This document shows positions 1 through 64,000 of a DNA stretch of 64,000 bases, piece after piece (within the stretch, counting starts at the first letter, position 1; each line of letters opens with the position of its first letter). The notes beneath the pieces were generated by a model that worked only from the letters and a program-made list of their open reading frames with translations, was not told the DNA's origin and searched no databases. Both the position numbers and the translations under genes were made by a program. Source of the DNA: Rhodoferax aquaticus (GTDB taxonomy: Bacteria; Pseudomonadota; Gammaproteobacteria; Burkholderiales; Burkholderiaceae_C); assembly GCF_006974105.1 (NCBI RefSeq), contig NZ_CP036282.1:3720001-3784000 (forward strand), given 5' to 3'.

Positions 1-102
1 ATGCCACTCAATAATGCGCTCATCAATGGACGAATCTCTTATCAAACTGCGAATTTCTTCCGCGGCGGTCTTTTCAAAGTTAATAAATTCTATGAATTTC
101 AT
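1..102 (-). CDS. Hypothetical protein, N-terminal part only
   Basis: An ATG on the minus strand opens a frame that stays open to the window edge (34 codons seen). The peptide begins MKFIEFINFEKTAAEEIRSL and is charged and helix-like, as in a real soluble protein. The start overlaps the stop of the small ORF to its right by ATGA, and a weak GCGAG purine tract lies about 9 nt upstream. I recognise no family. Only the first third or less may be visible. Confidence 0.4.
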   Translation of the reverse strand, partial: MKFIEFINFEKTAAEEIRSLIRDSSIDERIIEWH

Positions 103-353
103 TTTGTAATCTCGCTTTTGGCGGGCATAGTCTCGTCTGAACTCTGCCCAGAGTCGGGGTAATCGCTTTTTAGCTGGGTTAAAAATGTTGATGCAATGCT
201 AGAGTCGAAGTGGCGTCCATCCAACTCGAGTCGAATGGATCTATATTGAACAAAATTCATGAATTCCAAAAGTTTCCTGCTGTCAAAACTCGCTTCTCCA
301 AGGTACGAAGGAGTGTCATTAGCATGCATGAAAGGATGGGGGTCGGAATGCAT
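99..353 (-). CDS. Small hypothetical ORF
   Basis: 84 codons, with no family recognised and no domain or membrane segment visible. The only support is its ATGA overlap with the partial gene that follows it, which would fit translational coupling. A plus-strand ORF of similar size overlaps it, and the region is AT-rich with weak coding character, so either or neither may be real. An internal ATG about 30 codons in would give a shorter protein. Confidence 0.25.
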   Translation of the reverse strand: MHSDPHPFMHANDTPSYLGEASFDSRKLLEFMNFVQYRSIRLELDGRHFDSSIASTFLTQLKSDYPDSGQSSDETMPAKSEITK

Positions 354-561
354 GAAGTTGCCTTTAGATATGTAAAAGTATTTGGAGATAAAGTAAAATA
401 GATGTTCTAAAAATTTAAATACTCATGCGCAAGCAGGTGTTCGTTAAAAACATAACTTCTATATTGGCGACCCCTTTCTTTATTGCTTGAATTCGTTTGG
501 GATATCGCATGATTTTGGCTTTTTCAATCTACAATCCGAATTTTCAAGTAGTATGGATCTG

Positions 562-960
562 TTAGGCCACAACTGGACTTTCATCGATTTTCGGAATCTG
601 CAGAGGTGCCGTCAAAAACTGCAAGTTCAAATTTACAAATAGAGCATCCCTATTGGATTTGTCGTTAACATAAATCGTCTTGAAGTGAATCCCGTTGCTG
701 AACACCGACAAATAAAAGTCGAAATTCAATGGGGCGTAACCCCACACAGGCCTTCGGGGACTGTCCCAGCGGCTATAAATCCGCTCAGGGCAAAAAGTAT
801 CGGTGTGAGAAGTTGACTGCACTCGCCGATCGGCTCTATTGGCGTGATGACCGTACTTGATGATTTGCACTTCCCTAGGATATAGAGCCTGTTTAGACAC
901 TCCTTTGGTGATTGCAGTGCTTGGCAGCTTTATCAAGAAAAATGCACATAGCACCAGCAC
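562..960 (-). CDS. Hypothetical, possibly exported protein
   Basis: 132 codons. The first 17 residues (MLVLCAFFLIKLPSTAI) are hydrophobic and could be a signal peptide or membrane anchor. The rest is polar, with Arg/His-rich and Asn/Lys-rich stretches. I recognise no family. It stands alone in an AT-rich stretch, which fits horizontally acquired or decaying DNA. The hydrophobic start and reasonable length argue for a gene; the lack of a clear ribosome binding site argues against. Confidence 0.35.
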   Translation of the reverse strand: MLVLCAFFLIKLPSTAITKGVSKQALYPREVQIIKYGHHANRADRRVQSTSHTDTFCPERIYSRWDSPRRPVWGYAPLNFDFYLSVFSNGIHFKTIYVNDKSNRDALFVNLNLQFLTAPLQIPKIDESPVVA

Positions 961-1743
961 CCGATTAATTCAGGGCGGCTCACGAGCTTAGGATGATTTC
1001 TTCGCTCAGGCAGCTTGAGGGTGTTGAGCAATGCAGCCAGGGAGTTATCTGCACACGGGTCAACCATTACCGGAATAGATGGAAAAACCAACCGGAATAC
1101 GCACTAATGGCAGTCAGAGTTAGGGTGCCTGCGCAGACATTGGTTACTGTGTCTACATGGAGTAGAGCCCGACGGACTCTTTTCGCAAAACGTGCCTTGC
1201 TTATAAAAATCGCAGTGTTTCGTCCGCACTCCACAATAAGCACTCTAGAAATAAGAGATCGTATTCGCAATCAGGTGATCGAACTGGACCAGGAATTGAG
1301 GGTATTTACAATCGATTTCGAAGGCACACTCACCTTGGCTATCTGAGCTCACTGGCATTCGAGCAGTTTTGAACTCGATGCTGAAGTAAATCTACGAAAA
1401 CGAATAAACTCCAATTTTATAAAGTAGCCGGTCTTCCGAGTGATTAATTTTCACTCTAGTAAATAGAGAGTTGTGAATTTATTGTGCAATACAAGTAACA
1501 ATCTAGTTGTTTCGAATATTGTTACTAAATTGGTTGAGCGGCTGTGCTGAGGCTTTAGCAATCCCATGATGTTGCATTTGGAATCTACATCATCTTTCCA
1601 TAATAAGCAAATATTATTCCAATAATACTTCCAAGTAATACTGCCGCAAGGAGGGAGGTGGATAATGAAATTTCAAGAAAATAAAAACATATCACAAAAA
1701 TTGAAATTTCCAAGTAGATTATTAGCATCCCAGTGCTCATATT
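961..1743. other. AT-rich stretch without a convincing gene
   Basis: ORFs of 117 codons (993-1346, plus) and 67 codons (1067-1270, minus) overlap each other here. Neither has recognisable domains or a clear start signal. The right part (about 1380-1740) is strongly AT-rich and has no ORF of note. I see no repeat array, RNA gene or clear promoter. Confidence 0.5.
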
Positions 1744-1992
1744 TTACGCCTTGTTTAAATGACTACGCTTGGCTCTTGTGAATGTAATTTGTTTTCTGAA
1801 ATTTAAAATATGTTCAATCGAGGAGGGGTTGAATTTAGCAATGTTGCCATTTTCTTTGCTTAACCCCTTTGAAGATATGTTGGAGTGAAATCCATGAAGC
1901 CACAGCAACTCTATCTGTCTCAAGCTTAGGTTAAACAATTCATCTTGAATGTCCATTTGTCGGTCTATTTCCATAATACTTTTGAAAAGCAA
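1744..1992 (-). CDS. Small hypothetical ORF
   Basis: 82 codons starting MLFKSIMEIDRQMDIQDELF, with mixed polar and aliphatic residues suggesting a helical soluble protein and a basic C-terminus (RAKRSHLNK). No family is recognised. It lies in the AT-rich island, with a 9-bp-stem hairpin about 45 bp upstream of the start. Coding status is uncertain. Confidence 0.3.
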   Translation of the reverse strand: MLFKSIMEIDRQMDIQDELFNLSLRQIELLWLHGFHSNISSKGLSKENGNIAKFNPSSIEHILNFRKQITFTRAKRSHLNKA

Positions 1993-2404
1993 TCTTTTAA
2001 CTTTGACTTGATCGCGTTGGCAGTTTTTATGAGTTCACCATTCTCTTCAGTTGAATGGTGATGGTGTTAGCTCCATCATGCGCGCCCAAATAAAGGCATC
2101 CCAACCGCCATAGCCAAATATGAATTTAGAGAGATAAATCTCATTTGCTTAGATGAGTTGAATGAATCTAGGAAGGCGATGTCTTTTAAGTTTCACCGCT
2201 TTCTTTCTTTGGCGACACATGTGTAAGGTATTTTTTACATTTTCAGATTCCCAAGATTGGACGCGATGATGTGTTTACGGTGTGGATGAATATGGGCGTA
2301 TCTAGCGGATCAGCTGAGTCGAAAATTTTGCATTAAGTCGCCGTGGGTGAGCCAACACCTCTTTGCCTCAGGCGTTAAGACCAATCACTGGTGCTGAGTC
2401 AGAA
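1993..2404. other. Intergenic stretch without a recognised gene
   Basis: No ORF of useful length and no family similarity that I can see. The notable item is the perfect inverted repeat at 2035-2061, listed separately. Base composition rises toward the rest of the window near the right end, where IS3 remnants begin. Confidence 0.4.
2035..2061. repeat. Perfect 9-bp inverted repeat (hairpin)
   Basis: TCACCATTC at 2035-2043 and GAATGGTGA at 2053-2061 form a perfect stem with a 9-nt loop. There is no T-run next to it, so it is not a typical intrinsic terminator. It lies upstream of the small ORF at 1744-1992 and could be an operator or part of a decayed mobile element end. Confidence 0.45.
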
Positions 2405-2890
2405 TTAGTTTTCTGATTAACTAAAGACCGGGTCAATTGAACAGATCATGGGGCGTGGCCGTTCAATGTCCGAAGTTGCAGTCCGACTTGGGACCATTCA
2501 TGTTTACCGGTGCAAGTTGATACAAGGGCCGTAGTTGTCCCAAGCTGAAAGGCAAACATATGAATTGGTCAGCTCACCGTGAGGTTGAACGGGAAATGCC
2601 CCCGGAATTTGTGGCAATCTGTAGTCAGAACTGGCGCTCGACCTCTCGCCGAAGCGCAGGAGCCACCGGAGAGCGCAAGGCGTCTCCCCCTGTCAATTGC
2701 TTCATCCAGTCAGTGGGTCGCCCCATCAACACCTCCTGGTTAAAGGTGTTGCGATGACCGGTTGAATCGGCCCGATATACGAGCTATGACTGGCCGGATT
2801 ACCTCAAGCCCCCACACTCTTAAAGGCATCATGAGCCGACGTGGCAATTGGCCTGGCAACGCAGTGGACGAGAACGCCAGAGTCATTCAA
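2405..2890 (+). pseudogene. IS3-family transposase remnants (orfA and orfB scraps)
   Basis: Two short conserved stretches survive on the plus strand. Near 2448-2500 the reading GRGRSMSEVAVRLG matches the helix-turn-helix start of IS3-type OrfA. Near 2828-2875 the reading GIMSRRGNWPGNAVDENA matches the DDE-domain motif usually read as MSRKGNCWDNAVAE in OrfB. The intervening frame is broken, and the distance between the motifs is far shorter than in an intact element, so this is a deleted, decayed copy. No terminal repeats were found. It ends right beside luxR. Confidence 0.5.
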
Positions 2891-2891
2891 C

Positions 2892-3590
2892 TCAGCCTAT
2901 CAAACCCATCCGCATTGCCTTCGCTAGGGCCTGAGGGCGTGTGTGTACGTCGAGTTTTCGCATCAGGTTCTTGACATGGAACGCTACTGTGGGTTCAGAC
3001 ACATTCAGGATGTCCGAAATTTCTGGTGTCGACTTGCCGACTGCAATCCATTGCAGACACTCACTCTCACGTGCCGTTAAGGTAGATTGTTGCTTTTTTT
3101 GATTGGTTTCCAGCAGTTGGTGGGCAACCTGATGAACACATGCTGAGATGACTTGGGCGCAATTCAGTAGGTAGGCGGATTCAGTTGCCGACTTTGTCAA
3201 ATCCTGATCACGCACTAGCGACATCATGCTCTTGGTAGCAAAGCGATCGTGTACGGACAGACTTACACCATGATGCAGGCCGTAACTCCGGGCCTCCTCA
3301 AGCATAAAGCCCGCCTTGGATTTTTGGAAGAATTCTGCAGACCAGACGAGGGGTGCTCTCGACTTCTGGCAATAAGCGACAGTAGGGTCCAGCGCTGCAT
3401 ACCCTTGCTGGTCATAAAGCTGCTGCCACCGTTGTGGATAGTCGCTCATAACGTAGTGCGCAATGCGGCCATCCTCAGCACGACGTTCAAGCCCCACCAT
3501 GAACGTATCAAAACCCACTTTCTGGACGATAGTCTTGATGCGCCCAAGCAATTCCTGCTGATCCTGACTGCCCATAACATCAGCGATCAT
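2892..3590 (-). CDS. luxR: LuxR-family acyl-homoserine-lactone-responsive regulator
   Basis: 232 residues. The N-terminal autoinducer-binding domain keeps the usual family residues: the Trp and Tyr of QRWQQLYDQQGY, the Asp-Pro pair of ALDP, the Trp of APLVW and the Gly of LHHGVSLS. The C-terminus is a standard GerE/LuxR helix-turn-helix (LTARESECLQWIAVGKSTPE through RPQALAKAMRMG). The frame opens at 3734, but the ATG at 3590 gives the normal family length and removes an unrelated leader. It lies downstream of luxI in the same orientation, separated by an IS21 remnant, so it is probably the cognate receptor of the LuxI signal. Confidence 0.9.
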   Translation of the reverse strand: MIADVMGSQDQQELLGRIKTIVQKVGFDTFMVGLERRAEDGRIAHYVMSDYPQRWQQLYDQQGYAALDPTVAYCQKSRAPLVWSAEFFQKSKAGFMLEEARSYGLHHGVSLSVHDRFATKSMMSLVRDQDLTKSATESAYLLNCAQVISACVHQVAHQLLETNQKKQQSTLTARESECLQWIAVGKSTPEISDILNVSEPTVAFHVKNLMRKLDVHTRPQALAKAMRMGLIG

Positions 3591-3788
3591 GCCAATTTCT
3601 CGGGCAAAACCTCTTTTACCCACCCACTGTCTCCGGCTTATCCATATGCCTATTGGTCGTTCCCCGTCGATGCCCAAGGTTTTGACGGGTTGTGAGCCTG
3701 TCAGAAATTTTGACTGTGAGGAATGCCATCTCACCGAGGAGCATACATGCCTAGCAAAACACGGAATATCTCAGCAGGTACTTAAACG

Positions 3789-4270
3789 GTGATCACCATG
3801 AAAATGGTAGGCAAGGTCAGGCGCATGAAACTGCGCGACAAACTCACCCACTGTTCGCTCGCGAAGGCCACGGGATTGTCACGCGCGATGGTCAAGAAAT
3901 GGCTCAAGGCCGCTGGCGACAAAGCGCCCCTAAACATGGCCGACGCACTGGACGCGCGTTGTTCAAGCAAATCCAAGCTCTGCGCTACCGGGGTGGCTAC
4001 AGCATGGTGAGCAACTTCATTCGCGCATGGCGTGAGAAGACGGGCAAATTGCCCAGTAAAGCCTTCGTGCCACTTGGTTTTTGGTAGGGTGATGCGTTCC
4101 AGTTTGACTGGAGCGATGAAGGCTTGCTGGCGGGTGGCAACTTCTACAAGGTACAGGTCTCGCATCTGAAGCTGTGCGCCAATCGAGCATTCTGGTTAGT
4201 AGCCTAGCCCGGCCAGGGGCATCTATGACAACATGAAGACGGCGCTGTACAAAGTCAAGAAGGGCAATTA
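3789..4270 (+). pseudogene. istA: IS21-family transposase (istA) remnant
   Basis: Starts MITMKMVGKVRRMKLRDKLT, the classic IstA N-terminus with its HTH (LAKATGLSRAMVKKWLK). The reading then moves through other frames: RALFKQIQALRYRGGYSMVS and IRAWREKTGKLPSKAFVP near 3940-4080, then FQFDWSDEGLL and FWLVA near 4098-4206, and finally YDNMKTALYKVKKGN at the end. Internal stops, frameshifts and a deletion between the last two motifs show it is dead. It sits between luxR and the small zinc-ribbon gene, on the opposite strand to the quorum-sensing genes, and probably inserted between them. Confidence 0.85.
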
Positions 4271-4510
4271 GTCAGTCACCGCCTTCACCAGCAGCTTCCA
4301 GCGAATTGGAGGCTTGCTTTCATAGTGTTGGTGGTGATTCTGTGGTGGAAAAGAGTCGGATTTGTTGCAAGTCACTTCTTTTCCGCAGATTAAGCACACA
4401 TAGATACCGGAGTCGGGTACCACTGAGCCTGGGCTGTGCGTGACTGTCCAATGGGACAAGTCCGGTTTTGCTGACTTCTTTACTCGGTTGGAGTCTATAT
4501 ACCACGCCAC
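4268..4510 (-). CDS. Small zinc-ribbon-like protein
   Basis: 80 residues. The core VPDSGIYVCLICGKEVTCNK followed by FPPQNHHQH resembles a widespread family of small bacterial proteins with a CxxCGxE knuckle and a trailing His cluster, sometimes labelled 'protein L'. Cys of CLIC and the later Cys/His residues could bind one zinc. Function is unknown. It lies between luxI and luxR in the same direction, about 95 bp after luxI, and could be co-transcribed with luxI. Its 3' end abuts the IS21 remnant. Confidence 0.7.
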   Translation of the reverse strand: MAWYIDSNRVKKSAKPDLSHWTVTHSPGSVVPDSGIYVCLICGKEVTCNKSDSFPPQNHHQHYESKPPIRWKLLVKAVTD

Positions 4511-4604
4511 GTTTGTTCTCTCAAAAAGCTCTTGAATACGCTAGATTTGTTGCTGTTGCTACGCCAAGAGCAGCTGAGCATTGTCCTTTTGGGACTGTTT
4601 AGGG

Positions 4605-5189
4605 CTACAAAACACCAACCGCGCTCAACGTGATGTTGTCGACTTCAATGAAGCAAGCGACAGCAGCAGCTACGCCGACTTTGATGGGCGGACCGATGCG
4701 GTGAATGTTTAGGCCCTGGCGTTTGAGCATTCGCTCCAGGATGGGTGTCGTGACGGTCACGTAACGCTTGATTCCGTTTTCCGCAGCAAAGTAGGCCGAC
4801 TGGGTCATGAGTGCCTTGGAAAGTGGGCCGAAAGTACCATTGGCGGTCAAAGATGGACTGCTGCTGACTGCGAATCGGCTCATTTCCCAACAATCGTCTG
4901 CACAAGGTGCAGTTTGACCGTGCAAAAGCTCTGGAAAGGTATCTCGCAACATGTTGGGGCCGGTGGTCGGCAGCAAACGCCAACAGCCCTCGACAACACC
5001 ATTTGCCGATTTGGCTAGTACATAGGCGACGTCTTCGACGTCGTCGAATCGATCGCGTTCCAGTCCATCGCATGACTGCACATCCCAGCCCAAGCGCTGC
5101 GCAAACACTTCGTGGCGCAAGCGATGCATGCCCAAGGCATCTTGGTGATTGATGTCCTGACTACCGTAAATTGAAAGCTGATGTTGCAT
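4605..5189 (-). CDS. luxI: LuxI-family acyl-homoserine-lactone synthase
   Basis: 194 residues. Makes an N-acyl-homoserine lactone from S-adenosylmethionine and an acyl-carrier-protein-bound chain; acyl length cannot be read from sequence. The family's key N-terminal residues are all present: R25, F29, W35, E44, D46 and D49 (LRHEVFAQRLGW, GLERDRFDD), plus R71 in GCWRLLP and E102/R105 in CWEMSRFAV. A GTG lies three codons upstream of the chosen ATG, but AAGGAG at 5198-5203 is 8 nt before the ATG and overlaps that GTG, so the ATG is preferred. A lux box and -10 precede it, predicting positive feedback. Confidence 0.93.
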   Translation of the reverse strand: MQHQLSIYGSQDINHQDALGMHRLRHEVFAQRLGWDVQSCDGLERDRFDDVEDVAYVLAKSANGVVEGCWRLLPTTGPNMLRDTFPELLHGQTAPCADDCWEMSRFAVSSSPSLTANGTFGPLSKALMTQSAYFAAENGIKRYVTVTTPILERMLKRQGLNIHRIGPPIKVGVAAAVACFIEVDNITLSAVGVL

Positions 5190-5219
5190 AGCGGGCACTC
5201 CTTGTGTGTCAAAGGAGCG

Positions 5220-5266
5220 ATTACAAACAGAATTGGTCGTCTGCGTAACTATCTGAACAGATAGGT
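5220..5266 (-). promoter_or_regulatory. luxI promoter: lux box plus -10
   Basis: A 20-bp element at 5247-5266, AACTATCTGAACAGATAGGT, has a perfect 16-bp palindromic core (CTATCTG-AA-CAGATAG, 5249-5264). This is very like las/lux-type boxes such as that of lasI. On the minus strand a TGTAAT -10 (5220-5225) follows after 21 bp, the spacing expected when LuxR binds around -42 and replaces the -35. The luxI ribosome binding site lies at 5198-5203. Confidence 0.85.
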
Positions 5267-5339
5267 GGCAGTTGGCCAGAGCATGCTGCTGTTGAGATTG
5301 TGCAGGGCACCTGCGCTGGGCATGGCCAGGGAGGGAAAG

Positions 5340-5576
5340 CCTGCATTAATGGTAACGGTTGTGTCCGAGTTTTGCTGCGACACACCAGCCCGCAGACATA
5401 GGCGCTTCTGCGTCGGATCGACATGGGCGCCGATCCTGCCGTGCCGGATCATGACATGCGCATCACGGACTTTTTGGAGCCAGCCGAGCTCCATCTCCAA
5501 TCGCCCGATCTCTCCGTAAAGCCGGTCAGGCGCACTCTCGGCTGAATGCCGTCGTGATCCACGGTGGCCTTGAAAC
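5340..5576 (-). pseudogene. IS3-family orfA/orfB junction remnant
   Basis: The minus-strand reading contains LYGEIGRLEMELGWLQK followed by HVDPTQKRLCLRAGVSQQ. This matches the OrfA C-terminus/OrfB start of IS3-family transposases (normally IGRL-MELDWLKKK and then a QLAGVSR helix). Both ends are truncated: the left one about 75 bp from the lux box, the right one joined to the IS66 fragment near 5577. It belongs to a different IS3 subgroup from the element at 5914-7098. Confidence 0.6.
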
Positions 5577-5912
5577 ATCGCAGGCGAGGCTTCCCTTCCA
5601 TTCCATTCCCCCAAGGAACCTGCGCATAAGTTCCCCGGCTCGCGATTCGCAGAAGTCGTAGACCACGGCTTTCATGTCTTCAAAGACACTAGGTGCGCAC
5701 GCCCACAGGTAAGCCCGGTGTGTTTTGCCGTCGCCCGGTTTGAGCATCTGCCCCGGTGTTTCATCCGCATGTAGTACGCGGCGTTGCAGTATCTCGGCCT
5801 TCAGCGCATCGACCAGGGGTTGCAGGCGCACTCCGCAAAGTCCTACCCATTGCGCCAGGGTGGAGCGCGGGATGGGCACCCCAGCGCGGCCAAAGATTGT
5901 TTCCTGACGGTA
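5577..5912 (-). pseudogene. tnpC: IS66-family transposase (tnpC) fragment
   Basis: The reading runs YRQETIFGRAGVPIPRSTLA, then VLHADETPGQML, DGKTHRAYLWA and FCESRAGELMRRFLG, all hallmarks of the IS66 TnpC core; the Asp of HADET is one of the catalytic acidic residues. Only about 110 of roughly 500 residues remain. Its 5' side is interrupted by the IS3 element starting at 5914, and the sequence beyond that element (7102 onward) is not IS66, so the rest was lost. Confidence 0.8.
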
Positions 5913-5953
5913 GGTAATCCCCCCGATTTCCATCGGAGCTAAAAGTAGAACAG

Positions 5954-6725
5954 TTATGCAGCCATGGCCAAATGCTGCTTTGGGGTGAAACCGCCCAAGG
6001 CCATATTCGGGCGGTCGTGATTGTAGGACCACATCCATTGCGTTGCGAAGCCCTTAACTTCTTCAATACTTGACCAGTAATACTGGGATTACCATTCGTA
6101 GCGAACGGTCCTGTTGAACCGTTCAACATAGGCATTCTGCTTTGGCTTGCCCGGCTGAATATATTCAAACCGGATGCCCCATTCCTCGGCCCAGTTCTGG
6201 ATAGTGCCACTGATGTTCTCGGGCCCATTGTCACAACGAATAACCTGCGGTTTCCCGCGCCAGGAAATGATCTGCTTCAAAGCTCTGATCACCCGCTCAG
6301 AAGGCAAGGAGAAGTCCACCTCGATGCCCAGCGCCTCGCGATTGAAGTCTTCAATGAGGTTGAACAGCCTCAAATTCCTGCCGTCTTAGAGCTTGTCATG
6401 CGTGAAGTCCATTGATCAGACCTGATGGAACGGCCAGTGGTTCTGGCTTCTCGCGCACCAAGCGCTTTCTGGGTTTGATGCGCAGGTTGAGTTCCAGTTC
6501 GCGGTAGATGCGATACACCCGCTTGTGCGCTTGTGATTCCAGCCATAGCCCTTTACGTTGCGCAGATACAGGTAGCAAAGGCCAAAGCCCCAGTTGCGGT
6601 GGTTATCCGTCGACCGCATTAACCGGTCGGCGATGAGTTCATCCTCAGCGTTTTGCTTGGACTCGTAGCGGTAGCAGGACTCGCTGATCGAGAACACGGC
6701 ACAGGTGACCCGTAAGGTCAGCCTA
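5954..6725 (-). pseudogene. IS3-family transposase orfB, broken
   Basis: DDE integrase-type transposase in several frames. CRYESKQNAEDELIAD and NHRNWGFGLCYLYLRNVKGY lead in, then VYRIYRELELNLRIKPRKRL, then [31 protein letters not shown] and [13 protein letters not shown], and finally YNHDRPNMALGGFTPK near 5975-6030. D and N of RCDNGPE and the DDE glutamate region are recognisable. At least three frameshifts or stops (near 6600, 6400 and 6090) inactivate it. Confidence 0.85.
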
Positions 6726-7038
6726 AGCTGCTGCACGACCTCTTTGGCCCTCTCGCGCCGGCGAGACGGCCGGGTGACTTTTCTGCGAGGTACTCGTTGG
6801 CGATCTCGGCCTTGAGCTTCTCTTCGAGGTACATCTTCTTGAGGCGCCGGCTCTCGTCTTCAAGCTCCTTCATTCGGGCCATCAGGGACGTGTCCATGCC
6901 ACCGAACTTGGCTCGCAATTTGTAAAGCGTCACGGTGCTGATGCCCAACTCCAGACAAATATCGGGGACAGGCAAAGCAGTTTCAACACGCTTGAGGGCA
7001 GCAATGATCTGGCTGTCCGTAAATCCTGACTTCTTCAC
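6718..7038 (-). CDS. IS3-family transposase OrfA
   Basis: 106 codons. Starts MKKSGFTDSQIIAALKRVET and continues with the HTH (PVPDICLELGISTVTLYKLR) and the leucine-zipper-like coiled coil (MARMKELEDESRRLKKMYLE). The frame is open, and OrfB starts with the usual short overlap in another frame, where programmed -1 frameshifting normally makes the OrfAB fusion. Because orfB is broken, OrfA alone could at most act as a DNA-binding regulator of element ends. Confidence 0.8.
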   Translation of the reverse strand: MKKSGFTDSQIIAALKRVETALPVPDICLELGISTVTLYKLRAKFGGMDTSLMARMKELEDESRRLKKMYLEEKLKAEIANEYLAEKSPGRLAGARGPKRSCSSLG

Positions 7039-7102
7039 GCAGAACTTCCTTCTTGGAAAATTCTACTTGTCGGTCCTTTGATTTTTCGGGGGGATTACTA
7101 GC

Positions 7103-7225
7103 GGCGTCGGCCTGCCCGGCGCGGGCATTGTGCTTAATCAACGCCTGATGAGTGGCATGCAAGGCATGGCTGGTGAAATTGGCCACAGCATCATGCAGAT
7201 TGACGGGCCCTTGTGTGGCTGCCCA
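7103..7225 (+). pseudogene. ROK-family sugar kinase fragment
   Basis: The reading GVGLPGAGIVLNQRLMSGMQ then GMAGEIGHSIMQIDGPLCGC matches the mid-domain of ROK kinases (G-x-G-x-GAGIV..G.., GEIGH, DGPxCxCG, with the zinc/substrate His of EIGH). About 40 residues remain. The IS3 element directly to the left probably marks the truncation, and the right end passes into xylulokinase sequence in another frame near 7210-7225. Confidence 0.65.
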
Positions 7226-7366
7226 AAGCCTATATGCGCCTCATGTTCACTGAGGAATACGCATGCGACATGTCTAACGCCAGCGGCACCCTTTGGCTGG
7301 ACGTGCAGCAGCGCGACTGGTCTGACGCGCTGCTCGCCCTCACCCACCCGAACCGCAGCCACAGGC
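7213..7366 (+). pseudogene. xylB: Xylulokinase (xylB) fragment
   Basis: The reading WLPKAYMRLMFTEEYACDMS then NASGTLWLDVQQRDWSDALL matches the FGGY-kinase segment of xylulokinase (normally LPKDYVRLRLTGEYATDMSDASGTLWLDV..RDWSD). About 50 residues survive. It is joined without a gap to the ROK fragment, so the pair looks like a deletion scar between two sugar-utilisation genes. From 7370 to 7660 nothing further is recognisable. Confidence 0.7.
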
Positions 7367-7669
7367 GCTGCACCGGCCGATGTGTGCTGGACCAGAACGC
7401 ACACATACAACCCGTCTCCGGCCCTTTCCGGCTAGGTGCTGGACCGCGACGAAGAGCCTCTCGAAATCAGAAAATATCAAAATGTGCAGGAAACATACCT
7501 CAGAAATAAGGCAGGCAGAGCAAGGGCTTGGATATGCGAGTCGACTGCACAATAGCGTAGCCTTTGGTTTGGGCCCGTTCTAGACCCGCCCCTGCGCTTA
7601 TTGAACCCAAGTAACTTGAACCAGCCCACATCACCGGGGCGGAGGATTCCTTTCTGCAGTCACTGCCCC

Positions 7670-8527
7670 ATGCCATTTCCACACCGACGCCGTCCTGAGT
7701 TTAATGAGGCTCGTCCATACGAGTACCCCCAACACCTGCGTGAGGGCATAGACGGCTTACCCAATACGCCCGGAGTTTATGTCTTTCATGGCGAAGAAGG
7801 TGATCTGCCGCTCTACATAGGTAAGAGTGTCAATTTGCGCAGCCGTGTGCTGTCCCATCTGCGCAATCCCGATGAAGCTCGCTTGCTGCGACTAACCCGC
7901 CGCATCTCGTTTATCCGAACGGCGGGGGAAATTGGCGCGCTCTTGTTGGAAGCCTGCATGATCAAGCAACAGCAGCCTTTGCTGAATCAAAAGCTCAGGC
8001 GAAGCCGGCAACTGTGCTCGCTCAGGCTCAACCAAGGCTTGCCCGAAGTGGTCTATTCCAAAGACCTGAATTTCGCGACAACACAAGACTTGTTTGGCCT
8101 GTACGCGAGCAAGCATGCTGCGTTGCAATCGCTTCGCGACCTGGCAGATCAGCACAAGCTGTGCTACGGCACATTAGGCTTAGAGAAACTACCTAAAGGC
8201 AAGCCTTGCTTCAGAGCCATGATTCAACACTGTGCCGGTGTCTGCCGAGGCAGCGAGAGCCTAGACGAGCACCAACAAAGACTTCTTGATGCACTCGAGG
8301 GCGTTCGGGTGGCCTGTTGGCCCTTCTCTGGGGCGGTTGGCCTGGTCGAGCGCTTTGAGGACGAATGCCAAATCCACGTGGTGCGCAACTGGACTTACTT
8401 GGGCAGCGTGAGTGAGCTCAGCCAAGCGAAACAGCTCGACGCCATGGCGGCAGGGTTTGATGCGGATGGCTACAAGATTTTGTGCAAACCCATCCTCACC
8501 AGTGCGGTTGAACTCGTTCTGCTTTGA
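7670..8527 (+). CDS. cho: UvrC-like nucleotide excision repair endonuclease Cho
   Basis: 285 residues; the E. coli Cho homologue is 295. It makes the 3' incision at bulky lesions together with UvrA/UvrB, acting where UvrC is hindered. It has a GIY-YIG domain (LPNTPGVYVFHGE, LYIGKSVNLRSRVLSHL, then AGEIGALLLEACMIKQQQPL with catalytic Tyr, Arg and Glu) and the Cho-specific C-terminal part (ILCKPILTS at the end). The frame opens at 7601, but the first residues are unlike the family; ATG 7670 (MPFPHRRRPEF) aligns with the family start. No clear LexA box is seen upstream. It borders the degraded region. Confidence 0.9.
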   Translation: MPFPHRRRPEFNEARPYEYPQHLREGIDGLPNTPGVYVFHGEEGDLPLYIGKSVNLRSRVLSHLRNPDEARLLRLTRRISFIRTAGEIGALLLEACMIKQQQPLLNQKLRRSRQLCSLRLNQGLPEVVYSKDLNFATTQDLFGLYASKHAALQSLRDLADQHKLCYGTLGLEKLPKGKPCFRAMIQHCAGVCRGSESLDEHQQRLLDALEGVRVACWPFSGAVGLVERFEDECQIHVVRNWTYLGSVSELSQAKQLDAMAAGFDADGYKILCKPILTSAVELVLL

Positions 8528-8609
8528 CGGCTTAGCCATCAGATTTGGTCGCGGTAGTCCTAACCCTGATGCAGCCATGTCGGCTTTGCGAGGCGAAAGC
8601 ACCAATGGC

Positions 8610-8819
8610 TTACATCCACCGCCACATACCAAGCAACGCAGCGGCTGACAGTTGGCGCAGTGTGTGCCATTGGCGTCGCAAGGCATTGTCTGCCAGCTTC
8701 TGTGCGCCACAGGCATGGGGTTTGAGCGTCGAACGCAAGGCTGCACTGCGCCAAGCATGGCGATCAAAGTTACTTTTTTCCGTGGATAGTGTGTAAGGCT
8801 GTACTACTGGGATAGGCAT
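8610..8819 (-). CDS. Small hypothetical protein, divergent from the WYL regulator
   Basis: 69 codons beginning MPIPVVQPYTLSTEKSNFDR. AAGGAG lies 8 nt before the ATG, better initiation evidence than most small ORFs here have. The same strand in a second frame continues with a Cys-rich reading (HCANCQPLRCLVCGGGC) toward 8530, so this could be the intact N-terminus of a frameshifted, longer gene. No family is recognised. The divergent palindrome-bearing spacer suggests it may be a target of the regulator at 8907. Confidence 0.4.
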   Translation of the reverse strand: MPIPVVQPYTLSTEKSNFDRHAWRSAALRSTLKPHACGAQKLADNALRRQWHTLRQLSAAALLGMWRWM

Positions 8820-8836
8820 GTTGTGGCTCCTTGTTG

Positions 8837-8885
8837 CATGGACTTAGATTTATGATCAAGTCCATGTAGCTCATAGAGTGAGCTA
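8837..8885. promoter_or_regulatory. Two adjacent palindromes, likely operators
   Basis: CATGGACTT (8837-8845) and AAGTCCATG (8858-8866) form a perfect inverted repeat with a 12-bp spacer. Immediately after, TAGCTCA (8867-8873) and TGAGCTA (8879-8885) form a second, with a 5-bp spacer. They fill the space between the small divergent ORF and the WYL regulator gene, ending 10 bp before its ribosome binding site. Autoregulation is the simplest reading. Confidence 0.6.
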
Positions 8886-8906
8886 CAACTAAAAAAAGGA
8901 CCGCCT

Positions 8907-9884
8907 GTGGACCGAACTGAGCGCTTTTACAAGATTGACGCCCTGCTGCAAGGTGGAGCCATAGTGCCCGTGGATCGTTTTTTGCGCGAACTGGAGGTGT
9001 CGCTCGCCACTTTCAAGCGCGACATCGAGTACATGCGCAGTCGGCTGAACTCACCTATTGCCTGGAGCAAAGCCGATGGTGGCTACTCCTACACCCAAGG
9101 CACAAAGACTCAACAAGCCCTGCCAGGTCTGTGGTTCAACGCCAGCGAAGCCCATGCCTTGCTGATGATGCAATCCTTGCTGTCCGATATGCAGCCTGGC
9201 TTGCTGGGGCCGCATGTGGCGCCGCTCAAAGCGCGATTGCGCGCCGTGATAGAAGCGGGCAAACACCCCGTGGGTGATGTGGAAAGCCGCGTTAAGTTGC
9301 TCAATGTGGCGGCTCGCTCTGTGGCCGACAGCAACTTTGAGGTGGTGGCAGCAGCGCTCTTGAGGCGCCAGCGGCTGCAGATTGATTACTTCAACCGTTC
9401 GCGTGGCGAGTTGGGTGCGCGCGAGGTGTCACCGCAACTCTTGATCCACCACCGGGGCAACTGGTACTTAGGCGCTTGGTGCCACAAGCAAGATGCCATG
9501 CGCTCTTTCTCCATGGACGCAATGGAAACCGCCAGCGTGGTGAGCAAAACCGCCAAAAGCCTGCCCCAGGCAGCGCTAGACCGCTTTGTTGGCCAAGGCT
9601 ACGGTATCTTTTCGGGCTCAGAGGTGCAGTGGGCTACGCTGCTTTTTTCTGCTGAGCGCGCCCGCTGGGTCTCGCGTGAGCTATGGCACCCACAACAAAC
9701 ACTGACCCAAGAGGAGGATGGCAGTCTGACCATGCGCTTGCCGTTTACCGATATGCGTGAGCTCACCATGGATATTCTGAGGCACGGCCGGCATGTGAAA
9801 GTGATTGCACCGCGAGCCTTGCAAGAGGAAGTGCACAAAGAATTGCAGGCTGCTTCTGCGCAGTACGCGCCCTCCCCGGTCTAG
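8907..9884 (+). CDS. WYL-domain (YafY-type) transcriptional regulator
   Basis: 325 residues. The N-terminal HTH_11 domain (MDRTERFYKIDALLQGGAIV, then FLRELEVSLATFKRDIEYMR) is followed by a WYL domain whose signature appears as LIHHRGNWYLGAWCHKQDAM, and a C-terminal extension typical of the YafY family. These regulators bind ligands or nucleic acid through the WYL domain and often respond to DNA damage or nucleotide signals. Start is GTG with AAAGGA just upstream (8895-8900). Two palindromes precede it. It converges with the NAD operon. Confidence 0.9.
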   Translation: MDRTERFYKIDALLQGGAIVPVDRFLRELEVSLATFKRDIEYMRSRLNSPIAWSKADGGYSYTQGTKTQQALPGLWFNASEAHALLMMQSLLSDMQPGLLGPHVAPLKARLRAVIEAGKHPVGDVESRVKLLNVAARSVADSNFEVVAAALLRRQRLQIDYFNRSRGELGAREVSPQLLIHHRGNWYLGAWCHKQDAMRSFSMDAMETASVVSKTAKSLPQAALDRFVGQGYGIFSGSEVQWATLLFSAERARWVSRELWHPQQTLTQEEDGSLTMRLPFTDMRELTMDILRHGRHVKVIAPRALQEEVHKELQAASAQYAPSPV

Positions 9885-9890
9885 CGCAGC

Positions 9891-10925
9891 TTATCTGTAC
9901 ACGCCCAGAAACCGATCCAACACCGCGGCGTGGTCGTCAAAAAGCTGGTCTTCCATGGCGGGCAAGTTCGCAATGGGGACCCAACTGGCCTCCATAGCGT
10001 CGTCGGCACCTTTGACCTCGGGTAGCGCGATATTGCCCAGGTTGAAATGGTGGGCGTGCGTGATGATGCGGCCCCTTGGGCTACGGCCGGGGTGGTCAAA
10101 CACCACGCTGCCCTGAAATGCGGCTTGCATGGTGGGGGCGAGAGTTTTAAAGCCGGTTTCTTCTTGCAGCTCGCGCAAGGCGGCGGCGTACATGCGTTCA
10201 CCGGGCTCCACGAATCCACCCGGCAGCGCCCACAGTCCATGTCCGATGTCGCCGCCCCGGCGCACCAGCAGCACTTTGCCACTGGCTTGGACCACGGCAT
10301 CTGCCGTCAAATGGAAAGGCGCAGCCCAGCGCTTGCGGTAGGCCGCTACTGCGGCGTGCTCCGACATGCGCTCGGCAAATGCAGGCAAGCGGGCCCATGC
10401 TTGCAAATAGGCCAGCACCTGCGGGCTGATATAGGGCTGTAGCACGCTCAGGCGCGCGTCTGGGTCGGCACCCTCAAAGTAAACATTGCGCAGGGCAGTG
10501 GCATCGATCTCGATCTCGCGGTCCACGCCCTTCCAGGCCCAACCGTGGAAGTTGTCTAGGTAGTAGCTGGAGCTGTCCTTCTTGAAACCCACCAGGGTGA
10601 TGGGTTGGGTACATTGGGTGATGCGTTGAACCCCCTCGCGTACAGCAGCGTTCCAGCGGGTGTCGTCGTAGTAGTCGCGCACCGGCAGGTACTGCACGCG
10701 TGCCTTGTCTTCGGCAGACAAGATGGACTCCACCATGGCCTGGCGTTCCTGCCAGGTGAATGGGTTTTGCGGGTTGCGCGAACGAAAGGCGGAGCCAATC
10801 ACCACGATCACCTTCGGCGCAGTGGCCAGGGCCGCCTTGAGCAGGGTTTCATGCCCTTTGTGAAAAATCTGCCAGCGGCCGATGATGAGTGCGGTACCGG
10901 AGGTGGTTGGTTTGGTTTCGGTCAT
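9891..10925 (-). CDS. nadM: Bifunctional NMN adenylyltransferase / Nudix hydrolase
   Basis: 344 residues, the usual size for the NadM-Nudix fusion. The N-terminal nucleotidyltransferase (GRWQIFHKGHETLL with HxGH, and IDATALR near the C-end of the domain) joins NMN to ATP to form NAD. The C-terminal Nudix domain has a complete Nudix box around residue 242 (GFVEPGER...RELQEETGF) and in relatives hydrolyses ADP-ribose. Last gene of the six-gene NAD salvage operon, 32 bp after nadE. It provides NAD synthesis by salvage plus clearance of NAD breakdown products. Confidence 0.93.
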   Translation of the reverse strand: MTETKPTTSGTALIIGRWQIFHKGHETLLKAALATAPKVIVVIGSAFRSRNPQNPFTWQERQAMVESILSAEDKARVQYLPVRDYYDDTRWNAAVREGVQRITQCTQPITLVGFKKDSSSYYLDNFHGWAWKGVDREIEIDATALRNVYFEGADPDARLSVLQPYISPQVLAYLQAWARLPAFAERMSEHAAVAAYRKRWAAPFHLTADAVVQASGKVLLVRRGGDIGHGLWALPGGFVEPGERMYAAALRELQEETGFKTLAPTMQAAFQGSVVFDHPGRSPRGRIITHAHHFNLGNIALPEVKGADDAMEASWVPIANLPAMEDQLFDDHAAVLDRFLGVYR

Positions 10926-10957
10926 GCGTTTGTGTCGGGGGTGTTTGGGGAGTCGCT

Positions 10958-12667
10958 TCAGGCGTATTGCACTGCGGCGATGGGCACCTGGCGGCCGCTG
11001 CCGAACGCCCGCCCGCGCAAGCGCAGCACGGGCGGTGCCTGGCGGCGTTTGTACTCGTTGCGGGCAATCATTTTCTGGATACGTTCAATCATCGCGCGCC
11101 CAGCAGGATCGGCGCGCAAATCAGCCATTTTCTGTTCAGCACGCGCATGCTCCCAGTCGGGTAAACGCGCGCCTTCGATGAGGGACTTGAGGATTTCGTC
11201 CAGCACTTCATAAGGCGGCAGGCTGTCGGTGTCTTTCTGTCCGGGTGCGAGCTCGGCGGACGGGGGCTTGTCGATGATGGCGACTGGAATCAGCTCGCGA
11301 CCCGCAGTGGCGTTGATGTGCCGGCACAGCGCAAAGATCTCGGTTTTGTACAGATCGCCAATCAGCCCCAAGCCACCGTTGGTGTCGCCATAGAGTGTGC
11401 AGTAGCCCACGCTTACCTCGGACTTGTTGCCCGTGGTCAGCAGCAGGTGGCCGAAGGCATTGGAGTATTCCATCAGTGTGGTTCCGCGCACCCGGGCTTG
11501 CAAGTTCTCCAGTGGCAAACCTTGCAGCGGTTTGCCGAAGGCCGCTGCAAAACCTTCTTCAAAGCTGGCGACCATGCTGCGGATCGGGTGCTCAATGAGC
11601 GTAATGCCCAGGTTGCGACACAGTGTCTGTGAATCAGAAACGCTGCCTTCGCTGGAAAACTTGGACGGCATGGTGATACCCACCACGTTGGCTGCGCCCA
11701 ATGCCTCGACCGCGAGCGCCAGGGTCAGCGCAGAGTCAATGCCACCGGAGCAGCCCACCACCGCCGTGGTGAAGCCGCAGCGCCGCGCATAGTCCTTCAG
11801 GCCCAACACAATTTGCTGGCGGTAGAACTCCATGGTGGGCAGGCCGGTGACTTCTACTTTTGCAAACGACTCACCTTGTGCGTCACTAAACGTTTGTAGC
11901 TGGCTGCTAAAGGTCAGCGTGGTGATGTCCTCGGCAAAACGCTGCGCCTCATAGACGACCTTGCCGGTGGCATCCATGGCAAAGGACGCACCGTCAAACA
12001 CCAGCTGGTCATGGCCGCCAATCTGGTTCACGTACAACAGCGGCAATCTGTGCCGGCTGCATGCATTGCCAAACACGGTGTGGCGCTGTTCCCGTTTGCC
12101 AATGTTGCTGGGGCTGGCGTTGATGGAGACCACCAGATCGGGGGCCGCGTCGGCTAGGCGTTGGAATGGGTTGACGGCGTAGTCTTGACCGTCGTCGTTC
12201 CAACCATCCTCGCAAATCATCAGGCCGACCTGTTTATCGCCGATTCGCAGCACGCGGGCCATGTCTGCCCCGGGCTCAAAATGGCGGCGCTCATCAAAGA
12301 TGTTGTAGGTGGGCAGCAGCTGCTTGTTGTACTGAAGCACGATTTCACCGTTCTTCAATACCAGCAGCGCATTGTGAAATGGCTTTCCGGTGCCCTCGCG
12401 GCGCATGGGCGCTCCCACGATCCAGTGCAAGGCAGGTGCTTCGCGGGTAGACAGCTTCAACTGCTCCAGGCCAGCGTCAAGGCGGCGCTGAAAGCTCGCA
12501 TCGTCCAGCAAGTCTGCAGGGTAATAGGCCGTGAGGCTGAGCTCGGGGAACACCACCATGTCGGCATGCGAATCCCGCGCCTGGCGGGCTGCGCGCAACA
12601 TAAGCGCTATGTTGCCGGTGATGTCGCCAATGGTGGGGTTGATTTGGGCGCTGGTGATTTTTAACAT
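10958..12667 (-). CDS. nadE: Glutamine-dependent NAD+ synthetase
   Basis: 569 residues. The N-terminal nitrilase-like glutaminase domain carries the Glu-Lys-Cys triad (FPELSLTAYYP, YNKQLLPTYN, MICEDGW). The C-terminal ATP-pyrophosphatase synthetase domain has the SGGIDSA loop near residue 306. It amidates nicotinate adenine dinucleotide to NAD using glutamine. The frame extends to 12706, but ATG 12667 (MLKITSAQINPTIGD) is the standard start. It sits 13 bp after nadR in the NAD operon. Confidence 0.95.
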   Translation of the reverse strand: MLKITSAQINPTIGDITGNIALMLRAARQARDSHADMVVFPELSLTAYYPADLLDDASFQRRLDAGLEQLKLSTREAPALHWIVGAPMRREGTGKPFHNALLVLKNGEIVLQYNKQLLPTYNIFDERRHFEPGADMARVLRIGDKQVGLMICEDGWNDDGQDYAVNPFQRLADAAPDLVVSINASPSNIGKREQRHTVFGNACSRHRLPLLYVNQIGGHDQLVFDGASFAMDATGKVVYEAQRFAEDITTLTFSSQLQTFSDAQGESFAKVEVTGLPTMEFYRQQIVLGLKDYARRCGFTTAVVGCSGGIDSALTLALAVEALGAANVVGITMPSKFSSEGSVSDSQTLCRNLGITLIEHPIRSMVASFEEGFAAAFGKPLQGLPLENLQARVRGTTLMEYSNAFGHLLLTTGNKSEVSVGYCTLYGDTNGGLGLIGDLYKTEIFALCRHINATAGRELIPVAIIDKPPSAELAPGQKDTDSLPPYEVLDEILKSLIEGARLPDWEHARAEQKMADLRADPAGRAMIERIQKMIARNEYKRRQAPPVLRLRGRAFGSGRQVPIAAVQYA

Positions 12668-12680
12668 GGCGTGCCTGGGG

Positions 12681-13802
12681 TTACGGGGTGTTGCTGATGG
12701 CAGCAAACGAGTGTGCGTTTGTCTGGCGTTCTGCGAGGGCCTGCATGGCTGCGCGGCACCGCTCTTCGGGGGAGCCGGTGACTTCCAGCCACGGCACAGA
12801 CTGCGCTGTGAGCACGTCGCGAAAACGTTGATTCATCCAGCAGCGCAAGTGTTCACCGTCGCGCAGGCCATCGTCTTCAAACGGAACATCCACTTCACTC
12901 GTCAGTACGTACAGGGCGCGTGGTGGCATGGCTTTAGCAATGGCTGCCAACGCATCGCTGTGCTGACCCATATGGCGCTCATGCCAGATGCAGGTGGCTA
13001 GTGCATCGGTGTCACACACCAGCACCGTGCAGCCATGGCGTGCGGCCTGTTCTTCCAGGGCACATTGGGTGCGTGCAATGTGTTCAAAGTCGCTGCTGCG
13101 CCAGTCACTGTTCAAAGCGGTGGCTCGTGGGTTGGCGGCCTTGGCAAGTGCGAGCAGTTTGGCGCTGTACTCACGGCCGTACTCAGCGACCCAACGGGTC
13201 TGCGACCACACGCCGCCTTGTTGTCTCAGAGACTTGGCCAAGTCTTGGCTCAGGGTCGTGGTACCTGTGGACTCCGCACCCACCACCACAACCCGTAACG
13301 CCAGACCTGCTTGCACGGCAGGCGAAAGCATGTGCCACTGGCCTGGCACGTCGGCCCGCACGGCGGTGCCTGATACGGGGTAGAGGCTGCGACTCTGGTC
13401 TAGGCACACATGCCGCGCAGCAAAGTAGTGGGCCAAGCGCTCCCCATAAGGCTCAGAGCTGAACACTGCATCCACAGGGACCAGGCCCGGTGTGCTTTGT
13501 TGCGCAGCCTCGATGGTGCATTTCATGATGTCCACATGCGCTTGCCAGATCGCGTCATCAAGGTAGTCCACCGGCACATCGCCCAACGCACCGATCACTT
13601 GGATGTTAGGGTTCTCTTGCAGTGCGTCTTGCAACCATGCAACCCGGTTCGCTATGGAGATGCGCTCCGCACTTGCCCCAAGTACCAGCACAGTCACTGA
13701 AGCGCTGTGCTGGGACGCAGTACGCATCAGGTATTCGTGCCCCAGGTGCGGAGGGTAGAACTTGCCGATGACCAGGGAGTGTTGGAATGCGATCCGTTGC
13801 AT
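12681..13802 (-). CDS. nadR: NadR-type NMN adenylyltransferase / ribosylnicotinamide kinase
   Basis: 373 residues. The N-terminal NMNAT-like domain shows GKFYPPHLGHEYLM and VSGTAVRADV. The C-terminal P-loop kinase-like domain shows VVVGAESTGTTTLSQDLAKS and VCDTDALATCIW. No N-terminal HTH repressor domain like that of E. coli NadR is present, so it is an enzyme only, phosphorylating imported nicotinamide riboside. In the Walker A loop the usual GK[ST] lysine reads Thr (GTTT). Related NadR-like proteins may share this, but it should be kept in mind. A GTG lies upstream, but ATG 13802 is preferred; it sits 4 bp after pnuC. Confidence 0.85.
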   Translation of the reverse strand: MQRIAFQHSLVIGKFYPPHLGHEYLMRTASQHSASVTVLVLGASAERISIANRVAWLQDALQENPNIQVIGALGDVPVDYLDDAIWQAHVDIMKCTIEAAQQSTPGLVPVDAVFSSEPYGERLAHYFAARHVCLDQSRSLYPVSGTAVRADVPGQWHMLSPAVQAGLALRVVVVGAESTGTTTLSQDLAKSLRQQGGVWSQTRWVAEYGREYSAKLLALAKAANPRATALNSDWRSSDFEHIARTQCALEEQAARHGCTVLVCDTDALATCIWHERHMGQHSDALAAIAKAMPPRALYVLTSEVDVPFEDDGLRDGEHLRCWMNQRFRDVLTAQSVPWLEVTGSPEERCRAAMQALAERQTNAHSFAAISNTP

Positions 13803-13806
13803 AGAC

Positions 13807-14439
13807 TCAAGCCGCACTCAAGTTGTTTGCTGGCGCTATTGAGCGTTGGGCGCGCTGCCAGTTACGCAAGCCATGGAAGCAGATGGCCAAGATAACAACA
13901 TACAACACGGCAATCAGATACCACCCGCGGCTCCAATACAAAGGGATGGATACAAGGTCCACGGCGATCCACCAGTACCAGCTGGAGACCTGCCTGCGGT
14001 TCAGTTGCCATTGGGCGCACAGGCTGAATGCAGTGATCAACGCATACCTGGGGGGCGCGCTGCCGCGCAACTGTTCCAACACCGCCCACAACAGGACTGC
14101 CATGCCCAAGCCGGCAGCCAGCAACACCAATTGATCCCGCGCTGTCGTGCCATGGAACGCACTGCTTGCAGGCCCAAAGCGCCGGTGCCATTGAACCCAG
14201 CCTTGCGCTGACAGCACGACAAACACGACCTGCAACCCTGCATCGGCGAAGAGCCGCTGGTCTAGAAACACAACGCCCAGAATCAAGCTGTTGACGATGC
14301 CCCAAGGAAAGTTCCGGATGCTGGCTTTGGCTGTGAGCCAGACGCACAACAGCCCAGTGGCAAAGCCCAGTGCATCGCCTAGGGTCAAGCTGATGCTGCC
14401 CAGGGCAATGGACAGCTTCAACCAGGCGGCAAACTCCAT
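13807..14439 (-). CDS. pnuC: Nicotinamide riboside transporter PnuC
   Basis: 210 residues, very hydrophobic, with about seven membrane segments. Family motifs include WLTAKASIRNFPWGIVNS near the start and the Trp-rich SSWYWWIAVDLVSIPLYWSR near the C-end, where PnuC proteins bind the riboside. It facilitates diffusion of nicotinamide riboside; phosphorylation by the adjacent NadR kinase traps it. ATG 14439 (MEFAAWLKL) is chosen over the longer frame to 14508. Gaps to neighbours are 11 bp (pncB) and 4 bp (nadR). Confidence 0.92.
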   Translation of the reverse strand: MEFAAWLKLSIALGSISLTLGDALGFATGLLCVWLTAKASIRNFPWGIVNSLILGVVFLDQRLFADAGLQVVFVVLSAQGWVQWHRRFGPASSAFHGTTARDQLVLLAAGLGMAVLLWAVLEQLRGSAPPRYALITAFSLCAQWQLNRRQVSSWYWWIAVDLVSIPLYWSRGWYLIAVLYVVILAICFHGLRNWQRAQRSIAPANNLSAA

Positions 14440-14450
14440 GGAGATTGGTC

Positions 14451-15668
14451 CTATTCGGGTTTGTTGAAGATCTGGCGCAAATACGCCAAGAACGTGGCGT
14501 CTTCGCAAAGCGTTTTGCCGGGGGTGTCGGATAACTTGGCGGTGGGTTGGCCGTTGCAGCTCACCAGCTTCATCACGATGTTGAGTGGGTGCAGGCCCGT
14601 GTCATTGCTCAGGTTGGTCCCGATGCCAAAGCCTGTTTGCACGCGGTCTGCAAAGTGCTGGTGCAGTCGGATGGCGGTGGCAATGTCCAGGCCATCGGAG
14701 AACACTAGGCGTTTGTTGTTCGCATTGATCTTGAGCTTGGCATAGTGGGTCAGCGCTTTCTCACCCCACACGACTGGGTCTCCACTGTCGTGGCGAAGAC
14801 CATCAAAGAGCTTGGCGAAGTAGAGGTCGAAGTCGGCCAGGAAAGCGTCCATGCCGACCACATCGGTCAAGGCCGTGCCCAGGTCGCCTCGATACTCCTG
14901 CACCCAAGTTTCCAACGCGGCCTTTTGGAAACCCCGCAGCTGCACACCGGTAGCCTGAAAGGTTTGCAGGTATTCGTGCGCCATGGTGCCTATGGGAACC
15001 AGGTTGCACTCCTTGGCCAACAGCACGTTCGACGTACCTTTGAAGAACTGTGGTACCTCGCGCGCAAGGGTCTTCACCATCTCGGTTTGCCATGCGCCGG
15101 AGAAGCGCCTGCGCACACCGAAATCAAAAAACTCGAAGGGGTGCGTGGTACCGCCTAGGTTGATGCCACGGAGTTGTACGATCTTGGCTTGCAGGCGGGT
15201 TCTGGCCTCTGCCAAGAAAGGCTCCACACCACCGCGCAGTTGCGCCATACGGCGAAAGTACAGCTCATTGACGATGGCCAACACATAGATTTCAAAGCCC
15301 ATGACATGGACTTGCGGCCCCTCGGCCACGATGTGCAGGGTATCGCCTTCGGTTGTGACATGGATAAATCGGCGCTGAAACTGGAACAAGCGCAAGAAGT
15401 CGATGTAGTCCGACCGCAAGAATCGCAGACCACCCAGATATCGCAACTCGTCCTCGGTAAAGCGAAGCGCGCACAGCGCATCCAACTCTGCGTTGACCTC
15501 TGCAGCCAGTTCTGAGAGAGGAAACTCCGGTGCGTTGCGACACACAAAACGGTACTGCGCTTGGTTGGTGGGCATGGAATGCAGCATGGGTTGCTGCATG
15601 GTGAATTTGTAGAGGTCAGTCTCCAGCAGGCTGTGGATCACAAGGCTGGTAGGTTTGCTGGTGCTCAC
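14451..15668 (-). CDS. pncB: Nicotinate phosphoribosyltransferase
   Basis: 405 residues, typical length. It converts nicotinate and PRPP to nicotinate mononucleotide in the Preiss-Handler route. Signature segments are [17 protein letters not shown] at the N-terminus, [33 protein letters not shown] (with the catalytic His within the next residues) and GLRHDSGDP for PRPP/product binding. Second gene in the NAD operon, 13 bp after pncA, whose nicotinate product it uses. Confidence 0.95.
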
Positions 15669-15681
15669 GTGAAATCCCTTT

Positions 15682-16488
15682 TCAATTCAAAGCAGCCTGT
15701 GCTTGAGCGGTGGTCATCAGCTCTGCGCCCCAGCGGGTGGCGCGTTCGATGAACGCTTGCTGGTCTGCCTCGAACCCGGTCACCGGGCTCATGCAGTCAC
15801 TCAGCAGCACGATGCGGGGGCGGGGTCCCCCACTGCGGTCCAAATAGCGCATGAGCTGGTCTATGCTGGAGGCCACACAGTGGCTGCCCGCTTCGCCTGC
15901 CACAAACAGGGTGTCTACGCCTGCGGTGAGCTCTGCCGCCAATTCGGTATTGAACTGGGTGGATGCAACGCCAGCGTCTGGGGCATCAGCCTCAAACACG
16001 CCAAAGTGTTCGGTCAGCGGGTATTCGCCTTTGAGTACCTTTCGCACCGCCCGTTGTTGGGCGAACTCCCAGCGGGCCAACTGCTCAGCCAGCGGGGCTG
16101 CGATGTTGTGGCCCCAAGTGCCGGTGACGCAGTGCACCGGCCACACCACCAAGCCCGGACGGCCAGCTTGTGCAAGCTGTGCCAGCATGGAGGTGACCTT
16201 GGGTGTGAGCAATGCGTCGCGTGGCAGCAATTTGCCGCTGGCTACATCGTTGCCAGTCACAAACGTGAAGGGGGCCGGTGCGCTGCCCTCGGCAGTTTTC
16301 CAAAATGTGGTGCGCTCCACGGCCACGCTGGGGTGCGAGTCCAGAGTGACCGTGATGCCATCCAACCCTGTGTTAGCAATGAAGTCTGCCAAGCGCAGCA
16401 TGTCTGCATAGGCCCCGGCTACGGGCAGGGCAGCGCCGGGGATGTCGCAAAAGTCGTTTTGCGGATCAATGATGAGTAGCTTCTTCAT
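15682..16488 (-). CDS. pncA: Nicotinamidase (isochorismatase-like cysteine hydrolase)
   Basis: 268 residues, somewhat longer than the 200-220 typical of PncA. Begins [20 protein letters not shown], giving the catalytic Asp in IDPQNDF; the catalytic Cys is in [13 protein letters not shown] near residue 200. [11 protein letters not shown] is the conserved substrate-pocket region. It hydrolyses nicotinamide to nicotinate for PncB. First gene of the operon, with a -35/-10 pair about 40 bp upstream and the NrtR-type palindrome beyond it. Confidence 0.88.
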
Positions 16489-16530
16489 GGCCTGGCTCCT
16501 GGTATATGGCTTTCGACTGCTGATGGCATC

Positions 16531-16559
16531 AGTCTAGCAAATATAAATGCAGGTTGCAA
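16531..16559 (-). promoter_or_regulatory. Candidate promoter of the NAD salvage operon
   Basis: On the minus strand TTGCAA (16554-16559) and TAGACT (16531-16536) are spaced by 17 bp, placing transcription start about 35 bp before the pncA ATG. The nrtR palindrome starts 26 bp upstream of the -35. Confidence 0.5.
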
Positions 16560-16572
16560 TTAAATAATGTCA

Positions 16573-16605
16573 TTGACAAAAATATTCATTAAAGTGTTTA
16601 ATGAA
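16573..16605 (+). promoter_or_regulatory. nrtR promoter overlapped by a 21-bp palindrome (candidate NrtR operator)
   Basis: TTGACA (16573-16578) and TTTAAT (16597-16602) are spaced by 18 bp. The perfect palindrome at 16585-16605, arms TTCATTAAAG and CTTTAATGAA style around a central T, covers the -10. A regulator bound there would block nrtR transcription and could also affect the divergent pncA promoter. NrtR is an NAD/ADP-ribose-responsive repressor that typically binds such AT-rich palindromes upstream of salvage genes. Confidence 0.65.
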
Positions 16606-16615
16606 ACTAAATAAA

Positions 16616-17275
16616 ATGAATGAATTCATGGTCACTCCCATTCTGACGGTGGATACCGTTCTGCTCACCATTGTTGACTCAGAGCTGTGCGTAGCCCTGC
16701 ACCAGCGCGAGGCTGCGCCGTTTGCTGGTCATTGGGCCCTGCCAGGGGGCTTTATACACACCCACGAAGATGACTCCGCTAAGGCTGCCGCGGCTAGAGT
16801 GTTAGAGGTGAAAGCCGGGGTGCGGAGCCCCTACCTTGAGGAATTCGGAACCTTCTCGGGGCCGGTACGTGACCCGCGGGGCTGGTCGATGACGGTGGTG
16901 TACTTTGCATTGGTGCCTGTAGTGTCGCAAGCAGCCGCCATGTTTCCAGTGAATCAGTTACCGAACCTTCCATTCGACCACAGCCAGATTGTCTCCGGCG
17001 TGGTCCAAAGAGTGCGCAGCAAGGCCAGCTATTCATCGCTTCCCGTGTTTTTGTGCCCTACTGAGTTCACCATTGCTGAACTACATGCAACCTACGAGGT
17101 TGTGCAAAACGAAGCCATCAATATCGCGAATTTCCGCAGAAAACTGGCTGATTTAGACGTTTTGGAGCCCGTACCCGGCGCACTACGGACAGCAGGCCGC
17201 AGCCGCCCTAGTCAAATCTACAGGCTAAAAAAACGATACAAAGATGCTTTATCCGTAAGAGAACGGGGCATTTAA
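16616..17275 (+). CDS. nrtR: NrtR, Nudix-related repressor of NAD metabolism
   Basis: 219 residues. The N-terminal Nudix-like domain (PILTVDTVLLTIVD, GHWALPGGFIHTHEDDSAKA) lacks the catalytic REUXEE run, reading RVLEVKAG, so it is a ligand sensor rather than a hydrolase. The C-terminal winged helix (FTIAELHATYEVVQNEAINI, NFRRKLADLDVLEPV, YRLKKRY) is the NrtR DNA-binding domain. The frame opens at 16601, but that ATG lies inside the -10 and palindrome, so ATG 16616 or 16628 is the real start. It should control the divergent pncA-nadM operon. Confidence 0.9.
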   Translation: MNEFMVTPILTVDTVLLTIVDSELCVALHQREAAPFAGHWALPGGFIHTHEDDSAKAAAARVLEVKAGVRSPYLEEFGTFSGPVRDPRGWSMTVVYFALVPVVSQAAAMFPVNQLPNLPFDHSQIVSGVVQRVRSKASYSSLPVFLCPTEFTIAELHATYEVVQNEAINIANFRRKLADLDVLEPVPGALRTAGRSRPSQIYRLKKRYKDALSVRERGI

Positions 17276-17296
17276 AACCGCGCAAGAGAACCGGCA

Positions 17297-17818
17297 TTAC
17301 TTTGCTGGAGTCCCTGCCAACTCCAGCTGCATCACGATCATGTTGACTAACGTCGCTACAGAGGGGCGCCCTGTTTCCATGACGAAATGCGCTGTTTCTC
17401 GATACAAGGGGTCGCGCACCGCAAACAAGTCGCGCATTTTTCCCAAAGGGTCAGCAACTTGCAAAAGAGGTCTGCTTTGGTCATGTCGCAATCGCCGATA
17501 CAGTTCGTCTGGATTGGACTTCAAATAAACGACAGGGCCACTTCGGTGCAGAGCATGTCGATTATTGGTTCTCAGCACCACCCCACCACCCGTAGACAAA
17601 ACACAAGAAGGTCCCGCAACCAACTCTGCAATGACCTGTTCTTCGAGATCCCTGAACGGCGCCTCACCGTGTTGCTCAAAGTATGTTCGAATTGGGATGC
17701 CAATCCGAACTTCAATGACTTGGTCTGAATCCTGAAAAGGTAACTGGAGGCGTCTGGCAAGTTGCCGGCCTACGGTGGTTTTTCCGGAGCCTGGCAGCCC
17801 TACTAAACTAACTATCAA
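17297..17818 (-). CDS. aroK: Shikimate kinase
   Basis: 173 residues. Phosphorylates shikimate at O3 in the common aromatic pathway. Walker A is LVGLPGSGKTTVGRQLA; the shikimate-binding residues appear in FQDSDQVIE, FRDLEEQVI and STGGGVVLR, and the lid Arg in RRLRHDQSRPLL. It follows pilQ by 29 bp, the conserved pilQ-aroK order. The usual next gene aroB is absent: after aroK the sequence converges on nrtR. Confidence 0.95.
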   Translation of the reverse strand: MIVSLVGLPGSGKTTVGRQLARRLQLPFQDSDQVIEVRIGIPIRTYFEQHGEAPFRDLEEQVIAELVAGPSCVLSTGGGVVLRTNNRHALHRSGPVVYLKSNPDELYRRLRHDQSRPLLQVADPLGKMRDLFAVRDPLYRETAHFVMETGRPSVATLVNMIVMQLELAGTPAK

Positions 17819-17847
17819 AGCAATACCACTAACGAAGCTAAAGTAAC

Positions 17848-19941
17848 TTATCGACCCAAGGCCTTCTCAGCCAGCATTTTTGGGGTGATAAACACCAGCA
17901 TTTCGCGCTTTGTTGTAGAGCGTGACTTGTTCTTAAACAAGATTCCCAATCCAGGTAGGTCCCCAAAGAATGGGACCTTGGTCTCGCTCTCAGTTTGGTC
18001 TTCAGTGAAGATTCCGCCAATGACGACAGTTCCACCGTTCTCCACCAACACCTGCGTTTTGACATGCTTAGTGTCAATTGCAAATCCCGCAGGTGTGGAC
18101 TGGCCGACCGTATCCTTTGAAACATCGAGATCGAGAATCACATTGCCATCCGGTGTGATTTGAGGCGTTACTTCAAGCTTCAAATTCGCTTTACGAAACG
18201 CAATGGAAGTCGCTCCACTCGAAGAAGCAACCTGGTAAGGCAGCTCAGTACCTTGCTCGATAATTGCGGGCTTCTGATCCGCGGTTACAACGCGAGGACT
18301 AGAAACAACTTTGCCTTTTCCGTCAGCCTCAAGCGCAGAGATTTCTAGATTCAAAAACGGCCCGGCACCCGCCCCAAATAAAGACACTGCAAAACTGGCC
18401 GCGTTGCTAGAGCCCAATGCCCCAGTCGACGGTAGGTTTACAAAATTGCCGGAAGTTGTTCCTTGCGCACCAGCAACATAGCTCGATCCAATTGCACCTC
18501 TGAATGGGCCTCCAGAGTCGGCACCAACGTCAATGACTTGCCCACCACCGCCCAGCTTAACACCCAAAGATTTACCAAAACTATCAGAAGCCTCGACAAT
18601 GCGCGCCTCAATCAAGACTTGACGAACGGAAACGTCAATCTTGCCGATCAGCTGCTCCACTTGCTCCAATTTGCTTGGGATGTCGGTGACAAAGAGTTGG
18701 TTGGTTCTAGTTTCCGAAATCACACTTCCGCGCGCACTCAAAATAGCCTTCGCCCCAGCACCGCCCCCACCGGTCAAACCAGCCGCTATTTCTGTGGCTT
18801 TGGCATAGTTGATCTGAAATGACTGCGTCCTCAACGGCTCCAAACTCTGAACTGCAGTCGCAGATTCGAGCTCAAGTTTCTCCTTAGCTGCGAGTTCGTC
18901 CTTAGGCGCAATCAGTAGTACGTTTCCTGTTTTGCGCATGCCAAGATTTTTTGACTGCAAGATGATATCCAAGGCTTGATCCCACGGCACATCTTGCAAG
19001 CGCAAGGTGACTGCACCCGAAACAGCATCTGAAGTAATAATGTTGAAATTGGTGAAGTCAGCTATCACTTGCAAAAGGGAGCGTACTTCAATGTTTTGGA
19101 AGTTCAAAGAAAGCTTTTGCCCAGTATAGCCAACGCCTTGCGTGAGCTTTTTGGGGTCGACTTTGATTTCCTTGACTTCAATGACGAATTGCTCATCGCT
19201 TTGGTAGGCGCTATGCTCCCATTGCCCTTGGGGCTCAATGACCATCCGAACACGATCCCCCGTTTGGAAGGTTGTTACGGTCTTAACAGGGGTCCCAAAG
19301 TCAGACACATCCAATCGACGCCGCAGCCCCTCTGGCAAAGTAGACTTCATAAACTCAACCACCAACGATTGCCCTTGCTGACGAATATCAACCCCCACTT
19401 GGTTGTTGGGCAAGCTGACTACGACACGTCCTGCACCATCAGCCGTTCGCCTAAAGTCCAGATCTTTCAATGGCGCGGAATCTCTAGCCTTACTTTCGGA
19501 GAACGAGGGCGCCGTCGCTGAACTGGCAGGTACAGCGCCAACAGGGTCCAAAACTACCAACAGAGACTTCCCTTGAATCTCCGCCCTATAAGCCGCAGCT
19601 TGCTTGAGATTAAGCACTACACGTGTGCGCTCGCCTGCCTGCACCACACTGACGGACTTCAAATTGCCTTGGTTTATTTCTACGCTGGACCGTCCCATTG
19701 AATTTCCAACGCCGGGAAAATCCAATGCAATACGCGCAGGAGATTGAATTGAAAAACCCGTTGGAACCGCGCTCAACGGTTGACTTAAATCGATTCGAAC
19801 GACCTCCGAACCACCTTGTACCGAACCAGTCACCGACTCAATGGCGACTTGTGCGTAGGAATTCAACGCAATGAATCCAGTGAAAACCACAGACCCCAAC
19901 TTAGCAAGCATGCCCATATACAACTGATATACATTTCTCAT
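17848..19941 (-). CDS. pilQ: Type IV pilus secretin PilQ
   Basis: 697 residues. Outer-membrane ring through which the type IV pilus is extruded; the same apparatus serves twitching and DNA uptake. A signal peptide (about residues 10-31, ending SYAQ) is followed by two AMIN domains for peptidoglycan binding (IDLSQPLSAVPTGFSIQSPA and DLDFRRTADGAGRVVVSL), an STN/secretin N0-N1 region (QKLSLNFQNIEVRSLLQVIA) and the C-terminal secretin barrel (VASSSGATSIAFRKANLKLE, then VVIGGIFTEDQTE and VPFFGDLPGLGILFKN). It overlaps pilP by 4 bp. Confidence 0.96.
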   Translation of the reverse strand: MRNVYQLYMGMLAKLGSVVFTGFIALNSYAQVAIESVTGSVQGGSEVVRIDLSQPLSAVPTGFSIQSPARIALDFPGVGNSMGRSSVEINQGNLKSVSVVQAGERTRVVLNLKQAAAYRAEIQGKSLLVVLDPVGAVPASSATAPSFSESKARDSAPLKDLDFRRTADGAGRVVVSLPNNQVGVDIRQQGQSLVVEFMKSTLPEGLRRRLDVSDFGTPVKTVTTFQTGDRVRMVIEPQGQWEHSAYQSDEQFVIEVKEIKVDPKKLTQGVGYTGQKLSLNFQNIEVRSLLQVIADFTNFNIITSDAVSGAVTLRLQDVPWDQALDIILQSKNLGMRKTGNVLLIAPKDELAAKEKLELESATAVQSLEPLRTQSFQINYAKATEIAAGLTGGGGAGAKAILSARGSVISETRTNQLFVTDIPSKLEQVEQLIGKIDVSVRQVLIEARIVEASDSFGKSLGVKLGGGGQVIDVGADSGGPFRGAIGSSYVAGAQGTTSGNFVNLPSTGALGSSNAASFAVSLFGAGAGPFLNLEISALEADGKGKVVSSPRVVTADQKPAIIEQGTELPYQVASSSGATSIAFRKANLKLEVTPQITPDGNVILDLDVSKDTVGQSTPAGFAIDTKHVKTQVLVENGGTVVIGGIFTEDQTESETKVPFFGDLPGLGILFKNKSRSTTKREMLVFITPKMLAEKALGR

Positions 19942-20477
19942 TTAGAACCTTCTTTCAGCTGCAGTGTCGCAATACGTTCCGTCCACTCTCCAACAGCATC
20001 TTGCACAATCTCTCTAAGCGTTACTTCTGTTTCATTGATCTTCGTCACCTTACCAAAGTTTTGGCCTAGGTAATTGCCAACCTTCACTTGGTATAGAAGT
20101 TGATCTACCTTCACTAAAGCAATCGGTTGACTAGCTCTAAAGATACTCCCCACCAAACTCATGCTATCCAGAGGAAATCCCTCCAGTGGCTCTTTACGCC
20201 TTGCCAATTCGGGAGCAACTAGGGCCCCATTCGCTGCTACTTGAGCGGATTCTTTTTTCAGTGCTTGCGTTAACTTTTGGCTGCTGAATGGCTCTGTGGA
20301 TGCTGAGTTTGTATAGGCCTCTGGCACAAATTGCTTGGGGGCAGGTAGCGGTTTGACTTTCGGTCTCGCCTGGTTTTTTTCGTCAACCATCCATTGGCGT
20401 ATTTCATCTTCTTGCGCGGCCCCACATGCGGATAGCAACAAGATGAGAAGTAAAACAAAAGATAAACGCACCATCAC
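19938..20477 (-). CDS. pilP: Type IV pilus lipoprotein PilP
   Basis: 179 residues. A lipobox (LLLILLLSACGAAQ) gives an inner-membrane-anchored lipoprotein. The C-terminal beta-domain (SLVGSIFRASQPIALVKVDQ, YQVKVGNYLGQNFGKVTKIN) is the part that contacts PilQ. It links the PilMNO inner-membrane complex to the secretin. Stop overlaps the pilQ start by ATGA; start overlaps the pilO stop by 4 bp. Confidence 0.95.
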   Translation of the reverse strand: MMVRLSFVLLLILLLSACGAAQEDEIRQWMVDEKNQARPKVKPLPAPKQFVPEAYTNSASTEPFSSQKLTQALKKESAQVAANGALVAPELARRKEPLEGFPLDSMSLVGSIFRASQPIALVKVDQLLYQVKVGNYLGQNFGKVTKINETEVTLREIVQDAVGEWTERIATLQLKEGSK

Positions 20478-21145
20478 TTCTTCGCTCCAGCAGCTGATTT
20501 TTGAGAAGCGACCTCATTGGCATCCAAATATCTAAATGTCTTTGCAACCGCATCCATGGTCAATGTACCATCTGCGCGAGGTGCAATGTTTAAACCGTTT
20601 AAGGTCACAATACGTGACAAGTGTGCAATATCAGACGCAAAAGCACCTAGGTCATGGTATCTTCCGCTCACCTTAATTGTGATGGGGAGTTCTGCATAAT
20701 ACTCTTTGACGGCAATTTGGCCGGGGCGAAATAGGTCAAATTGCAAACTCCTACCTATACCGGCTTGGTTGATATCCGACAACAAGGCATCCATTTCAGC
20801 TTTACTAGGCAGCTGTTTTTCTAGTTGAGTCACATATTGCTCAACTTGCTCTCTCTGCTTCTTCAGAACATCCAAATTAACAGCCTTAGTTAACTTCGTC
20901 CTGTATTCCTCACGTAGCTTCACTTCTTTTTCAGCTTCTTGTTGCAAGACCTCTTGTGACGAACTGAGCCAAGCAAACCATAGTACGATCACAACAGCTA
21001 TCGAGGAGGCTGCAAAAAGCGCCATTCTCGGCACTATTGGCCATAGCACCGGATCTTTAGGATCCAAATCACGAAACTGTCCGAGCAACTGGTTCTGCAG
21101 AGCTGCCAAATCGATGCTGCTTGATTCTTTTTTTGCCATGACCAT
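20474..21145 (-). CDS. pilO: Type IV pilus inner-membrane protein PilO
   Basis: 223 residues. A short cytoplasmic tail with a single membrane segment (MALFAASSIAVVIVLWFAWL, about residues 41-60), a periplasmic coiled coil rich in Glu/Lys (about 65-115), then the ferredoxin-like core (RSLQFDLFRPGQIAVKEYYA). It dimerises with PilN and helps set pilus dynamics. It sits 2 bp after pilN and overlaps pilP. Confidence 0.95.
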   Translation of the reverse strand: MVMAKKESSSIDLAALQNQLLGQFRDLDPKDPVLWPIVPRMALFAASSIAVVIVLWFAWLSSSQEVLQQEAEKEVKLREEYRTKLTKAVNLDVLKKQREQVEQYVTQLEKQLPSKAEMDALLSDINQAGIGRSLQFDLFRPGQIAVKEYYAELPITIKVSGRYHDLGAFASDIAHLSRIVTLNGLNIAPRADGTLTMDAVAKTFRYLDANEVASQKSAAGAKK

Positions 21146-21147
21146 TT

Positions 21148-21786
21148 CTATTTTTTAACCGCGGGGTTGGGCGTCTTTTCACTTGGAATAGATGCCTCCG
21201 CTTTGGCTAACGCTTGCTCCGCTTCGCTCGCCCTCATCAGCCTAAACTTGATTGTAAAGTTCGCTACTTTTCTTGAGTCTTTAGGACTCAAAGCGACGGA
21301 TCCCGACACAATTTCAATCAGTTCTGGCTTGCTGAACCACGGTGTATTATCCGAAAGCTTGCGAAGCAACTCTGAAACCCGCTCATTCGACTGAGCTGAA
21401 CCAGTAATTGCAATAATCTGGTCAATTTGAGCCATCTTATTGATGTAAACACCATCTGGCAGCTGATTAACCAACTCTGTAAGTAGATGGACCGGCAAAT
21501 TTCTATCTGACTGCAAGTCTTCCACAGCCTGTTGGCGTGCTCGCAAGGCAGCAATTTCCGATTCAAGTCCAGCAATATCTTTGATCTGGCTGTCGAGTTT
21601 TGCAATCTCGGACGAAAGCACCCCATTACTATTTTGTTGCACAGCAATCGCTGCTTGGTACCAAAGGAATACGGCTCCTGCTATAACGCCACCAAACAAT
21701 GCCGATGCGCCCAAGGAAACATTAAAAAGATCACGTCTGCGCTTTCTAGCAGCTTCCCGATGGGGCAATAGATTGATGAGAATCAT
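21148..21786 (-). CDS. pilN: Type IV pilus inner-membrane protein PilN
   Basis: 212 residues from ATG 21786. The N-terminus MILINLLPHREAARKRRRDL contains the conserved INLLP motif that docks into the cytoplasmic PilM. One membrane segment follows (about 25-45), then a coiled coil and the periplasmic core. The frame opens at 21816, but the chosen ATG gives the canonical N-terminus and overlaps the pilM stop as ATGA, implying coupled translation. Confidence 0.95.
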   Translation of the reverse strand: MILINLLPHREAARKRRRDLFNVSLGASALFGGVIAGAVFLWYQAAIAVQQNSNGVLSSEIAKLDSQIKDIAGLESEIAALRARQQAVEDLQSDRNLPVHLLTELVNQLPDGVYINKMAQIDQIIAITGSAQSNERVSELLRKLSDNTPWFSKPELIEIVSGSVALSPKDSRKVANFTIKFRLMRASEAEQALAKAEASIPSEKTPNPAVKK

Positions 21787-22868
21787 TGACTGAATCTCCT
21801 CAACGCCAAACCACAAGATGTAAGGTACGACGGCGCCTCACGTGTCATACGCTTTAATTTGACAGAGTCCCCAATTTCCATTCCATCGAACGGATTTAGA
21901 AGACTACATGGAAATGAACTTTGCTGAGTTACGGCTACAGTAAGACCAGGCAGCGCTGCCGATCCACCTGCGAGCAAGATATAGTCCACTCTATTGTGAG
22001 GGGTGCTGGTGAAGAAAAACTGCAATGCGCGACCCAGCTCTTGGACCATTGTCTCGATAAATGGTTTTAAGACCATCGCATCGTAGTCTTCGGGCAATTC
22101 CCCGCTGCGCTTTTTGGCCTCCGCTTCTTCCATTGAAAAGCCATACTGGCGCACAATCAATTGCGTTAATTGTGCGCCGCCAAAGGCCTGATCACGATCG
22201 TAAAGCACCTCTTCATCACGCAGCACTTGCATGCTCGTTGTCATTGCGCCAATTTCAAACAAGGCGACAATAAGTCCTGCACCTTGATTGGGCAAATTAG
22301 AGATCAAGCGCCCTGCGGCCAAGCGTGAAGCATACGACTCCACATCAACAATAACAGGGGTCAGTCCGGCGGCTTCGGCCAATCCTTGTATATCTTGCAC
22401 CTTTTCCCTCCTCGATGCAGCGATCAGGACCTCAACATCACCCGCAGAGGTGGCACTGGGCCCAATGACACAAAAGTCAAGACTCACTTCATCAAGAGGA
22501 AATGGAATGTATTGATTAGCTTCTGTCTCCACCTGTTGTTCTAGCTCTTGCTCAGACAGTCCACCCAAAAGAATGATCTTTTTTGTTATGACCGCCGATG
22601 GTGGCAACGCCATAGCGACGTTCTTAGTTTTCGTGCCACTTTTCTTGACTAGTCGACGCAGCGCCTCAGCCACTTCATCGAACTTTTCTATGTTGCCGTC
22701 GACAATCCAACCTCGATCTAGAGGCTCAATGGCGCAGTGCTCCAATACTAGGTTGCCGGCTTTGTCTTGCCCTAGCTCCACTAGCTTAACGCTAGACGAA
22801 CTAATATCCAGTCCTAACATAGGAGCTGGTTTACGACTGAATAACGACCCCAACGAGATCAAAAGCAT
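21783..22868 (-). CDS. pilM: Type IV pilus actin-like ATPase PilM
   Basis: 361 residues, FtsA/actin-like fold. It starts MLLISLGSLFSRKPAPMLGL; the phosphate-1 region is LGLDISSSSVKLVELGQ and the adenosine motif LLAGGSAALPGL. It binds the PilN INLLP peptide on the cytoplasmic face and organises the PilMNOP ring. First gene of pilMNOPQ, divergent from the PBP1A gene across a 266-bp spacer, an arrangement conserved in many Proteobacteria. Confidence 0.95.
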   Translation of the reverse strand: MLLISLGSLFSRKPAPMLGLDISSSSVKLVELGQDKAGNLVLEHCAIEPLDRGWIVDGNIEKFDEVAEALRRLVKKSGTKTKNVAMALPPSAVITKKIILLGGLSEQELEQQVETEANQYIPFPLDEVSLDFCVIGPSATSAGDVEVLIAASRREKVQDIQGLAEAAGLTPVIVDVESYASRLAAGRLISNLPNQGAGLIVALFEIGAMTTSMQVLRDEEVLYDRDQAFGGAQLTQLIVRQYGFSMEEAEAKKRSGELPEDYDAMVLKPFIETMVQELGRALQFFFTSTPHNRVDYILLAGGSAALPGLTVAVTQQSSFPCSLLNPFDGMEIGDSVKLKRMTREAPSYLTSCGLALRRFSQ

Positions 22869-23134
22869 CTCCTAGCTACAAAGACCGTTCGACGGCCACT
22901 CTTAAGAAACCACTTGAATGTTATCAGTAAGACCTTTGTTCACCAAAGACTTTTATGGTTTCAAGTTGTATTTGCCGTTGCCGAAAGTGGACTACAACCT
23001 GTGCACTTTGTCGAGAACTTCACCATTGACCCTCGTGTTAAACACATACATCAACGAAGCTGAAGGTTGATGTTGGCACAGCTTTCGTATTTCTATAATT
23101 CCTTTTCTGAATCAAACACTGGTGGACGTGAAAA
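22869..23134. other. Divergent pilM / PBP1A intergenic region
   Basis: 266 bp without an ORF, expected to hold both promoters. On the plus strand TATAAT at 23094-23099 with TTGGCA at 23073-23078 is the best candidate, listed separately. An AAAGTG/CACTTT inverted repeat lies near 22984-23008. I cannot place the pilM promoter with confidence. Confidence 0.5.
23073..23099 (+). promoter_or_regulatory. Candidate promoter for the PBP1A gene
   Basis: A consensus -10 TATAAT (23094-23099) lies about 35 bp before the coding start. The nearest -35-like hexamer, TTGGCA (23073-23078), has a short 15-bp spacer; TGTTGG two bases upstream would give 17 bp but is a weaker match. Confidence 0.45.
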
Positions 23135-25498
23135 TTGACCAATACTACAAGCCCCAAGACCCCACCAGCAACACTTGTTAGCTTGCTTGTACGGGGACTG
23201 ATATGGGTATGCGGGCTGACAGCTGCCGGTGTATTGGCGTTGGTAGCTGTGATTGCAATGGCCTTGGCGGTTGCATACCCTAACCTGCCAGATATTTCAG
23301 ATCTTCTGGACTACAGACCTAAGCTGCCTCTGCGGGTGTTTTCCGCAGAGGGCGACCTGCTTGCCGAGTTCGGCGAGGAGCGGAGACACCTCACCCCCAT
23401 CAAAGAAATCCCCAAAGTGATGATCGACGCCGTTCTGGCCATCGAAGACTCAGAGTTTTATCAGCATGGTGGCGTTTCTTACAAGGGATTCGTGAGAGCT
23501 GCAATCGCCAACCTTGGGCGATCCAAAAGCCAAGGCGCCTCAACGATCACGATGCAAGTGGCCAGAAACGTGTATCTCAGCGCTGAGAAGAACTACATGC
23601 GCAAGATCTATGAAATTCTGCTGACGTTCAAGCTCGAGCATTTGCTCAACAAGGATCAAATCCTTGAAATTTACATGAACCAAATTTTTTTAGGCAATCG
23701 GGCCTATGGATTTGCTGCAGCAGCAGATGCCTATTTTGGCAAACCGCTTAAGGAAATAACGATTGCGGAAGCTGCTATGTTGGCTGGATTGCCCAAGGCT
23801 CCTTCAGCCTACAACCCTATAGTCAATCCCAAGCGCGCGCGCGTTAGACAGCTGCACATTATCGATCGCATGCTAGAAAATGGATTCATCACGGCACAAC
23901 AAGCGGAAACCGCCCGGACGCAGGATCTAAAGCTAAATAGCCCCTCCAGTGCGACCCGAGTCCATGCCGAATACGTCACCGAGATGGTTCGCCAATTGAT
24001 GTATGCGCAGTATGGGGAAGAGACCTACACCAGAGGGCTTGACGTGCAGACCACCTTAAGCAGCTCAAACCAAGATGCCGCATATAGGGCGTTGCGCCGC
24101 GGGATTATGGATTTTGAACGCCGTCAGGTCTATCGTGGTCCAGAGAAGTTTATTGCTTTGCCCAGTACACAGTCTGAAAGAGACGATGCGATTGATGAGG
24201 CTCTGGATGAACATCCTGATAATGGCGATGTACTTTCAGCAGTTGTTCTAGAAGCGGATGCCAAGCAGATCAAGGCAATTCGGCAAAACGGTGAGTTAGT
24301 TGAGATCAGCGGAGATGGATTGAAGCCTGCCCAGTCAGGCCTATCAGACAAAGCGCCGCCGAATATCAAGATTCGCAAAGGTGCAGTGATACGAGTAACG
24401 AAGACTAGCAAAGGCACATGGGAGATAACTCAATTGCCTGAAGTCGAAGGCGCATTTGTCGCCATCGATCCACGCGATGGTTCGATCAAAGCCCTTGTTG
24501 GAGGATTTGACTTTGCCAAAAACAAATTCAATCACGTAACCCAAGCTTGGCGACAACCTGGATCAAGCTTCAAGCCGTTCATTTATTCCGCAGCATTGGA
24601 AAAAGGATTCACCCCTGCTACGGTCATCAACGATGCACCGTTATTTTTCGATGCCAGCGTTACAGGTGGCCAACCTTGGGAGCCTAAGAATTACGACGGA
24701 ACCTTTGAGGGCCCCATGACCATCCGTCGTGGATTGGCAAAGTCCAAGAACATGATTTCCATTCAAGTCTTGCAATCTATTGGCCCTCAATATGCACAAG
24801 ACTGGATCACAAAGTTTGGCTTTGAAGCGGAGCGGCATCCGGCCTATTTGACAATGGCGCTAGGGGCGGGATCAGTGACCCCAATGCAAATGGCCACGGG
24901 CTATTCGGTATTTGCAAATGGCGGCTACCGCGTTAACCCGTGGTTGGTCACACAGGTTAAGGAACAACGAGGAAAGGTCTTGGTAGGAGCCAAGACCCCC
25001 TCACTAGACGAGACGTCAAGAGCCATTGATGCACGCAATGCATTCATGATGACCAGCCTGTTGCAAGAGGTTACACGCTCAGGAACCGCTGCACGCGCGC
25101 AAGCAACCTTAAAGCGCCCTGACGTATATGGAAAAACAGGCACTACGAATGATTCAATGGACGCATGGTTTGCTGGCTACCAGCCCACCCTGGCTGCAGT
25201 AACTTGGATCGGATACGACACACCTCGCAAGCTCGGAGACCGAGAAACCGGTGGGGGACTTAGTTTGCCCGTATGGATCAGCTTCATGGAAAGCGCACTC
25301 AAAGGAGTTCCCATTTCTGAACCACCAGCGCCAGAGGGCGTAGTCTATGTGGGTGGAGAGTGGTACTACGACGAGTACGCAAAAGGCGCTGGAGTCAGCA
25401 GTTTGGGCTTAGGAGAGAAGTCAGACGCCCCGAGCGGCGGAACTCCTGCGCCCGCAACCGAAGAGAAGAAGAAAATCTTGGACTTCTTCAAGAACTAA
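23135..25498 (+). CDS. mrcA: Penicillin-binding protein 1A (class A)
   Basis: 787 residues. A bifunctional peptidoglycan glycosyltransferase and transpeptidase anchored by one N-terminal membrane segment (about 14-45). GT51 motifs are [22 protein letters not shown] and [15 protein letters not shown]. The transpeptidase has SSFK in [15 protein letters not shown] in LAKSKNMIS and KTG in [15 protein letters not shown]. Start is TTG at 23135; no in-frame ATG is closer to the family N-terminus, so the start is slightly uncertain. It overlaps the convergent cyaY by 11 bp. Confidence 0.95.
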
Positions 25499-25826
25499 GA
25501 CTTGTAAATTGAAGATCGCGCCCTGCTTGCTCACTCGCGCAGCGCGCGAGTATGCTGGGGAGGCTACCCAGCCCTTTGCTGTCCTCCCAACCTGTTGCAA
25601 CCCAACGAAAGTGGTAACCGCCGGACCTCGCGGCCAGCCATACTTCTTGAAGCGGTTTTTGCAAATTGAGAATGACTTGACTTCTGTTTGAAAAAGTAAT
25701 GGTTAGCATGTTCCCGATACGCTGATTGTCCAAATCAACATCCATCTCTTCGTTCAAACGGTCGCAGTTAGTCTCAATGCCGTTTAGCAAAGCCTCAGCG
25801 CGGTCCATAAACTCAGCATCTGTCAT
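25488..25826 (-). CDS. cyaY: Iron-sulfur cluster assembly regulator CyaY (frataxin)
   Basis: 112 residues, the normal CyaY length. It binds iron through an acidic first helix and modulates IscS. Acidic residues are seen in [20 protein letters not shown] and [16 protein letters not shown]; the frataxin sheet motif reads [20 protein letters not shown] followed by YHFRW. The frame extends to 25961, but the upstream part lies opposite lptM and is not CyaY. It is divergent from lptM by 20 bp, a gene order usual in Proteobacteria. Confidence 0.95.
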
Positions 25827-25846
25827 TCTCACCTCATCACAATCAC

Positions 25847-25981
25847 ATGAAAAAACTTCAGCATACGTTAGCTTTAGTAGGAGTTGTAGGGTTTCTGCTT
25901 GCTGGTTGTGGGCAGCCTGGCCCACTCTACCTTCCCAAGCCTCCAGACACACAGGCGTCAAGCCCTAGTAACTCCAGCTAA
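25847..25981 (+). CDS. lptM: LptM-type small lipoprotein of LPS transport
   Basis: 44 residues, too short for most ORF cut-offs. A signal peptide with lipobox (FLLAGC, Cys21) is followed by [13 protein letters not shown], the conserved CGQKGPLYLP-type segment of LptM (YifL). In E. coli LptM helps mature the LptD disulfides in the outer-membrane LPS translocon. It is divergent from cyaY as in relatives, but the usual downstream lysA is not here; msrQ follows on the opposite strand. Confidence 0.9.
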
Positions 25982-26027
25982 CTTGCCGCCTAAAGCAGGC
26001 TCTCAAGGCCAGCGCGAAAAAGACACG

Positions 26028-26645
26028 CTATTTTGAGGCATTACGTATACGCCATCCCAAAAGCATGGCGACTATTGCCGCATAGACAAACACTTCGTTG
26101 AAGTTGTTCTTTCCTGCTCGCATCCAGAAGAAATGTACCAATGCCAAAACGGCGACGACATAGACCAGCCTGTGCAGCATCTGCCATCGGTCCCCCCCCA
26201 ACCATTTGATGGCACGACTAAACGAAGTAGCGGCTAAGGGCGTCAATAGCATCAAGCACGCAAAGCCTACAAAAATAAATGGGCGTTTGGCAAGATCAGA
26301 CCCAACATCAATGAGTTCAAAGCCCATGTCCAACCAAGCGTAGGCGAGAAAGTGCACGACGACATAGAAGTAGACAAACAGCCCCAGCATCCGCCTAAAC
26401 CTAGCCAACGCGGAGATCTTGAAGGTAACCCGGAGTGGGGTGATGGACAAAACTACGCAAAGTATTCTTAAAGTCCAATCCCCCGTCGACCGCACCAAAG
26501 CTTCTGCCGGATTGGCCCCAAGCTGATCCGACCAAGCTGCAACACCCAGCCACAGCACGGGCAAACACCCAAGGAAGAAAACTACAGACTTAGTGCTCCG
26601 GTGCAAGAGCCACTGGTTCAGAGAATTGCGCACATGCACCGTCAA
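26028..26645 (-). CDS. msrQ: MsrQ, heme-binding membrane subunit of the MsrPQ system
   Basis: 205 residues with about six membrane helices and ferric-reductase-like transmembrane character; His residues in [25 protein letters not shown] and [11 protein letters not shown] fit heme ligation. It passes electrons from the quinone pool to periplasmic MsrP for repair of oxidised methionines. Its start overlaps the msrP stop by 4 bp, so the two are co-translated. Confidence 0.94.
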
Positions 26646-27649
26646 TACAGCTTCTTCAAATCCATCCCAGCGTAAAGCTGCCCCACCTGATTCTCATAGC
26701 CATTAAACATGAGAGTCTTGCGTTTTTTCGAAAACAAGCCGTCTTCGCCGATCCGCCGTTCAGTGGCTTGACTCCAACGTGGGTGGTCTACCGCTGGGTT
26801 AACGTTGGAATAAAAACCGTATTCATTGGCTGCTGCCTTGTTCCATGCAGTAGCCGGCTGACGGTCAGTGAATCGGATCTTGACTATGCTTTTTGCACTC
26901 TTGAAACCATACTTCCATGGAACCACAAGTCGCACTGGAGCACCACTTTGATTGGGTAATACCTCTCCATACATTCCAAATGTTAGCAATGTCAAAGGGT
27001 GCATGGCTTCATCCATTCGCAGACCTTCGACATAAGGCCAATCCAAGACACGGGACCCCACGAGGGGCATTGTCTTTGCGTCCGCAAGAGTCACAAACTC
27101 CACGAACTTTGCGCTCCCTTGCGGCTCCACCCGTTTAATTAGTTCAGCCAACGAGTATCCCACCCATGGAATCACCATCGACCATCCCTCAACACACCGC
27201 AACCGGTAGATACGCTCTTCCAGGGAACTAAGCCTTAGCAAGTCTTCCAGCGCCCACCTACCAGGTCTTTTGACCAGGCCCTCGACATCAACCGACCATG
27301 GACTGGTAACCAAGGTATGCGCATTCCGGCTCGGGTCTGCTTTGTCTGTGCCAAACTCGTAAAAATTGTTGTAGGTACTGGCATCTTTATAGGCTGTCGG
27401 TTTTTCCATAGTGACGCCTCCGTCAAGGGTAGCCACACGTGCAGCCAAGGGCGTCAGCTTGCCTGGAGACGGATACACTTGCGACGTTTGCCCGTGGACA
27501 TGGCCCGAACTAAGCGCCGCCAACGGCCCACTTGAAACCCCTAATGCCAAGCGCTTCAGTGCTCCACGTCTGTCCTCGTAGATAGTCTTCGGTGTTATCT
27601 CGCTTGGGGGCACATGCTCTACCCCGGAAGCATTTGATTTAATCAACAT
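26642..27649 (-). CDS. msrP: MsrP, periplasmic methionine sulfoxide reductase catalytic subunit
   Basis: 335 residues. A twin-arginine signal ([16 protein letters not shown]) precedes the sulfite-oxidase-type molybdopterin domain. The Mo-ligating Cys is in [20 protein letters not shown] (about residue 150). Other family blocks are [20 protein letters not shown] and [20 protein letters not shown]. It repairs methionine sulfoxide in envelope proteins with electrons from MsrQ. Confidence 0.95.
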
Positions 27650-27694
27650 AGCCCATCCTTCTATTGAGCCTTGGTCGGCGGGACTTAGACGTTC

Positions 27695-29053
27695 TTACAA
27701 GGTACCGTAACTGTGCAGACCACTCAAAAACATGTTCACCCCAATAAAGGCAAATGTCGTCACCGCCAAGCCCCCCAGGGCCCACCAAGCGGCCACATTG
27801 CCCCTAAGGCCTTTCACCAAACGCATATGCAACCACGCGGCATAGTTAAGCCACACAATCAAAGCCCAGGTTTCCTTTGGGTCCCAACTCCAATAGCCCC
27901 CCCACGCTTCCGCTGCCCATAGAGCTCCCAAGACGGTTGCAATGGTAAAGAAAGCAAATCCCACAGCGATGGACTTGTACATGACATCATCCAAAACCTC
28001 GAAGGAAGGAAGCCGTGCGGCCAATCGCTTGCGACCGAACACGATGCTGCCAATGACCAAAGCGGACATACCAAAATACACGGCCCAGTAATCACTTAAA
28101 CCACTTGCGGATGCTTTGCGAAATACCAAAGGCTCAAAGCACAACACGATTCCCAACAACCACAAGGGCGCAAGCCTGTACCACCGTGACTCCGTTGCTG
28201 ACTGTTTGATCAAGTAGGCGAAGGCCACCATAGCGGCTAGAGCGAAGGTACCGTACCCGATAAAGTTAGCAGGCACATGCAACTTCATCCACCAACTCTT
28301 TAGCGCGGGCACCAAGGGCTGTATTTCATGCGCCTGGCGCACCAAGGTGTACCAAAGCAAGAAGCCCACCGCAGCACTCACCACCAACATGACAAATGCC
28401 CCCAAAGAACGGGTCTTGTATTGCGCTTCGTAGTACAAGTAAAAGGTCGCCGTCATCCAGCAAAACAGAACGAACACCTCGTATAAATTGCTGACGGGAA
28501 TATGGCCAATGTCAGGGCCTAACAAGTAACTCTCGTACCAACGCATCATGGTGCCAGTCAAGGCCATGGTGACTGCGACCCACAAAAGCCGAGAAGCCGT
28601 CTCTTCGATACCATCAGCACGCTCTTTCAGGAACACGCCTACCCAGTAGAACGCCGTGCTCACAAAAAACAGCATGCTCATCCATAAAATGGCAGACTGG
28701 CTTGACAGAAAGTACTTGAGCCAAAACACAGTTTCTGCACGTTGCATGGTGCCCTGATAAGACCATACACCCAGCAAAGACAAGAAAGCCACCACCATCA
28801 TCAAGGTCCGCAGGGGTCGCCAAAACCACCCCAACCAAATCGCAGCCGGAACGCTTGCGATCAAGATGCCTTGTTCATAGACATCCATAGCACTGCTATA
28901 CAGAGACAATGCGTACAAGGCTCCTAACAACGTCAATGCGGCAAACACCCAATCCCAAGCGTTGCGTTTGCTAAAAAACCCCTCATGAAGGAGCACCTCT
29001 GTGGCGCCTGATTGAGACACACTCATTTGGCTGTTCATGTTCGTCATTGTCAT
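27695..29053 (-). CDS. ccsA: System II cytochrome c synthetase subunit CcsA (CcsB/ResC type)
   Basis: 452 residues with many membrane helices. The heme-handling WWD domain reads EAWGGYWSWDPKETWALIVW near residue 385, and conserved His flank it (LHMRLVKG; earlier KLHVPANFIGYGTFALAAMV). With ResB it exports heme and attaches it to CxxCH motifs of periplasmic cytochromes c. It follows resB by 3 bp. The client cytochrome c4 is encoded just upstream. Confidence 0.94.
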   Translation of the reverse strand: MTMTNMNSQMSVSQSGATEVLLHEGFFSKRNAWDWVFAALTLLGALYALSLYSSAMDVYEQGILIASVPAAIWLGWFWRPLRTLMMVVAFLSLLGVWSYQGTMQRAETVFWLKYFLSSQSAILWMSMLFFVSTAFYWVGVFLKERADGIEETASRLLWVAVTMALTGTMMRWYESYLLGPDIGHIPVSNLYEVFVLFCWMTATFYLYYEAQYKTRSLGAFVMLVVSAAVGFLLWYTLVRQAHEIQPLVPALKSWWMKLHVPANFIGYGTFALAAMVAFAYLIKQSATESRWYRLAPLWLLGIVLCFEPLVFRKASASGLSDYWAVYFGMSALVIGSIVFGRKRLAARLPSFEVLDDVMYKSIAVGFAFFTIATVLGALWAAEAWGGYWSWDPKETWALIVWLNYAAWLHMRLVKGLRGNVAAWWALGGLAVTTFAFIGVNMFLSGLHSYGTL

Positions 29054-29056
29054 CTC

Positions 29057-31186
29057 TTAGTCCGTGAGGCCCAAAACCTTGTCTTTGAGTTGTTCAAACT
29101 CCCGGTCGCCATCCATTGTTTTTCTGTTCATGGACATGGCCATAGTGACTTGCGACGTCACATGGTTACCCGTGGTCACAGGAGCGAACCATACCCACAA
29201 CCGCCGCTCTCTGATGTACAACATGGCAAATATCCCCAGAATCAAGAGGGCACATCCAAGATACACGACCTTCTTGCCTGGTGCCCGCGCAACTTGAAAG
29301 ACACTGGCTTGTACCTGATTGAAGTTGGTCAGTTGCAACACCACAGGAGCAGGATACAGCGGCACATCACTCAGCGCCAATACCGCTTGGGTCATAAACT
29401 GTTGGGTGCTTGTTTCTGCAACTAGCGGCTTGAGCCCTTCCGATTCGCGTGCAACTTGCGCCAGTTCAAACAGCGTGCCGTTCAAAATGCGGATCAACAC
29501 TTCGCCAGCTTTGTTACGTTCAGACTCTGGGACGTTGGCCTCAATAAAGTCTGAAATAGCCTGCAATCCGGCCACTGGCGGGCTACCTGAGTTTTGCGGT
29601 CCCTTGCCGGCAAACAAGGCCAAAGCGCGCGCAGAAGATGCCGCAAGTTGATCGACCAACTCGGGCCGTTTGGCATCAACAGATTTGCTTGCATAGCGCT
29701 TTACGGCTCTTTCGCGCATGGCTGCGTCCGACAAGGCCCCGCTTAGTCGAAAGAACTCGTCCATGCTGCCATTGGCGTCCACAGGAACACGCAAGTAACG
29801 GAACGGTTCCGATGGAGACTCGCGCATCCCAAGCAAATAGACTGGCGAACCATCCCCCATATCCACCGGCAGCATGTAATTACTGAACTCTCGCGCTTGT
29901 CCAGCGCTGTCGCGCAGCTTGTAGCTAACGCTTGGCCCTACATTGCGCAGGTTTTTGTTTTCATGGGTTTTGTTTGCCGCTCCCATGCGCGCATCCAATG
30001 AAGCTCTCAAATCCACTTTGCGAACGTCCGTCGCAGCTGTTTCTTGTGCGAAGTTCTCCACATTGATCACACGAAGACCTGTGTACTCCACGCTCAGCTC
30101 TTGCACGCCACCTTGAGCCACCAGTTTAGACGACCCACCCACGGTACCTTGCAGGTCGAAAGGCTTACCGTGGCCACGTATCGGCATTGCGCGTAGCTCC
30201 AAACTACTACCGCCATCATCAAAACTGGACTGGTAAATCTCAATACCCTTGAAGTTTGCCGGATGGTTCACCTCAACGCGCGCAGGCTTGGCTTCCCCGG
30301 TCGCCAAGTCGTGAATCACCACTTCGCTGGCAAAAAGCTTAGGCATACCGGTTGAGTAATACTCAACGATGAACTTCTTGAGCTCTATGGCGAATGGCAA
30401 CTCTTGTAGCAATACTCCATCCGACTGACTCAGCGTAGCCGTACTCGATTGCGTCCCTTCGCTCACCAATACATTCCCCCTGAAGGTGGGGTTGCGCTCG
30501 CTCAACCTATGTTGGACAGGTACGTCCGCAATCATCCCTCCACCTGTATATGGTGTCTTGCCGTTGAAAAGCATTTGAGCCCGAACAACCAGGTCACCAT
30601 CCAATAGCCCACCCACACAAATCAAAATGATGGCGCTATGCGCTGCAATATAGCCAAGTTTATTGGCGGAGCCAATCTTGGCAGCAAGCATCCAGCCCCC
30701 GCCATCGCGTTGCTGCAGTTTGACTTTCCATCCACCGGAGGTCAGCAGACGACCAATTCTGTGCGAAGCACCTTCTGGAGCCTCTTCCATAGAGGCCTGT
30801 GCGCGATGACCAAAGGCCAACAGGCTTTGCTCGCGAAGGTTCTCTTTGTAAGAGCGCAGATCCTTCAATATTTTGGGAGAGTTCCGCGCCACACATAACG
30901 ATGTGCTGAGCACCAAAAAAGCGAGAATCAGCAAGAACCACCAAGCGCTGTAAACGTTATAGAGACTTACTGTCGCAAAAACTTCCGCCCAAAATGGTCC
31001 AAACTGATTGACGTAGTTTCCGTAGGGTTCGTGCTGCTTAAGCACCGTACCAATCACGGAGGCAATACAAATCACCGTCAATAGCGATATTGCAAACCGC
31101 ATGGAGGACACCAACTCCACGGCCGCGCGCCATGCCCGAGATCCCGTCTGCAATACAAAGCCCTCAGTAGAGGCAGTCATAGTCAA
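29057..31186 (-). CDS. resB: ResB, cytochrome c biogenesis protein
   Basis: 709 residues, the Ccs1/ResB partner of CcsA. N-terminal membrane helices (SSMRFAISLLTVICIASVIG; YSAWWFLLILAFLVLSTSLC; GYIAAHSAIILICVGGLL), a large periplasmic region (about 230-620) and a last helix (KVVYLGCALLILGIFAMLYI) fit the family. First gene of the two-gene unit, downstream of the cytochrome c4 gene but separated from it by an intrinsic terminator. Confidence 0.93.
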   Translation of the reverse strand: MTMTASTEGFVLQTGSRAWRAAVELVSSMRFAISLLTVICIASVIGTVLKQHEPYGNYVNQFGPFWAEVFATVSLYNVYSAWWFLLILAFLVLSTSLCVARNSPKILKDLRSYKENLREQSLLAFGHRAQASMEEAPEGASHRIGRLLTSGGWKVKLQQRDGGGWMLAAKIGSANKLGYIAAHSAIILICVGGLLDGDLVVRAQMLFNGKTPYTGGGMIADVPVQHRLSERNPTFRGNVLVSEGTQSSTATLSQSDGVLLQELPFAIELKKFIVEYYSTGMPKLFASEVVIHDLATGEAKPARVEVNHPANFKGIEIYQSSFDDGGSSLELRAMPIRGHGKPFDLQGTVGGSSKLVAQGGVQELSVEYTGLRVINVENFAQETAATDVRKVDLRASLDARMGAANKTHENKNLRNVGPSVSYKLRDSAGQAREFSNYMLPVDMGDGSPVYLLGMRESPSEPFRYLRVPVDANGSMDEFFRLSGALSDAAMRERAVKRYASKSVDAKRPELVDQLAASSARALALFAGKGPQNSGSPPVAGLQAISDFIEANVPESERNKAGEVLIRILNGTLFELAQVARESEGLKPLVAETSTQQFMTQAVLALSDVPLYPAPVVLQLTNFNQVQASVFQVARAPGKKVVYLGCALLILGIFAMLYIRERRLWVWFAPVTTGNHVTSQVTMAMSMNRKTMDGDREFEQLKDKVLGLTD

Positions 31187-31200
31187 ATCTTTAAAGCGCC

Positions 31201-31239
31201 AAAAAAAAAGGGCAGACCACGCATCCAGTGGGCCCGCCC
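31201..31239 (-). terminator. Rho-independent terminator after the cytochrome c4 gene
   Basis: On the minus strand GGGCGGGCCCAC pairs with GTGGTCTGCCC around a 7-nt loop, followed by a run of nine T (31201-31209 read as A on the plus strand). It lies between the cytochrome c4 stop and the resB start and should largely separate their transcription. Confidence 0.85.
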
Positions 31240-31250
31240 CGTTAGGGTTA

Positions 31251-31279
31251 GTTTGGGTGGGATAGTTCCCTTCCCAAAC
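31251..31279. repeat. Second inverted repeat in the c4-resB spacer
   Basis: GTTTGGG (31251-31257) and CCCAAAC (31273-31279) can pair, with a further GGG/CCC inside. It sits between the c4 stop and the T-run terminator and could stabilise the mRNA 3' end or act as a first terminator hairpin. Confidence 0.5.
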
Positions 31280-31296
31280 TACTAATTCACTTCAAA

Positions 31297-31950
31297 TCAA
31301 CGCAGTCCTGCAATGTAATCAGCCACTGCTTTGATTTCACGGTCATTCATCTTCGCAGCAACTTGGTTCATTTGCGCGCTGTTCTTGCGAACGCCATCTC
31401 TAAAGGCCACCAGTTGAGCCACAGAGTACTCAGCATGCTGACCACCCAAACGGGGGTACTGGGAGGGCAAACCTGCGCCGTTTGGGCTGTGGCATCCAGC
31501 ACAGGCTGGCACTTGGCGGTCCGCGATGCCACCACGGTAAATACGTTCACCCAAGGAAACCAACTCTTTCTCCTTGGCGAAGCCTGGCTTTGCTTTTTGC
31601 GATGACACCCAAAACGCGATGTTACGCATGTCTTCATCTGACAAAGCCGAAGCAAAGCCCTTCATCACAGCGTTGTTGCGCTTGTCGGACTTGAACTCCT
31701 GCAGCTGCTTCACCAAGTATTCTGGGTGCTGCTGAGCGAGCTTGGGATACCCTGGCGTTCCAGAGTTGCCATCAGCACCGTGACAAGCCGCGCAAACCGC
31801 TCCGTAGCTCGCTGAGCCCTTGGCTAGATCAGGCTTTGCTTGTTTGCTAGCTGGAGCCTCGACATGGGCTGCAGGAGCGTCTGCGGCTATAGCGGAGAAC
31901 TGAGTTGCCACAGCTGCAGCAGCGAATAATAAATGTGCAATCAACTTCAT
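31297..31950 (-). CDS. Diheme cytochrome c4
   Basis: 217 residues from ATG 31950, with a signal peptide (MKLIAHLLFAAAAVATQFSA, cut near AIAADA). Two c-type heme sites, CAACH and CAGCH, lie in two similar halves, each with a distal Met candidate (NAVMKGFAS; SAQMNQVAAKM). It carries electrons in the periplasm toward terminal oxidases. The frame opens at 31974, but the signal peptide fixes the later ATG. The neighbouring ResB/CcsA attach its hemes. Confidence 0.94.
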   Translation of the reverse strand: MKLIAHLLFAAAAVATQFSAIAADAPAAHVEAPASKQAKPDLAKGSASYGAVCAACHGADGNSGTPGYPKLAQQHPEYLVKQLQEFKSDKRNNAVMKGFASALSDEDMRNIAFWVSSQKAKPGFAKEKELVSLGERIYRGGIADRQVPACAGCHSPNGAGLPSQYPRLGGQHAEYSVAQLVAFRDGVRKNSAQMNQVAAKMNDREIKAVADYIAGLR

Positions 31951-32020
31951 AGGAATGATGTTTCTGGTGAGCAAAACTGCGACATTCTACAATGCGGGTC
32001 CGGGTCTTACTCCTAAATAA

Positions 32021-32746
32021 ATGACAACCAATACAAATCCCCCCTCACTTTCGCGACCCGGGTTACCTTCGAGTACCCCAGAAAAATCCGAGTCCGCCAT
32101 CGCCATGGGGTGGATGCATACGGCCAGATTTCTTACCACCGCGCCGCAGTTGCATTTTTTACCAAAGCTTGATGTACCCGAAATTGCTTTCGTGGGACGA
32201 TCCAACGCAGGAAAATCCACTTGCATCAATACGCTGACACAGCAAAAACAGCTGGCTTTTGCCTCCAAGAAGCCAGGCCGCACCCAGCATATCAATCTGT
32301 TTGCACTGGGCAAGCAAGGCGTCACAGACGCCATATTGACCGACTTACCTGGTTACGGTTATGCGGCAGTTCCTAAACAAGACAAAATTCGTTGGCAGCA
32401 AGTAATGGCGAATTATTTGGTGACCCGGGAGAACCTGAAGGGCATTGTGCTGATGTGCGACCCGCGACACGGCATGACAGAGCTCGATGAAATCCTCTTG
32501 GATGTGATTCGGCCAAGGGTGCAAGAGGGACTTAAATTCCTCATCGTTTTAACTAAGGCCGACAAACTGAACCGCAGCGAAGCCACCAAAGCGCTATCGA
32601 TTGCAAAACTCCAAGCGGGTGGTGGCGAGGTCATGCTCTTTTCAGCGCCAAAGCAAAAAGGCATTGATGATGTGGCAAAGCTCTTATGGAAATGGGCACA
32701 CCCCAGTACCCCAACCACTGCGCCAACGGACACGACTGCTCAGTAA
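32021..32746 (+). CDS. engB: Ribosome biogenesis GTPase EngB/YihA
   Basis: 241 residues with an N-terminal extension of about 30 residues compared with E. coli YihA. G1 is FVGRSNAGKST, G3 DLPGYGYA, G4 LTKADKLN, and the switch region has PGRTQHINLFAL. It acts in large-subunit ribosome assembly. A later start within MGWMHTARF is possible. It is divergent from cytochrome c4 by 70 bp and overlaps the convergent acyltransferase gene by 7 bp. Confidence 0.95.
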   Translation: MTTNTNPPSLSRPGLPSSTPEKSESAIAMGWMHTARFLTTAPQLHFLPKLDVPEIAFVGRSNAGKSTCINTLTQQKQLAFASKKPGRTQHINLFALGKQGVTDAILTDLPGYGYAAVPKQDKIRWQQVMANYLVTRENLKGIVLMCDPRHGMTELDEILLDVIRPRVQEGLKFLIVLTKADKLNRSEATKALSIAKLQAGGGEVMLFSAPKQKGIDDVAKLLWKWAHPSTPTTAPTDTTAQ

Positions 32747-33621
32747 GGACCTGCCTCCCCATCGGGCCTATCCTTAAACCGCTTGTGCACCCAATAGTAT
32801 TGCGCGGGCATGGCGTCAATGTATCCCTGAAGTCGCAGATTCATGGTGGCAGTGTCTGCGCGCAAATCCGCTGTAGGAAAGTCTCTCCACGCCGGCAGCA
32901 GTTCAATGGAGTAACCCTGCGCTGTCATTCGCGCAATAACCGGAACCACTTTGGCTCGTCCCAGCTTGGCAAACCTCGATAGTGATGGCACGGTCGCAGC
33001 CGGCACTCCATAAAACGGGACAAACAAAGACTCTTCCGGACCAAAGTTCATGTCGGGTAGCAAGTACAGTGGCTCGCTTCGCTTGAGCGATGCAAGCACT
33101 GGCTTTACCCCATCGACGCGTCCCAATACATTGGGCGAGCCAAAACGCCGGCGGCCACGCAAAATCCAAGCATCAGACGTTTTATTTTGCTGATCGGTGT
33201 AGATCGTGGTGAAGCGCCTAGGCACCCCGAGAGTCAAAGCAGTCCAAGCAGCGTCCAAACCAAAAAAATGTGGTGCGAATAGGACCGTAGGCTCTTGCCC
33301 GTCTAGCTCGTGACAAGCCCCCACCAATTTCAAGCGACGACGCAAGAGCTCCGGGGATGCAGTCCACAGCCACCCACGATCTAACCATGCTTGTGCAAAA
33401 CCGACAAAGGTTCGCAGTGAGTAAAGACGGATTTCCCACGACGTCCAATGTGGGAAACACAAACTCATGTTGGTACGTACTACCCTCCTTCGCGACCCCA
33501 CCCCCACATACAAACCCAGACCCAGGAGAACTCCCAAACAACGAAGCACGGGCAAAGGGAGCCGCCCTAGTTGCTCCACCAGGCCCAAAACCACCGTGGT
33601 TAGGTTGATAGGCTTAGGCAT
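32740..33621 (-). CDS. lpxL: Lipid A biosynthesis lauroyl/acyl-transferase (LpxL/HtrB family)
   Basis: 293 residues. An N-terminal membrane-associated helix is followed by the HX4D catalytic motif in LFAPHFFGLDAAW (about residue 120) and the substrate motifs LYLLPDMNFGPEESLFVPFY and YYWVHKRFKDRP. It adds a secondary acyl chain to Kdo-lipid A. It overlaps the second acyltransferase gene (start 33621 against stop 33614), so the two form one operon and probably add the two secondary chains. Confidence 0.93.
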   Translation of the reverse strand: MPKPINLTTVVLGLVEQLGRLPLPVLRCLGVLLGLGLYVGVGSRRRVVRTNMSLCFPHWTSWEIRLYSLRTFVGFAQAWLDRGWLWTASPELLRRRLKLVGACHELDGQEPTVLFAPHFFGLDAAWTALTLGVPRRFTTIYTDQQNKTSDAWILRGRRRFGSPNVLGRVDGVKPVLASLKRSEPLYLLPDMNFGPEESLFVPFYGVPAATVPSLSRFAKLGRAKVVPVIARMTAQGYSIELLPAWRDFPTADLRADTATMNLRLQGYIDAMPAQYYWVHKRFKDRPDGEAGPY

Positions 33622-34450
33622 GAGAATTTAGCTTAGGCGCTTTGTAGCGGGCATAGCCCCACAAGTACTGAGATGCAGCAGCTTTGATCACTGCCTCCAT
33701 CGCCTGATTGATTTGCACTGAAGCACTTGTCAAATCTGCCGACAAGTCACCCTCAAAGGGGCGAACATGCACGATGTACCCACGCCCCCAGGGGCGCCGT
33801 TCTCCCCAAGCCACCAAAATGGTGGCTCCCGTTTGGATGGCCAATCGGGCCGACAAGGTCATGGTGTACGCCGGCTTGCCAAAAAACGGGGCCCATACCC
33901 CCTGATCCATTGGAGGAACCTGGTCGGGCAGCAGCCCTACGCATTGACCTTGCTTGAGTGCGCGAATCAACTGCTTAACGCCTGCCAAGGTTGTAGGCGC
34001 GGTCAGCAACCCTGGTCGCTGACGAGCCGACTCCACCACGCTTCGCAACCAAATCTGCCTAGGCGGCCTGAACAAAACAGTAATGGTCCGCCCAGCAACA
34101 CCAAAGCGCTTGGCGTAGGCTTGTGCCGTCACTTCAAAGCAACCAACATGCGGCGTCATGAACACAATGCCCTTGCCAGAGTCCAAAGCATGATCTATCA
34201 GCGCATCGCCATCCCATCGCACGCGCACGGGACGCCCAAACCAAAGGCGAGGTAACTCCGCGACCATTTTCCCTGCGCAGCCTACAGCTCCCAGCAAACT
34301 TAACCAAGAAACCCCCGCCTGCTTTGCATTGAACAAGAAACGTCCCCTGTAGCTCGGAGAGGCAAGGAACGCCACCCAACCCAGTGCACACCCTAGTCCA
34401 TGCAGCAGCCACAAAGGCAAACATGAAAGCAAACGAAATAAAAGTGTCAT
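33614..34450 (-). CDS. Second LpxL/LpxM-type lipid A acyltransferase
   Basis: 278 residues. The catalytic motif appears as HX4E in VFMTPHVGCFEVTAQAYAKR, the more common LpxL form; the partner gene has HX4D. Other blocks are GLLPDQVPPMDQGVWAPFFG and the N-terminal hydrophobic MTLLFRLLSCLPLWLLHGLG. The difference in the motif and low mutual similarity suggest the two enzymes have distinct acceptor or acyl preferences. It is divergent from metK. Confidence 0.92.
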   Translation of the reverse strand: MTLLFRLLSCLPLWLLHGLGCALGWVAFLASPSYRGRFLFNAKQAGVSWLSLLGAVGCAGKMVAELPRLWFGRPVRVRWDGDALIDHALDSGKGIVFMTPHVGCFEVTAQAYAKRFGVAGRTITVLFRPPRQIWLRSVVESARQRPGLLTAPTTLAGVKQLIRALKQGQCVGLLPDQVPPMDQGVWAPFFGKPAYTMTLSARLAIQTGATILVAWGERRPWGRGYIVHVRPFEGDLSADLTSASVQINQAMEAVIKAAASQYLWGYARYKAPKLNSHA

Positions 34451-34492
34451 GACTGGGCTAAAATCCGCGCTGCCGCTGAGTTATGGAACTAC

Positions 34493-34522
34493 TTGCAGGG
34501 CGGCACTCACAAGGGCTATTCT
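34493..34522 (+). promoter_or_regulatory. Candidate promoter for the first metK
   Basis: TTGCAG (34493-34498) and TATTCT (34517-34522) are spaced by 18 bp. They precede a leader of about 120 nt. This region is outside the duplicated block, so the second metK copy lacks this promoter. Confidence 0.35.
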
Positions 34523-34542
34523 AAGTAGGAGCGCCATTGTGC

Positions 34543-34647
34543 CTTGTCAATGACAAGACATCTGCTAAAGCGTTCGCAAAAGGCCATCCGGTCCAAGCAA
34601 CGCGGACAAGAACTTATGATCCCGAACTTGCAACTGGAGCGTTAAAC
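34543..34647 (+). promoter_or_regulatory. Structured-looking metK leader
   Basis: The 5' region holds a tight hairpin (CTTGTC-AAT-GACAAG, 34543-34557). Then comes a block from 34570 that is repeated exactly before the second metK (36923-37000). Inside it GGTCC and GGAC (34600-34617) can pair, nested within GTTC/GAAC. I do not recognise a known SAM or SAH riboswitch class. A regulatory RNA is possible but unproven. A GGAGC ribosome binding site (34637-34641) precedes the ATG. Confidence 0.35.
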
Positions 34648-35833
34648 ATGGCCAATGACTTCCTCTTCACGTCTGAATCCGTCTCAGAAGGTCACCCCGA
34701 CAAAGTCGCTGACCAAATCTCGGATGCGATTTTGGACGCCATCTTCAAACAAGACCCCAAATCCCGCGTCGCCGCAGAAACGCTGTGCAATACCGGTTTG
34801 GTCGTGCTGGCTGGTGAGATCACCACCAACGCCCATGTGGATTACATCCAAGTGGCGCGCGACACCATCAAGCGCATTGGCTATGACAACACCGAATATG
34901 GCATTGACTACAAAGGCTGCGCTGTTTTGGTGGCCTATGACAAGCAGTCCAACGATATCGCCCAAGGCGTAGACCATGCGTCGGACGATCACCTCAACAC
35001 CGGTGCCGGCGACCAAGGTTTGATGTTTGGTTATGCCTGCAATGAGACCCCTGAGCTCATGCCTGCCCCCATTTACTACGCCCATCGCTTGGTAGAGCGC
35101 CAGGCCCAGCTGCGCAAAGACGGCCGTCTGCCCTTCTTGCGCCCTGACGCCAAGAGCCAGGTAACCATGCGCTATGTGGATGGCAAGCCCCACAGCATTG
35201 ATACGGTGGTGCTGTCTAGCCAGCACAGCCCAGAGATGAGCAATGGCACCACCATGAAGCAAGAGTTCATCGATGCCGTCATTGAAGAGATCATCAAGCC
35301 GGTGTTGCCTGCGGAGTGGCTCAAAGACACGCGTTATTTGGTGAACCCCACAGGCCGCTTTGTGGTCGGTGGACCCCAAGGCGACTGTGGTTTGACGGGT
35401 CGCAAAATCATTGTGGATACCTATGGTGGTGCTTGCCCCCACGGTGGTGGCGCGTTCTCTGGCAAAGACCCAACCAAGGTGGACCGTTCTGCCGCTTACG
35501 CTGCGCGCTATGTGGCCAAGAACATTGTGGCAGCCGGTTTGGCCAAGCAATGCCAAATCCAAGTGGCCTACGCCATTGGTGTGGCTAAGCCCATGAATGT
35601 GACCGTGTACACCGAAGGCACTGGTGTGATCTCGGATGAGAAAATCGCCGCACTGGTCAACGAGCACTTCGACTTGCGCCCTAAGGGCATCATCCAGATG
35701 CTGGACTTGCTGCGCCCCATCTACGAGAAGACTGCGGCTTATGGCCACTTTGGCCGTGAAGAGCCTGAGTTCTCTTGGGAACGCACCGACAAGGCCCAAG
35801 TGCTGCGCGCCGCCGCTGGCTTGAATTAAACCA
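34570..35833 (+). repeat. Direct repeat copy A (leader + metK)
   Basis: 1264-bp block nearly identical to 36923-38186, offset exactly 2353 bp. Only two differences were found on reading both copies: T34899 against C37252 and T35751 against C38104, both silent. Flanks diverge immediately on both sides. Confidence 0.95.
34648..35829 (+). CDS. metK: S-adenosylmethionine synthetase (copy 1)
   Basis: 393 residues. Makes SAM from methionine and ATP. N-terminal signature [20 protein letters not shown], central [20 protein letters not shown], and the P-loop-like [20 protein letters not shown] are all intact. The open frame starts at 34537, but ATG 34648 after GGAGC is the family start. Its product is the substrate for LuxI as well as for methylation. 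An almost identical copy follows the adenosine kinase gene. Confidence 0.97.
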
Positions 35834-35876
35834 CTGGCTTCGCCCACTCCCAGACATCATTCGACGCACAGTTTTC

Positions 35877-36908
35877 ATGCCCAACTTCAAACCTAACGCA
35901 GCCCAGCACTACGACATCTATGCCATCGGCAATGCCTTGGTAGACGCTGAATACGAAGTGAGTGACGCCCAACTGCAGGCCATGGCCGTCGAAAAGCGGC
36001 ACATGACCCTGATCGACGCAACGCGTCGTGCTGATCTGCTGCAGGCCCTCCAAGGCTTGCACGCGCGTCGCACAGGTGGGGGCTCCGCGGCCAATACGGT
36101 TGTCGCCTGCGCCCAATTGGGTGGCTCGTCCTTCTACTCGTGCCGCGTGGCGGATGACGGTCTTGGTGCATTCTTTACCCAAGACTTGGCAGACAACGGA
36201 GTCGACTCCAACCTTAGCCGCACCCAACCGACAGCGGGACAGACTGGCACTTGCATCGTGATGGTCACTCCAGACACCGAGCGCAGCATGTCGACGTTTT
36301 TGGGCGCCACTGCAGACTTGGATCACACCGCGCTGGATGAAGACAGTCTTCGCAAGGCCAAGGTGTACTACATGGAGGGCTATTTGGCGGCATCACCCAC
36401 GGGTTTGGATGCAGCCTTGCAGGGCAAAAAAATAGCAAAGGATGCGGGCGTATTGTTGGCCACCACCCTGAGCGACATGACCATGATCCAGTACTGCCGC
36501 GCTGGCCTAGAAGCCATCATTGGCGATGGACTGGACTACCTTTTTTGCAATGAAGAAGAAGCCCAAGTCTGGTGCGGGTCCACAGACTTAGCTGCAATTT
36601 GCAGCCAAATCCGTACGCTGGCCAAAACCGTATGCCTGACCCGTGGTAGCCAAGGTTGCATCGTCTTGCACGGCGAGGAGCAAACCGCAGTTCCTGCCGC
36701 AAACGTGCAGGCGCTGGACACCAATGGCGCAGGCGACATGTTTTCTGGCGCGTTTTTGTATGCGGTTACGCACGGCCACAGTGTGACCCAAGCCGCATGG
36801 CTGGCCAACCAAGCGGCAGGTCAGGTGGTCAGTCAGTATGGCAACCGCTTGAGCAAAGAGACTATGGGCAGCATCCACACTCGGTTTACCCAGCACATCG
36901 GCGGCTGA
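35877..36908 (+). CDS. Adenosine kinase-like PfkB-family sugar kinase
   Basis: 343 residues. PfkB signature 1 is [16 protein letters not shown] and signature 2 is [20 protein letters not shown], with the catalytic Asp in [22 protein letters not shown] at the N-terminus is typical of the bacterial adenosine-kinase-like clade. Next to metK it likely converts adenosine released from S-adenosylhomocysteine to AMP. Start ATG 35877 lies 47 bp after metK 1. It is bracketed by the two metK copies, so recombination between them would delete it. Confidence 0.9.
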
Positions 36909-36922
36909 ACCTGTCCACCTGC

Positions 36923-38186
36923 GCGTTCGCAAAAGGCCATCCGGTCCAAGCAACGCGGACAAGAACTTATGATCCCGAACTTGCAACTGGAGCGTTAAAC
37001 ATGGCCAATGACTTCCTCTTCACGTCTGAATCCGTCTCAGAAGGTCACCCCGACAAAGTCGCTGACCAAATCTCGGATGCGATTTTGGACGCCATCTTCA
37101 AACAAGACCCCAAATCCCGCGTCGCCGCAGAAACGCTGTGCAATACCGGTTTGGTCGTGCTGGCTGGTGAGATCACCACCAACGCCCATGTGGATTACAT
37201 CCAAGTGGCGCGCGACACCATCAAGCGCATTGGCTATGACAACACCGAATACGGCATTGACTACAAAGGCTGCGCTGTTTTGGTGGCCTATGACAAGCAG
37301 TCCAACGATATCGCCCAAGGCGTAGACCATGCGTCGGACGATCACCTCAACACCGGTGCCGGCGACCAAGGTTTGATGTTTGGTTATGCCTGCAATGAGA
37401 CCCCTGAGCTCATGCCTGCCCCCATTTACTACGCCCATCGCTTGGTAGAGCGCCAGGCCCAGCTGCGCAAAGACGGCCGTCTGCCCTTCTTGCGCCCTGA
37501 CGCCAAGAGCCAGGTAACCATGCGCTATGTGGATGGCAAGCCCCACAGCATTGATACGGTGGTGCTGTCTAGCCAGCACAGCCCAGAGATGAGCAATGGC
37601 ACCACCATGAAGCAAGAGTTCATCGATGCCGTCATTGAAGAGATCATCAAGCCGGTGTTGCCTGCGGAGTGGCTCAAAGACACGCGTTATTTGGTGAACC
37701 CCACAGGCCGCTTTGTGGTCGGTGGACCCCAAGGCGACTGTGGTTTGACGGGTCGCAAAATCATTGTGGATACCTATGGTGGTGCTTGCCCCCACGGTGG
37801 TGGCGCGTTCTCTGGCAAAGACCCAACCAAGGTGGACCGTTCTGCCGCTTACGCTGCGCGCTATGTGGCCAAGAACATTGTGGCAGCCGGTTTGGCCAAG
37901 CAATGCCAAATCCAAGTGGCCTACGCCATTGGTGTGGCTAAGCCCATGAATGTGACCGTGTACACCGAAGGCACTGGTGTGATCTCGGATGAGAAAATCG
38001 CCGCACTGGTCAACGAGCACTTCGACTTGCGCCCTAAGGGCATCATCCAGATGCTGGACTTGCTGCGCCCCATCTACGAGAAGACTGCGGCTTATGGCCA
38101 CTTCGGCCGTGAAGAGCCTGAGTTCTCTTGGGAACGCACCGACAAGGCCCAAGTGCTGCGCGCCGCCGCTGGCTTGAATTAAACCA
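36923..38186 (+). repeat. Direct repeat copy B (leader + metK)
   Basis: Second copy of the 1264-bp block; see copy A for the two mismatches. It begins 14 bp after the adenosine kinase stop and ends 7 bp before the GT9 gene. Confidence 0.95.
37001..38182 (+). CDS. metK: S-adenosylmethionine synthetase (copy 2)
   Basis: 393 residues, same protein sequence as copy 1; the two nucleotide differences (Tyr TAT/TAC and Phe TTT/TTC) are silent. It carries the same 78-bp leader, but its upstream DNA is the adenosine kinase gene rather than the copy-1 promoter region, so it probably depends on read-through or a leader-internal promoter. The GT9 gene starts 10 bp later. A longer frame back to 36656 reads through the kinase gene and is not real. 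Confidence 0.96.
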
Positions 38187-38192
38187 TCGCCT

Positions 38193-39437
38193 ATGAACAT
38201 CCAGACACAACGTTTCATTGACCGCTGGGCCGGCCAGCTACTCTGCGGCGCGGTGTCTGCATGGGTGCGCTTGACCCAACTCTTTGGGGGGCCAGCGCGC
38301 ATGCCTGCTTCCCCAAAAAACATTTTGGTGATTTTGTTGTCGGAAATGGGCAGCATCGTTCTCGCGGGCCCCATGTTTGCAGCGCTGCGCCGCACGTATC
38401 CCGGTGCTGCGATCCACATTCTGCAACTCAAAAAGAACCAAGAAGTCTCCAAGCTCCTCTCGCTGACCGAGACAGACTACATGCATACGCTGGACGACAG
38501 TTCCGGCGGGTCTCTGGTGGCAGACATTCTCAAAGTGAGTCTGAGGATGCGCAACCTCGGGCTGGACGCGGTCATTGATTGCGAGCTTTTTTCACGCGTA
38601 AGCGCTTTGTTGTCTTTCAGCACCGGGGCCCCGGTGCGCGTGGGCTTTACACCCCACACGCAAGAAGGCCTGTACCGTGGCAGCTTCATCAACCATAGTA
38701 TCCCGTACAACCCTTACCAGCACATCAGCAAACAGTTCTTGTCCTTGGTCGACGCCCTAAGCGCACCAGACAGCATGCCCCGCAACCGGGCGGCTGCCAT
38801 ACGTGACACCCCCGAAGACACAGAGCTTTCGGTTAAGTTCACCGACACAGAGCTTGAGACATACCGCAGCAAACTTGAAAGCGACCACCGCGTCACGCAA
38901 GATCGGCGCTTGGTGCTGGTCTATGCCGGTGGCGGCATCTTGCCCGAGCGGGCTTGGCCTGCCAGCCACTATGCACGGGTGGTGCAAGGACTATGTGCTG
39001 CAGGCTATGCCGTAGGGCTGATCGGCCTTAAAGATGACGCCATCTTGGCCCATGAGCTGCAAGCCCAAGTGGGGCACGAGGCCTGCCTGAACCTGACGGG
39101 CTATACCAAAAGCATCCGCGAGTTGCTGATGTTGATGCATGCCAGCGCCTTGCTCATCACCAATGACGGCGGCCCCAGCCACTTCGCCACGGTGACACCT
39201 ATTCAGACCATGGTGTTTTTTGGGCCCGAGACCGGCAAGCTCTATGGTCCCTTGGGGCGTCGCACCATCATTTTGGAAAGCGGCATTGCCTGCTCTCCTT
39301 GCCTGACAGCCTACAACCACAGGCTTACTTTTTGCGACGGCGATAATCAATGCCTTAAACGCATTGCGCCCGACCCCGTTTTGGCCGACGCACTGCAATT
39401 TTTGAACAGTGCTCCGACCCAACCCTCTCTCGCATGA
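38193..39437 (+). CDS. Glycosyltransferase family 9 (heptosyltransferase-like)
   Basis: 414 residues. GT9/ADP-heptose:LPS heptosyltransferase fold: ILVILLSEMGSIVLAGPMFA in the N-terminal Rossmann half, YAGGGILPERAWPASHYARV and LLITNDGGPSHFATVTPIQT in the donor-binding half. A Cys-rich tail (CSPCLTAYNHRLTFC) resembles the family's conserved C-terminal cysteines. It probably adds a sugar to LPS or another surface glycan. It leads a unit with gtrA-like (4-bp overlap) and arnT-like genes. Confidence 0.88.
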   Translation: MNIQTQRFIDRWAGQLLCGAVSAWVRLTQLFGGPARMPASPKNILVILLSEMGSIVLAGPMFAALRRTYPGAAIHILQLKKNQEVSKLLSLTETDYMHTLDDSSGGSLVADILKVSLRMRNLGLDAVIDCELFSRVSALLSFSTGAPVRVGFTPHTQEGLYRGSFINHSIPYNPYQHISKQFLSLVDALSAPDSMPRNRAAAIRDTPEDTELSVKFTDTELETYRSKLESDHRVTQDRRLVLVYAGGGILPERAWPASHYARVVQGLCAAGYAVGLIGLKDDAILAHELQAQVGHEACLNLTGYTKSIRELLMLMHASALLITNDGGPSHFATVTPIQTMVFFGPETGKLYGPLGRRTIILESGIACSPCLTAYNHRLTFCDGDNQCLKRIAPDPVLADALQFLNSAPTQPSLA

Positions 39438-39913
39438 CGCATCCCACTGGCTTTAAAGCGCGCATTTTTTCCACCGTTGAATGGCTAAAGAGCTTTCGCA
39501 TTGTTAAGTTTGGTTTGGTGGGCGCCAGCGGCACCGTGGTGAACTTGCTCGTGCTTCACTTGGGGCATGAGTACCTTTTTCAAAGCTTTGAAGCCAGCTG
39601 GGGCAAGCCGTATGCCTCCTTGGCACTGGCCATTGCCATTGCCACACTGAACAACTTCACCTGGAACCGGCTGTGGACATGGTCTGACCGCGTCAAAAGC
39701 CAGGCCATGACTTCTGCGTCCACGAACACAACGATGCTGCGTCAGTTTGGCAAATACGCGACGGCTTCGTGGTTTGGGAGTTTGTTGCAGTACGGATTGA
39801 CCATCTGGCTCTCACAATGGGTCCACTACCTGTTGGCCAACCTCACTGCCATTGCAATAGCCAGCGTGAGCAACTTTTTAGCCAACGACCGCTGGACCTT
39901 TAAGAAGCGCTAG
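39434..39913 (+). CDS. GtrA-family membrane protein
   Basis: 159 residues with four membrane segments, the GtrA/DPMS arrangement: FRIVKFGLVGASGTVVNLLV, ASLALAIAIATLNNFTWNRL, FGKYATASWFGSLLQYGLTI, and a last helix ending NFLANDRWTFKK. NFTWNRLWTW is the hallmark. These proteins are thought to flip polyprenyl-phosphate-linked sugars. The ATGA overlap with the GT9 gene and the following ArnT-like transferase suggest it supplies lipid-linked sugar to that transferase. Confidence 0.9.
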   Translation: MTHPTGFKARIFSTVEWLKSFRIVKFGLVGASGTVVNLLVLHLGHEYLFQSFEASWGKPYASLALAIAIATLNNFTWNRLWTWSDRVKSQAMTSASTNTTMLRQFGKYATASWFGSLLQYGLTIWLSQWVHYLLANLTAIAIASVSNFLANDRWTFKKR

Positions 39914-39963
39914 GCCATCCGCAGGGGTAGCTTGCCGCCCCTTCGCTGCGGCGACAATAGGGC

Positions 39964-41799
39964 ATGTCTAAGTTGGCCCACTCCCCTGCCTTTCCCTTGC
40001 GCCTTTGGCCTTGGTATGCCTTGGTGTTTTCTGCCCTCGCGCTCTACGTGCTGGGCCTCGGTAGCCCCTACGCCCCAACCAATGGCGATGAGATGGTGTA
40101 CATCCACATCGCCCGCATGACGGCCGAAGCCGGACACTGGTTGCCACTGCAGTCTGAGCTTGTGGGCACCCGTAATACCAAACCCCCCCTGCTGATTTGG
40201 CAAGCTATGGTGGCAGGCGACTGGGGGCAGCAGTGGAGTCTTTTTGCACTGCGCCTGCCGAGCATTGTTTACACGTTTGCAACCACAGGCTTGCTGGCGT
40301 TTTTCGCCTACCACATGGCACAGCCAGCGAGCAACACCTCGCCTACCGCCGGTGCTGAAGCTGCACACACGGAAAAACTCCGCACCGCCTGCATCGCAGC
40401 CAGCCTGTATTTGCTGTTTTTCTGCACCTTCCGCTATGGCCGCGCCTACCTCACCTCAGCACCCGAAACCTTTTGGCTGGCCTTGCCCATGTGGTGGGTG
40501 TTATGGCGGTGCGTGCGCGTTGGCGCAAGTGCGCAGCCTAGTGCCAGTTCTGCGCCCGTGGGCTGGCTTGGCTACACCCTGATCGGTGTCGCCATGGGCC
40601 TGGGAGCCGCTTACAAATCCTTTGCGCTACTGGCGCCCAGCGCAGCCGCTATTGGGTGTGCCGCGCTGCTCAGCACACCGGGGGGCCCCCGCTGGAACTG
40701 GCGCATGTGGTTTCGAACCAGTACCGGTTTGGCCTGGAGCACGCTGGTAGGCTTGGGCATCTTTGCGCTGTGGTTCGTCTTGGACCCCGATCCTGCGGCC
40801 GTCTGGCAAGAGTTTGTGGTGGCAGAGAACGCGGGCAAGATGTCAGGTGGGCAAGGCTACTGGCACGCCGCACTGTATGGCGCTTACCCGATGTGGACAC
40901 AGCTCTTGGCCTACCCGGCGAACGCAGGCTTGTTGTTCTTTCCGGTGCTGGGTTTTTGCATCTGGGCAATTACCAAGGCCTTTAGGTCAAGCACCTACCA
41001 GCACCTGAGCCCGGGCCAGTGGGTGCTGCTCGCGTGGTTGCTGGTATGGCTGGTGGTGTTCACCATCCCCAGCCAACGCTCCGAACGCTACGTGATTCCC
41101 GCAATGCCCGCCATTGCGATTGCTATGGCCTTGGTATGGCGGCGCATCGCACGGATCTGGTTTTGGATCACCTTGCTGGTCTGCGCGCCCGCTTTGGTGA
41201 TGCTGGCCCGCATCGGCTGGACCATGGGAGAGCTGCACATTGCCTCCGCCACTGAAGTCGCGCTCACTTTGATAGCTGCTTGCGCAGGTTTGACGAGCGC
41301 AATCGCCTGTTTTTTCTCAAAATCAAGCCTACGCAACGCCACATTGCTGGCGGTACTGGCGGTGTATGCCACCTTCGGTTGGATGGTCGCCCCCATCTCA
41401 GACAATGGCTACGGCGCGGCAGTTCAGGCCCGTATGCAAGGCCAGCGCGTTGCCGTACCCAACGGCTTTACCGGCCAGTATGAGCGGTTCCACTTTGTGC
41501 TGCATGGCGCGCGCATCACGCCCTACGACGCGGAAGGCCGCAACACGGGAGCGCTGTACCCTGACATGCCGGGGCACGAACGGCTCAACACGCTGTTGCG
41601 TGAGTTTGACGCAGTGGTGTGGTTGCAAGACGAACCCCATGAAACTGGGCCGAGCTGCCTGCCAGCCTGCGAAATATTGGGCAGCCGAGTGCATGTGAAA
41701 AGTCGCCACAAAGACGGCGAGGTCACACTCTCCAACCTGTGGTACCCCCAGACGTGGTTGTTCCGCAAAGAATGGCTCGTCGTGCCCACCCGCAACTGA
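39964..41799 (+). CDS. ArnT-like (GT83/GT39) lipid-linked glycosyltransferase
   Basis: 611 residues with about a dozen membrane helices. The catalytic acidic motif and periplasmic loop read GDEMVYIHIARMTAEAGHWL and NTKPPLLIWQAMVAGDW, as in ArnT, which transfers a sugar from undecaprenyl phosphate to lipid A. The C-terminal soluble part (about 480-611) is short. Sugar and acceptor cannot be deduced; no ArnBCDA genes are nearby, so aminoarabinose is unproven. A short dispersed repeat (41268-41323) is embedded in frame. Confidence 0.85.
   Translation: MSKLAHSPAFPLRLWPWYALVFSALALYVLGLGSPYAPTNGDEMVYIHIARMTAEAGHWLPLQSELVGTRNTKPPLLIWQAMVAGDWGQQWSLFALRLPSIVYTFATTGLLAFFAYHMAQPASNTSPTAGAEAAHTEKLRTACIAASLYLLFFCTFRYGRAYLTSAPETFWLALPMWWVLWRCVRVGASAQPSASSAPVGWLGYTLIGVAMGLGAAYKSFALLAPSAAAIGCAALLSTPGGPRWNWRMWFRTSTGLAWSTLVGLGIFALWFVLDPDPAAVWQEFVVAENAGKMSGGQGYWHAALYGAYPMWTQLLAYPANAGLLFFPVLGFCIWAITKAFRSSTYQHLSPGQWVLLAWLLVWLVVFTIPSQRSERYVIPAMPAIAIAMALVWRRIARIWFWITLLVCAPALVMLARIGWTMGELHIASATEVALTLIAACAGLTSAIACFFSKSSLRNATLLAVLAVYATFGWMVAPISDNGYGAAVQARMQGQRVAVPNGFTGQYERFHFVLHGARITPYDAEGRNTGALYPDMPGHERLNTLLREFDAVVWLQDEPHETGPSCLPACEILGSRVHVKSRHKDGEVTLSNLWYPQTWLFRKEWLVVPTRN
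41268..41323. repeat. Dispersed short repeat, copy inside the arnT-like gene
   Basis: The stretch beginning TTTGATAGCTGCTTGCGCAG and ending near TTTTTTCTCAAAATC resembles the intergenic copy at 41837-41900 (shared ATAGCTGC, GCxCAG, ACGxGCG and TTTT blocks). It encodes part of a membrane helix and loop without breaking the frame. Confidence 0.5.
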
Positions 41800-41836
41800 T
41801 AGCACCCCTTGCACGCCTCCTGGGCACATTTTCCGA

Positions 41837-41900
41837 GCAAGCTATCAAAAATATAGCTGCACGCCCAGTATCTACGTGCGGCTGCAATACTTTTGACTCA
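41837..41900. repeat. Dispersed short repeat, intergenic copy
   Basis: Contains GCTATCAAAAATATAGCTGC followed by GC-rich sequence and ACTTTTGACTC. It resembles a short interspersed element I associate with Comamonadaceae intergenic regions. It fills most of the convergent 104-bp gap between the ArnT-like gene and the CoA transferase gene and, with TGATAGC at 41797-41803, forms an inverted repeat that could end transcription. Confidence 0.55.
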
Positions 41901-41903
41901 CAC

Positions 41904-43301
41904 TCACCACACCGGCGGGTGGGAACCGGGGGGCATGGCTGGACGACTCCAGCCTACGGGCGTGCGCGACAGTTTGGCGCTATGCCGCATGGCGACAAGC
42001 GCGCCAAACCCGGTGGCATAGGACTCCAAATAATGCGTACGTTCTGGCACGCTGGGGGCGCGTATCCCCCAACCCGCTGCAACTTGGCCCATGCTGCGCA
42101 ACCAGTGCGCGGTTTGGGCGAGTGACACCCGCACCAACCAGGTCCCACCTTCTTGCTGCTGGCGGACCAAGGCCGCACTGCTGGCAAATGCCATCAAGTA
42201 GCCGGTGGCGTAGTCGAGTATCTGCACGGGCAATGCCTGGGGTTTTTCTACCCCGGCGGCCTGTGCCTCTGCCGTATTGAAGCCAGCCGCTGTTTGCACC
42301 AAGGAGTCAAAACCACGCCGCCCAGCCCATGGCCCTTGTTCGGAGTAAGCACTCAAAGACACAATGACCAGCCCTGGGCGTAAGTGCGCCAGTTGCGCAG
42401 GGGAATAACCCAGGGCATCGAGGCCCCCGGGGCGGTAGCCCTGAACAAACACATGGCTGCCTGCCACCAAGGCGTTCATTTGCTGGCGCTGTGCGGGATC
42501 CCGCAAGTCCACATGCACCGACCGCTTGCCACGACTGGCCTCCGCGATCATGTCGATGTTCGGAAGATGGGGACTGTTCACCAGCATCACATCCGCACCC
42601 AGCGCCGCCAAGGTGCGCCCCGCCACCGGGCCTGCCACGATGCGGGTCAGGTCTAACACCCGCACACCATGCAAAGGCCGCTGCGCTGCGCCAAGCTGTG
42701 GCAAAGGCAGTACCGGGCCGTCAGCCATGCGCTCCAAGGTAAAGAGTGGCTGGGCCGCGATGGCTTGGCCCTGGGCATGGGCGTCCCATTGCTCAAAGCT
42801 GCGCACGGCAGCGACGACCAAGCCCCGCTCTGCGGCCTGTGTTTCCAGATCCACCGCTCGCCACTGCGCTACCGCGTCTTGCACGGTGTCGCGCTCACCC
42901 GTGCTGGGCGGCAAACCCAATAGCGCCAAAACACCCAGGCGATGGTGCGCAAAATTGGTGTGCAAACGCACCCAGCCGTCGGCACAGCGGTACAGACCTG
43001 ACAAGGCATCCCAAGGGTCCGGCACCACGCCATCTAGGCTGTACCAGCCTTGGCACTCCATGGCGGCTTGTGCCATGTCCACCGCCACATCTTGCCGGGC
43101 TTGCCCACGCACCGCCCCCAGTTCACACGCTGCCAGCGCGGCCGCAGCTATGCTGACCTGCGCGGCAGTGCCCACGGCAAACGAGCTGGGCAATACAGGG
43201 TCGCAACCCGTCAAGCGCAGGTACCCCAAGGCCTGCGGAGATAGCTCTCCCAAGGCCCACAGCTGGGCGAAAACCTCTGATGGGGCAGGCGCTTGGTTCA
43301 T
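41904..43301 (-). CDS. CaiB/BaiF-family CoA transferase with rearranged halves
   Basis: 465 residues from ATG 43301. The C-terminal part carries the family's usual N-terminal Rossmann block (VRVLDLTRIVAGPVAGRTLA, ALGADVMLVNSP, GFDSLVQTAAGFN). The N-terminal part instead carries a block that normally follows it (VAVDMAQAAMECQGW with the candidate catalytic Asp, then LYRCADGWVRLHTNFAHHRL). A second equivalent of the Asp site, WLVRVSLAQTAHWL, has Arg for Asp. Substrate is unknown. It is last in a three-gene operon, overlapping the membrane protein gene by ATGA. Confidence 0.85.
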   Translation of the reverse strand: MNQAPAPSEVFAQLWALGELSPQALGYLRLTGCDPVLPSSFAVGTAAQVSIAAAALAACELGAVRGQARQDVAVDMAQAAMECQGWYSLDGVVPDPWDALSGLYRCADGWVRLHTNFAHHRLGVLALLGLPPSTGERDTVQDAVAQWRAVDLETQAAERGLVVAAVRSFEQWDAHAQGQAIAAQPLFTLERMADGPVLPLPQLGAAQRPLHGVRVLDLTRIVAGPVAGRTLAALGADVMLVNSPHLPNIDMIAEASRGKRSVHVDLRDPAQRQQMNALVAGSHVFVQGYRPGGLDALGYSPAQLAHLRPGLVIVSLSAYSEQGPWAGRRGFDSLVQTAAGFNTAEAQAAGVEKPQALPVQILDYATGYLMAFASSAALVRQQQEGGTWLVRVSLAQTAHWLRSMGQVAAGWGIRAPSVPERTHYLESYATGFGALVAMRHSAKLSRTPVGWSRPAMPPGSHPPVW

Positions 43302-44011
43302 AGCCGCTTGCGAGAGCGTCGAAGCGCCAAAACCTTGCGCACCAACATCCCCTGCAAAACCAGCCACAGCCAGGGGTCCAAGACGGCATCCCACACATTG
43401 CCCGTGGGCAAGCGCAGTGCCACAAACACCAGCACTACGATTGGCAACAAAGCCCAGATCCACCGCGTCTGCGCCGTGCCCCAAAACAACCATGGCACAC
43501 AGGCCACGGCCGCCACCACCCAAACCGCGGCTGCACTAAAGCCAAAGGCATACCACTCGCCAGGCAACAAGGCAAAGGTGTCCAACAACAAAACCCACCC
43601 TAGCAGCACCCCGCACACAGGCAGGAACCACAGACCTCTGCGAGCAACCGACAGGGGGCGGGCGCAGCCCCAGACACACGCGGCAGACAACAAGGCAGTG
43701 CCCACACTCGGTGCCAGAAACGCCAGCCCCAACCAATGTACCGGCCCCCAAGGGCCTGGCACCCAGGCCCACCCAAACGCGAGCACGGCGGCCACTCGCC
43801 GTGCTAGCAAACCGTGCGCATGCAGGCCAACACGTGCTGCGAAACTTTGCACCAAGGCCCCTAACCCCCAAGCCAAGACCAAGCCCCATGCCACATACAG
43901 CCAAGCACTTGCCACCTGAGGAAGCGGCAGAACCAAGGTGTCGGTGGCACCCAGAGAAGACGGTGCCTCACGCAGGTGTTGCAGCAAAGCCGGTACGCTA
44001 AAGCCGCTCAT
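43298..44011 (-). CDS. Uncharacterised integral membrane protein
   Basis: 237 residues, very rich in Trp, Ala, Leu and Val, with about seven predicted membrane segments (for example WLYVAWGLVLAWGLGALVQS, WFLPVCGVLLGWVLLLDTFA, WIWALLPIVVLVFVALRLPT) and a basic C-terminus (RKVLALRRSRKRL) likely in the cytoplasm. I recognise no family. It is translationally coupled on both sides (ATGA overlaps with the sialidase-like gene upstream and the CoA transferase gene downstream), so it should function with the sialidase-like protein. Confidence 0.8.
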   Translation of the reverse strand: MSGFSVPALLQHLREAPSSLGATDTLVLPLPQVASAWLYVAWGLVLAWGLGALVQSFAARVGLHAHGLLARRVAAVLAFGWAWVPGPWGPVHWLGLAFLAPSVGTALLSAACVWGCARPLSVARRGLWFLPVCGVLLGWVLLLDTFALLPGEWYAFGFSAAAVWVVAAVACVPWLFWGTAQTRWIWALLPIVVLVFVALRLPTGNVWDAVLDPWLWLVLQGMLVRKVLALRRSRKRL

Positions 44012-45183
44012 GGGGTCACCGCCTTGTCAGCGCCGTTTGTTGAAAACCGCTGCCACGAAATAGTCTTGCGGTCTACGGTGTAGCTCACCCACAAGTTGCC
44101 CTGCTCCCATGCCAAGGCGGGATAAGAGAATTCGTCATCCGGTGCTCCCTCAGCCATACGGTTCAAAAGTCTCCAGTCTTGACCGTTTCCGGACACGCTC
44201 AAGTCCATCACCGCCCTGGAGCCCGGCGAACTGTTGTGTACCAGCACCCCAAACCCCGGCGCCAAGCCCAGCCCAGCAACCGAGGAGTCGGGATTGATCA
44301 AACTCAGATCGGGCAGGTCTTGCCAACTGCGCCCCCCGTCCTGCGTGCGGGCGGCCAGCACACGCCCCTGGGCGCGCTCGTCCCGCATCAGCGCCGTCCA
44401 CTCACGCGGACCTTGGGCTAGCAGTGTGGGCTGCAAGGCGTAGCCACGCCCGCTGATGCGGCTGATACCCATAAGCCCACCGTAGCGATCAAAGCGCAAA
44501 GCCGCCGGGTGCTTGATGCCCAGTTCAAAATGCACTGGTAAAACCATCCCCCCATCAGCCAAGGGCAAGGGGGAACTGCGCACCAAATAGCTGGTATTCC
44601 AGAGCCACGACACGGGCAGTGCAGGCATAGGCTCAAACTCTACGGCCCCAGCGGCGCGGCTGGCTTGCGTCTGGCGCAAATGCACGATGCGGCTGGCAGC
44701 CCAGCCCCCCGCGCCCGTCGCCACCACAAAGAGGTGAATGCGCGCATCTGCGTCTAGCCACGCCACCGGATTGCCCAAACGGCGCACCCCATAGCCCAGT
44801 TGCGCTCCCAAGACATGGCGGTTCACGGCCCACTGCGGCGGACTCCAGGCTTGGTCCGCACGGCGCCACTCAGACGTGGCAATTTGCACATTGGGGCCGC
44901 TCTCGCGCTCACCAGAAAACCAGAAGATGCGCAAGCGGGCTGCGGAGTCTGCTGGCATCACCAACAGCGTGCTGGCATGGGCAGCTGCAGATTGCGCTGG
45001 CATGGGCACCGGCCCTTGGTCTACTTTGGTAAGTACCATGGGTTGTGCGACGCCTGTGGTATCTGGCCACACGGTGGCCGCTTCTGCGGGGGACACAGGG
45101 CGTTGCGCGAGGTCCCACGCCAGCAAACCACTGACAGCCAAGGCGGCGATCAACAAGCGCCAATGAAATTTCAGAACATCCAT
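44008..45183 (-). CDS. Exo-alpha-sialidase-like (BNR repeat) protein
   Basis: 391 residues. An N-terminal signal anchor (WRLLIAALAVSGLLAWDLA) places the domain outside the inner membrane. A beta-propeller is suggested by Asp-box motifs such as ARTQDGGRSWQDL and the degenerate SVSGNGQDWRLLN, and repeated W-x-S strands. Overall layout fits the BNR_2/neuraminidase-like family. I cannot confirm the catalytic Arg triad, so glycosidase activity is not assured. First gene of the operon with the membrane protein and CoA transferase. Confidence 0.7.
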   Translation of the reverse strand: MDVLKFHWRLLIAALAVSGLLAWDLAQRPVSPAEAATVWPDTTGVAQPMVLTKVDQGPVPMPAQSAAAHASTLLVMPADSAARLRIFWFSGERESGPNVQIATSEWRRADQAWSPPQWAVNRHVLGAQLGYGVRRLGNPVAWLDADARIHLFVVATGAGGWAASRIVHLRQTQASRAAGAVEFEPMPALPVSWLWNTSYLVRSSPLPLADGGMVLPVHFELGIKHPAALRFDRYGGLMGISRISGRGYALQPTLLAQGPREWTALMRDERAQGRVLAARTQDGGRSWQDLPDLSLINPDSSVAGLGLAPGFGVLVHNSSPGSRAVMDLSVSGNGQDWRLLNRMAEGAPDDEFSYPALAWEQGNLWVSYTVDRKTISWQRFSTNGADKAVTP

Positions 45184-45287
45184 TCCCTGATCTTAGTAGT
45201 TGACAAGGCCTAGGCCTGCTAGGCCAGCAAAAAAGCCCCACACCAAGGACAATGTGAGCTGACTGACTCCCAGCCCCCATTCCCACC

Positions 45288-46340
45288 ATGAGCACCTCCT
45301 CCATCCTCCGCCTGGCCCCGCTGGGCTTTCCGTGGCAAACGCTAGACCCGTTTTTGTTTTGCGTGCACCACCACGATGCCTACCCCGCAGGCAATGCGCA
45401 GCTAGGCCCCCAAGCCAGTTTGGCAGGACGCAAGCTAGGGCAAGACTTTGCCGGCCAAGACGGGTGGAGCATGTACCACGGGGACACGGTGCCCGGGTTT
45501 CCCTCCCACCCGCACAGGGGCTTTGAGACGGTCACCATTGCGCGCCAGGGCTTGATCGACCACTCCGACTCTTTGGGGGCCACGGCCCGCTTTGGCGGTG
45601 GTGACGTGCAGTGGCTCACAGCAGGCCAGGGCATCGTGCACTGCGAAATGTTTCCCCTGGTCCACCCACACGCACCCAATCCCACAGAGCTGTTTCAAAT
45701 CTGGCTCAACCTGCCTGCCAAAAACAAAATGGCCAAGCCCCACTTCACCATGTTTTGGCACGAAGACATTCCACGCACGGTTCACGTCGACGCAAAAGAT
45801 GGGCACACCGAGGTCGTGTGCATCGCCGGATCCTTGTCCGGCATGCAGCCTTTGCCGCCCCCGCCTGACTCATGGGCCAGTGCACCACACAGCGACCTTG
45901 CCATATGGACGCTCACAATGTCGGCCGGCGCGCGTTGGACGCTACCTGCTGCGCAGCACCCCCAAACCCGGCGCATGCTGTATTTTTTCAAGGGCCCACA
46001 GCTGCAGGTGGCAGGCCAGGCGGTCAACAGCCATAGCGCCATCGAGTTGCAAGCAGACCACGCCGTGGAGTTGATCAACGGAAACGCAGAGTCAGAGTGC
46101 TTGGTGCTGCAGGGCAGACCTATCGGCGAGCCTGTGGCGCAGTATGGCCCGTTTGTGATGAACACCGCCGCCGAAATTCAGCAAGCGTTTGCCGACTACC
46201 AGCGTACCGAATTTGGTGGATGGCCTTGGGGTGCGAGTGACCCCGTGCATGCACGCGATCGGGGCCGTTTTGCCCAGCATGCCGACGGCACATTGGAGGA
46301 ACGTAGCACCGAGTCCAACCCGCTTGCGCCGACGTCTTAA
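45288..46340 (+). CDS. Pirin-family cupin protein
   Basis: 350 residues, two cupin domains. The N-terminal metal site reads FPSHPHRGFETVTI with GQGIVHCEMFP; FELFQIWLNLP-like text (ELFQIWLNLPAKNKMAKPHF) is the pirin signature. Bacterial pirins act as quercetinases or bind metabolic enzymes; the role here is not evident. It stands alone between the sialidase-like operon (divergent) and DUF1839 (convergent, stop codons overlapping by 4 bp). Confidence 0.92.
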   Translation: MSTSSILRLAPLGFPWQTLDPFLFCVHHHDAYPAGNAQLGPQASLAGRKLGQDFAGQDGWSMYHGDTVPGFPSHPHRGFETVTIARQGLIDHSDSLGATARFGGGDVQWLTAGQGIVHCEMFPLVHPHAPNPTELFQIWLNLPAKNKMAKPHFTMFWHEDIPRTVHVDAKDGHTEVVCIAGSLSGMQPLPPPPDSWASAPHSDLAIWTLTMSAGARWTLPAAQHPQTRRMLYFFKGPQLQVAGQAVNSHSAIELQADHAVELINGNAESECLVLQGRPIGEPVAQYGPFVMNTAAEIQQAFADYQRTEFGGWPWGASDPVHARDRGRFAQHADGTLEERSTESNPLAPTS

Positions 46341-47344
46341 GAGTTGAGCGGTGCAGACGGCGGTGGAAACGCTGCCCTGAGCGCTGCCATGGATTGGTCC
46401 CAAGCGGCCGCACTGTGTGCCAACTGCGCGACAGGATCAAACGCCTTTTTTGACACTACCGCGCGCGCGCCCTTCAAAATCAAAGTCTTGGCATCCATCG
46501 CCATGCCAGCCAACAAGGCGTGCACGGGCTGCGCTGCGGGTGGCAATTCCTCGTGCAACCATTCCAGCCAAGCCGCCTGCAACTCGCTGGCGGCACCCCA
46601 CTGGCGAATACCCGCAAACGCCCATGCGTGGTAGTTGTCCAGCCCCGATGCTTGAAGCTTGGGCAACTCTTGCGCAAACCGATGCGCAAACTGGATGACA
46701 GGATTCACCAGCGGGGCATAGGCCACGTGCTTGCCCATCAAGGCTTTGCTGGCTTGCTTGAGCGCACTGCCTTGCCAGACAGGGGGGTCATAAAAACTCA
46801 CCAACTCCGCAAACAAAGGCAGGCCCGACGCTGGCCACTGTGCGGGCAATAGGTGGTGATAGTCCTCCCCCTGCGCCACAAAATAACCCGCATTGTGGAA
46901 ATACCCTAGCTCTTGTGCCTCAGTGTCCACGGCGTTAATGGCAATTGTCGTTTTGCTGTGCTTATGGCGGTAGTCGGTGCCTTGGGTGTCCGGCAAGTAA
47001 TAGGCATCGACTTCCACACAGATCAAGCGGCCAGCGGACAAATGCTCCAGCGCATGCTCCAGCAAGGGCTTCCACACGGTGAGCTCATGCACTTTGATGC
47101 CGTACAAACTGCGCAGCTCATCGTGCGATGGTTTGAAAAACGTCCACTGGTCGCCTTCGAAATCCATTTGCGCCACAAAGGGCAGCATGGCCAAGGGCTC
47201 CAAGCCTTTGGCGTGCAAGATTTCTATCCAGAGGTCGATGTAACAGTTTTTTTCAGTCCAGAGCGCGTGGCTGGCATGCAAGGCGTGGCGCGGGTAGTGG
47301 GCCGCATCTAGCCCCTGGATGGCTTGGACCTTGGTGGGCATCAT
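46337..47344 (-). CDS. DUF1839-family protein
   Basis: 335 residues from ATG 47344. Conserved-looking blocks are HASHALWTEKNCYIDLWIEI, FVAQMDFEGDQWTFFKPSHD, LICVEVDAYYLPDTQGTDYR and YFHNAGYFVAQGEDYHHLLP. No membrane segment or signal peptide. Biochemical function is unknown. Its start overlaps the stop of the amino acid:carrier protein ligase gene by ATGA, so the two proteins are made together. The acyl-CoA dehydrogenase is in the same transcription unit. A role in handling the aminoacyl-carrier protein is an inference from this context. Confidence 0.85.
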   Translation of the reverse strand: MMPTKVQAIQGLDAAHYPRHALHASHALWTEKNCYIDLWIEILHAKGLEPLAMLPFVAQMDFEGDQWTFFKPSHDELRSLYGIKVHELTVWKPLLEHALEHLSAGRLICVEVDAYYLPDTQGTDYRHKHSKTTIAINAVDTEAQELGYFHNAGYFVAQGEDYHHLLPAQWPASGLPLFAELVSFYDPPVWQGSALKQASKALMGKHVAYAPLVNPVIQFAHRFAQELPKLQASGLDNYHAWAFAGIRQWGAASELQAAWLEWLHEELPPAAQPVHALLAGMAMDAKTLILKGARAVVSKKAFDPVAQLAHSAAAWDQSMAALRAAFPPPSAPLNS

Positions 47345-48258
47345 GGCCACAGCAAGGCGCGGGTGGCCGCAGGCCACAGGGTGGTGTCCAGACCATGCGT
47401 TTTGAGCAGCGCCAAGGTCACGCGCTCCAAGCCGAACCCGAGACAGGCGGTGTGTGCCAGCCGATCATCAGCATCTTGAATGCCAAACTTGGAACTGAAA
47501 TGCTCTTGGTGCCAATTGAACGAACAAATGGCGGTAGGGTCGGTGCTCGATATCACAGGCACCTTGAGTTCAAACTTGAGTTTTTGGTCGCGCTGGTTGG
47601 CTGCCAGCATTTTGCCCACGCGGCCGAAAAACGGGTCGTTAGCGACATCACTCTCTACAGGCAGTCCAAGGTCAAGCAACAAGGTGCGCGCACGCTCCAG
47701 CCACTGGTCGCGCCATGCCACAACGACGTCGGATGGGCCGACCCGAATGAACTCGCGCATGCGAAACGACTGAAAACGGGTGGGCTCATCGGAAGGCTCG
47801 TGCCGAAAAATCCAGTTGAGCGTGGTCACCAAACGCCCGTTGGGCGAGAGCTTTCCGCTAAACAAGGGGTACACGGGGTAGCAAGCCGCGGGGGTCATCA
47901 TCACGTCGGTAATGTCGAGTGCGGCTTCCCATCGCTCGCCATTGCTGGCCTGGTCTGCCATCTCACGGGCCTTGGCGTCACTGCCAAAAAAGCTGTGCAC
48001 TGACCCAATCAAATGCGGAAAGTTTCCGAGGTAGCCCATCTTTTCAATCAACGCCCGTGGCACCACAGGGGGGAAGGTGAGCTCCTCTGCCTTGTCATCC
48101 GCGGCAACACGTGAGACCAAGGCATTGAAGCGCTGCAAAATGTCTTCAAACGCGGGGCCAAAGCCATTGACACCCCGCACGCCTGAGGGCAACAGAAAGC
48201 CTTGCGCCTCCAGGGCCGCTTTGAATGCACGGGTTTCTTCGCTGGTGATCTGGGTCAT
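47341..48258 (-). CDS. Amino acid:[carrier protein] ligase (SerRS-like)
   Basis: 305 residues, a truncated class II aminoacyl-tRNA synthetase core without a tRNA-binding arm. Motif 2 is FQSFRMREFIRVG and motif 3 is ACLGFGLERVTLALL. Likely zinc ligands are C126 (ACYPVYP), E169 (FRMRE) and C272 (HTACLGFG), as in atypical SerRS and the carrier-protein ligases. Characterised relatives activate glycine or alanine and load it on the phosphopantetheine of a small carrier protein; which amino acid is used here is not readable. The partner carrier is encoded divergently at 49608. Confidence 0.9.
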   Translation of the reverse strand: MTQITSEETRAFKAALEAQGFLLPSGVRGVNGFGPAFEDILQRFNALVSRVAADDKAEELTFPPVVPRALIEKMGYLGNFPHLIGSVHSFFGSDAKAREMADQASNGERWEAALDITDVMMTPAACYPVYPLFSGKLSPNGRLVTTLNWIFRHEPSDEPTRFQSFRMREFIRVGPSDVVVAWRDQWLERARTLLLDLGLPVESDVANDPFFGRVGKMLAANQRDQKLKFELKVPVISSTDPTAICSFNWHQEHFSSKFGIQDADDRLAHTACLGFGLERVTLALLKTHGLDTTLWPAATRALLWP

Positions 48259-48301
48259 AGCTTCGCTCGCTTGGCTCGTTGAGACAGTAGGGGCAATGCG
48301 G

Positions 48302-49477
48302 TCATTGGTCTTTGTAGACCAACAGCATCGAGGCGCTCTTGGCGGCTATTCGTTCATTGGACACCATGAGTGCCCCCGAGAGTGAATCGCGCAAGGCCCG
48401 GCTCACACTCAAGGGACCTTGGTTGTTAAAACCGGGGATTCCCAAGATGAGCAAGGCGTCTTGAATGATGGCGGGGGCCGCTTGTGAAGCGGCCGTCTTC
48501 AAGCTATTGAACTGCAAGGCCCAGCCCATTTCTTGCAAGGTATTGGTATCCGACCCTTGTTCCACCAACGCATCAAATTCGTCCGCCACACCTTGCCAAT
48601 GGCGCCGCATGGCTTGCACTTTGACCATGAGCTCCGCCAAGCGCGTCGCAGCCGGTGGCACCTGGCCCGGGTTCTTGCGTGCTTGGTTGCGCACCAAGGT
48701 AGCGGCTTTGTCATAGGCCGAGTACGCCAAGCCCCACCACAAAGCGGACCACAAGGTATGCGAGTAAGGCACCATGCTTTGCGATGCGATCTCTGAGTAC
48801 GGAGTCGGAAAAACTTGTTCTATGCCTCCTTGGCTGCGCAAACTAAAGCCCGGACTGCAGGTTCCGCGCATGCCCATGGTGTCCCACACGCCGTTGTGTG
48901 TGAGCTGTGCTTGGTGCTTGTCCACCAAGACCAGCACCTGGTCGCTAGCCTGTGCATCGCTGGCGCGGCGTGCAGTTACCAAAATGGCGTCGGCATAGGC
49001 ACAGTACGAGCCGGTCGTTGCTTCCTTGTTAAGTACAAATTGATCGCCCTCGCGCTCCACCGCACAGATGCTAGAACGCGTGTCTCCGAACGTGCCCACT
49101 TCAGACGTCATAGAACCCAAAAGCCACTGCTTGTCCGCCATATCTCGCAAGTACTGGGTGAAGAACGCGCTGCCCTGTGCGTTGCGGGTGAGGCAGGCCA
49201 GCTGGCTGTAGTGCATGGCCAAGACCATGGCACTGGAGCCGCACCGTTGTGCAATCAGCGCAACGAGCTCGCACTGACCCCGCATGGTCAGACCCTTGCC
49301 ACCCATTGCTACAGACACGGGTGCATTCAATAGCTTTTCGGACTGGAATGCGGCCAAAGATTCGCGCGGAAAGCGTGCCTGTTGGTCCACATCATGGGCG
49401 TGCTGTGCCGCTATCTGGGGGCTTTGTAGCTGTTTGACCCAGGCCCAAGAAGGACTGGTGGTAGAGGCTGTTGTCAC
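48302..49477 (-). CDS. Acyl-CoA dehydrogenase-like flavoprotein
   Basis: 391 residues from GTG 49477; a longer frame to 49786 runs antisense to the carrier gene and is discarded. Acyl-CoA dehydrogenase fold: MRGQCELVALIAQRCGSSAM, GSMTSEVGTFGDTRSSICAV, and the C-terminal helical domain (MGWALQFNSLKTAASQAAPA, LRDSLSGALMVSNERIAAKS). I see no clear catalytic Glu, but cannot place it surely. Its position beside the ligase and carrier parallels PltE-type dehydrogenases that oxidise a prolyl group while it is bound to a carrier protein. First gene of the leftward unit. Confidence 0.85.
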   Translation of the reverse strand: MTTASTTSPSWAWVKQLQSPQIAAQHAHDVDQQARFPRESLAAFQSEKLLNAPVSVAMGGKGLTMRGQCELVALIAQRCGSSAMVLAMHYSQLACLTRNAQGSAFFTQYLRDMADKQWLLGSMTSEVGTFGDTRSSICAVEREGDQFVLNKEATTGSYCAYADAILVTARRASDAQASDQVLVLVDKHQAQLTHNGVWDTMGMRGTCSPGFSLRSQGGIEQVFPTPYSEIASQSMVPYSHTLWSALWWGLAYSAYDKAATLVRNQARKNPGQVPPAATRLAELMVKVQAMRRHWQGVADEFDALVEQGSDTNTLQEMGWALQFNSLKTAASQAAPAIIQDALLILGIPGFNNQGPLSVSRALRDSLSGALMVSNERIAAKSASMLLVYKDQ

Positions 49478-49607
49478 GGTGAATCCCTGATAGATCGCTG
49501 CGGCGCGCCGCCTATGGTTGTAACCAATTGTATTATTATGCGCAGCTTGCTGTCGCATGCCACCATGGTGCTTTTGCCCTCTCTCCCGATTTGAACTTTT
49601 GCTGACT

Positions 49608-49853
49608 ATGAACGACCTTGAATCCCGCATCCGCACCGTCTTGGCAGCCCATGGACGTCTGTCCCAAGACGCACAGACCTTGGCACGGGACGCCGACTTG
49701 CAGCAGGCAGGCATGACCTCACACGCCAGCGTCAACGTGATGCTGGGCTTGGAAGGCGAGTTTGACGTCGAATTTCCAGACCACATGCTGTCGCGCAGCG
49801 TGTTCTCCAGCGTCGCATCTATTTCGGCCGCGCTCCAGCAGCTGATCGCCTAG
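49608..49853 (+). CDS. Stand-alone phosphopantetheine carrier protein
   Basis: 81 residues, four-helix acyl-carrier type. The phosphopantetheine Ser lies in QQAGMTSHASVNVMLGLEGE, where TS replaces the usual DS; EGEFDVEFPDHML is helix III-like. It is predicted to receive the amino acid from the SerRS-like ligase. ATG 49608 is chosen because the preceding 17 codons are not carrier-like; no good ribosome binding site is visible. It leads the rightward unit, 9 bp before the GH2 gene and 130 bp from the divergent dehydrogenase gene. Confidence 0.88.
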   Translation: MNDLESRIRTVLAAHGRLSQDAQTLARDADLQQAGMTSHASVNVMLGLEGEFDVEFPDHMLSRSVFSSVASISAALQQLIA

Positions 49854-49862
49854 GCGCGGCGC

Positions 49863-52427
49863 ATGCAGGGCTGGCCTAACGCGCAAGGGAAGAAAAGCTC
49901 TCGCCTTCCCTTAAGCACCTTGCCCCAGGCATGGGCCATCTGCCAGCAGGCCGTCGGCCAAACAGCGGATGACGTACCGCATGGCAGTGCTTGGCACACC
50001 ATTGACCACGCCACCACGGTAGCCCACGCCTTGCAAATGGCGGGGCAATGGACGCTGGATGGCCCCGCGTTGGACTTGGATGCCAGCATCTGGTGGTTTC
50101 AGGTTCGCTTTGATGCACCGGCGTGCCCTGCCAACACCTTGCGGCAGCTGCACTTTGGCGGTTTGGCAACCCTCTGCCGCGTATGGCTCAACGATGTAGA
50201 AATTTTGGCCAGCGACAACATGTTTCTCGCCCACCAGGTGGACGTGACCCACCTGTTGGTGCCGCAGGCCAATGTGTTGCGCTTACGGTTTGACACGCTC
50301 ACACCCCATTTACAAACCAAGCGACCCCGCCCCCGTTGGCGCACACCGATGGTGGCGCACCAGCAGCTGCGTTGGCTGCGCACCAGCTTGCTGGGTCGCA
50401 CACCAGGGTGGACGCCCCCCGCCGCACCGGTTGGCCCATGGCGGCCTATTTGGCTAGAAGACATGGGTCCGTCTGCACACTTGGTGCGGTCTACGCTGGC
50501 CGCACATCTGGACGGTGCGCATGGCACTCTGGCGATTGATTGCTGGTTTAGCGACACCTTGCCCGCGCAGACCAGCGTCACTGCCCACATCCACGGGCCT
50601 AGCGGCAGCACCACGGTCGCTTTACAAGCCGCAGCAGATGGGCATTACCAGGTCCAGTGCCACATCCCCGGTGTTGCACCCTGGTGGCCCCATACCCACG
50701 GTGAGCCCGCGCTCTACACGGTCCGCGTCACTGTGGCAGATGCTACAGGCGCAGCGATGGCCTACGAACTCGGGAAAACCGGGTTTCGGACCATCACTAA
50801 AGCCCACGGCGACGACAGATTTGCCCTTTGCGTGAATGGAACCCCGGTCTTTTGCCGCGGCGCTTGCTGGATGCCTTTGGATGTGGTGAGCCTCGCGGCC
50901 AGCGAGGACGCCTACCGCCAAGCCTTGCTGCAAGTCAAAGCCGCGGGTATGAACATGCTGCGGCTCGCAGGTTCCACCATGTACGAAACACCGACCTTCT
51001 TCGCGCTATGTGACGCCTTGGGCATCATGGTCTGGCAAGACCTGATGTTCTCCAACATGGACTACCCCGCTGAGGATGCTGCATTTGCGCACAGCGTGTG
51101 CACCGAGGTGCACCAGCAGCTCACTGCCTTGCAGGCCCACCCCAGCGTCGCTGTAGTGTGCGGCAATTCCGAAGTTGAACAACAAGCGGCCATGTGGGGC
51201 GCAGACAAAAGCCAATGGGCTCCCCCGCTGTTTCACCACTCGCTGCGCGAGATCGCGCAAAGCCTCTTGCCCCATACCGTGTATTGGCCGTCCAGTGCCC
51301 ACGGAGGCGCGTTTCCCCACCAAGTCAAAAGAGGCACCACCTCCTACTACGGCGTAGGCGCGTACAAACGGCCGTTGGACGACGCACTCACCAGCCAAGT
51401 CGCGTTTGCCACCGAGTGCCTGGCCTTTGCCAATATTCCGCCCAGCAGCACCTTGCGCCGAGCACCGTGCGGTGAAGCGCCGCAAGTCCACGCGCCGGCA
51501 TGGAAGGCCCGGGTTTACCGTGACCAGTCGGTAGGCTGGGACTTTGACGATGTGCGTGACTACTACCTCGATCAACTCCTAGGGCTGCGCCCTGAAGCCC
51601 TGCGTGCAGTGGACCCCGCACGCTATTTGACTTTGGGGCGCGCTGTAGCCGCCGAGGTGATGGGCCGCACCATGGCAGCCTGGCGCACAGCACCGTCCGC
51701 CTGTGGCGGCGCGCTGGTGTGGTTTTTGCGCGACCTGTGGGCAAGCGCAGGCTGCGGGCTGGTGGACGACCAAGGCGTTCCCAAGTCGGTTTTTCATGCC
51801 TTGGCCAGGGTACAGCAGCCCCTCTTGGCTACCCTCGGTGCACAGGGTCTGAATGGCTTGGCTTTGCACCTCATCAATGAAACAAGCTCAGACCTTGAAA
51901 CCCAGGCTGAGCTGACCCTGTACCAGCACGGCGAGTTTCGCGTCGCACAGCATGTGCGCAAGCTCGCAGTGCCAGCGCGAAGCACACAGGAATGGGACGT
52001 CAGCGATTGGCTAGACAGCTTTGTGGACCTCGCCTACAGCCATCGCTTTGGCCCTGCCGCGTTTGACTTGGCCGTCGTCCAGTGGCGAGATGCCGCAGGA
52101 CACGTAATCGGCCAGGCTTTGCATTTTGAGCCCCAACAACTCATTGCATTCAATGGCAACCCGGGGCTTAGTGCCTGGGCCACGGCAGCCCCCGATGGCT
52201 GCATCGTGGTGCAACTCAGCACCCGCGCCGTGAGCTATGGCGTGCATTTTGAAAGTTATGGCTGGCAAGCCGACGACGAGTTTTTCCACATGCCACCGGG
52301 CTCGCAACGCAGTATTCGCTTCTCACCCACGCTGCCCGGCCACAGCCACTGGCATGCCAGCGCCATCGCACTCAATGGTCGGCAGTCTTGCCCCATTCCA
52401 CTGCAAACACCCTCCGTTGCCCCATGA
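49863..52427 (+). CDS. Glycoside hydrolase family 2, beta-mannosidase-like
   Basis: 854 residues. An N-terminal jelly-roll sugar-binding domain (TLRQLHFGGLATLCRVWLND), immunoglobulin-like domains, then the TIM barrel (VKAAGMNMLRLAGSTMYETP). The acid/base Glu is in VAVVCGNSEVEQQ and the nucleophile candidate in VAFATECLAFANIP, so activity seems retained. No signal peptide: it would act in the cytoplasm, unusual for a polysaccharide degrader and more in keeping with processing a pathway intermediate. Its stop overlaps the hydrolase start by ATGA. Confidence 0.88.
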   Translation: MQGWPNAQGKKSSRLPLSTLPQAWAICQQAVGQTADDVPHGSAWHTIDHATTVAHALQMAGQWTLDGPALDLDASIWWFQVRFDAPACPANTLRQLHFGGLATLCRVWLNDVEILASDNMFLAHQVDVTHLLVPQANVLRLRFDTLTPHLQTKRPRPRWRTPMVAHQQLRWLRTSLLGRTPGWTPPAAPVGPWRPIWLEDMGPSAHLVRSTLAAHLDGAHGTLAIDCWFSDTLPAQTSVTAHIHGPSGSTTVALQAAADGHYQVQCHIPGVAPWWPHTHGEPALYTVRVTVADATGAAMAYELGKTGFRTITKAHGDDRFALCVNGTPVFCRGACWMPLDVVSLAASEDAYRQALLQVKAAGMNMLRLAGSTMYETPTFFALCDALGIMVWQDLMFSNMDYPAEDAAFAHSVCTEVHQQLTALQAHPSVAVVCGNSEVEQQAAMWGADKSQWAPPLFHHSLREIAQSLLPHTVYWPSSAHGGAFPHQVKRGTTSYYGVGAYKRPLDDALTSQVAFATECLAFANIPPSSTLRRAPCGEAPQVHAPAWKARVYRDQSVGWDFDDVRDYYLDQLLGLRPEALRAVDPARYLTLGRAVAAEVMGRTMAAWRTAPSACGGALVWFLRDLWASAGCGLVDDQGVPKSVFHALARVQQPLLATLGAQGLNGLALHLINETSSDLETQAELTLYQHGEFRVAQHVRKLAVPARSTQEWDVSDWLDSFVDLAYSHRFGPAAFDLAVVQWRDAAGHVIGQALHFEPQQLIAFNGNPGLSAWATAAPDGCIVVQLSTRAVSYGVHFESYGWQADDEFFHMPPGSQRSIRFSPTLPGHSHWHASAIALNGRQSCPIPLQTPSVAP

Positions 52428-54334
52428 ATACCAGCGTCGACATCCCCTTGGGCGCGGTGCAGGCACCTCCGCAGTCGTTCTTCTTTGGCCCCGAGTCGCG
52501 GCCTTTGTTTGGCGTCCTACACCGCCCGACCGCCAACCTCACTGCACCCTTTGCGGTGCTCATGCTCAGCCCCTGGGGCGCAGAAGACCTCTCCGCCCAC
52601 CGGGCGTTGCGCGGCCTGGCCCAGTCCATCGCGCAGCAAAGCTACACCTGCATGCGTTTTGATTACGACGGATGCGGTGACTCCTACGAGCCCGCCCCCG
52701 ACGACAACCTGTGGCCCCTGTGGCAACAGGCTTGTATAGCGGCAATAGATACCCTCAAGCAACTCACCGGCTTAGAACACGTGGTTTTGGTGGGGATGCG
52801 CTTGGGCGCTTTGCTGGCCGCCGAGATTGCGGCGCAACGCGCAGACATTGCAGCCTTGGTGCTCATGGCCCCGGTACGCAGCGGCCAAGCCTACCTCAAA
52901 GAGCTGCGCATGCTGGGGGGTGCCATGGCGCAAGGCGAAGCGCAGCCAGCGCATGCCGTGTTCGCTGCAGGCTTTACGCTCAACCATGCCACCGCCCAGG
53001 CCATTCAGGCGGCCAAGCTACCCGACGTTCTCAAGACCCACGCCGTGGCCGTCGTAGACCGCGACGACATGGGCATTGGCAGGCGCTGGATTGACAGCCT
53101 CGCGGTCCAAGGTGTGCACACGGTGTACAGCGCAGAGCCCGGCTACCCCGACATGGTGCTCACTGCGCACAAGGCCAAACCGGCATTGCGCATGTTTGAC
53201 CAAGTCCTTGAGGCACTCAGAACCTTTTCTTGGCACCAGTTAGAGCCGCATGCGCTGCGCCCATCGCACGCAATCAAGCCAAGGCTACAAGCCCATGTGC
53301 GCTCCGACGGATACAACGTGCTTGAGAAAGTCCTACCGCCGTTTGGCCCCATGGGCATGGCGGCCTTGCGCATTGAGCCGGGGGAAGGGGTGTCGTATTC
53401 GGGGCGCGGCATCTTGATCTTGAACTCCAGCACCGAGCGGCGCATTGGTCCCAACCGCATGTGGGTCGGCTTTGCCAGAGCGCGCGCGGCCTTGGGTGAC
53501 ATCGTCATACGACTTGATATGCCAGGCATCGGCGAGAGCCAGCAAGACTACCCCTTGGGTACCAACTTGGTTTACCCCCCAGACGCCATCGAACACGTGG
53601 CGGCCTTTTTAAAAGCCCAGTTACATGAGCACCATTCACCGCGCTGGGCGGTGCTGGGCCTGTGCTCTGGCGCCTACCATAGCTACCGACTGGCACTGGC
53701 GCAGCGCGGCATCTACCACGTCTTCCCTATCAACGCATTTGGCTTCTTGCCCCAAGACGTGCAAGAGTCCGATGTATGGGCCCATGCCGCGCTGCAGTTT
53801 GCCGTGGCCCAAAACGCCAGCCGCAACCTCATCAAACCCGACCGATGGATCAAGCTCTTGCGCGGCCAAGTTAATTGGCGCGTCATTGCCCAATCGTTCT
53901 GGGGACGTGTGCGTGGGGAGACGCTAAAGAACCTCTTGAAGGCAGGCCGAGCACTCAAACTGATTGCCCCACCTGAGTTGGCGCGGGAGTTCCGCGTCCT
54001 CAACAAGCAAGGCTGCCGCGTTCACTTTGTGTTTGCGACGACGGACCCAGGCCCCGCCATGCTTCGCGAAGCCTTGGCCTATGACTCACCGACCTTGTTC
54101 AACAAGGGGCCGGTCACTGAAGACCAAATCGAAGGGGCCGACCACACCTTTGCTGGATTGGCGGGTCGCGCCCAGCTATTTACCCATCTCCACCGCCGCC
54201 TCGACAACTGGGTGCTGGCCCCTGTACAGCGCAGTCGCTTGCCGCAAATGGCCGACGAACCACCGTGGTACGAAGCACCCCCTAGTGCGCCCATGTCACT
54301 CTTTGGCACTGAGTTTTTACCCACCAACTTTTAA
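52424..54334 (+). CDS. Tandem alpha/beta-hydrolase protein
   Basis: 636 residues from ATG 52424, two hydrolase-like halves. In the first (about 1-280) the nucleophile elbow reads VVLVGMRLGALLAAE, with Arg where Ser is expected, as I recall for exosortase-A-associated hydrolase 2. In the second (about 290-620) it reads WAVLGLCSGAYHS, placing Cys at the nucleophile position; an Asp (FATTDPGP) and a His (EGADHTF) follow at plausible triad positions. So half 1 may be non-hydrolytic and half 2 a Cys acyltransferase or thioesterase. It is coupled to the GH2 gene. Confidence 0.85.
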   Translation: MNTSVDIPLGAVQAPPQSFFFGPESRPLFGVLHRPTANLTAPFAVLMLSPWGAEDLSAHRALRGLAQSIAQQSYTCMRFDYDGCGDSYEPAPDDNLWPLWQQACIAAIDTLKQLTGLEHVVLVGMRLGALLAAEIAAQRADIAALVLMAPVRSGQAYLKELRMLGGAMAQGEAQPAHAVFAAGFTLNHATAQAIQAAKLPDVLKTHAVAVVDRDDMGIGRRWIDSLAVQGVHTVYSAEPGYPDMVLTAHKAKPALRMFDQVLEALRTFSWHQLEPHALRPSHAIKPRLQAHVRSDGYNVLEKVLPPFGPMGMAALRIEPGEGVSYSGRGILILNSSTERRIGPNRMWVGFARARAALGDIVIRLDMPGIGESQQDYPLGTNLVYPPDAIEHVAAFLKAQLHEHHSPRWAVLGLCSGAYHSYRLALAQRGIYHVFPINAFGFLPQDVQESDVWAHAALQFAVAQNASRNLIKPDRWIKLLRGQVNWRVIAQSFWGRVRGETLKNLLKAGRALKLIAPPELAREFRVLNKQGCRVHFVFATTDPGPAMLREALAYDSPTLFNKGPVTEDQIEGADHTFAGLAGRAQLFTHLHRRLDNWVLAPVQRSRLPQMADEPPWYEAPPSAPMSLFGTEFLPTNF

Positions 54335-54339
54335 GCACC

Positions 54340-54831
54340 GTGAAACCATTCGCCTTGCCCTTCATCATCGGCGCTCTGTGCTCAGCGGCAGGGCTTTCTG
54401 TCTACTCGGCCTACCAACACGTCAGCCACCGACCCGCTCCGTCTGCACAAGCAGTCGCCATGCCGCTGGCCCCACTGGCCATCGACCCCACATGGGTCAA
54501 GTCCGGCGCGCCCAACTTCAAGTCGCTGGAGTTTGGTGCTTCCACGGACGCCAGCAGCTCTTCGGGTTTGTTTCAAGCCGATGGCGCTTCTTCGTTTGTG
54601 TGGCAGTACGGGCTGGATGAAGCCATTTACATTCTTGAAGGTGGCGTAGACATTGAGTACCTAGGCAAACGTTTCACCCTCAAAGTGGGGGACACCGCCT
54701 TCTTCTATGCCGGCACTTCGGCCACATGGAATGTGCACGCCGGGGGTGTCAAGAAAACTTGGACCATCTACAAACCCAGCAAGCTGGCCCGTTGGGCGGC
54801 CAAGCACCCGCAAGACAAGTCAGCCCCCTAA
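54340..54831 (+). CDS. Membrane-anchored cupin protein
   Basis: 163 residues. An N-terminal hydrophobic segment (FALPFIIGALCSAAGLSVYS) should anchor it with the domain in the periplasm. The cupin_3-type (ureidoglycine-hydrolase-like) fold shows FVWQYGLDEAIYILEGGVDI, FTLKVGDTAFFYAGTSATWN and VKKTWTIYKPSK. Metal ligands are incomplete compared with catalytic cupins, so it may bind a ligand instead. GTG/ATG choice: GTG at 54340, 5 bp after the hydrolase gene, gives the signal anchor. Last gene of the carrier-protein unit. Confidence 0.82.
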   Translation: MKPFALPFIIGALCSAAGLSVYSAYQHVSHRPAPSAQAVAMPLAPLAIDPTWVKSGAPNFKSLEFGASTDASSSSGLFQADGASSFVWQYGLDEAIYILEGGVDIEYLGKRFTLKVGDTAFFYAGTSATWNVHAGGVKKTWTIYKPSKLARWAAKHPQDKSAP

Positions 54832-54865
54832 CCCCTTGGCGCGGCCTTCGCAACCCCACGTGGAT

Positions 54866-57800
54866 CTAGGGGTTGCTGATGCTCAGTTCAGCGTGCGGAC
54901 TCCATCCGTCGGCCGCTGGCACCACCTTAGGGGCTCCCAAAAACAGCCGTGCGGCGGGCAATTGCTTCAAGCCCAAGTAGTCTTTCACCGCCACGCCACG
55001 CTGTAATGCCAATGCACGCACCGCTTCAGCGTTCACGCTCAAACTGCCCAAGAGCAAGGCGCGCATATCGGCATCGGGTAGGTCTTTGCTCAGCCCCACC
55101 AGGTTGCGTGGTTTGACGATATCAGCCCGGCGATACACCTCTTTGAGCAAAGCGGCGGACTCTGCCTCTGAGACAGCCTCCACCTGCGCCACGTCTTGCC
55201 CTGCCACTGCAGCTCGGCGGCGCTTCTCCGCCTTCAACATGTCGACCAGGCGTTGCGATTTGATGGCCTCTCGCTCTGCCTCCAGATTCGCCAGTCCCAC
55301 CACGTTGATCGCCAAACTAGGTCGGTCTACCAGCGCCTTGGCCACTTTATCCAAGCCCTCCTTGGCCTGCGCCCCCAACTCGGCAGATCCCGGCGCAAAA
55401 GGCACTGCGCTGAGCTCATCCCCCGCGCCCCCACCGAATGCTTTGGAAAGCAAGGTAAACGGCGAGGTGACGGCTTTCACCACCAAGTTAGTAATCACCT
55501 TCCACACCACCGCGCCGAGCTTGAACTGCGGGTCATTGAGGGAGCCACTGATGGGCAAGTCAATATCAATCACCCCGTGGCGGTCGGCCAACAGCGCAAC
55601 CGCCAGCTTCACCGGCAGGCTGTTGGGCGCGCCGTCTACTTTGTCGCCAAACACCAGTTGGTTCAGCACAATATTGTTGTTGGCCGTGAGCTGGCCATCG
55701 GGCTGCACGGTGTAGCTCACATCCACACTGAGCTTGCCGCGTTCAATACCGTAGCCCGCATATTTGATGGCGTAGGGCGAGAGGGGTGGCAATTCCAAAT
55801 CACGCACCCGACCTTTGATGTCAAGCGCCAATGGCTTGGCCAAAGGGTTGACCTTGCCGGTGATGGCCAGCGATGCCGTGCCCTCGGCCCGCCCCCGCAC
55901 ATCCAGGTCGGCCAACTGCACTTGGCCATTGACGGGGCGCGAAGAAAACCCGCTCAACGACCCGGTCAACTCCGACAAATCGGCCGAGTAGTTGGGCTGA
56001 ATAAACCGATCAGAAAAATACACCTTGCCATTGACCAAACGCACAGGCCCCATGCGCACGTGGGCATCCTGGCCAGCTGCCTCCGTACCGGCTGGTGCAG
56101 GCTTGACCAAGCCTTGCAAGTTCAGGCGGCCCTTAGGGTCTACCACCAAGCGGGCATAAAAGTCACTCAAAACCGCCTCACGCACATCCACCTGCGTGGC
56201 CGCACCGGGCGCCATGTCAATGCGAATGCCTGGTACGTTGAGCGACTTCCAACTCAAAAGCTCATCGCCCACGGACTCCGCTTGCCCTGCTGCGCTGGCA
56301 CTGTGGGCCCGAAAGTCTTCGAGTGCGCCGTCACCACGCACCGTGAGGCTCACGCCAGCGGGCGCACTGGCAAAGCGCACATCGCCTTTGAAACTGCTGT
56401 CGGCGCGCAGCAAATCAATGTTCAGGCGCTCCCCCACATACGGGGCCAACGCGTGGGCTGGCACATCGATAGCTTCCACACTGCCCTGCACCAGCAGCGG
56501 TGCCCAGCTTGCAGTGCCGCTGTAACGCAGGCTACCCGCTTCGGTCCGACCTGCCTTCACGCGCGTGGCAACGCTCAGCGCCACGGGCTTGGCTCCATCT
56601 AGCGTGAAGCCCTTGGCTTGTAACTGCATTCCAGACAGCTCCACCCGCACCGGTTTGGGCATGCTGCGGTCGTCCAAGACGACGAAACCATCGTCCAAGG
56701 CCATGTCGGCCAGGGCAACAGTCCATGGCTTGCCGGGCACTGCTGGCGTTGCTTGGGCCGTTTGCGCAGCGGTTTCTTTGAGCCAGCGCTGCGCCATCCA
56801 CTGCCCTTGGGCATCGCGCTGCAACAAAGCGCGCGGGCCTTGCAGTCGGACTTGGCCCACCTGCACGGTCTGGCGTGTTACATCCACCCGCGCATCCTTC
56901 ACCTCTAGCAAGCGCCACTGCGGCCAAGCGTTGCCTTCGCCCCAAGCGGCCAAAGCACCGCGCTTGGGGTTTTGCCCAGCAGGTAGGTCGCCCCGCAGCG
57001 CCACATTGGAGAGCGAGAGTTTTTGTACCTTGAACGCCAATTGCCCGGGGCGCCAGTCAACATCCCACTGCGCATCTGCTTGTCCCATCAAACGTGGCGC
57101 TAAGTACTGCGACACATAGGGTTGTGCAATGGCCAGGGGCAGTTGCGCCAATTCGGCATGCACCTGTGCAGCCACATCGCTGCCCGAGCCTTTGAACTTC
57201 AGCGTCGCGTTTTTCCCAGCCATGGGTACGGCCAGCGAACCTTCAAACGTGGCCGCCTTGTCGGCAACAAACGGCCACGCTATGCCTTGCACCTCCCCCG
57301 CAATGTCTTTCACATCCACCCGCACTGGGCTTGGCAAAGCTTGGTCCACCCACTGCAACTCGCCGCCCTCCACGTGCAAGCGGGCTAGGCTGAACTTCCA
57401 CGCATCTTGGGGCGCATCCGCTGCCTTTTGCGGTACTTCTTCAGAAGGTTTTTGGCCCGCTGCGCCCGCGGAATATGCCCCATCAGCTACTTTTTTGGTA
57501 GCAACAGGCGCTGTACTGGCCAGATCCCAATTCAATCGCCCGCCATGCGCACGCTGCACCCGCAGCTTGGGGCCTGTGATGGCCAATGACGTCAGCGCCA
57601 CACGGCGTTCTAGGGGACGCACATCGGCCACATCGGCCTGCACCGAATCCAGAGCCAGCAATGCACCACCTGCAGGGTCCGCTACTTGGAGGTCCGACAC
57701 CGTGAGCTTGCCCTCCAAGCGCAAAGAAGTTGCAGGGTCTTGCGCAAAGTGCAGCTGCATATCGGCAGCCACCACCGCAGACTGCACCCGCACCGGTAAG

Positions 57801-58555
57801 CTAGCAGGCAGGTAGGGCAAATAAGGGGCGAGGTCCACGTGTGTGAACTTGAGTGCCAGTTCGCCCTTACGGACCTGGGCAAAAGGCGTGCCTTGGGCCG
57901 CACTGTCAAAAGCAGCACCGTTGAGCTCAAACGCCAAGTGCGGCGTTACGGTGATGTCGCGCTGTGCGTCTAAATTGCTCAAGAAGGGGAGCCACAGCTC
58001 TACGTGGCGCACCGTGTGGTGCTGCACCACAGGCGCTTGCTGAGCCTTAGCGGGCAAGGTGTCGTAAAAGTCGATGGCACCGCCACTTAAGCGCACGTTG
58101 TGCAGCGCAAAGCGCACGGGCGCGGAGTCATTTGGCGTGTTGAGCTTGGCCAGCACATCATCGATGTCGTAACGCCCGTCCCCTAGGTGCGTGATCTGCA
58201 CCACAGGGTCTTGCACGGTGACTGCGTCAAACACCGGCCCCATGCGCCATACCGACTCCCATTGTGCGTTGGCATAGACCTTGGCGAGCGACAGCTGCTT
58301 TGCCTGTCCATCGGCCGTGGCCACTGCCACGTCGGTCACCGTCAATTCCATGGACCAAGGCTTAAAGCTCACGGCCCCCACCGTCACTTTGCGCCCCAAG
58401 GCTTTTTCTCCCTGTTGCTGGGCCAGGTGTTTCACCAGTGGCGGCACGCCCAACCACGCCAACACACTGAGCAAGACGAGGCTAAGCACGGTCCATAGCG
58501 CGCGGCGTAACCAAGGGTGGGCAAAGAAAGGGGCGTTCGACAAGGTCATGGGCAT
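54866..58555 (-). CDS. DUF748-domain AsmA-like envelope protein
   Basis: 1229 residues. One N-terminal membrane helix (WTVLSLVLLSVLAWLGVPPL), then a very long periplasmic beta-rich region with AsmA/DUF748 features: GEKALGRKVTVGAVSFKPWS, TQVDVREAVLSDFYARLVVD and LPVKLAVALLADRHGVIDID, and a C-terminal OmpA-like stretch (FAPGSAELGAQAKEGLDKVA). AsmA-type proteins are linked to phospholipid transport between membranes. It follows the kinase fusion gene by 28 bp. A short dispersed repeat lies in frame at 57470-57520. A start two codons later is equally possible. Confidence 0.9.
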   Translation of the reverse strand: MPMTLSNAPFFAHPWLRRALWTVLSLVLLSVLAWLGVPPLVKHLAQQQGEKALGRKVTVGAVSFKPWSMELTVTDVAVATADGQAKQLSLAKVYANAQWESVWRMGPVFDAVTVQDPVVQITHLGDGRYDIDDVLAKLNTPNDSAPVRFALHNVRLSGGAIDFYDTLPAKAQQAPVVQHHTVRHVELWLPFLSNLDAQRDITVTPHLAFELNGAAFDSAAQGTPFAQVRKGELALKFTHVDLAPYLPYLPASLPVRVQSAVVAADMQLHFAQDPATSLRLEGKLTVSDLQVADPAGGALLALDSVQADVADVRPLERRVALTSLAITGPKLRVQRAHGGRLNWDLASTAPVATKKVADGAYSAGAAGQKPSEEVPQKAADAPQDAWKFSLARLHVEGGELQWVDQALPSPVRVDVKDIAGEVQGIAWPFVADKAATFEGSLAVPMAGKNATLKFKGSGSDVAAQVHAELAQLPLAIAQPYVSQYLAPRLMGQADAQWDVDWRPGQLAFKVQKLSLSNVALRGDLPAGQNPKRGALAAWGEGNAWPQWRLLEVKDARVDVTRQTVQVGQVRLQGPRALLQRDAQGQWMAQRWLKETAAQTAQATPAVPGKPWTVALADMALDDGFVVLDDRSMPKPVRVELSGMQLQAKGFTLDGAKPVALSVATRVKAGRTEAGSLRYSGTASWAPLLVQGSVEAIDVPAHALAPYVGERLNIDLLRADSSFKGDVRFASAPAGVSLTVRGDGALEDFRAHSASAAGQAESVGDELLSWKSLNVPGIRIDMAPGAATQVDVREAVLSDFYARLVVDPKGRLNLQGLVKPAPAGTEAAGQDAHVRMGPVRLVNGKVYFSDRFIQPNYSADLSELTGSLSGFSSRPVNGQVQLADLDVRGRAEGTASLAITGKVNPLAKPLALDIKGRVRDLELPPLSPYAIKYAGYGIERGKLSVDVSYTVQPDGQLTANNNIVLNQLVFGDKVDGAPNSLPVKLAVALLADRHGVIDIDLPISGSLNDPQFKLGAVVWKVITNLVVKAVTSPFTLLSKAFGGGAGDELSAVPFAPGSAELGAQAKEGLDKVAKALVDRPSLAINVVGLANLEAEREAIKSQRLVDMLKAEKRRRAAVAGQDVAQVEAVSEAESAALLKEVYRRADIVKPRNLVGLSKDLPDADMRALLLGSLSVNAEAVRALALQRGVAVKDYLGLKQLPAARLFLGAPKVVPAADGWSPHAELSISNP
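57470..57520. repeat. Dispersed short repeat, copy inside the DUF748 gene
   Basis: Read on the minus strand it contains GCTACCAAAAAAGTAGCTG followed by ATGGGGCATA. This matches the intergenic copy near 41841 (GCTATCAAAAATATAGCTGC, then CCCAGTA) at most positions. It encodes a low-complexity linker (VATKKVADGAYSAG) between two periplasmic subdomains. Confidence 0.5.
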
Positions 58556-58583
58556 GGTTAGGGGCTCAACACCACACGGTGTA

Positions 58584-61373
58584 TCAGGGACTAGGGACTT
58601 CGTCAGTGTAGGTGTGGGCTATGCGTTGGAACTCACCATCCAAGGCGGTGAACGCATCCACGATATCGGGGTCGAAATGCAAGCCACGCCCTTCTAGGAT
58701 GAGATCACGCGCTTTGGCATGGCTAAAGGCAGGCTTGTACACGCGGACGCTGATCAATGCGTCATACACATCGGCCACAGCCATCAGACGCGCGCTGATA
58801 GTGATGGCATCGCCCGCGAGGCCCAGCGGGTAGCCAGAACCGTCCCACTTTTCTTGGTGGCCGTAGGCAATTTCTTTGGCGCAGGCTAAGAAGGGCACGC
58901 TATGGCCCAAGCGGCGCTCGGCGATTTCAATGATGTTGCGCCCAATGGTGGTGTGGGTCTTCATAACCTCCATCTCGTCAGCGGCCAAGCGCGAGGGCTT
59001 GTGCAAGATGCGGTCTGGAATGCCCACCTTGCCAATGTCGTGCAGCGGTGCCGACTTGAACAAGAGGTCAATTTGCGTGTCCGTCAGGTAGTCAGTGAAG
59101 CGGGGGTGCTTTTGCAAATGCAGCGCCAAGGCTTGCACATAGTTCTGGGTGCGCACAATGTGGGCGCCCGTTTCGTTGTCGCGGGTTTCCGCCATGGAGG
59201 CCATGGCCAAGATCGTGGCGTCTTGGAGGCGCTTGATTTCATCCGTCTGGCGCGCCACCTCCTTTTTCAAGTACTGCGCCTTGTCTTTCAAAAACTCTGC
59301 GGCGGCCTGCACCGCCAGTTGCGTGCGCACCCGCGCCAACACAATGGGTGGGCTGATGGGCTTGGCAATGTAGTCGGCAGCCCCCATGCGCAGCCCCATT
59401 TCTTCATCGAGGGGTTGGCTGCGCGCCGTCACAAAAACAAGGGGAATGTCTTGCGTCTGCACACTGCTTTTGAGGCGTTTGCACACGGCATAGCCGTCCA
59501 TCCCAGGCATCATCACATCTAACAAGATCACGTCAGGCTGCGCGTCTTTGGCAACCTGCAAAGCACGCAGGCCATTGTTGCAAGCCAGCACCCGGTAGTG
59601 GGGTGCCAACAGCTCATGCAACAGGGTGAGGTTGACCGGGGTGTCATCCACCACCAGCACGGTACGCCGACCGGGGGCTGTGGGCACCACTTGGCTTGCG
59701 CGCACGCCCAGTTGGGTCAACAGGGTCTGGGCGGTGGCCCAGTCATACGCCCCCATTGCAGTGTGCAAAGGTGTATAGGCGTCGCCCAGTGCCTCCTCTA
59801 ATAGCTTAGCCTCGTGCTGCCACACTGCCAATGCCTGGGCATCGCTGGCATTGCACAGGGCTGCAATGCCTCCCAAAATTTCACGGCTTTGGCTGCTGAG
59901 CACGGGAGGGTGGGGGCTAACAGGGGCAGGGGCCGCGTGGACCACCGCACTTGTCAGGTCCGGCGCCTCTGTCCCGCTGTCAGCCGCTTGCGCGCCAGCC
60001 TCGTCAAACCATGCGGTGAACCAAAACGTGGAGCCAGCACCGGGCGCGCTGTCTACCCCCACTTCACCGCCCATCAGTTCGGCCATCTTTTTGGCAATGG
60101 CAAGGCCCAAGCCCGTGCCGCCGTAGCGGCGTGTGGTGGAGGCCTCTGCCTGCTGAAAGCTCTCAAAAACGCGGCCTTTGGCCTCTTCCGTCAGGCCAAT
60201 CCCACTGTCTTGCACTGCAAAGTACAAGAGCACTCTCGCGCCATTGCGCTCACGCAGGCTGCAACGCACGGCCACACCACCACTAGGAGTAAATTTGATG
60301 GCGTTGCTGATGTAGTTCATCAACACACTGCCCAAGCGCACGGAATCGCCCATGACAAACTCAGGGACCTCTGGCGCCCGCTCACAACGCAGCGTGAGGC
60401 CTTGTGCCACCGCCTTGTCGGCATTCAAAGCGCAGCTCGTGTCCAACACCGACTGCATAGAAAACCGGTCGTATTCCAAAGTCATCATGTGCGCCTCGAC
60501 TTTGGAGAAGTCCAGCACTTGGTTCACCAGCTCGGTAAGGTGCTGCGCCCCTTGTTGCACCAGCTCCACGTACTCGCGCTGCTTGGGATTTAAATCGGTT
60601 TTGAGCGTGAGGTAACTCATACCCAAGATGGCACTGATGGGGGTGCGAATCTCATGGCTGATCGTGGCCAAGAAGTTGGACTTGAACTCCGTCGCCTCCT
60701 CAGCCACCTGCTTCTCTGCCGCAAGCTTAGCCAGCAAATCTTGGTTTTCAAACCGCATGCGCATGGACTCTGAGAAGCTTTTGGCCATTTGTTGCGACTG
60801 TTTGGCCATCACCAATCCCACGCCCGCGAGGGCCACCGCCACCACCATGCCCCCCTGTCCGTGCGTCAACCAAAACGCGGCAGTTAGGGCTAGGTTGGAG
60901 AATGCCCCTGCGATAAACGTCGCCGGATGGGTCGACCCATTGACCATGGCCGCGCCCACATAGACCAGTTGCACCGCGGTGCAAAACCCGGCAGCCTCCA
61001 GGTTGCTGCCTTCGCCCAACCACCACACGCCCAAACCCACCAAGGTTTGGTTGACAAAGGCCATGCACCACAACTGCCACTGGTTGCGACTCAGCCTGGC
61101 GGCATCTGCCGTTTCCAGATGGAACAAAACTTGCGTGCACATGCTGGCATTCCATTGCGCCATGAACACAATGGGCAACACCCACGCCAAGGCATAGGCC
61201 AAGTCTCCCGCAGCAGACATGGCCAAAGCCGTCAACGTGGCGGCGATAGCAATCATCCAGCGCGAATGCACGGTCTGGGTCGCGCGCAAACGCAAAGACT
61301 CGCGCGCCACCTCTAAGTCCAAGGTGGAGGCCTTTGACAGGTCCAAGGGATTCCTAAATTGCAACCACGGCAT
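58584..61373 (-). CDS. Histidine kinase-receiver-HD-GYP fusion protein
   Basis: 929 residues from ATG 61373. About six N-terminal membrane helices (75-220), a HisKA domain with SHEIRTP (His near 239), an ATPase domain ([31 protein letters not shown]), a receiver with phosphoacceptor Asp in [13 protein letters not shown] (about 618), a coiled coil and an HD-GYP phosphodiesterase ([14 protein letters not shown] near 778, [11 protein letters not shown] near 850). It probably links an unknown membrane signal to cyclic-di-GMP degradation in one chain. It is upstream of DUF748 in the same unit and divergent from the GMC gene. Confidence 0.93.
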
Positions 61374-61423
61374 GATGTAATTTGAGTAACTAAGCGTACC
61401 GCACCAGAGCAGGGAGAACCACG

Positions 61424-64000
61424 ATGAACACAGAAAGCCACCGTACCGCCCACACCATAGACCAATGGCTAGACAAATACGGCGGCACCAAAGCACAGCC
61501 GGCTGCGTGCGATGTGCTCATTATCGGCTCTGGATATGGCGGAAGCTTTGCGGCGCGTGAATTAGCTGCCCCCGGTGAGACGGTTTGGGTCATGGAACGC
61601 GGGCGCGAATTTGCCTTGGGCGAGTTTCCTGAAGACATTGGCATGCTGCCAGCGCAGGTACGCATGCGCAACACGGGCTCTGCAGACGCCGTGGGCAATA
61701 GCGACGCCTTGCTGGAGTTTCGCCGCTTTGACCAACTCACCGTGCTCTTGGCCAATGGCCTGGGCGGGGGCTCGCTCATCAACGCAGGCGTGGCCATTCG
61801 CCCCGAACCCAAGCTTCTGAGCAACCCCAGCTGGCCCGGCCACTACCGGCGTGACCCCGCAGCTCGCACCACGCTGTGGGCCGCCATGGCCGAGGTAGAG
61901 GCCCAATTGCAAGTGGCACCACTGTTAGGCGCAACAGGCCTTGCCAAATACCAAGCACTGAACACTTTGGGCGAATCACACGGTGTATCGGCGTTTCCTG
62001 CCCCGCTGACCATTGCCTCACACGACCAAGTCAGCCCCGCAGGCGTCGCGCAAAAGGCTTGCACCCGCTGCGGCAACTGCTTCACCGGCTGCAATGTGGG
62101 TGCCAAAAACACCACGGTGACCCATGTGCTGCCTGACGCGGCCCGCAAAGGCGCGCAGTTTTACACCGGGGCCACCGCACTGGAGGTGCTAGCAGCCCGC
62201 ACTGGCGCAAGCAACTCCGGCCAAGTACATCTGCTGCCTAAGGGCTTAAACACGCCGGCGGGCCGCCCGGTGCGATGGACCGTGCGCATGGTGTGCACCC
62301 AAGGTCAAAAAAGCGAGGCCACCCGCCGCGAGTTTGAAGTCCACGCCCACACCGTGATCTTGGCCGCAGGCGCCTTGGGCAGCACCGAGGTGCTGCTCAA
62401 CTCCCCACACATCAAGGCCAGCCACCGCTTGGGCACGCGTTTTTCTACCAATGGCGATGTTTTGGCATTGGGTTGGGGCATGCAAGCCCGCACCAACGGC
62501 ATGGCCACACCGGGCCAAGACACCAGCGTGCTGCAAGCCGCAGCGGACCAAGTGGGCCCCACCATCACAGGTATCTTGAAAACCCGCATTGACCTGCCCG
62601 AGGGCGGGACCCGTGAGGTGCTCATTGAAGAAGGTGCCATCCCCAGTGCCCTCACGCAAACGGTCGTCGCCCTGGGCGCCACCGCCTCACTGCCCCACCG
62701 CTACGTGGGCGCTGATGGCCCCGCATACTTTGGCCCGGGCCTGCAGGTAGACCGGCTCACCACCCCACCCGACATCGGACGCCACGCGCTTTTGCTCTTG
62801 GGCATGGGCCATGACGACGCCGATGGTGTGGTCAGCCTGGACGAATTGCCTGAGGAAGAAAGCGGCACCCACGGGCGCCACCAAGGCGCAGCGCACGCAA
62901 AACAACACCACCACAAGGCCACCAGCCTCAACATCCGCTGGCCCAGCAAAGACACCGGCCCCGCTGCCCCCTACTACCAAGGCATACACAACTGGCTCAA
63001 AGACGCGGCGGCCAAGCCCAACGGCGGCGGCTTCCAAGGCGGCGACTACCTGCCCAACCCCTTGTGGAAGGCCCTGCCTGACGGCTTTAACGCCATTGCG
63101 GGTGAAGCAGCGGCCCCGCAAGGCATGACCGTACACCCCTTGGGCGGCTGCGGCATGGGCGATGACGCCCACAGCGGCGTGGTGGACTGGCGTGGCACGG
63201 TGTTTCACCGCGACGGTGGCGTCTTGCAGGGCCTGCATGTGCTGGACGGGGCCATGCTCCCCAGTGCGGTCGGCGTCAACCCCTTCCTCACCATCTCGGC
63301 ACTGTGCGTCGTAGCGGCGCGCAGTATTCGCCAAGAGCTGGACGTGTCTGCACCTGCAGCAGCGCCGCGTGCACTGGGCACCACTTCGCACCAGGCCGAC
63401 GAGCCCGCTACGCCTAGCGCTCCCACCAAGCAATGGCAGTTGCCCCAAAAACGCCGCCAAAACGTGGGGCCCGTTACCCTGCGCTTTCGCGAGCATTTGC
63501 AGGGCCACTGGAAAGCCATCGCGCCGGAGTGGCTGCCCAAACCAGACCCTTCGCTCACGCCCAACGAGGCCCAGCGCGCGTGGATCGTGGCCGTGGATGT
63601 GTCGCTCGACCTGGAGCAGTGGCTGGCCAACCCGTCTATGCAACTGCCCGGTGCCCAGCTCGCGCTCTACCGCAACCCCACGCCCCACGCCATGACGGTG
63701 CAGCCGGATGCCTGCGCAGGCACGCCGGTGCTGCAAGGCACGGGCTGGCTGTCACTCTTGGCGCTGGATGCCCCCGCCACGCGCTGGGAGCAGGCCTTGC
63801 GCGTGCTAGCGGCCATTGGCACTTATATCGAGCGGCGTTCCTTCCAAGAGTTGCTGAACCTGGCCTTTCCCAAGCAGTCACCGTCGACCGCTAACCCACC
63901 CAAACAGACTTGGAAAGAGAAGCTAGACCATGCATGGACCAGCACCTTGGGCTACTTGCGCGCCGGGCGCAACATTGCGCAGTACCGCGAGTTGGTCTAT
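61424..64000 (+). CDS. GMC-family oxidoreductase (cholesterol-oxidase-like), partial
   Basis: 859 codons without a stop to the window edge. The FAD-binding motif is [19 protein letters not shown]; further GMC blocks are [26 protein letters not shown] and [13 protein letters not shown] (near 630). [20 protein letters not shown] has four ferredoxin-spaced Cys, as in a subset of GMC enzymes with a possible Fe-S site. Beyond about residue 650 an extra domain follows that GMC enzymes usually lack; large fusions with an alpha/beta-hydrolase exist in this clade, but the end is outside the window. AGGGAGA precedes ATG 61424. Confidence 0.88.

Follow-up and report, generated by a model that had tools for sequence, protein, structure and literature searches.

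A conserved gene cluster of Rhodoferax aquaticus that may join carrier-bound amino acids to a sugar or small molecule

We analyzed a 64,000-nt stretch of the Rhodoferax aquaticus genome (contig NZ_CP036282.1, positions 3,720,001 to 3,784,000), referred to here as the window. Seven genes within it form two divergent units on either side of a short spacer (Table 1). In the leftward unit, the DUF1839 and ligase ORFs have a 4-bp ATGA overlap, and 43 bp separate the ligase from the flavoprotein gene. In the rightward unit, the carrier/GH2 gap is 9 bp, the GH2 and tandem hydrolase ORFs share an ATGA overlap, and the hydrolase/cupin gap is 5 bp. The coordinates bear out the layout given in an earlier, sequence-only reading of this DNA, i.e., two divergent units, a 130-bp spacer, and ATGA overlaps or gaps of <45 bp throughout. 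Six of the seven genes are a conserved set, the cupin gene being the exception. Among the flanking window ORFs scanned by family, only that at 38193-39437 encodes a glycosyltransferase (family 9).

Table 1. Genes and spacer of the cluster, in window coordinates
Feature	Position	Strand	Basis
DUF1839 gene (PF08893)	46337-47344	-	Pfam PF08893, 327 bits
Amino acid--[acyl-carrier-protein] ligase gene, truncated SerRS-like class II catalytic core	47341-48258	-	NF005479, 387.5 bits
Flavoprotein gene, acyl-CoA-dehydrogenase fold, GTG start	48302-49477	-	acyl-CoA dehydrogenase domains, E ~1e-6
Divergent intergenic spacer, 130 bp	49478-49607	.	
Aminoacyl carrier protein gene, attachment Ser38 in GMTSH	49608-49853	+	NF005480, 94.5 bits
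GH2 beta-mannosidase-like glycosidase gene	49863-52427	+	Pfam GH2
Tandem alpha/beta-hydrolase gene, two hydrolase halves	52424-54334	+	N half resembles exosortase hydrolase 2, C half hydrolase 1
Cupin_3 protein gene, hydrophobic N-terminus	54340-54831	+	Pfam Cupin_3

The ligase (305 aa) scores above the curated NF005479 cut-off of 357 bits. Its match to the 518-position SerRS model begins at position 205; the tRNA-binding domain is absent, and a partner carrier gene starts nearby (49608). Residues C126, E169 and C272 align with positions 131, 176 and 279 of the solved Bradyrhizobium ligase (3mey), which we take to be its published Zn ligands. These three residues, together with R152, E154 and R279, presumably of class II motifs 2 and 3, are identical in all 62 aligned ligases; the sequence-only reading had named both motifs and the three candidate ligands. 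The solved protein, B. japonicum Bll0957 (3mey/4h2w), belongs to the same family over the NCBIfam cut-off and has identical Zn and motif residues. A. tumefaciens Atu2573 is presumably another amino acid:[carrier protein] ligase, and we infer that Atu2574 is a DUF1839 protein. In a tree of the ligases, the solved protein is one of 11 rows in a clade with 100/100 support, none with a DUF1839 locus, and the window ligase lies outside this clade; ligases of DUF1839 loci do not group as a single clade (five changes, with a weak root fork). Beside the Zn-binding Cys, ligases of DUF1839 loci have A271 (44/47), G274 (47/47) and E278 (47/47), whereas the solved-ligase clade has G, A and D (10/10), in a comparison made without five non-DUF1839 loci (L009, L026, L032, L033 and L035), all from the same side of the tree as the window ligase. 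Because of these differences, the amino acid used by the window ligase may not be that of the solved-ligase clade.

The carrier also exceeds its curated cut-off (72 bits for NF005480). Ser38 is invariant in 38/38 carriers, and position 37 is Thr in 33 and Ser in 5. The TS in place of DS at the modification site, already noticed in the sequence-only reading, is therefore a family trait rather than a defect. Among 44 loci selected by similarity, a profile search (with a profile built from 14 genes found by ORF clustering) placed a PPTase gene in 34, and this gene adjoins the carrier in 33/33 loci that have both. These 44 loci are biased toward this type of cluster, since the ligase scan started from aligned close relatives; contig ends truncate several of them, and all were kept in the counts. 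The earlier proposal that an amino acid is activated onto the carrier is supported by the two family scores and by these PPTase genes. However, PPTase genes are rare in the DUF1839 loci of two broader genome samples, with one in the six order-sample loci other than the window and none in six phylum-sample loci, and there is none beside the window's carrier.

Those two samples address whether the genes belong together. The order sample comprised 300 genomes and the phylum sample 299; they overlap, and both include the window's genome. For the phylum sample, 20 of 37 matching genomes were taken (15/21 over the ligase cut-off and 5/16 under it), with G000, G143 and G182 already included and G426, G513 and G572 left out. 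Co-occurrence is strict: DUF1839 is never found without the ligase (7/7 order-sample and 12/12 phylum-sample genomes), and the cluster-type GH2 occurs in the same seven order-sample genomes as DUF1839. In G182, a further DUF1839 gene lies on a contig that has no ligase match. Ligase, flavoprotein and carrier occur together in 8/8 over-cut-off order-sample genomes, including the window's, with a weak carrier match in one (G177, 36 bits). The five distant, under-cut-off phylum loci have none of the other cluster genes. Fisher p-values of 2e-13 and 3e-16 overstate independence, since the genomes are related. The co-occurrence of ligase, DUF1839 and GH2 led us to reject chance as the origin of this neighborhood.

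The flavoprotein has the acyl-CoA dehydrogenase fold but not the catalytic Glu. The MCAD-type Glu position is Val or Ile in 40/40 sequences; the IVD-type position is Ser, Ala or Cys, and the next residue is His in 40/40. This invariant residue is His240 (H242 in alignment A4; also counted as 241). In the same kind of alignment, made with 10 of the 16 acyl-CoA dehydrogenase paralogs of the window's genome, 8/10 keep a Glu at one of the two positions, one (L086) has Asp, and another (L092) has neither. Profile matches include the nitrososynthase DnmZ (3mxl), 3m9v and 4kcf (both presumably the nitrososynthase KijD3) and DszC, beside many dehydrogenases. Fold scores (Z) do not separate dehydrogenases from oxygenases, with the oxygenases TdsC (39.3) and DszC (38.9) tying. 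Two enzymes of the same fold, CaeB1 and ColB1 (7xp7), act on a carrier-held amino acid, a cysteinyl group. The base proposed for CaeB1 is Glu372, and such a Glu is missing from the cluster flavoprotein at both positions, which weakens the dehydrogenase analogy. Of the earlier suggestion that the amino acid is oxidized on the carrier, the oxidation itself is still plausible, while the analogy behind it is weak.

DUF1839 gave nothing significant in sequence searches against PDB chains; only a fold search gave matches, and there the modeled fold corresponds over its full length to that of CcbD, CtaG and AziU. Cys33, His128, Lys130 and His149 (numbered from the ATG at 47341) are invariant in 38/38 proteins, position 131 is Thr in 37 and Ser in one, and Cys33 begins helix 33-44. 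The family has been classed as papain-like, with a swapped C(T/S)H triad, in a 2023 paper (PMC10318531). CcbD/LmbD of lincosamide biosynthesis (7yn2, 9dkr, 9dks) share ~10% identity with DUF1839, and CcbD, with Cys19 as its catalytic Cys, has a Cys-His-Glu triad rather than the swapped Cys-Thr/Ser-His arrangement described for DUF1839 there. CtaG of closthioamide biosynthesis (9quz and variants) and AziU3/U2 (8gs1, 7wuw) share 11-14% identity, and their donors and acceptors are different. BtrH of butirosin biosynthesis (PF14399), an acyl-carrier:aminoglycoside acyltransferase according to the same paper, is likewise papain-like. We set aside DUF1839 as a plain BtrH_N member: at E 0.01 its only Pfam match is DUF1839, and hhalign to seven BtrH_N proteins gave a collinear but weak alignment (probability 10.6, E 0.0029). 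CcbD joins carrier-bound proline to an amino sugar, and it and CtaG come from antibiotic pathways. By analogy with these enzymes, we propose that DUF1839 is an aminoacyl-carrier-dependent, amide-forming transferase. Because one of its enzymes is folded like antibiotic enzymes that join carrier-held amino acids to amines, the cluster probably decorates a surface sugar or small molecule.

In the GH2 protein, Glu437 and Glu518 are conserved in 32/32 sequences and align with Glu residues of beta-mannosidase 2vjx; we take these positions to be the acid/base and the nucleophile. Its N-terminus is not hydrophobic by a crude test, whose line of 2.0 would miss the cupin (1.98) too, and the enzyme is probably cytoplasmic. 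In the tandem hydrolase, the N half has GxRxG and no Ser nucleophile, and the C half has Cys414 and Asp573-His574, invariant in 24/24. The C and N halves match exosortase-A hydrolases 1 and 2 (TIGR03100 and TIGR03101) at 93.6 and 82.8 bits, below the cut-offs of 168.45 and 202.75, and here the two are fused in one protein; nothing in the window's genome exceeds the TIGR03100 cut-off. Exosortase-A loci likewise place the related hydrolases 1 and 2 beside a carrier and a ligase. At the preset threshold of E 1e-25, hydrolase-type matches occur in 44/300 order-sample genomes, most being single-half matches of 90-200 bits; a 340-bit line was chosen after seeing the scores, and in both the GH2 and the hydrolase search no more than 3-4 candidates per genome were scored. 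Near-full-length matches of 164-201 bits occur in three ligase-free genomes (G101, G056, G264). The hydrolase was not found in loci L047-L049 and L057, although in G143 and G309 a copy lies ~11 and ~21 kb away from the ligase, respectively, and in G182 on another contig. The hydrolase likely has a role of its own on groups bound to the carrier. The cupin, counted as a pathway member in the sequence-only reading, is not conserved, and we set it aside as a core part: relatives are absent from all 44 similarity-selected loci and present in 2 of 74 loci scanned, namely L050 (83 bits) and L067, where the gene immediately follows the ligase (45 bits). Neither locus has DUF1839, and the two make an optional cupin-ligase link conceivable.

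Several diverse loci adjoin polysaccharide genes (Wzc/Wzx/glycosyltransferase/Bac_transf). We claim no enrichment, since this context comes from only 30 ORFs, mostly picked by eye, of which four had no Pfam match and three were unrelated to glycans. In three Ramlibacter loci (L009, L026, L032), the ligase, flavoprotein, carrier and hydrolase are retained, DUF1839 and GH2 are absent, and the ligase adjoins genes for an NRPS (formyltransferase, A, luciferase-like monooxygenase, PCP) and a PKS, identified by Pfam in L026 and L032 and by sequence reading in L009; the module is therefore not tied to sugars. At L102 (genome G279), the hydrolase gene comes after two others, one for an enzyme that adenylates amino acids (TIGR01733, 346 bits; cut-off 317) and is unrelated to the window's ligase, and one for a same-family carrier (NF005480, 109.8 bits); genes for Wzc and GDP-mannose dehydratase are nearby. 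G279 has no ligase or DUF1839 match, and the 20 kb of sequence covered at L102 contain no cluster-type GH2 or flavoprotein.

We propose that the cluster encodes a carrier-protein-dependent aminoacylation pathway, with an amino sugar of a surface or exported polysaccharide precursor as the most probable acceptor, a reading to which we give an even chance. In line with its family, the ligase would activate a small amino acid, of the Gly or Ala class, as the aminoacyl-adenylate and load it onto the carrier phosphopantetheine. The flavoprotein would oxidize the carrier-bound amino acid; with the Glu missing, oxidation at N or at the C-alpha-N bond is more likely than a Glu-driven alpha,beta-desaturation. 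DUF1839, if it reacts as its modeled fold suggests, would take the aminoacyl group onto Cys33 and pass it to an amine, giving an amide, as CcbD does. From their gene neighbors, GH2 would act on a glycoside, and the Cys-type hydrolase may edit or transfer carrier-bound groups. The sugar acceptor already suggested in the sequence-only reading gains indirect support from the CcbD acceptor, from both catalytic Glu in GH2, and from the nearby polysaccharide genes. More tentatively, the route would be tRNA-free and would attach an oxidized amino acid to a polysaccharide amino sugar, running from ligase and carrier through a His-type, N- or C-alpha-oxidizing flavoprotein to a CcbD-like transferase whose triad is rearranged, in an exchangeable module where an NRPS-type adenylating enzyme can stand in for the ligase and the front end can supply NRPS/PKS lines; we regard this fuller version as possible, not favored.

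Other readings share parts of this evidence. The Ramlibacter loci, and the antibiotic pathways of CcbD and CtaG, point to a diffusible, nonribosomal small molecule, for which DUF1839 would condense the carrier-bound oxidized amino acid with a non-glycan amine, or other enzymes would take over, and GH2 would trim sugar off a glycosylated product. However, NRPS/PKS genes beside the ligase were recognized only in those three loci, in flanks scanned by family in part, polysaccharide genes adjoin several diverse loci, and clustering of flanking ORFs from 46 loci gave no transporter or other family in >6 loci, cluster genes and PPTase apart; we rate this product as rather unlikely. The sequence-only reading had instead let the Cys-type hydrolase half move the amino acid from carrier to acceptor, perhaps as an ester, which leaves DUF1839 another role. 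The invariant Cys414/Asp573/His574, the L102 arrangement and the exosortase-A loci are consistent with this. The transfer step nevertheless fits DUF1839 better, with its fold of known carrier-dependent amide-forming enzymes, and the hydrolase is both missing from some loci and common without the ligase, so that transfer by the hydrolase is unlikely.

The remaining alternatives concern the flavoprotein and the cluster as a whole. The flavoprotein could be an ordinary on-carrier alpha,beta-dehydrogenase (e.g., alanyl to dehydroalanyl) like CaeB1/ColB1 rather than an oxygenase, a single step that would be compatible with the other readings. This is a doubtful but live option: the 40/40 absence of Glu and the nitrososynthases and DszC among the profile matches argue against it, tied fold scores do not separate the groups, and the reaction is chemically impossible for glycine. 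GH2, hydrolase and dehydrogenase families have mostly catabolic roles elsewhere, which could suggest a catabolic or detoxifying operon with the ligase as an accidental neighbor. Against this stand the 8/8 association of ligase, flavoprotein and carrier and the linkage of DUF1839 and cluster-type GH2, and we consider it highly improbable.

The core idea of our preferred pathway is not new. In a 2010 note in proof, Iyer and Aravind predicted that this ligase neighborhood forms an amide between an amino acid and an amino sugar of the cell surface (PMC2922099). As in the window, that neighborhood has a ligase, a carrier, a redox enzyme, a conserved unknown protein and a glycosidase; the text of the note, a prediction only, mentions neither a tandem hydrolase nor a PPTase, assigns the unknown protein no fold and describes no NRPS/PKS variant. 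We file the cluster under carrier-dependent amide synthesis, as an uncharacterized variant. No experimental study of DUF1839 or of the cluster was found in the open-access literature, where most subscription papers are missing, and among the matches listed in an open-access search for amino-acid-substituted polysaccharides there were only glycoconjugate vaccine and immunology papers. With DUF1839 named as a CcbD-like transferase, the pathway can be tested directly in vitro, using four proteins of the cluster plus a PPTase. This naming also connects relatives of translation enzymes with amide formation beyond the ribosome, and points to uncommon flavoprotein reactions on amino acids held by a carrier, perhaps even to a novel way of decorating polysaccharides. 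The ligase genes are named in one regulator study (PMC10888616) and one transcriptome study; in the same table of the former, B. diazoefficiens bll0958, the next gene number after bll0957, is an acyl-CoA dehydrogenase.

The seven genes of the window's cluster lie where the sequence-only reading had placed them, with the overlaps it described and a divergent spacer of 130 bp. Two of the products pass curated NCBIfam cut-offs: the ligase (387.5 bits against 357 for amino acid--[acyl-carrier-protein] ligase) and the carrier (94.5 bits against 72 for the carrier of the same ligase system). DUF1839 matches PF08893 with 327 bits, and family searches assign the remaining genes to an acyl-CoA-dehydrogenase-like protein (the flavoprotein), a GH2 enzyme, a two-domain alpha/beta-hydrolase and a cupin. 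The ligase residues singled out in that reading align with those of the Bradyrhizobium ligase of known structure, and 62/62 ligases share them without variation. The Thr that it noted before the modified Ser of the carrier is present but is a family trait, with Thr in 33 and Ser in five of 38 carriers.

The pathway is real and conserved. A genome scan that used a ligase alignment as its query yielded 44 loci, selected by ligase similarity and with contig-cut loci counted. Family profiles found the flavoprotein in 40 of these 44 loci, the carrier in 38, DUF1839 in 37, a holo-ACP-synthase-type PPTase in 34, GH2 in 32 and the tandem hydrolase in 28. Two samples, comprising 300 genomes of the order and 299 of the phylum, were chosen independently of ligase similarity. 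In the order sample, the ligase exceeds its cut-off in 8/300 genomes and DUF1839 occurs in 7/300, all within those eight; in each of the seven, a DUF1839 copy adjoins the ligase, and one genome (G182) carries a second copy on a different contig. GH2 genes like that of the window (i.e., "cluster-type") occur in the same seven genomes, with one weak partial match besides. In the phylum sample, DUF1839 is found in 12/299 genomes, all within the 21 that have a ligase over the cut-off; 16 additional genomes have a distant ligase under it. Since the two samples share three DUF1839 genomes, the link between DUF1839 and the ligase is backed by 16 distinct genomes. The gene set is present also in loci that carry Myxococcota or Actinomycetota labels (L038, L041 and L046).

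The expectation that the genes would co-occur elsewhere, and not mainly without the ligase, is thus borne out for DUF1839 and GH2. For the tandem hydrolase it holds in part, because many weaker family relatives occur in genomes without the ligase: in the order sample, matches >340 bits (a line set after the results were known) are found in eight genomes, seven of them ligase-bearing, and weaker matches, chiefly single halves, in 36 further genomes. The cupin had been counted as part of the cluster, but it has no relative in the 44 similarity-selected loci and relatives in only 2/74 loci overall, neither of which has DUF1839; it is treated here as an occasional neighbor.

Fifteen over-cut-off loci were retrieved from the phylum sample. 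The six with DUF1839 all have the flavoprotein, carrier and GH2, and five have the hydrolase. Among the nine without DUF1839, the flavoprotein is found in all and the carrier in seven, with weak scores, while a profile search found no cluster-type GH2 or hydrolase at any of them. Because DUF1839-less loci keep the flavoprotein, and mostly the carrier, without cluster-type GH2 or hydrolase, the cluster is made up of two nested units: ligase, flavoprotein and carrier, and, added onto these, DUF1839 and GH2, with or without the hydrolase.

In a 63-ligase tree, the Bradyrhizobium enzyme of known structure belongs to a clade of 11 rows, none of them from a DUF1839 locus (support 100/100), and the window ligase falls in a nine-row set, eight rows of which have DUF1839 (97/90). 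The DUF1839 loci are not monophyletic, and five DUF1839-less loci lie on the window's side. The Agrobacterium ligase reportedly prefers Ala. Published ligases load Gly or Ala, according to a passage in PMC5370406; next to the Zn-binding Cys, DUF1839 loci have other residues than the clade of the solved enzyme, so the amino acid of the window ligase may be a different one. The Bradyrhizobium ligase gene, bll0957, is next in number to an acyl-CoA dehydrogenase gene, bll0958 (as named in an excerpt of PMC10888616), a pairing that resembles the ligase and flavoprotein unit of the DUF1839-less loci. L061–L069 are a second cluster type, with ligase and flavoprotein and without DUF1839 and GH2; some have neighbors that read as GNAT, a second carrier, AMP ligase, SDR and MetA/MetY-like enzymes. 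A distant ligase subfamily (L070–L073; 154–175 bits, below the cut-off) has no other cluster genes nearby. At L056, the cluster adjoins another synthetase-derived aminoacylating enzyme, EpmA.

The PPTase adjoins the carrier on the same strand in 33/33 similarity-selected loci that have both. It is found in 1/6 DUF1839 loci retrieved from the order sample and 0/6 from the phylum sample. There is none beside the window's carrier; two PF01648 matches lie elsewhere in that genome.

The N half of the tandem hydrolase is like exosortase-A hydrolase 2 and the C half like hydrolase 1, both under the family cut-offs. Arg occupies the nucleophile position of the N half in 23/24 sequences; in the C half, Cys414, Asp573 and His574 are present in 24/24. 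In genome G279, which has no ligase match, the hydrolase comes after an amino-acid adenylating enzyme and a carrier that belongs to the family of the cluster's carrier, with Wzc and GDP-mannose dehydratase genes near. In two further genomes, the hydrolase lies ~11 kb (G143) and ~21 kb (G309) from the ligase, beside flippase, export, Wzc or glycosyltransferase genes. These neighborhoods, of which G279 is a single case, point to a hydrolase that acts, within polysaccharide loci, on amino acids bound to a carrier, regardless of the ligase that loads them.

Both catalytic Glu residues of GH2 are kept in 32/32 sequences, all of which fail a crude screen for hydrophobicity of the N-terminus (0.65 for the window GH2; 1.98 for the cupin). 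The window GH2, whose closest relatives by sequence are beta-mannosidases, is therefore probably an active cytoplasmic glycosidase.

As context, with ORFs selected by eye, polysaccharide-type genes flank L038, L042, L049, L051, L055, L059 and L100–L102. They include glycosyltransferases, Wzz/Wzc, flippases, WecG, an initiating sugar transferase, sugar-nucleotide enzymes and a polysaccharide export protein. What counts against a purely glycan role is that NRPS/PKS genes are present, and DUF1839 and GH2 absent, in three Ramlibacter loci; their NRPS genes come with a formyltransferase as well as a luciferase-like monooxygenase domain that is embedded.

Coordinates of variant loci, cupin relatives and other genes
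Location	Coordinates	Feature
L026 (Ramlibacter)	10650-20882	ligase/flavoprotein/carrier/hydrolase unit adjoining NRPS and PKS genes
L032 (Ramlibacter)	10906-20881	same arrangement
L009 (Ramlibacter)	11201-18556	same arrangement
L102 (genome G279)	7014-10806	adenylating enzyme, carrier (NF005480, 109.8 bits), tandem hydrolase; polysaccharide region; no SerRS-like ligase match genome-wide
L050	476-1024	cupin relative
L067	10333-10929	cupin relative, directly after ligase
L056	4967-7788	EF-P-like gene (by reading), EpmA (TIGR00462, over cut-off), lysine-2,3-aminomutase-like gene; directly upstream of carrier
G513:C23	92354-93265	ligase match with one in-frame TAA; may be broken there
Window	44008-45183	BNR_2 (sialidase-like) protein, two genes from DUF1839
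Window	38193-39437	glycosyltransferase family 9
Window	34537-35829; 36923-38182	S-adenosylmethionine synthetase, twice (by sequence reading), flanking a PfkB-type kinase gene
Window	2892-3734	LuxR-type regulator (by sequence reading)
Window	4605-5198	LuxI-type synthase (by sequence reading)

A 2010 note in proof (PMC2922099) gave the ligase as neighbors a carrier and a redox enzyme, a conserved protein of unknown function, a glycosidase and genes of liposaccharide biosynthesis, and predicted an amide joining an amino acid to a cell-surface amino sugar. A passage in a 2022 review still called the role unknown (PMC9437257), and we found no experimental study of the pathway in the open-access literature. 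Novelty is moderate, since the idea was already in print. New beyond the 2010 prediction are the fold that DUF1839 shares with CcbD/CtaG, the counts of gene co-occurrence, the flavoprotein's missing Glu residues, the separate ligase clade, the PPTase, the tandem hydrolase and two variants, one NRPS/PKS-linked and one with an adenylating enzyme replacing the ligase. The mechanism is well anchored for the loading and transfer steps, an anchoring that stops short of the oxidation and the acceptor. The cupin relatives and weaker hydrolase matches bear on neither loading nor transfer.

The two S-adenosylmethionine synthetase copies in the window are 100% identical over 300 nt (34570-34869 and 36923-37222), and their ORF translations appear almost identical end to end.
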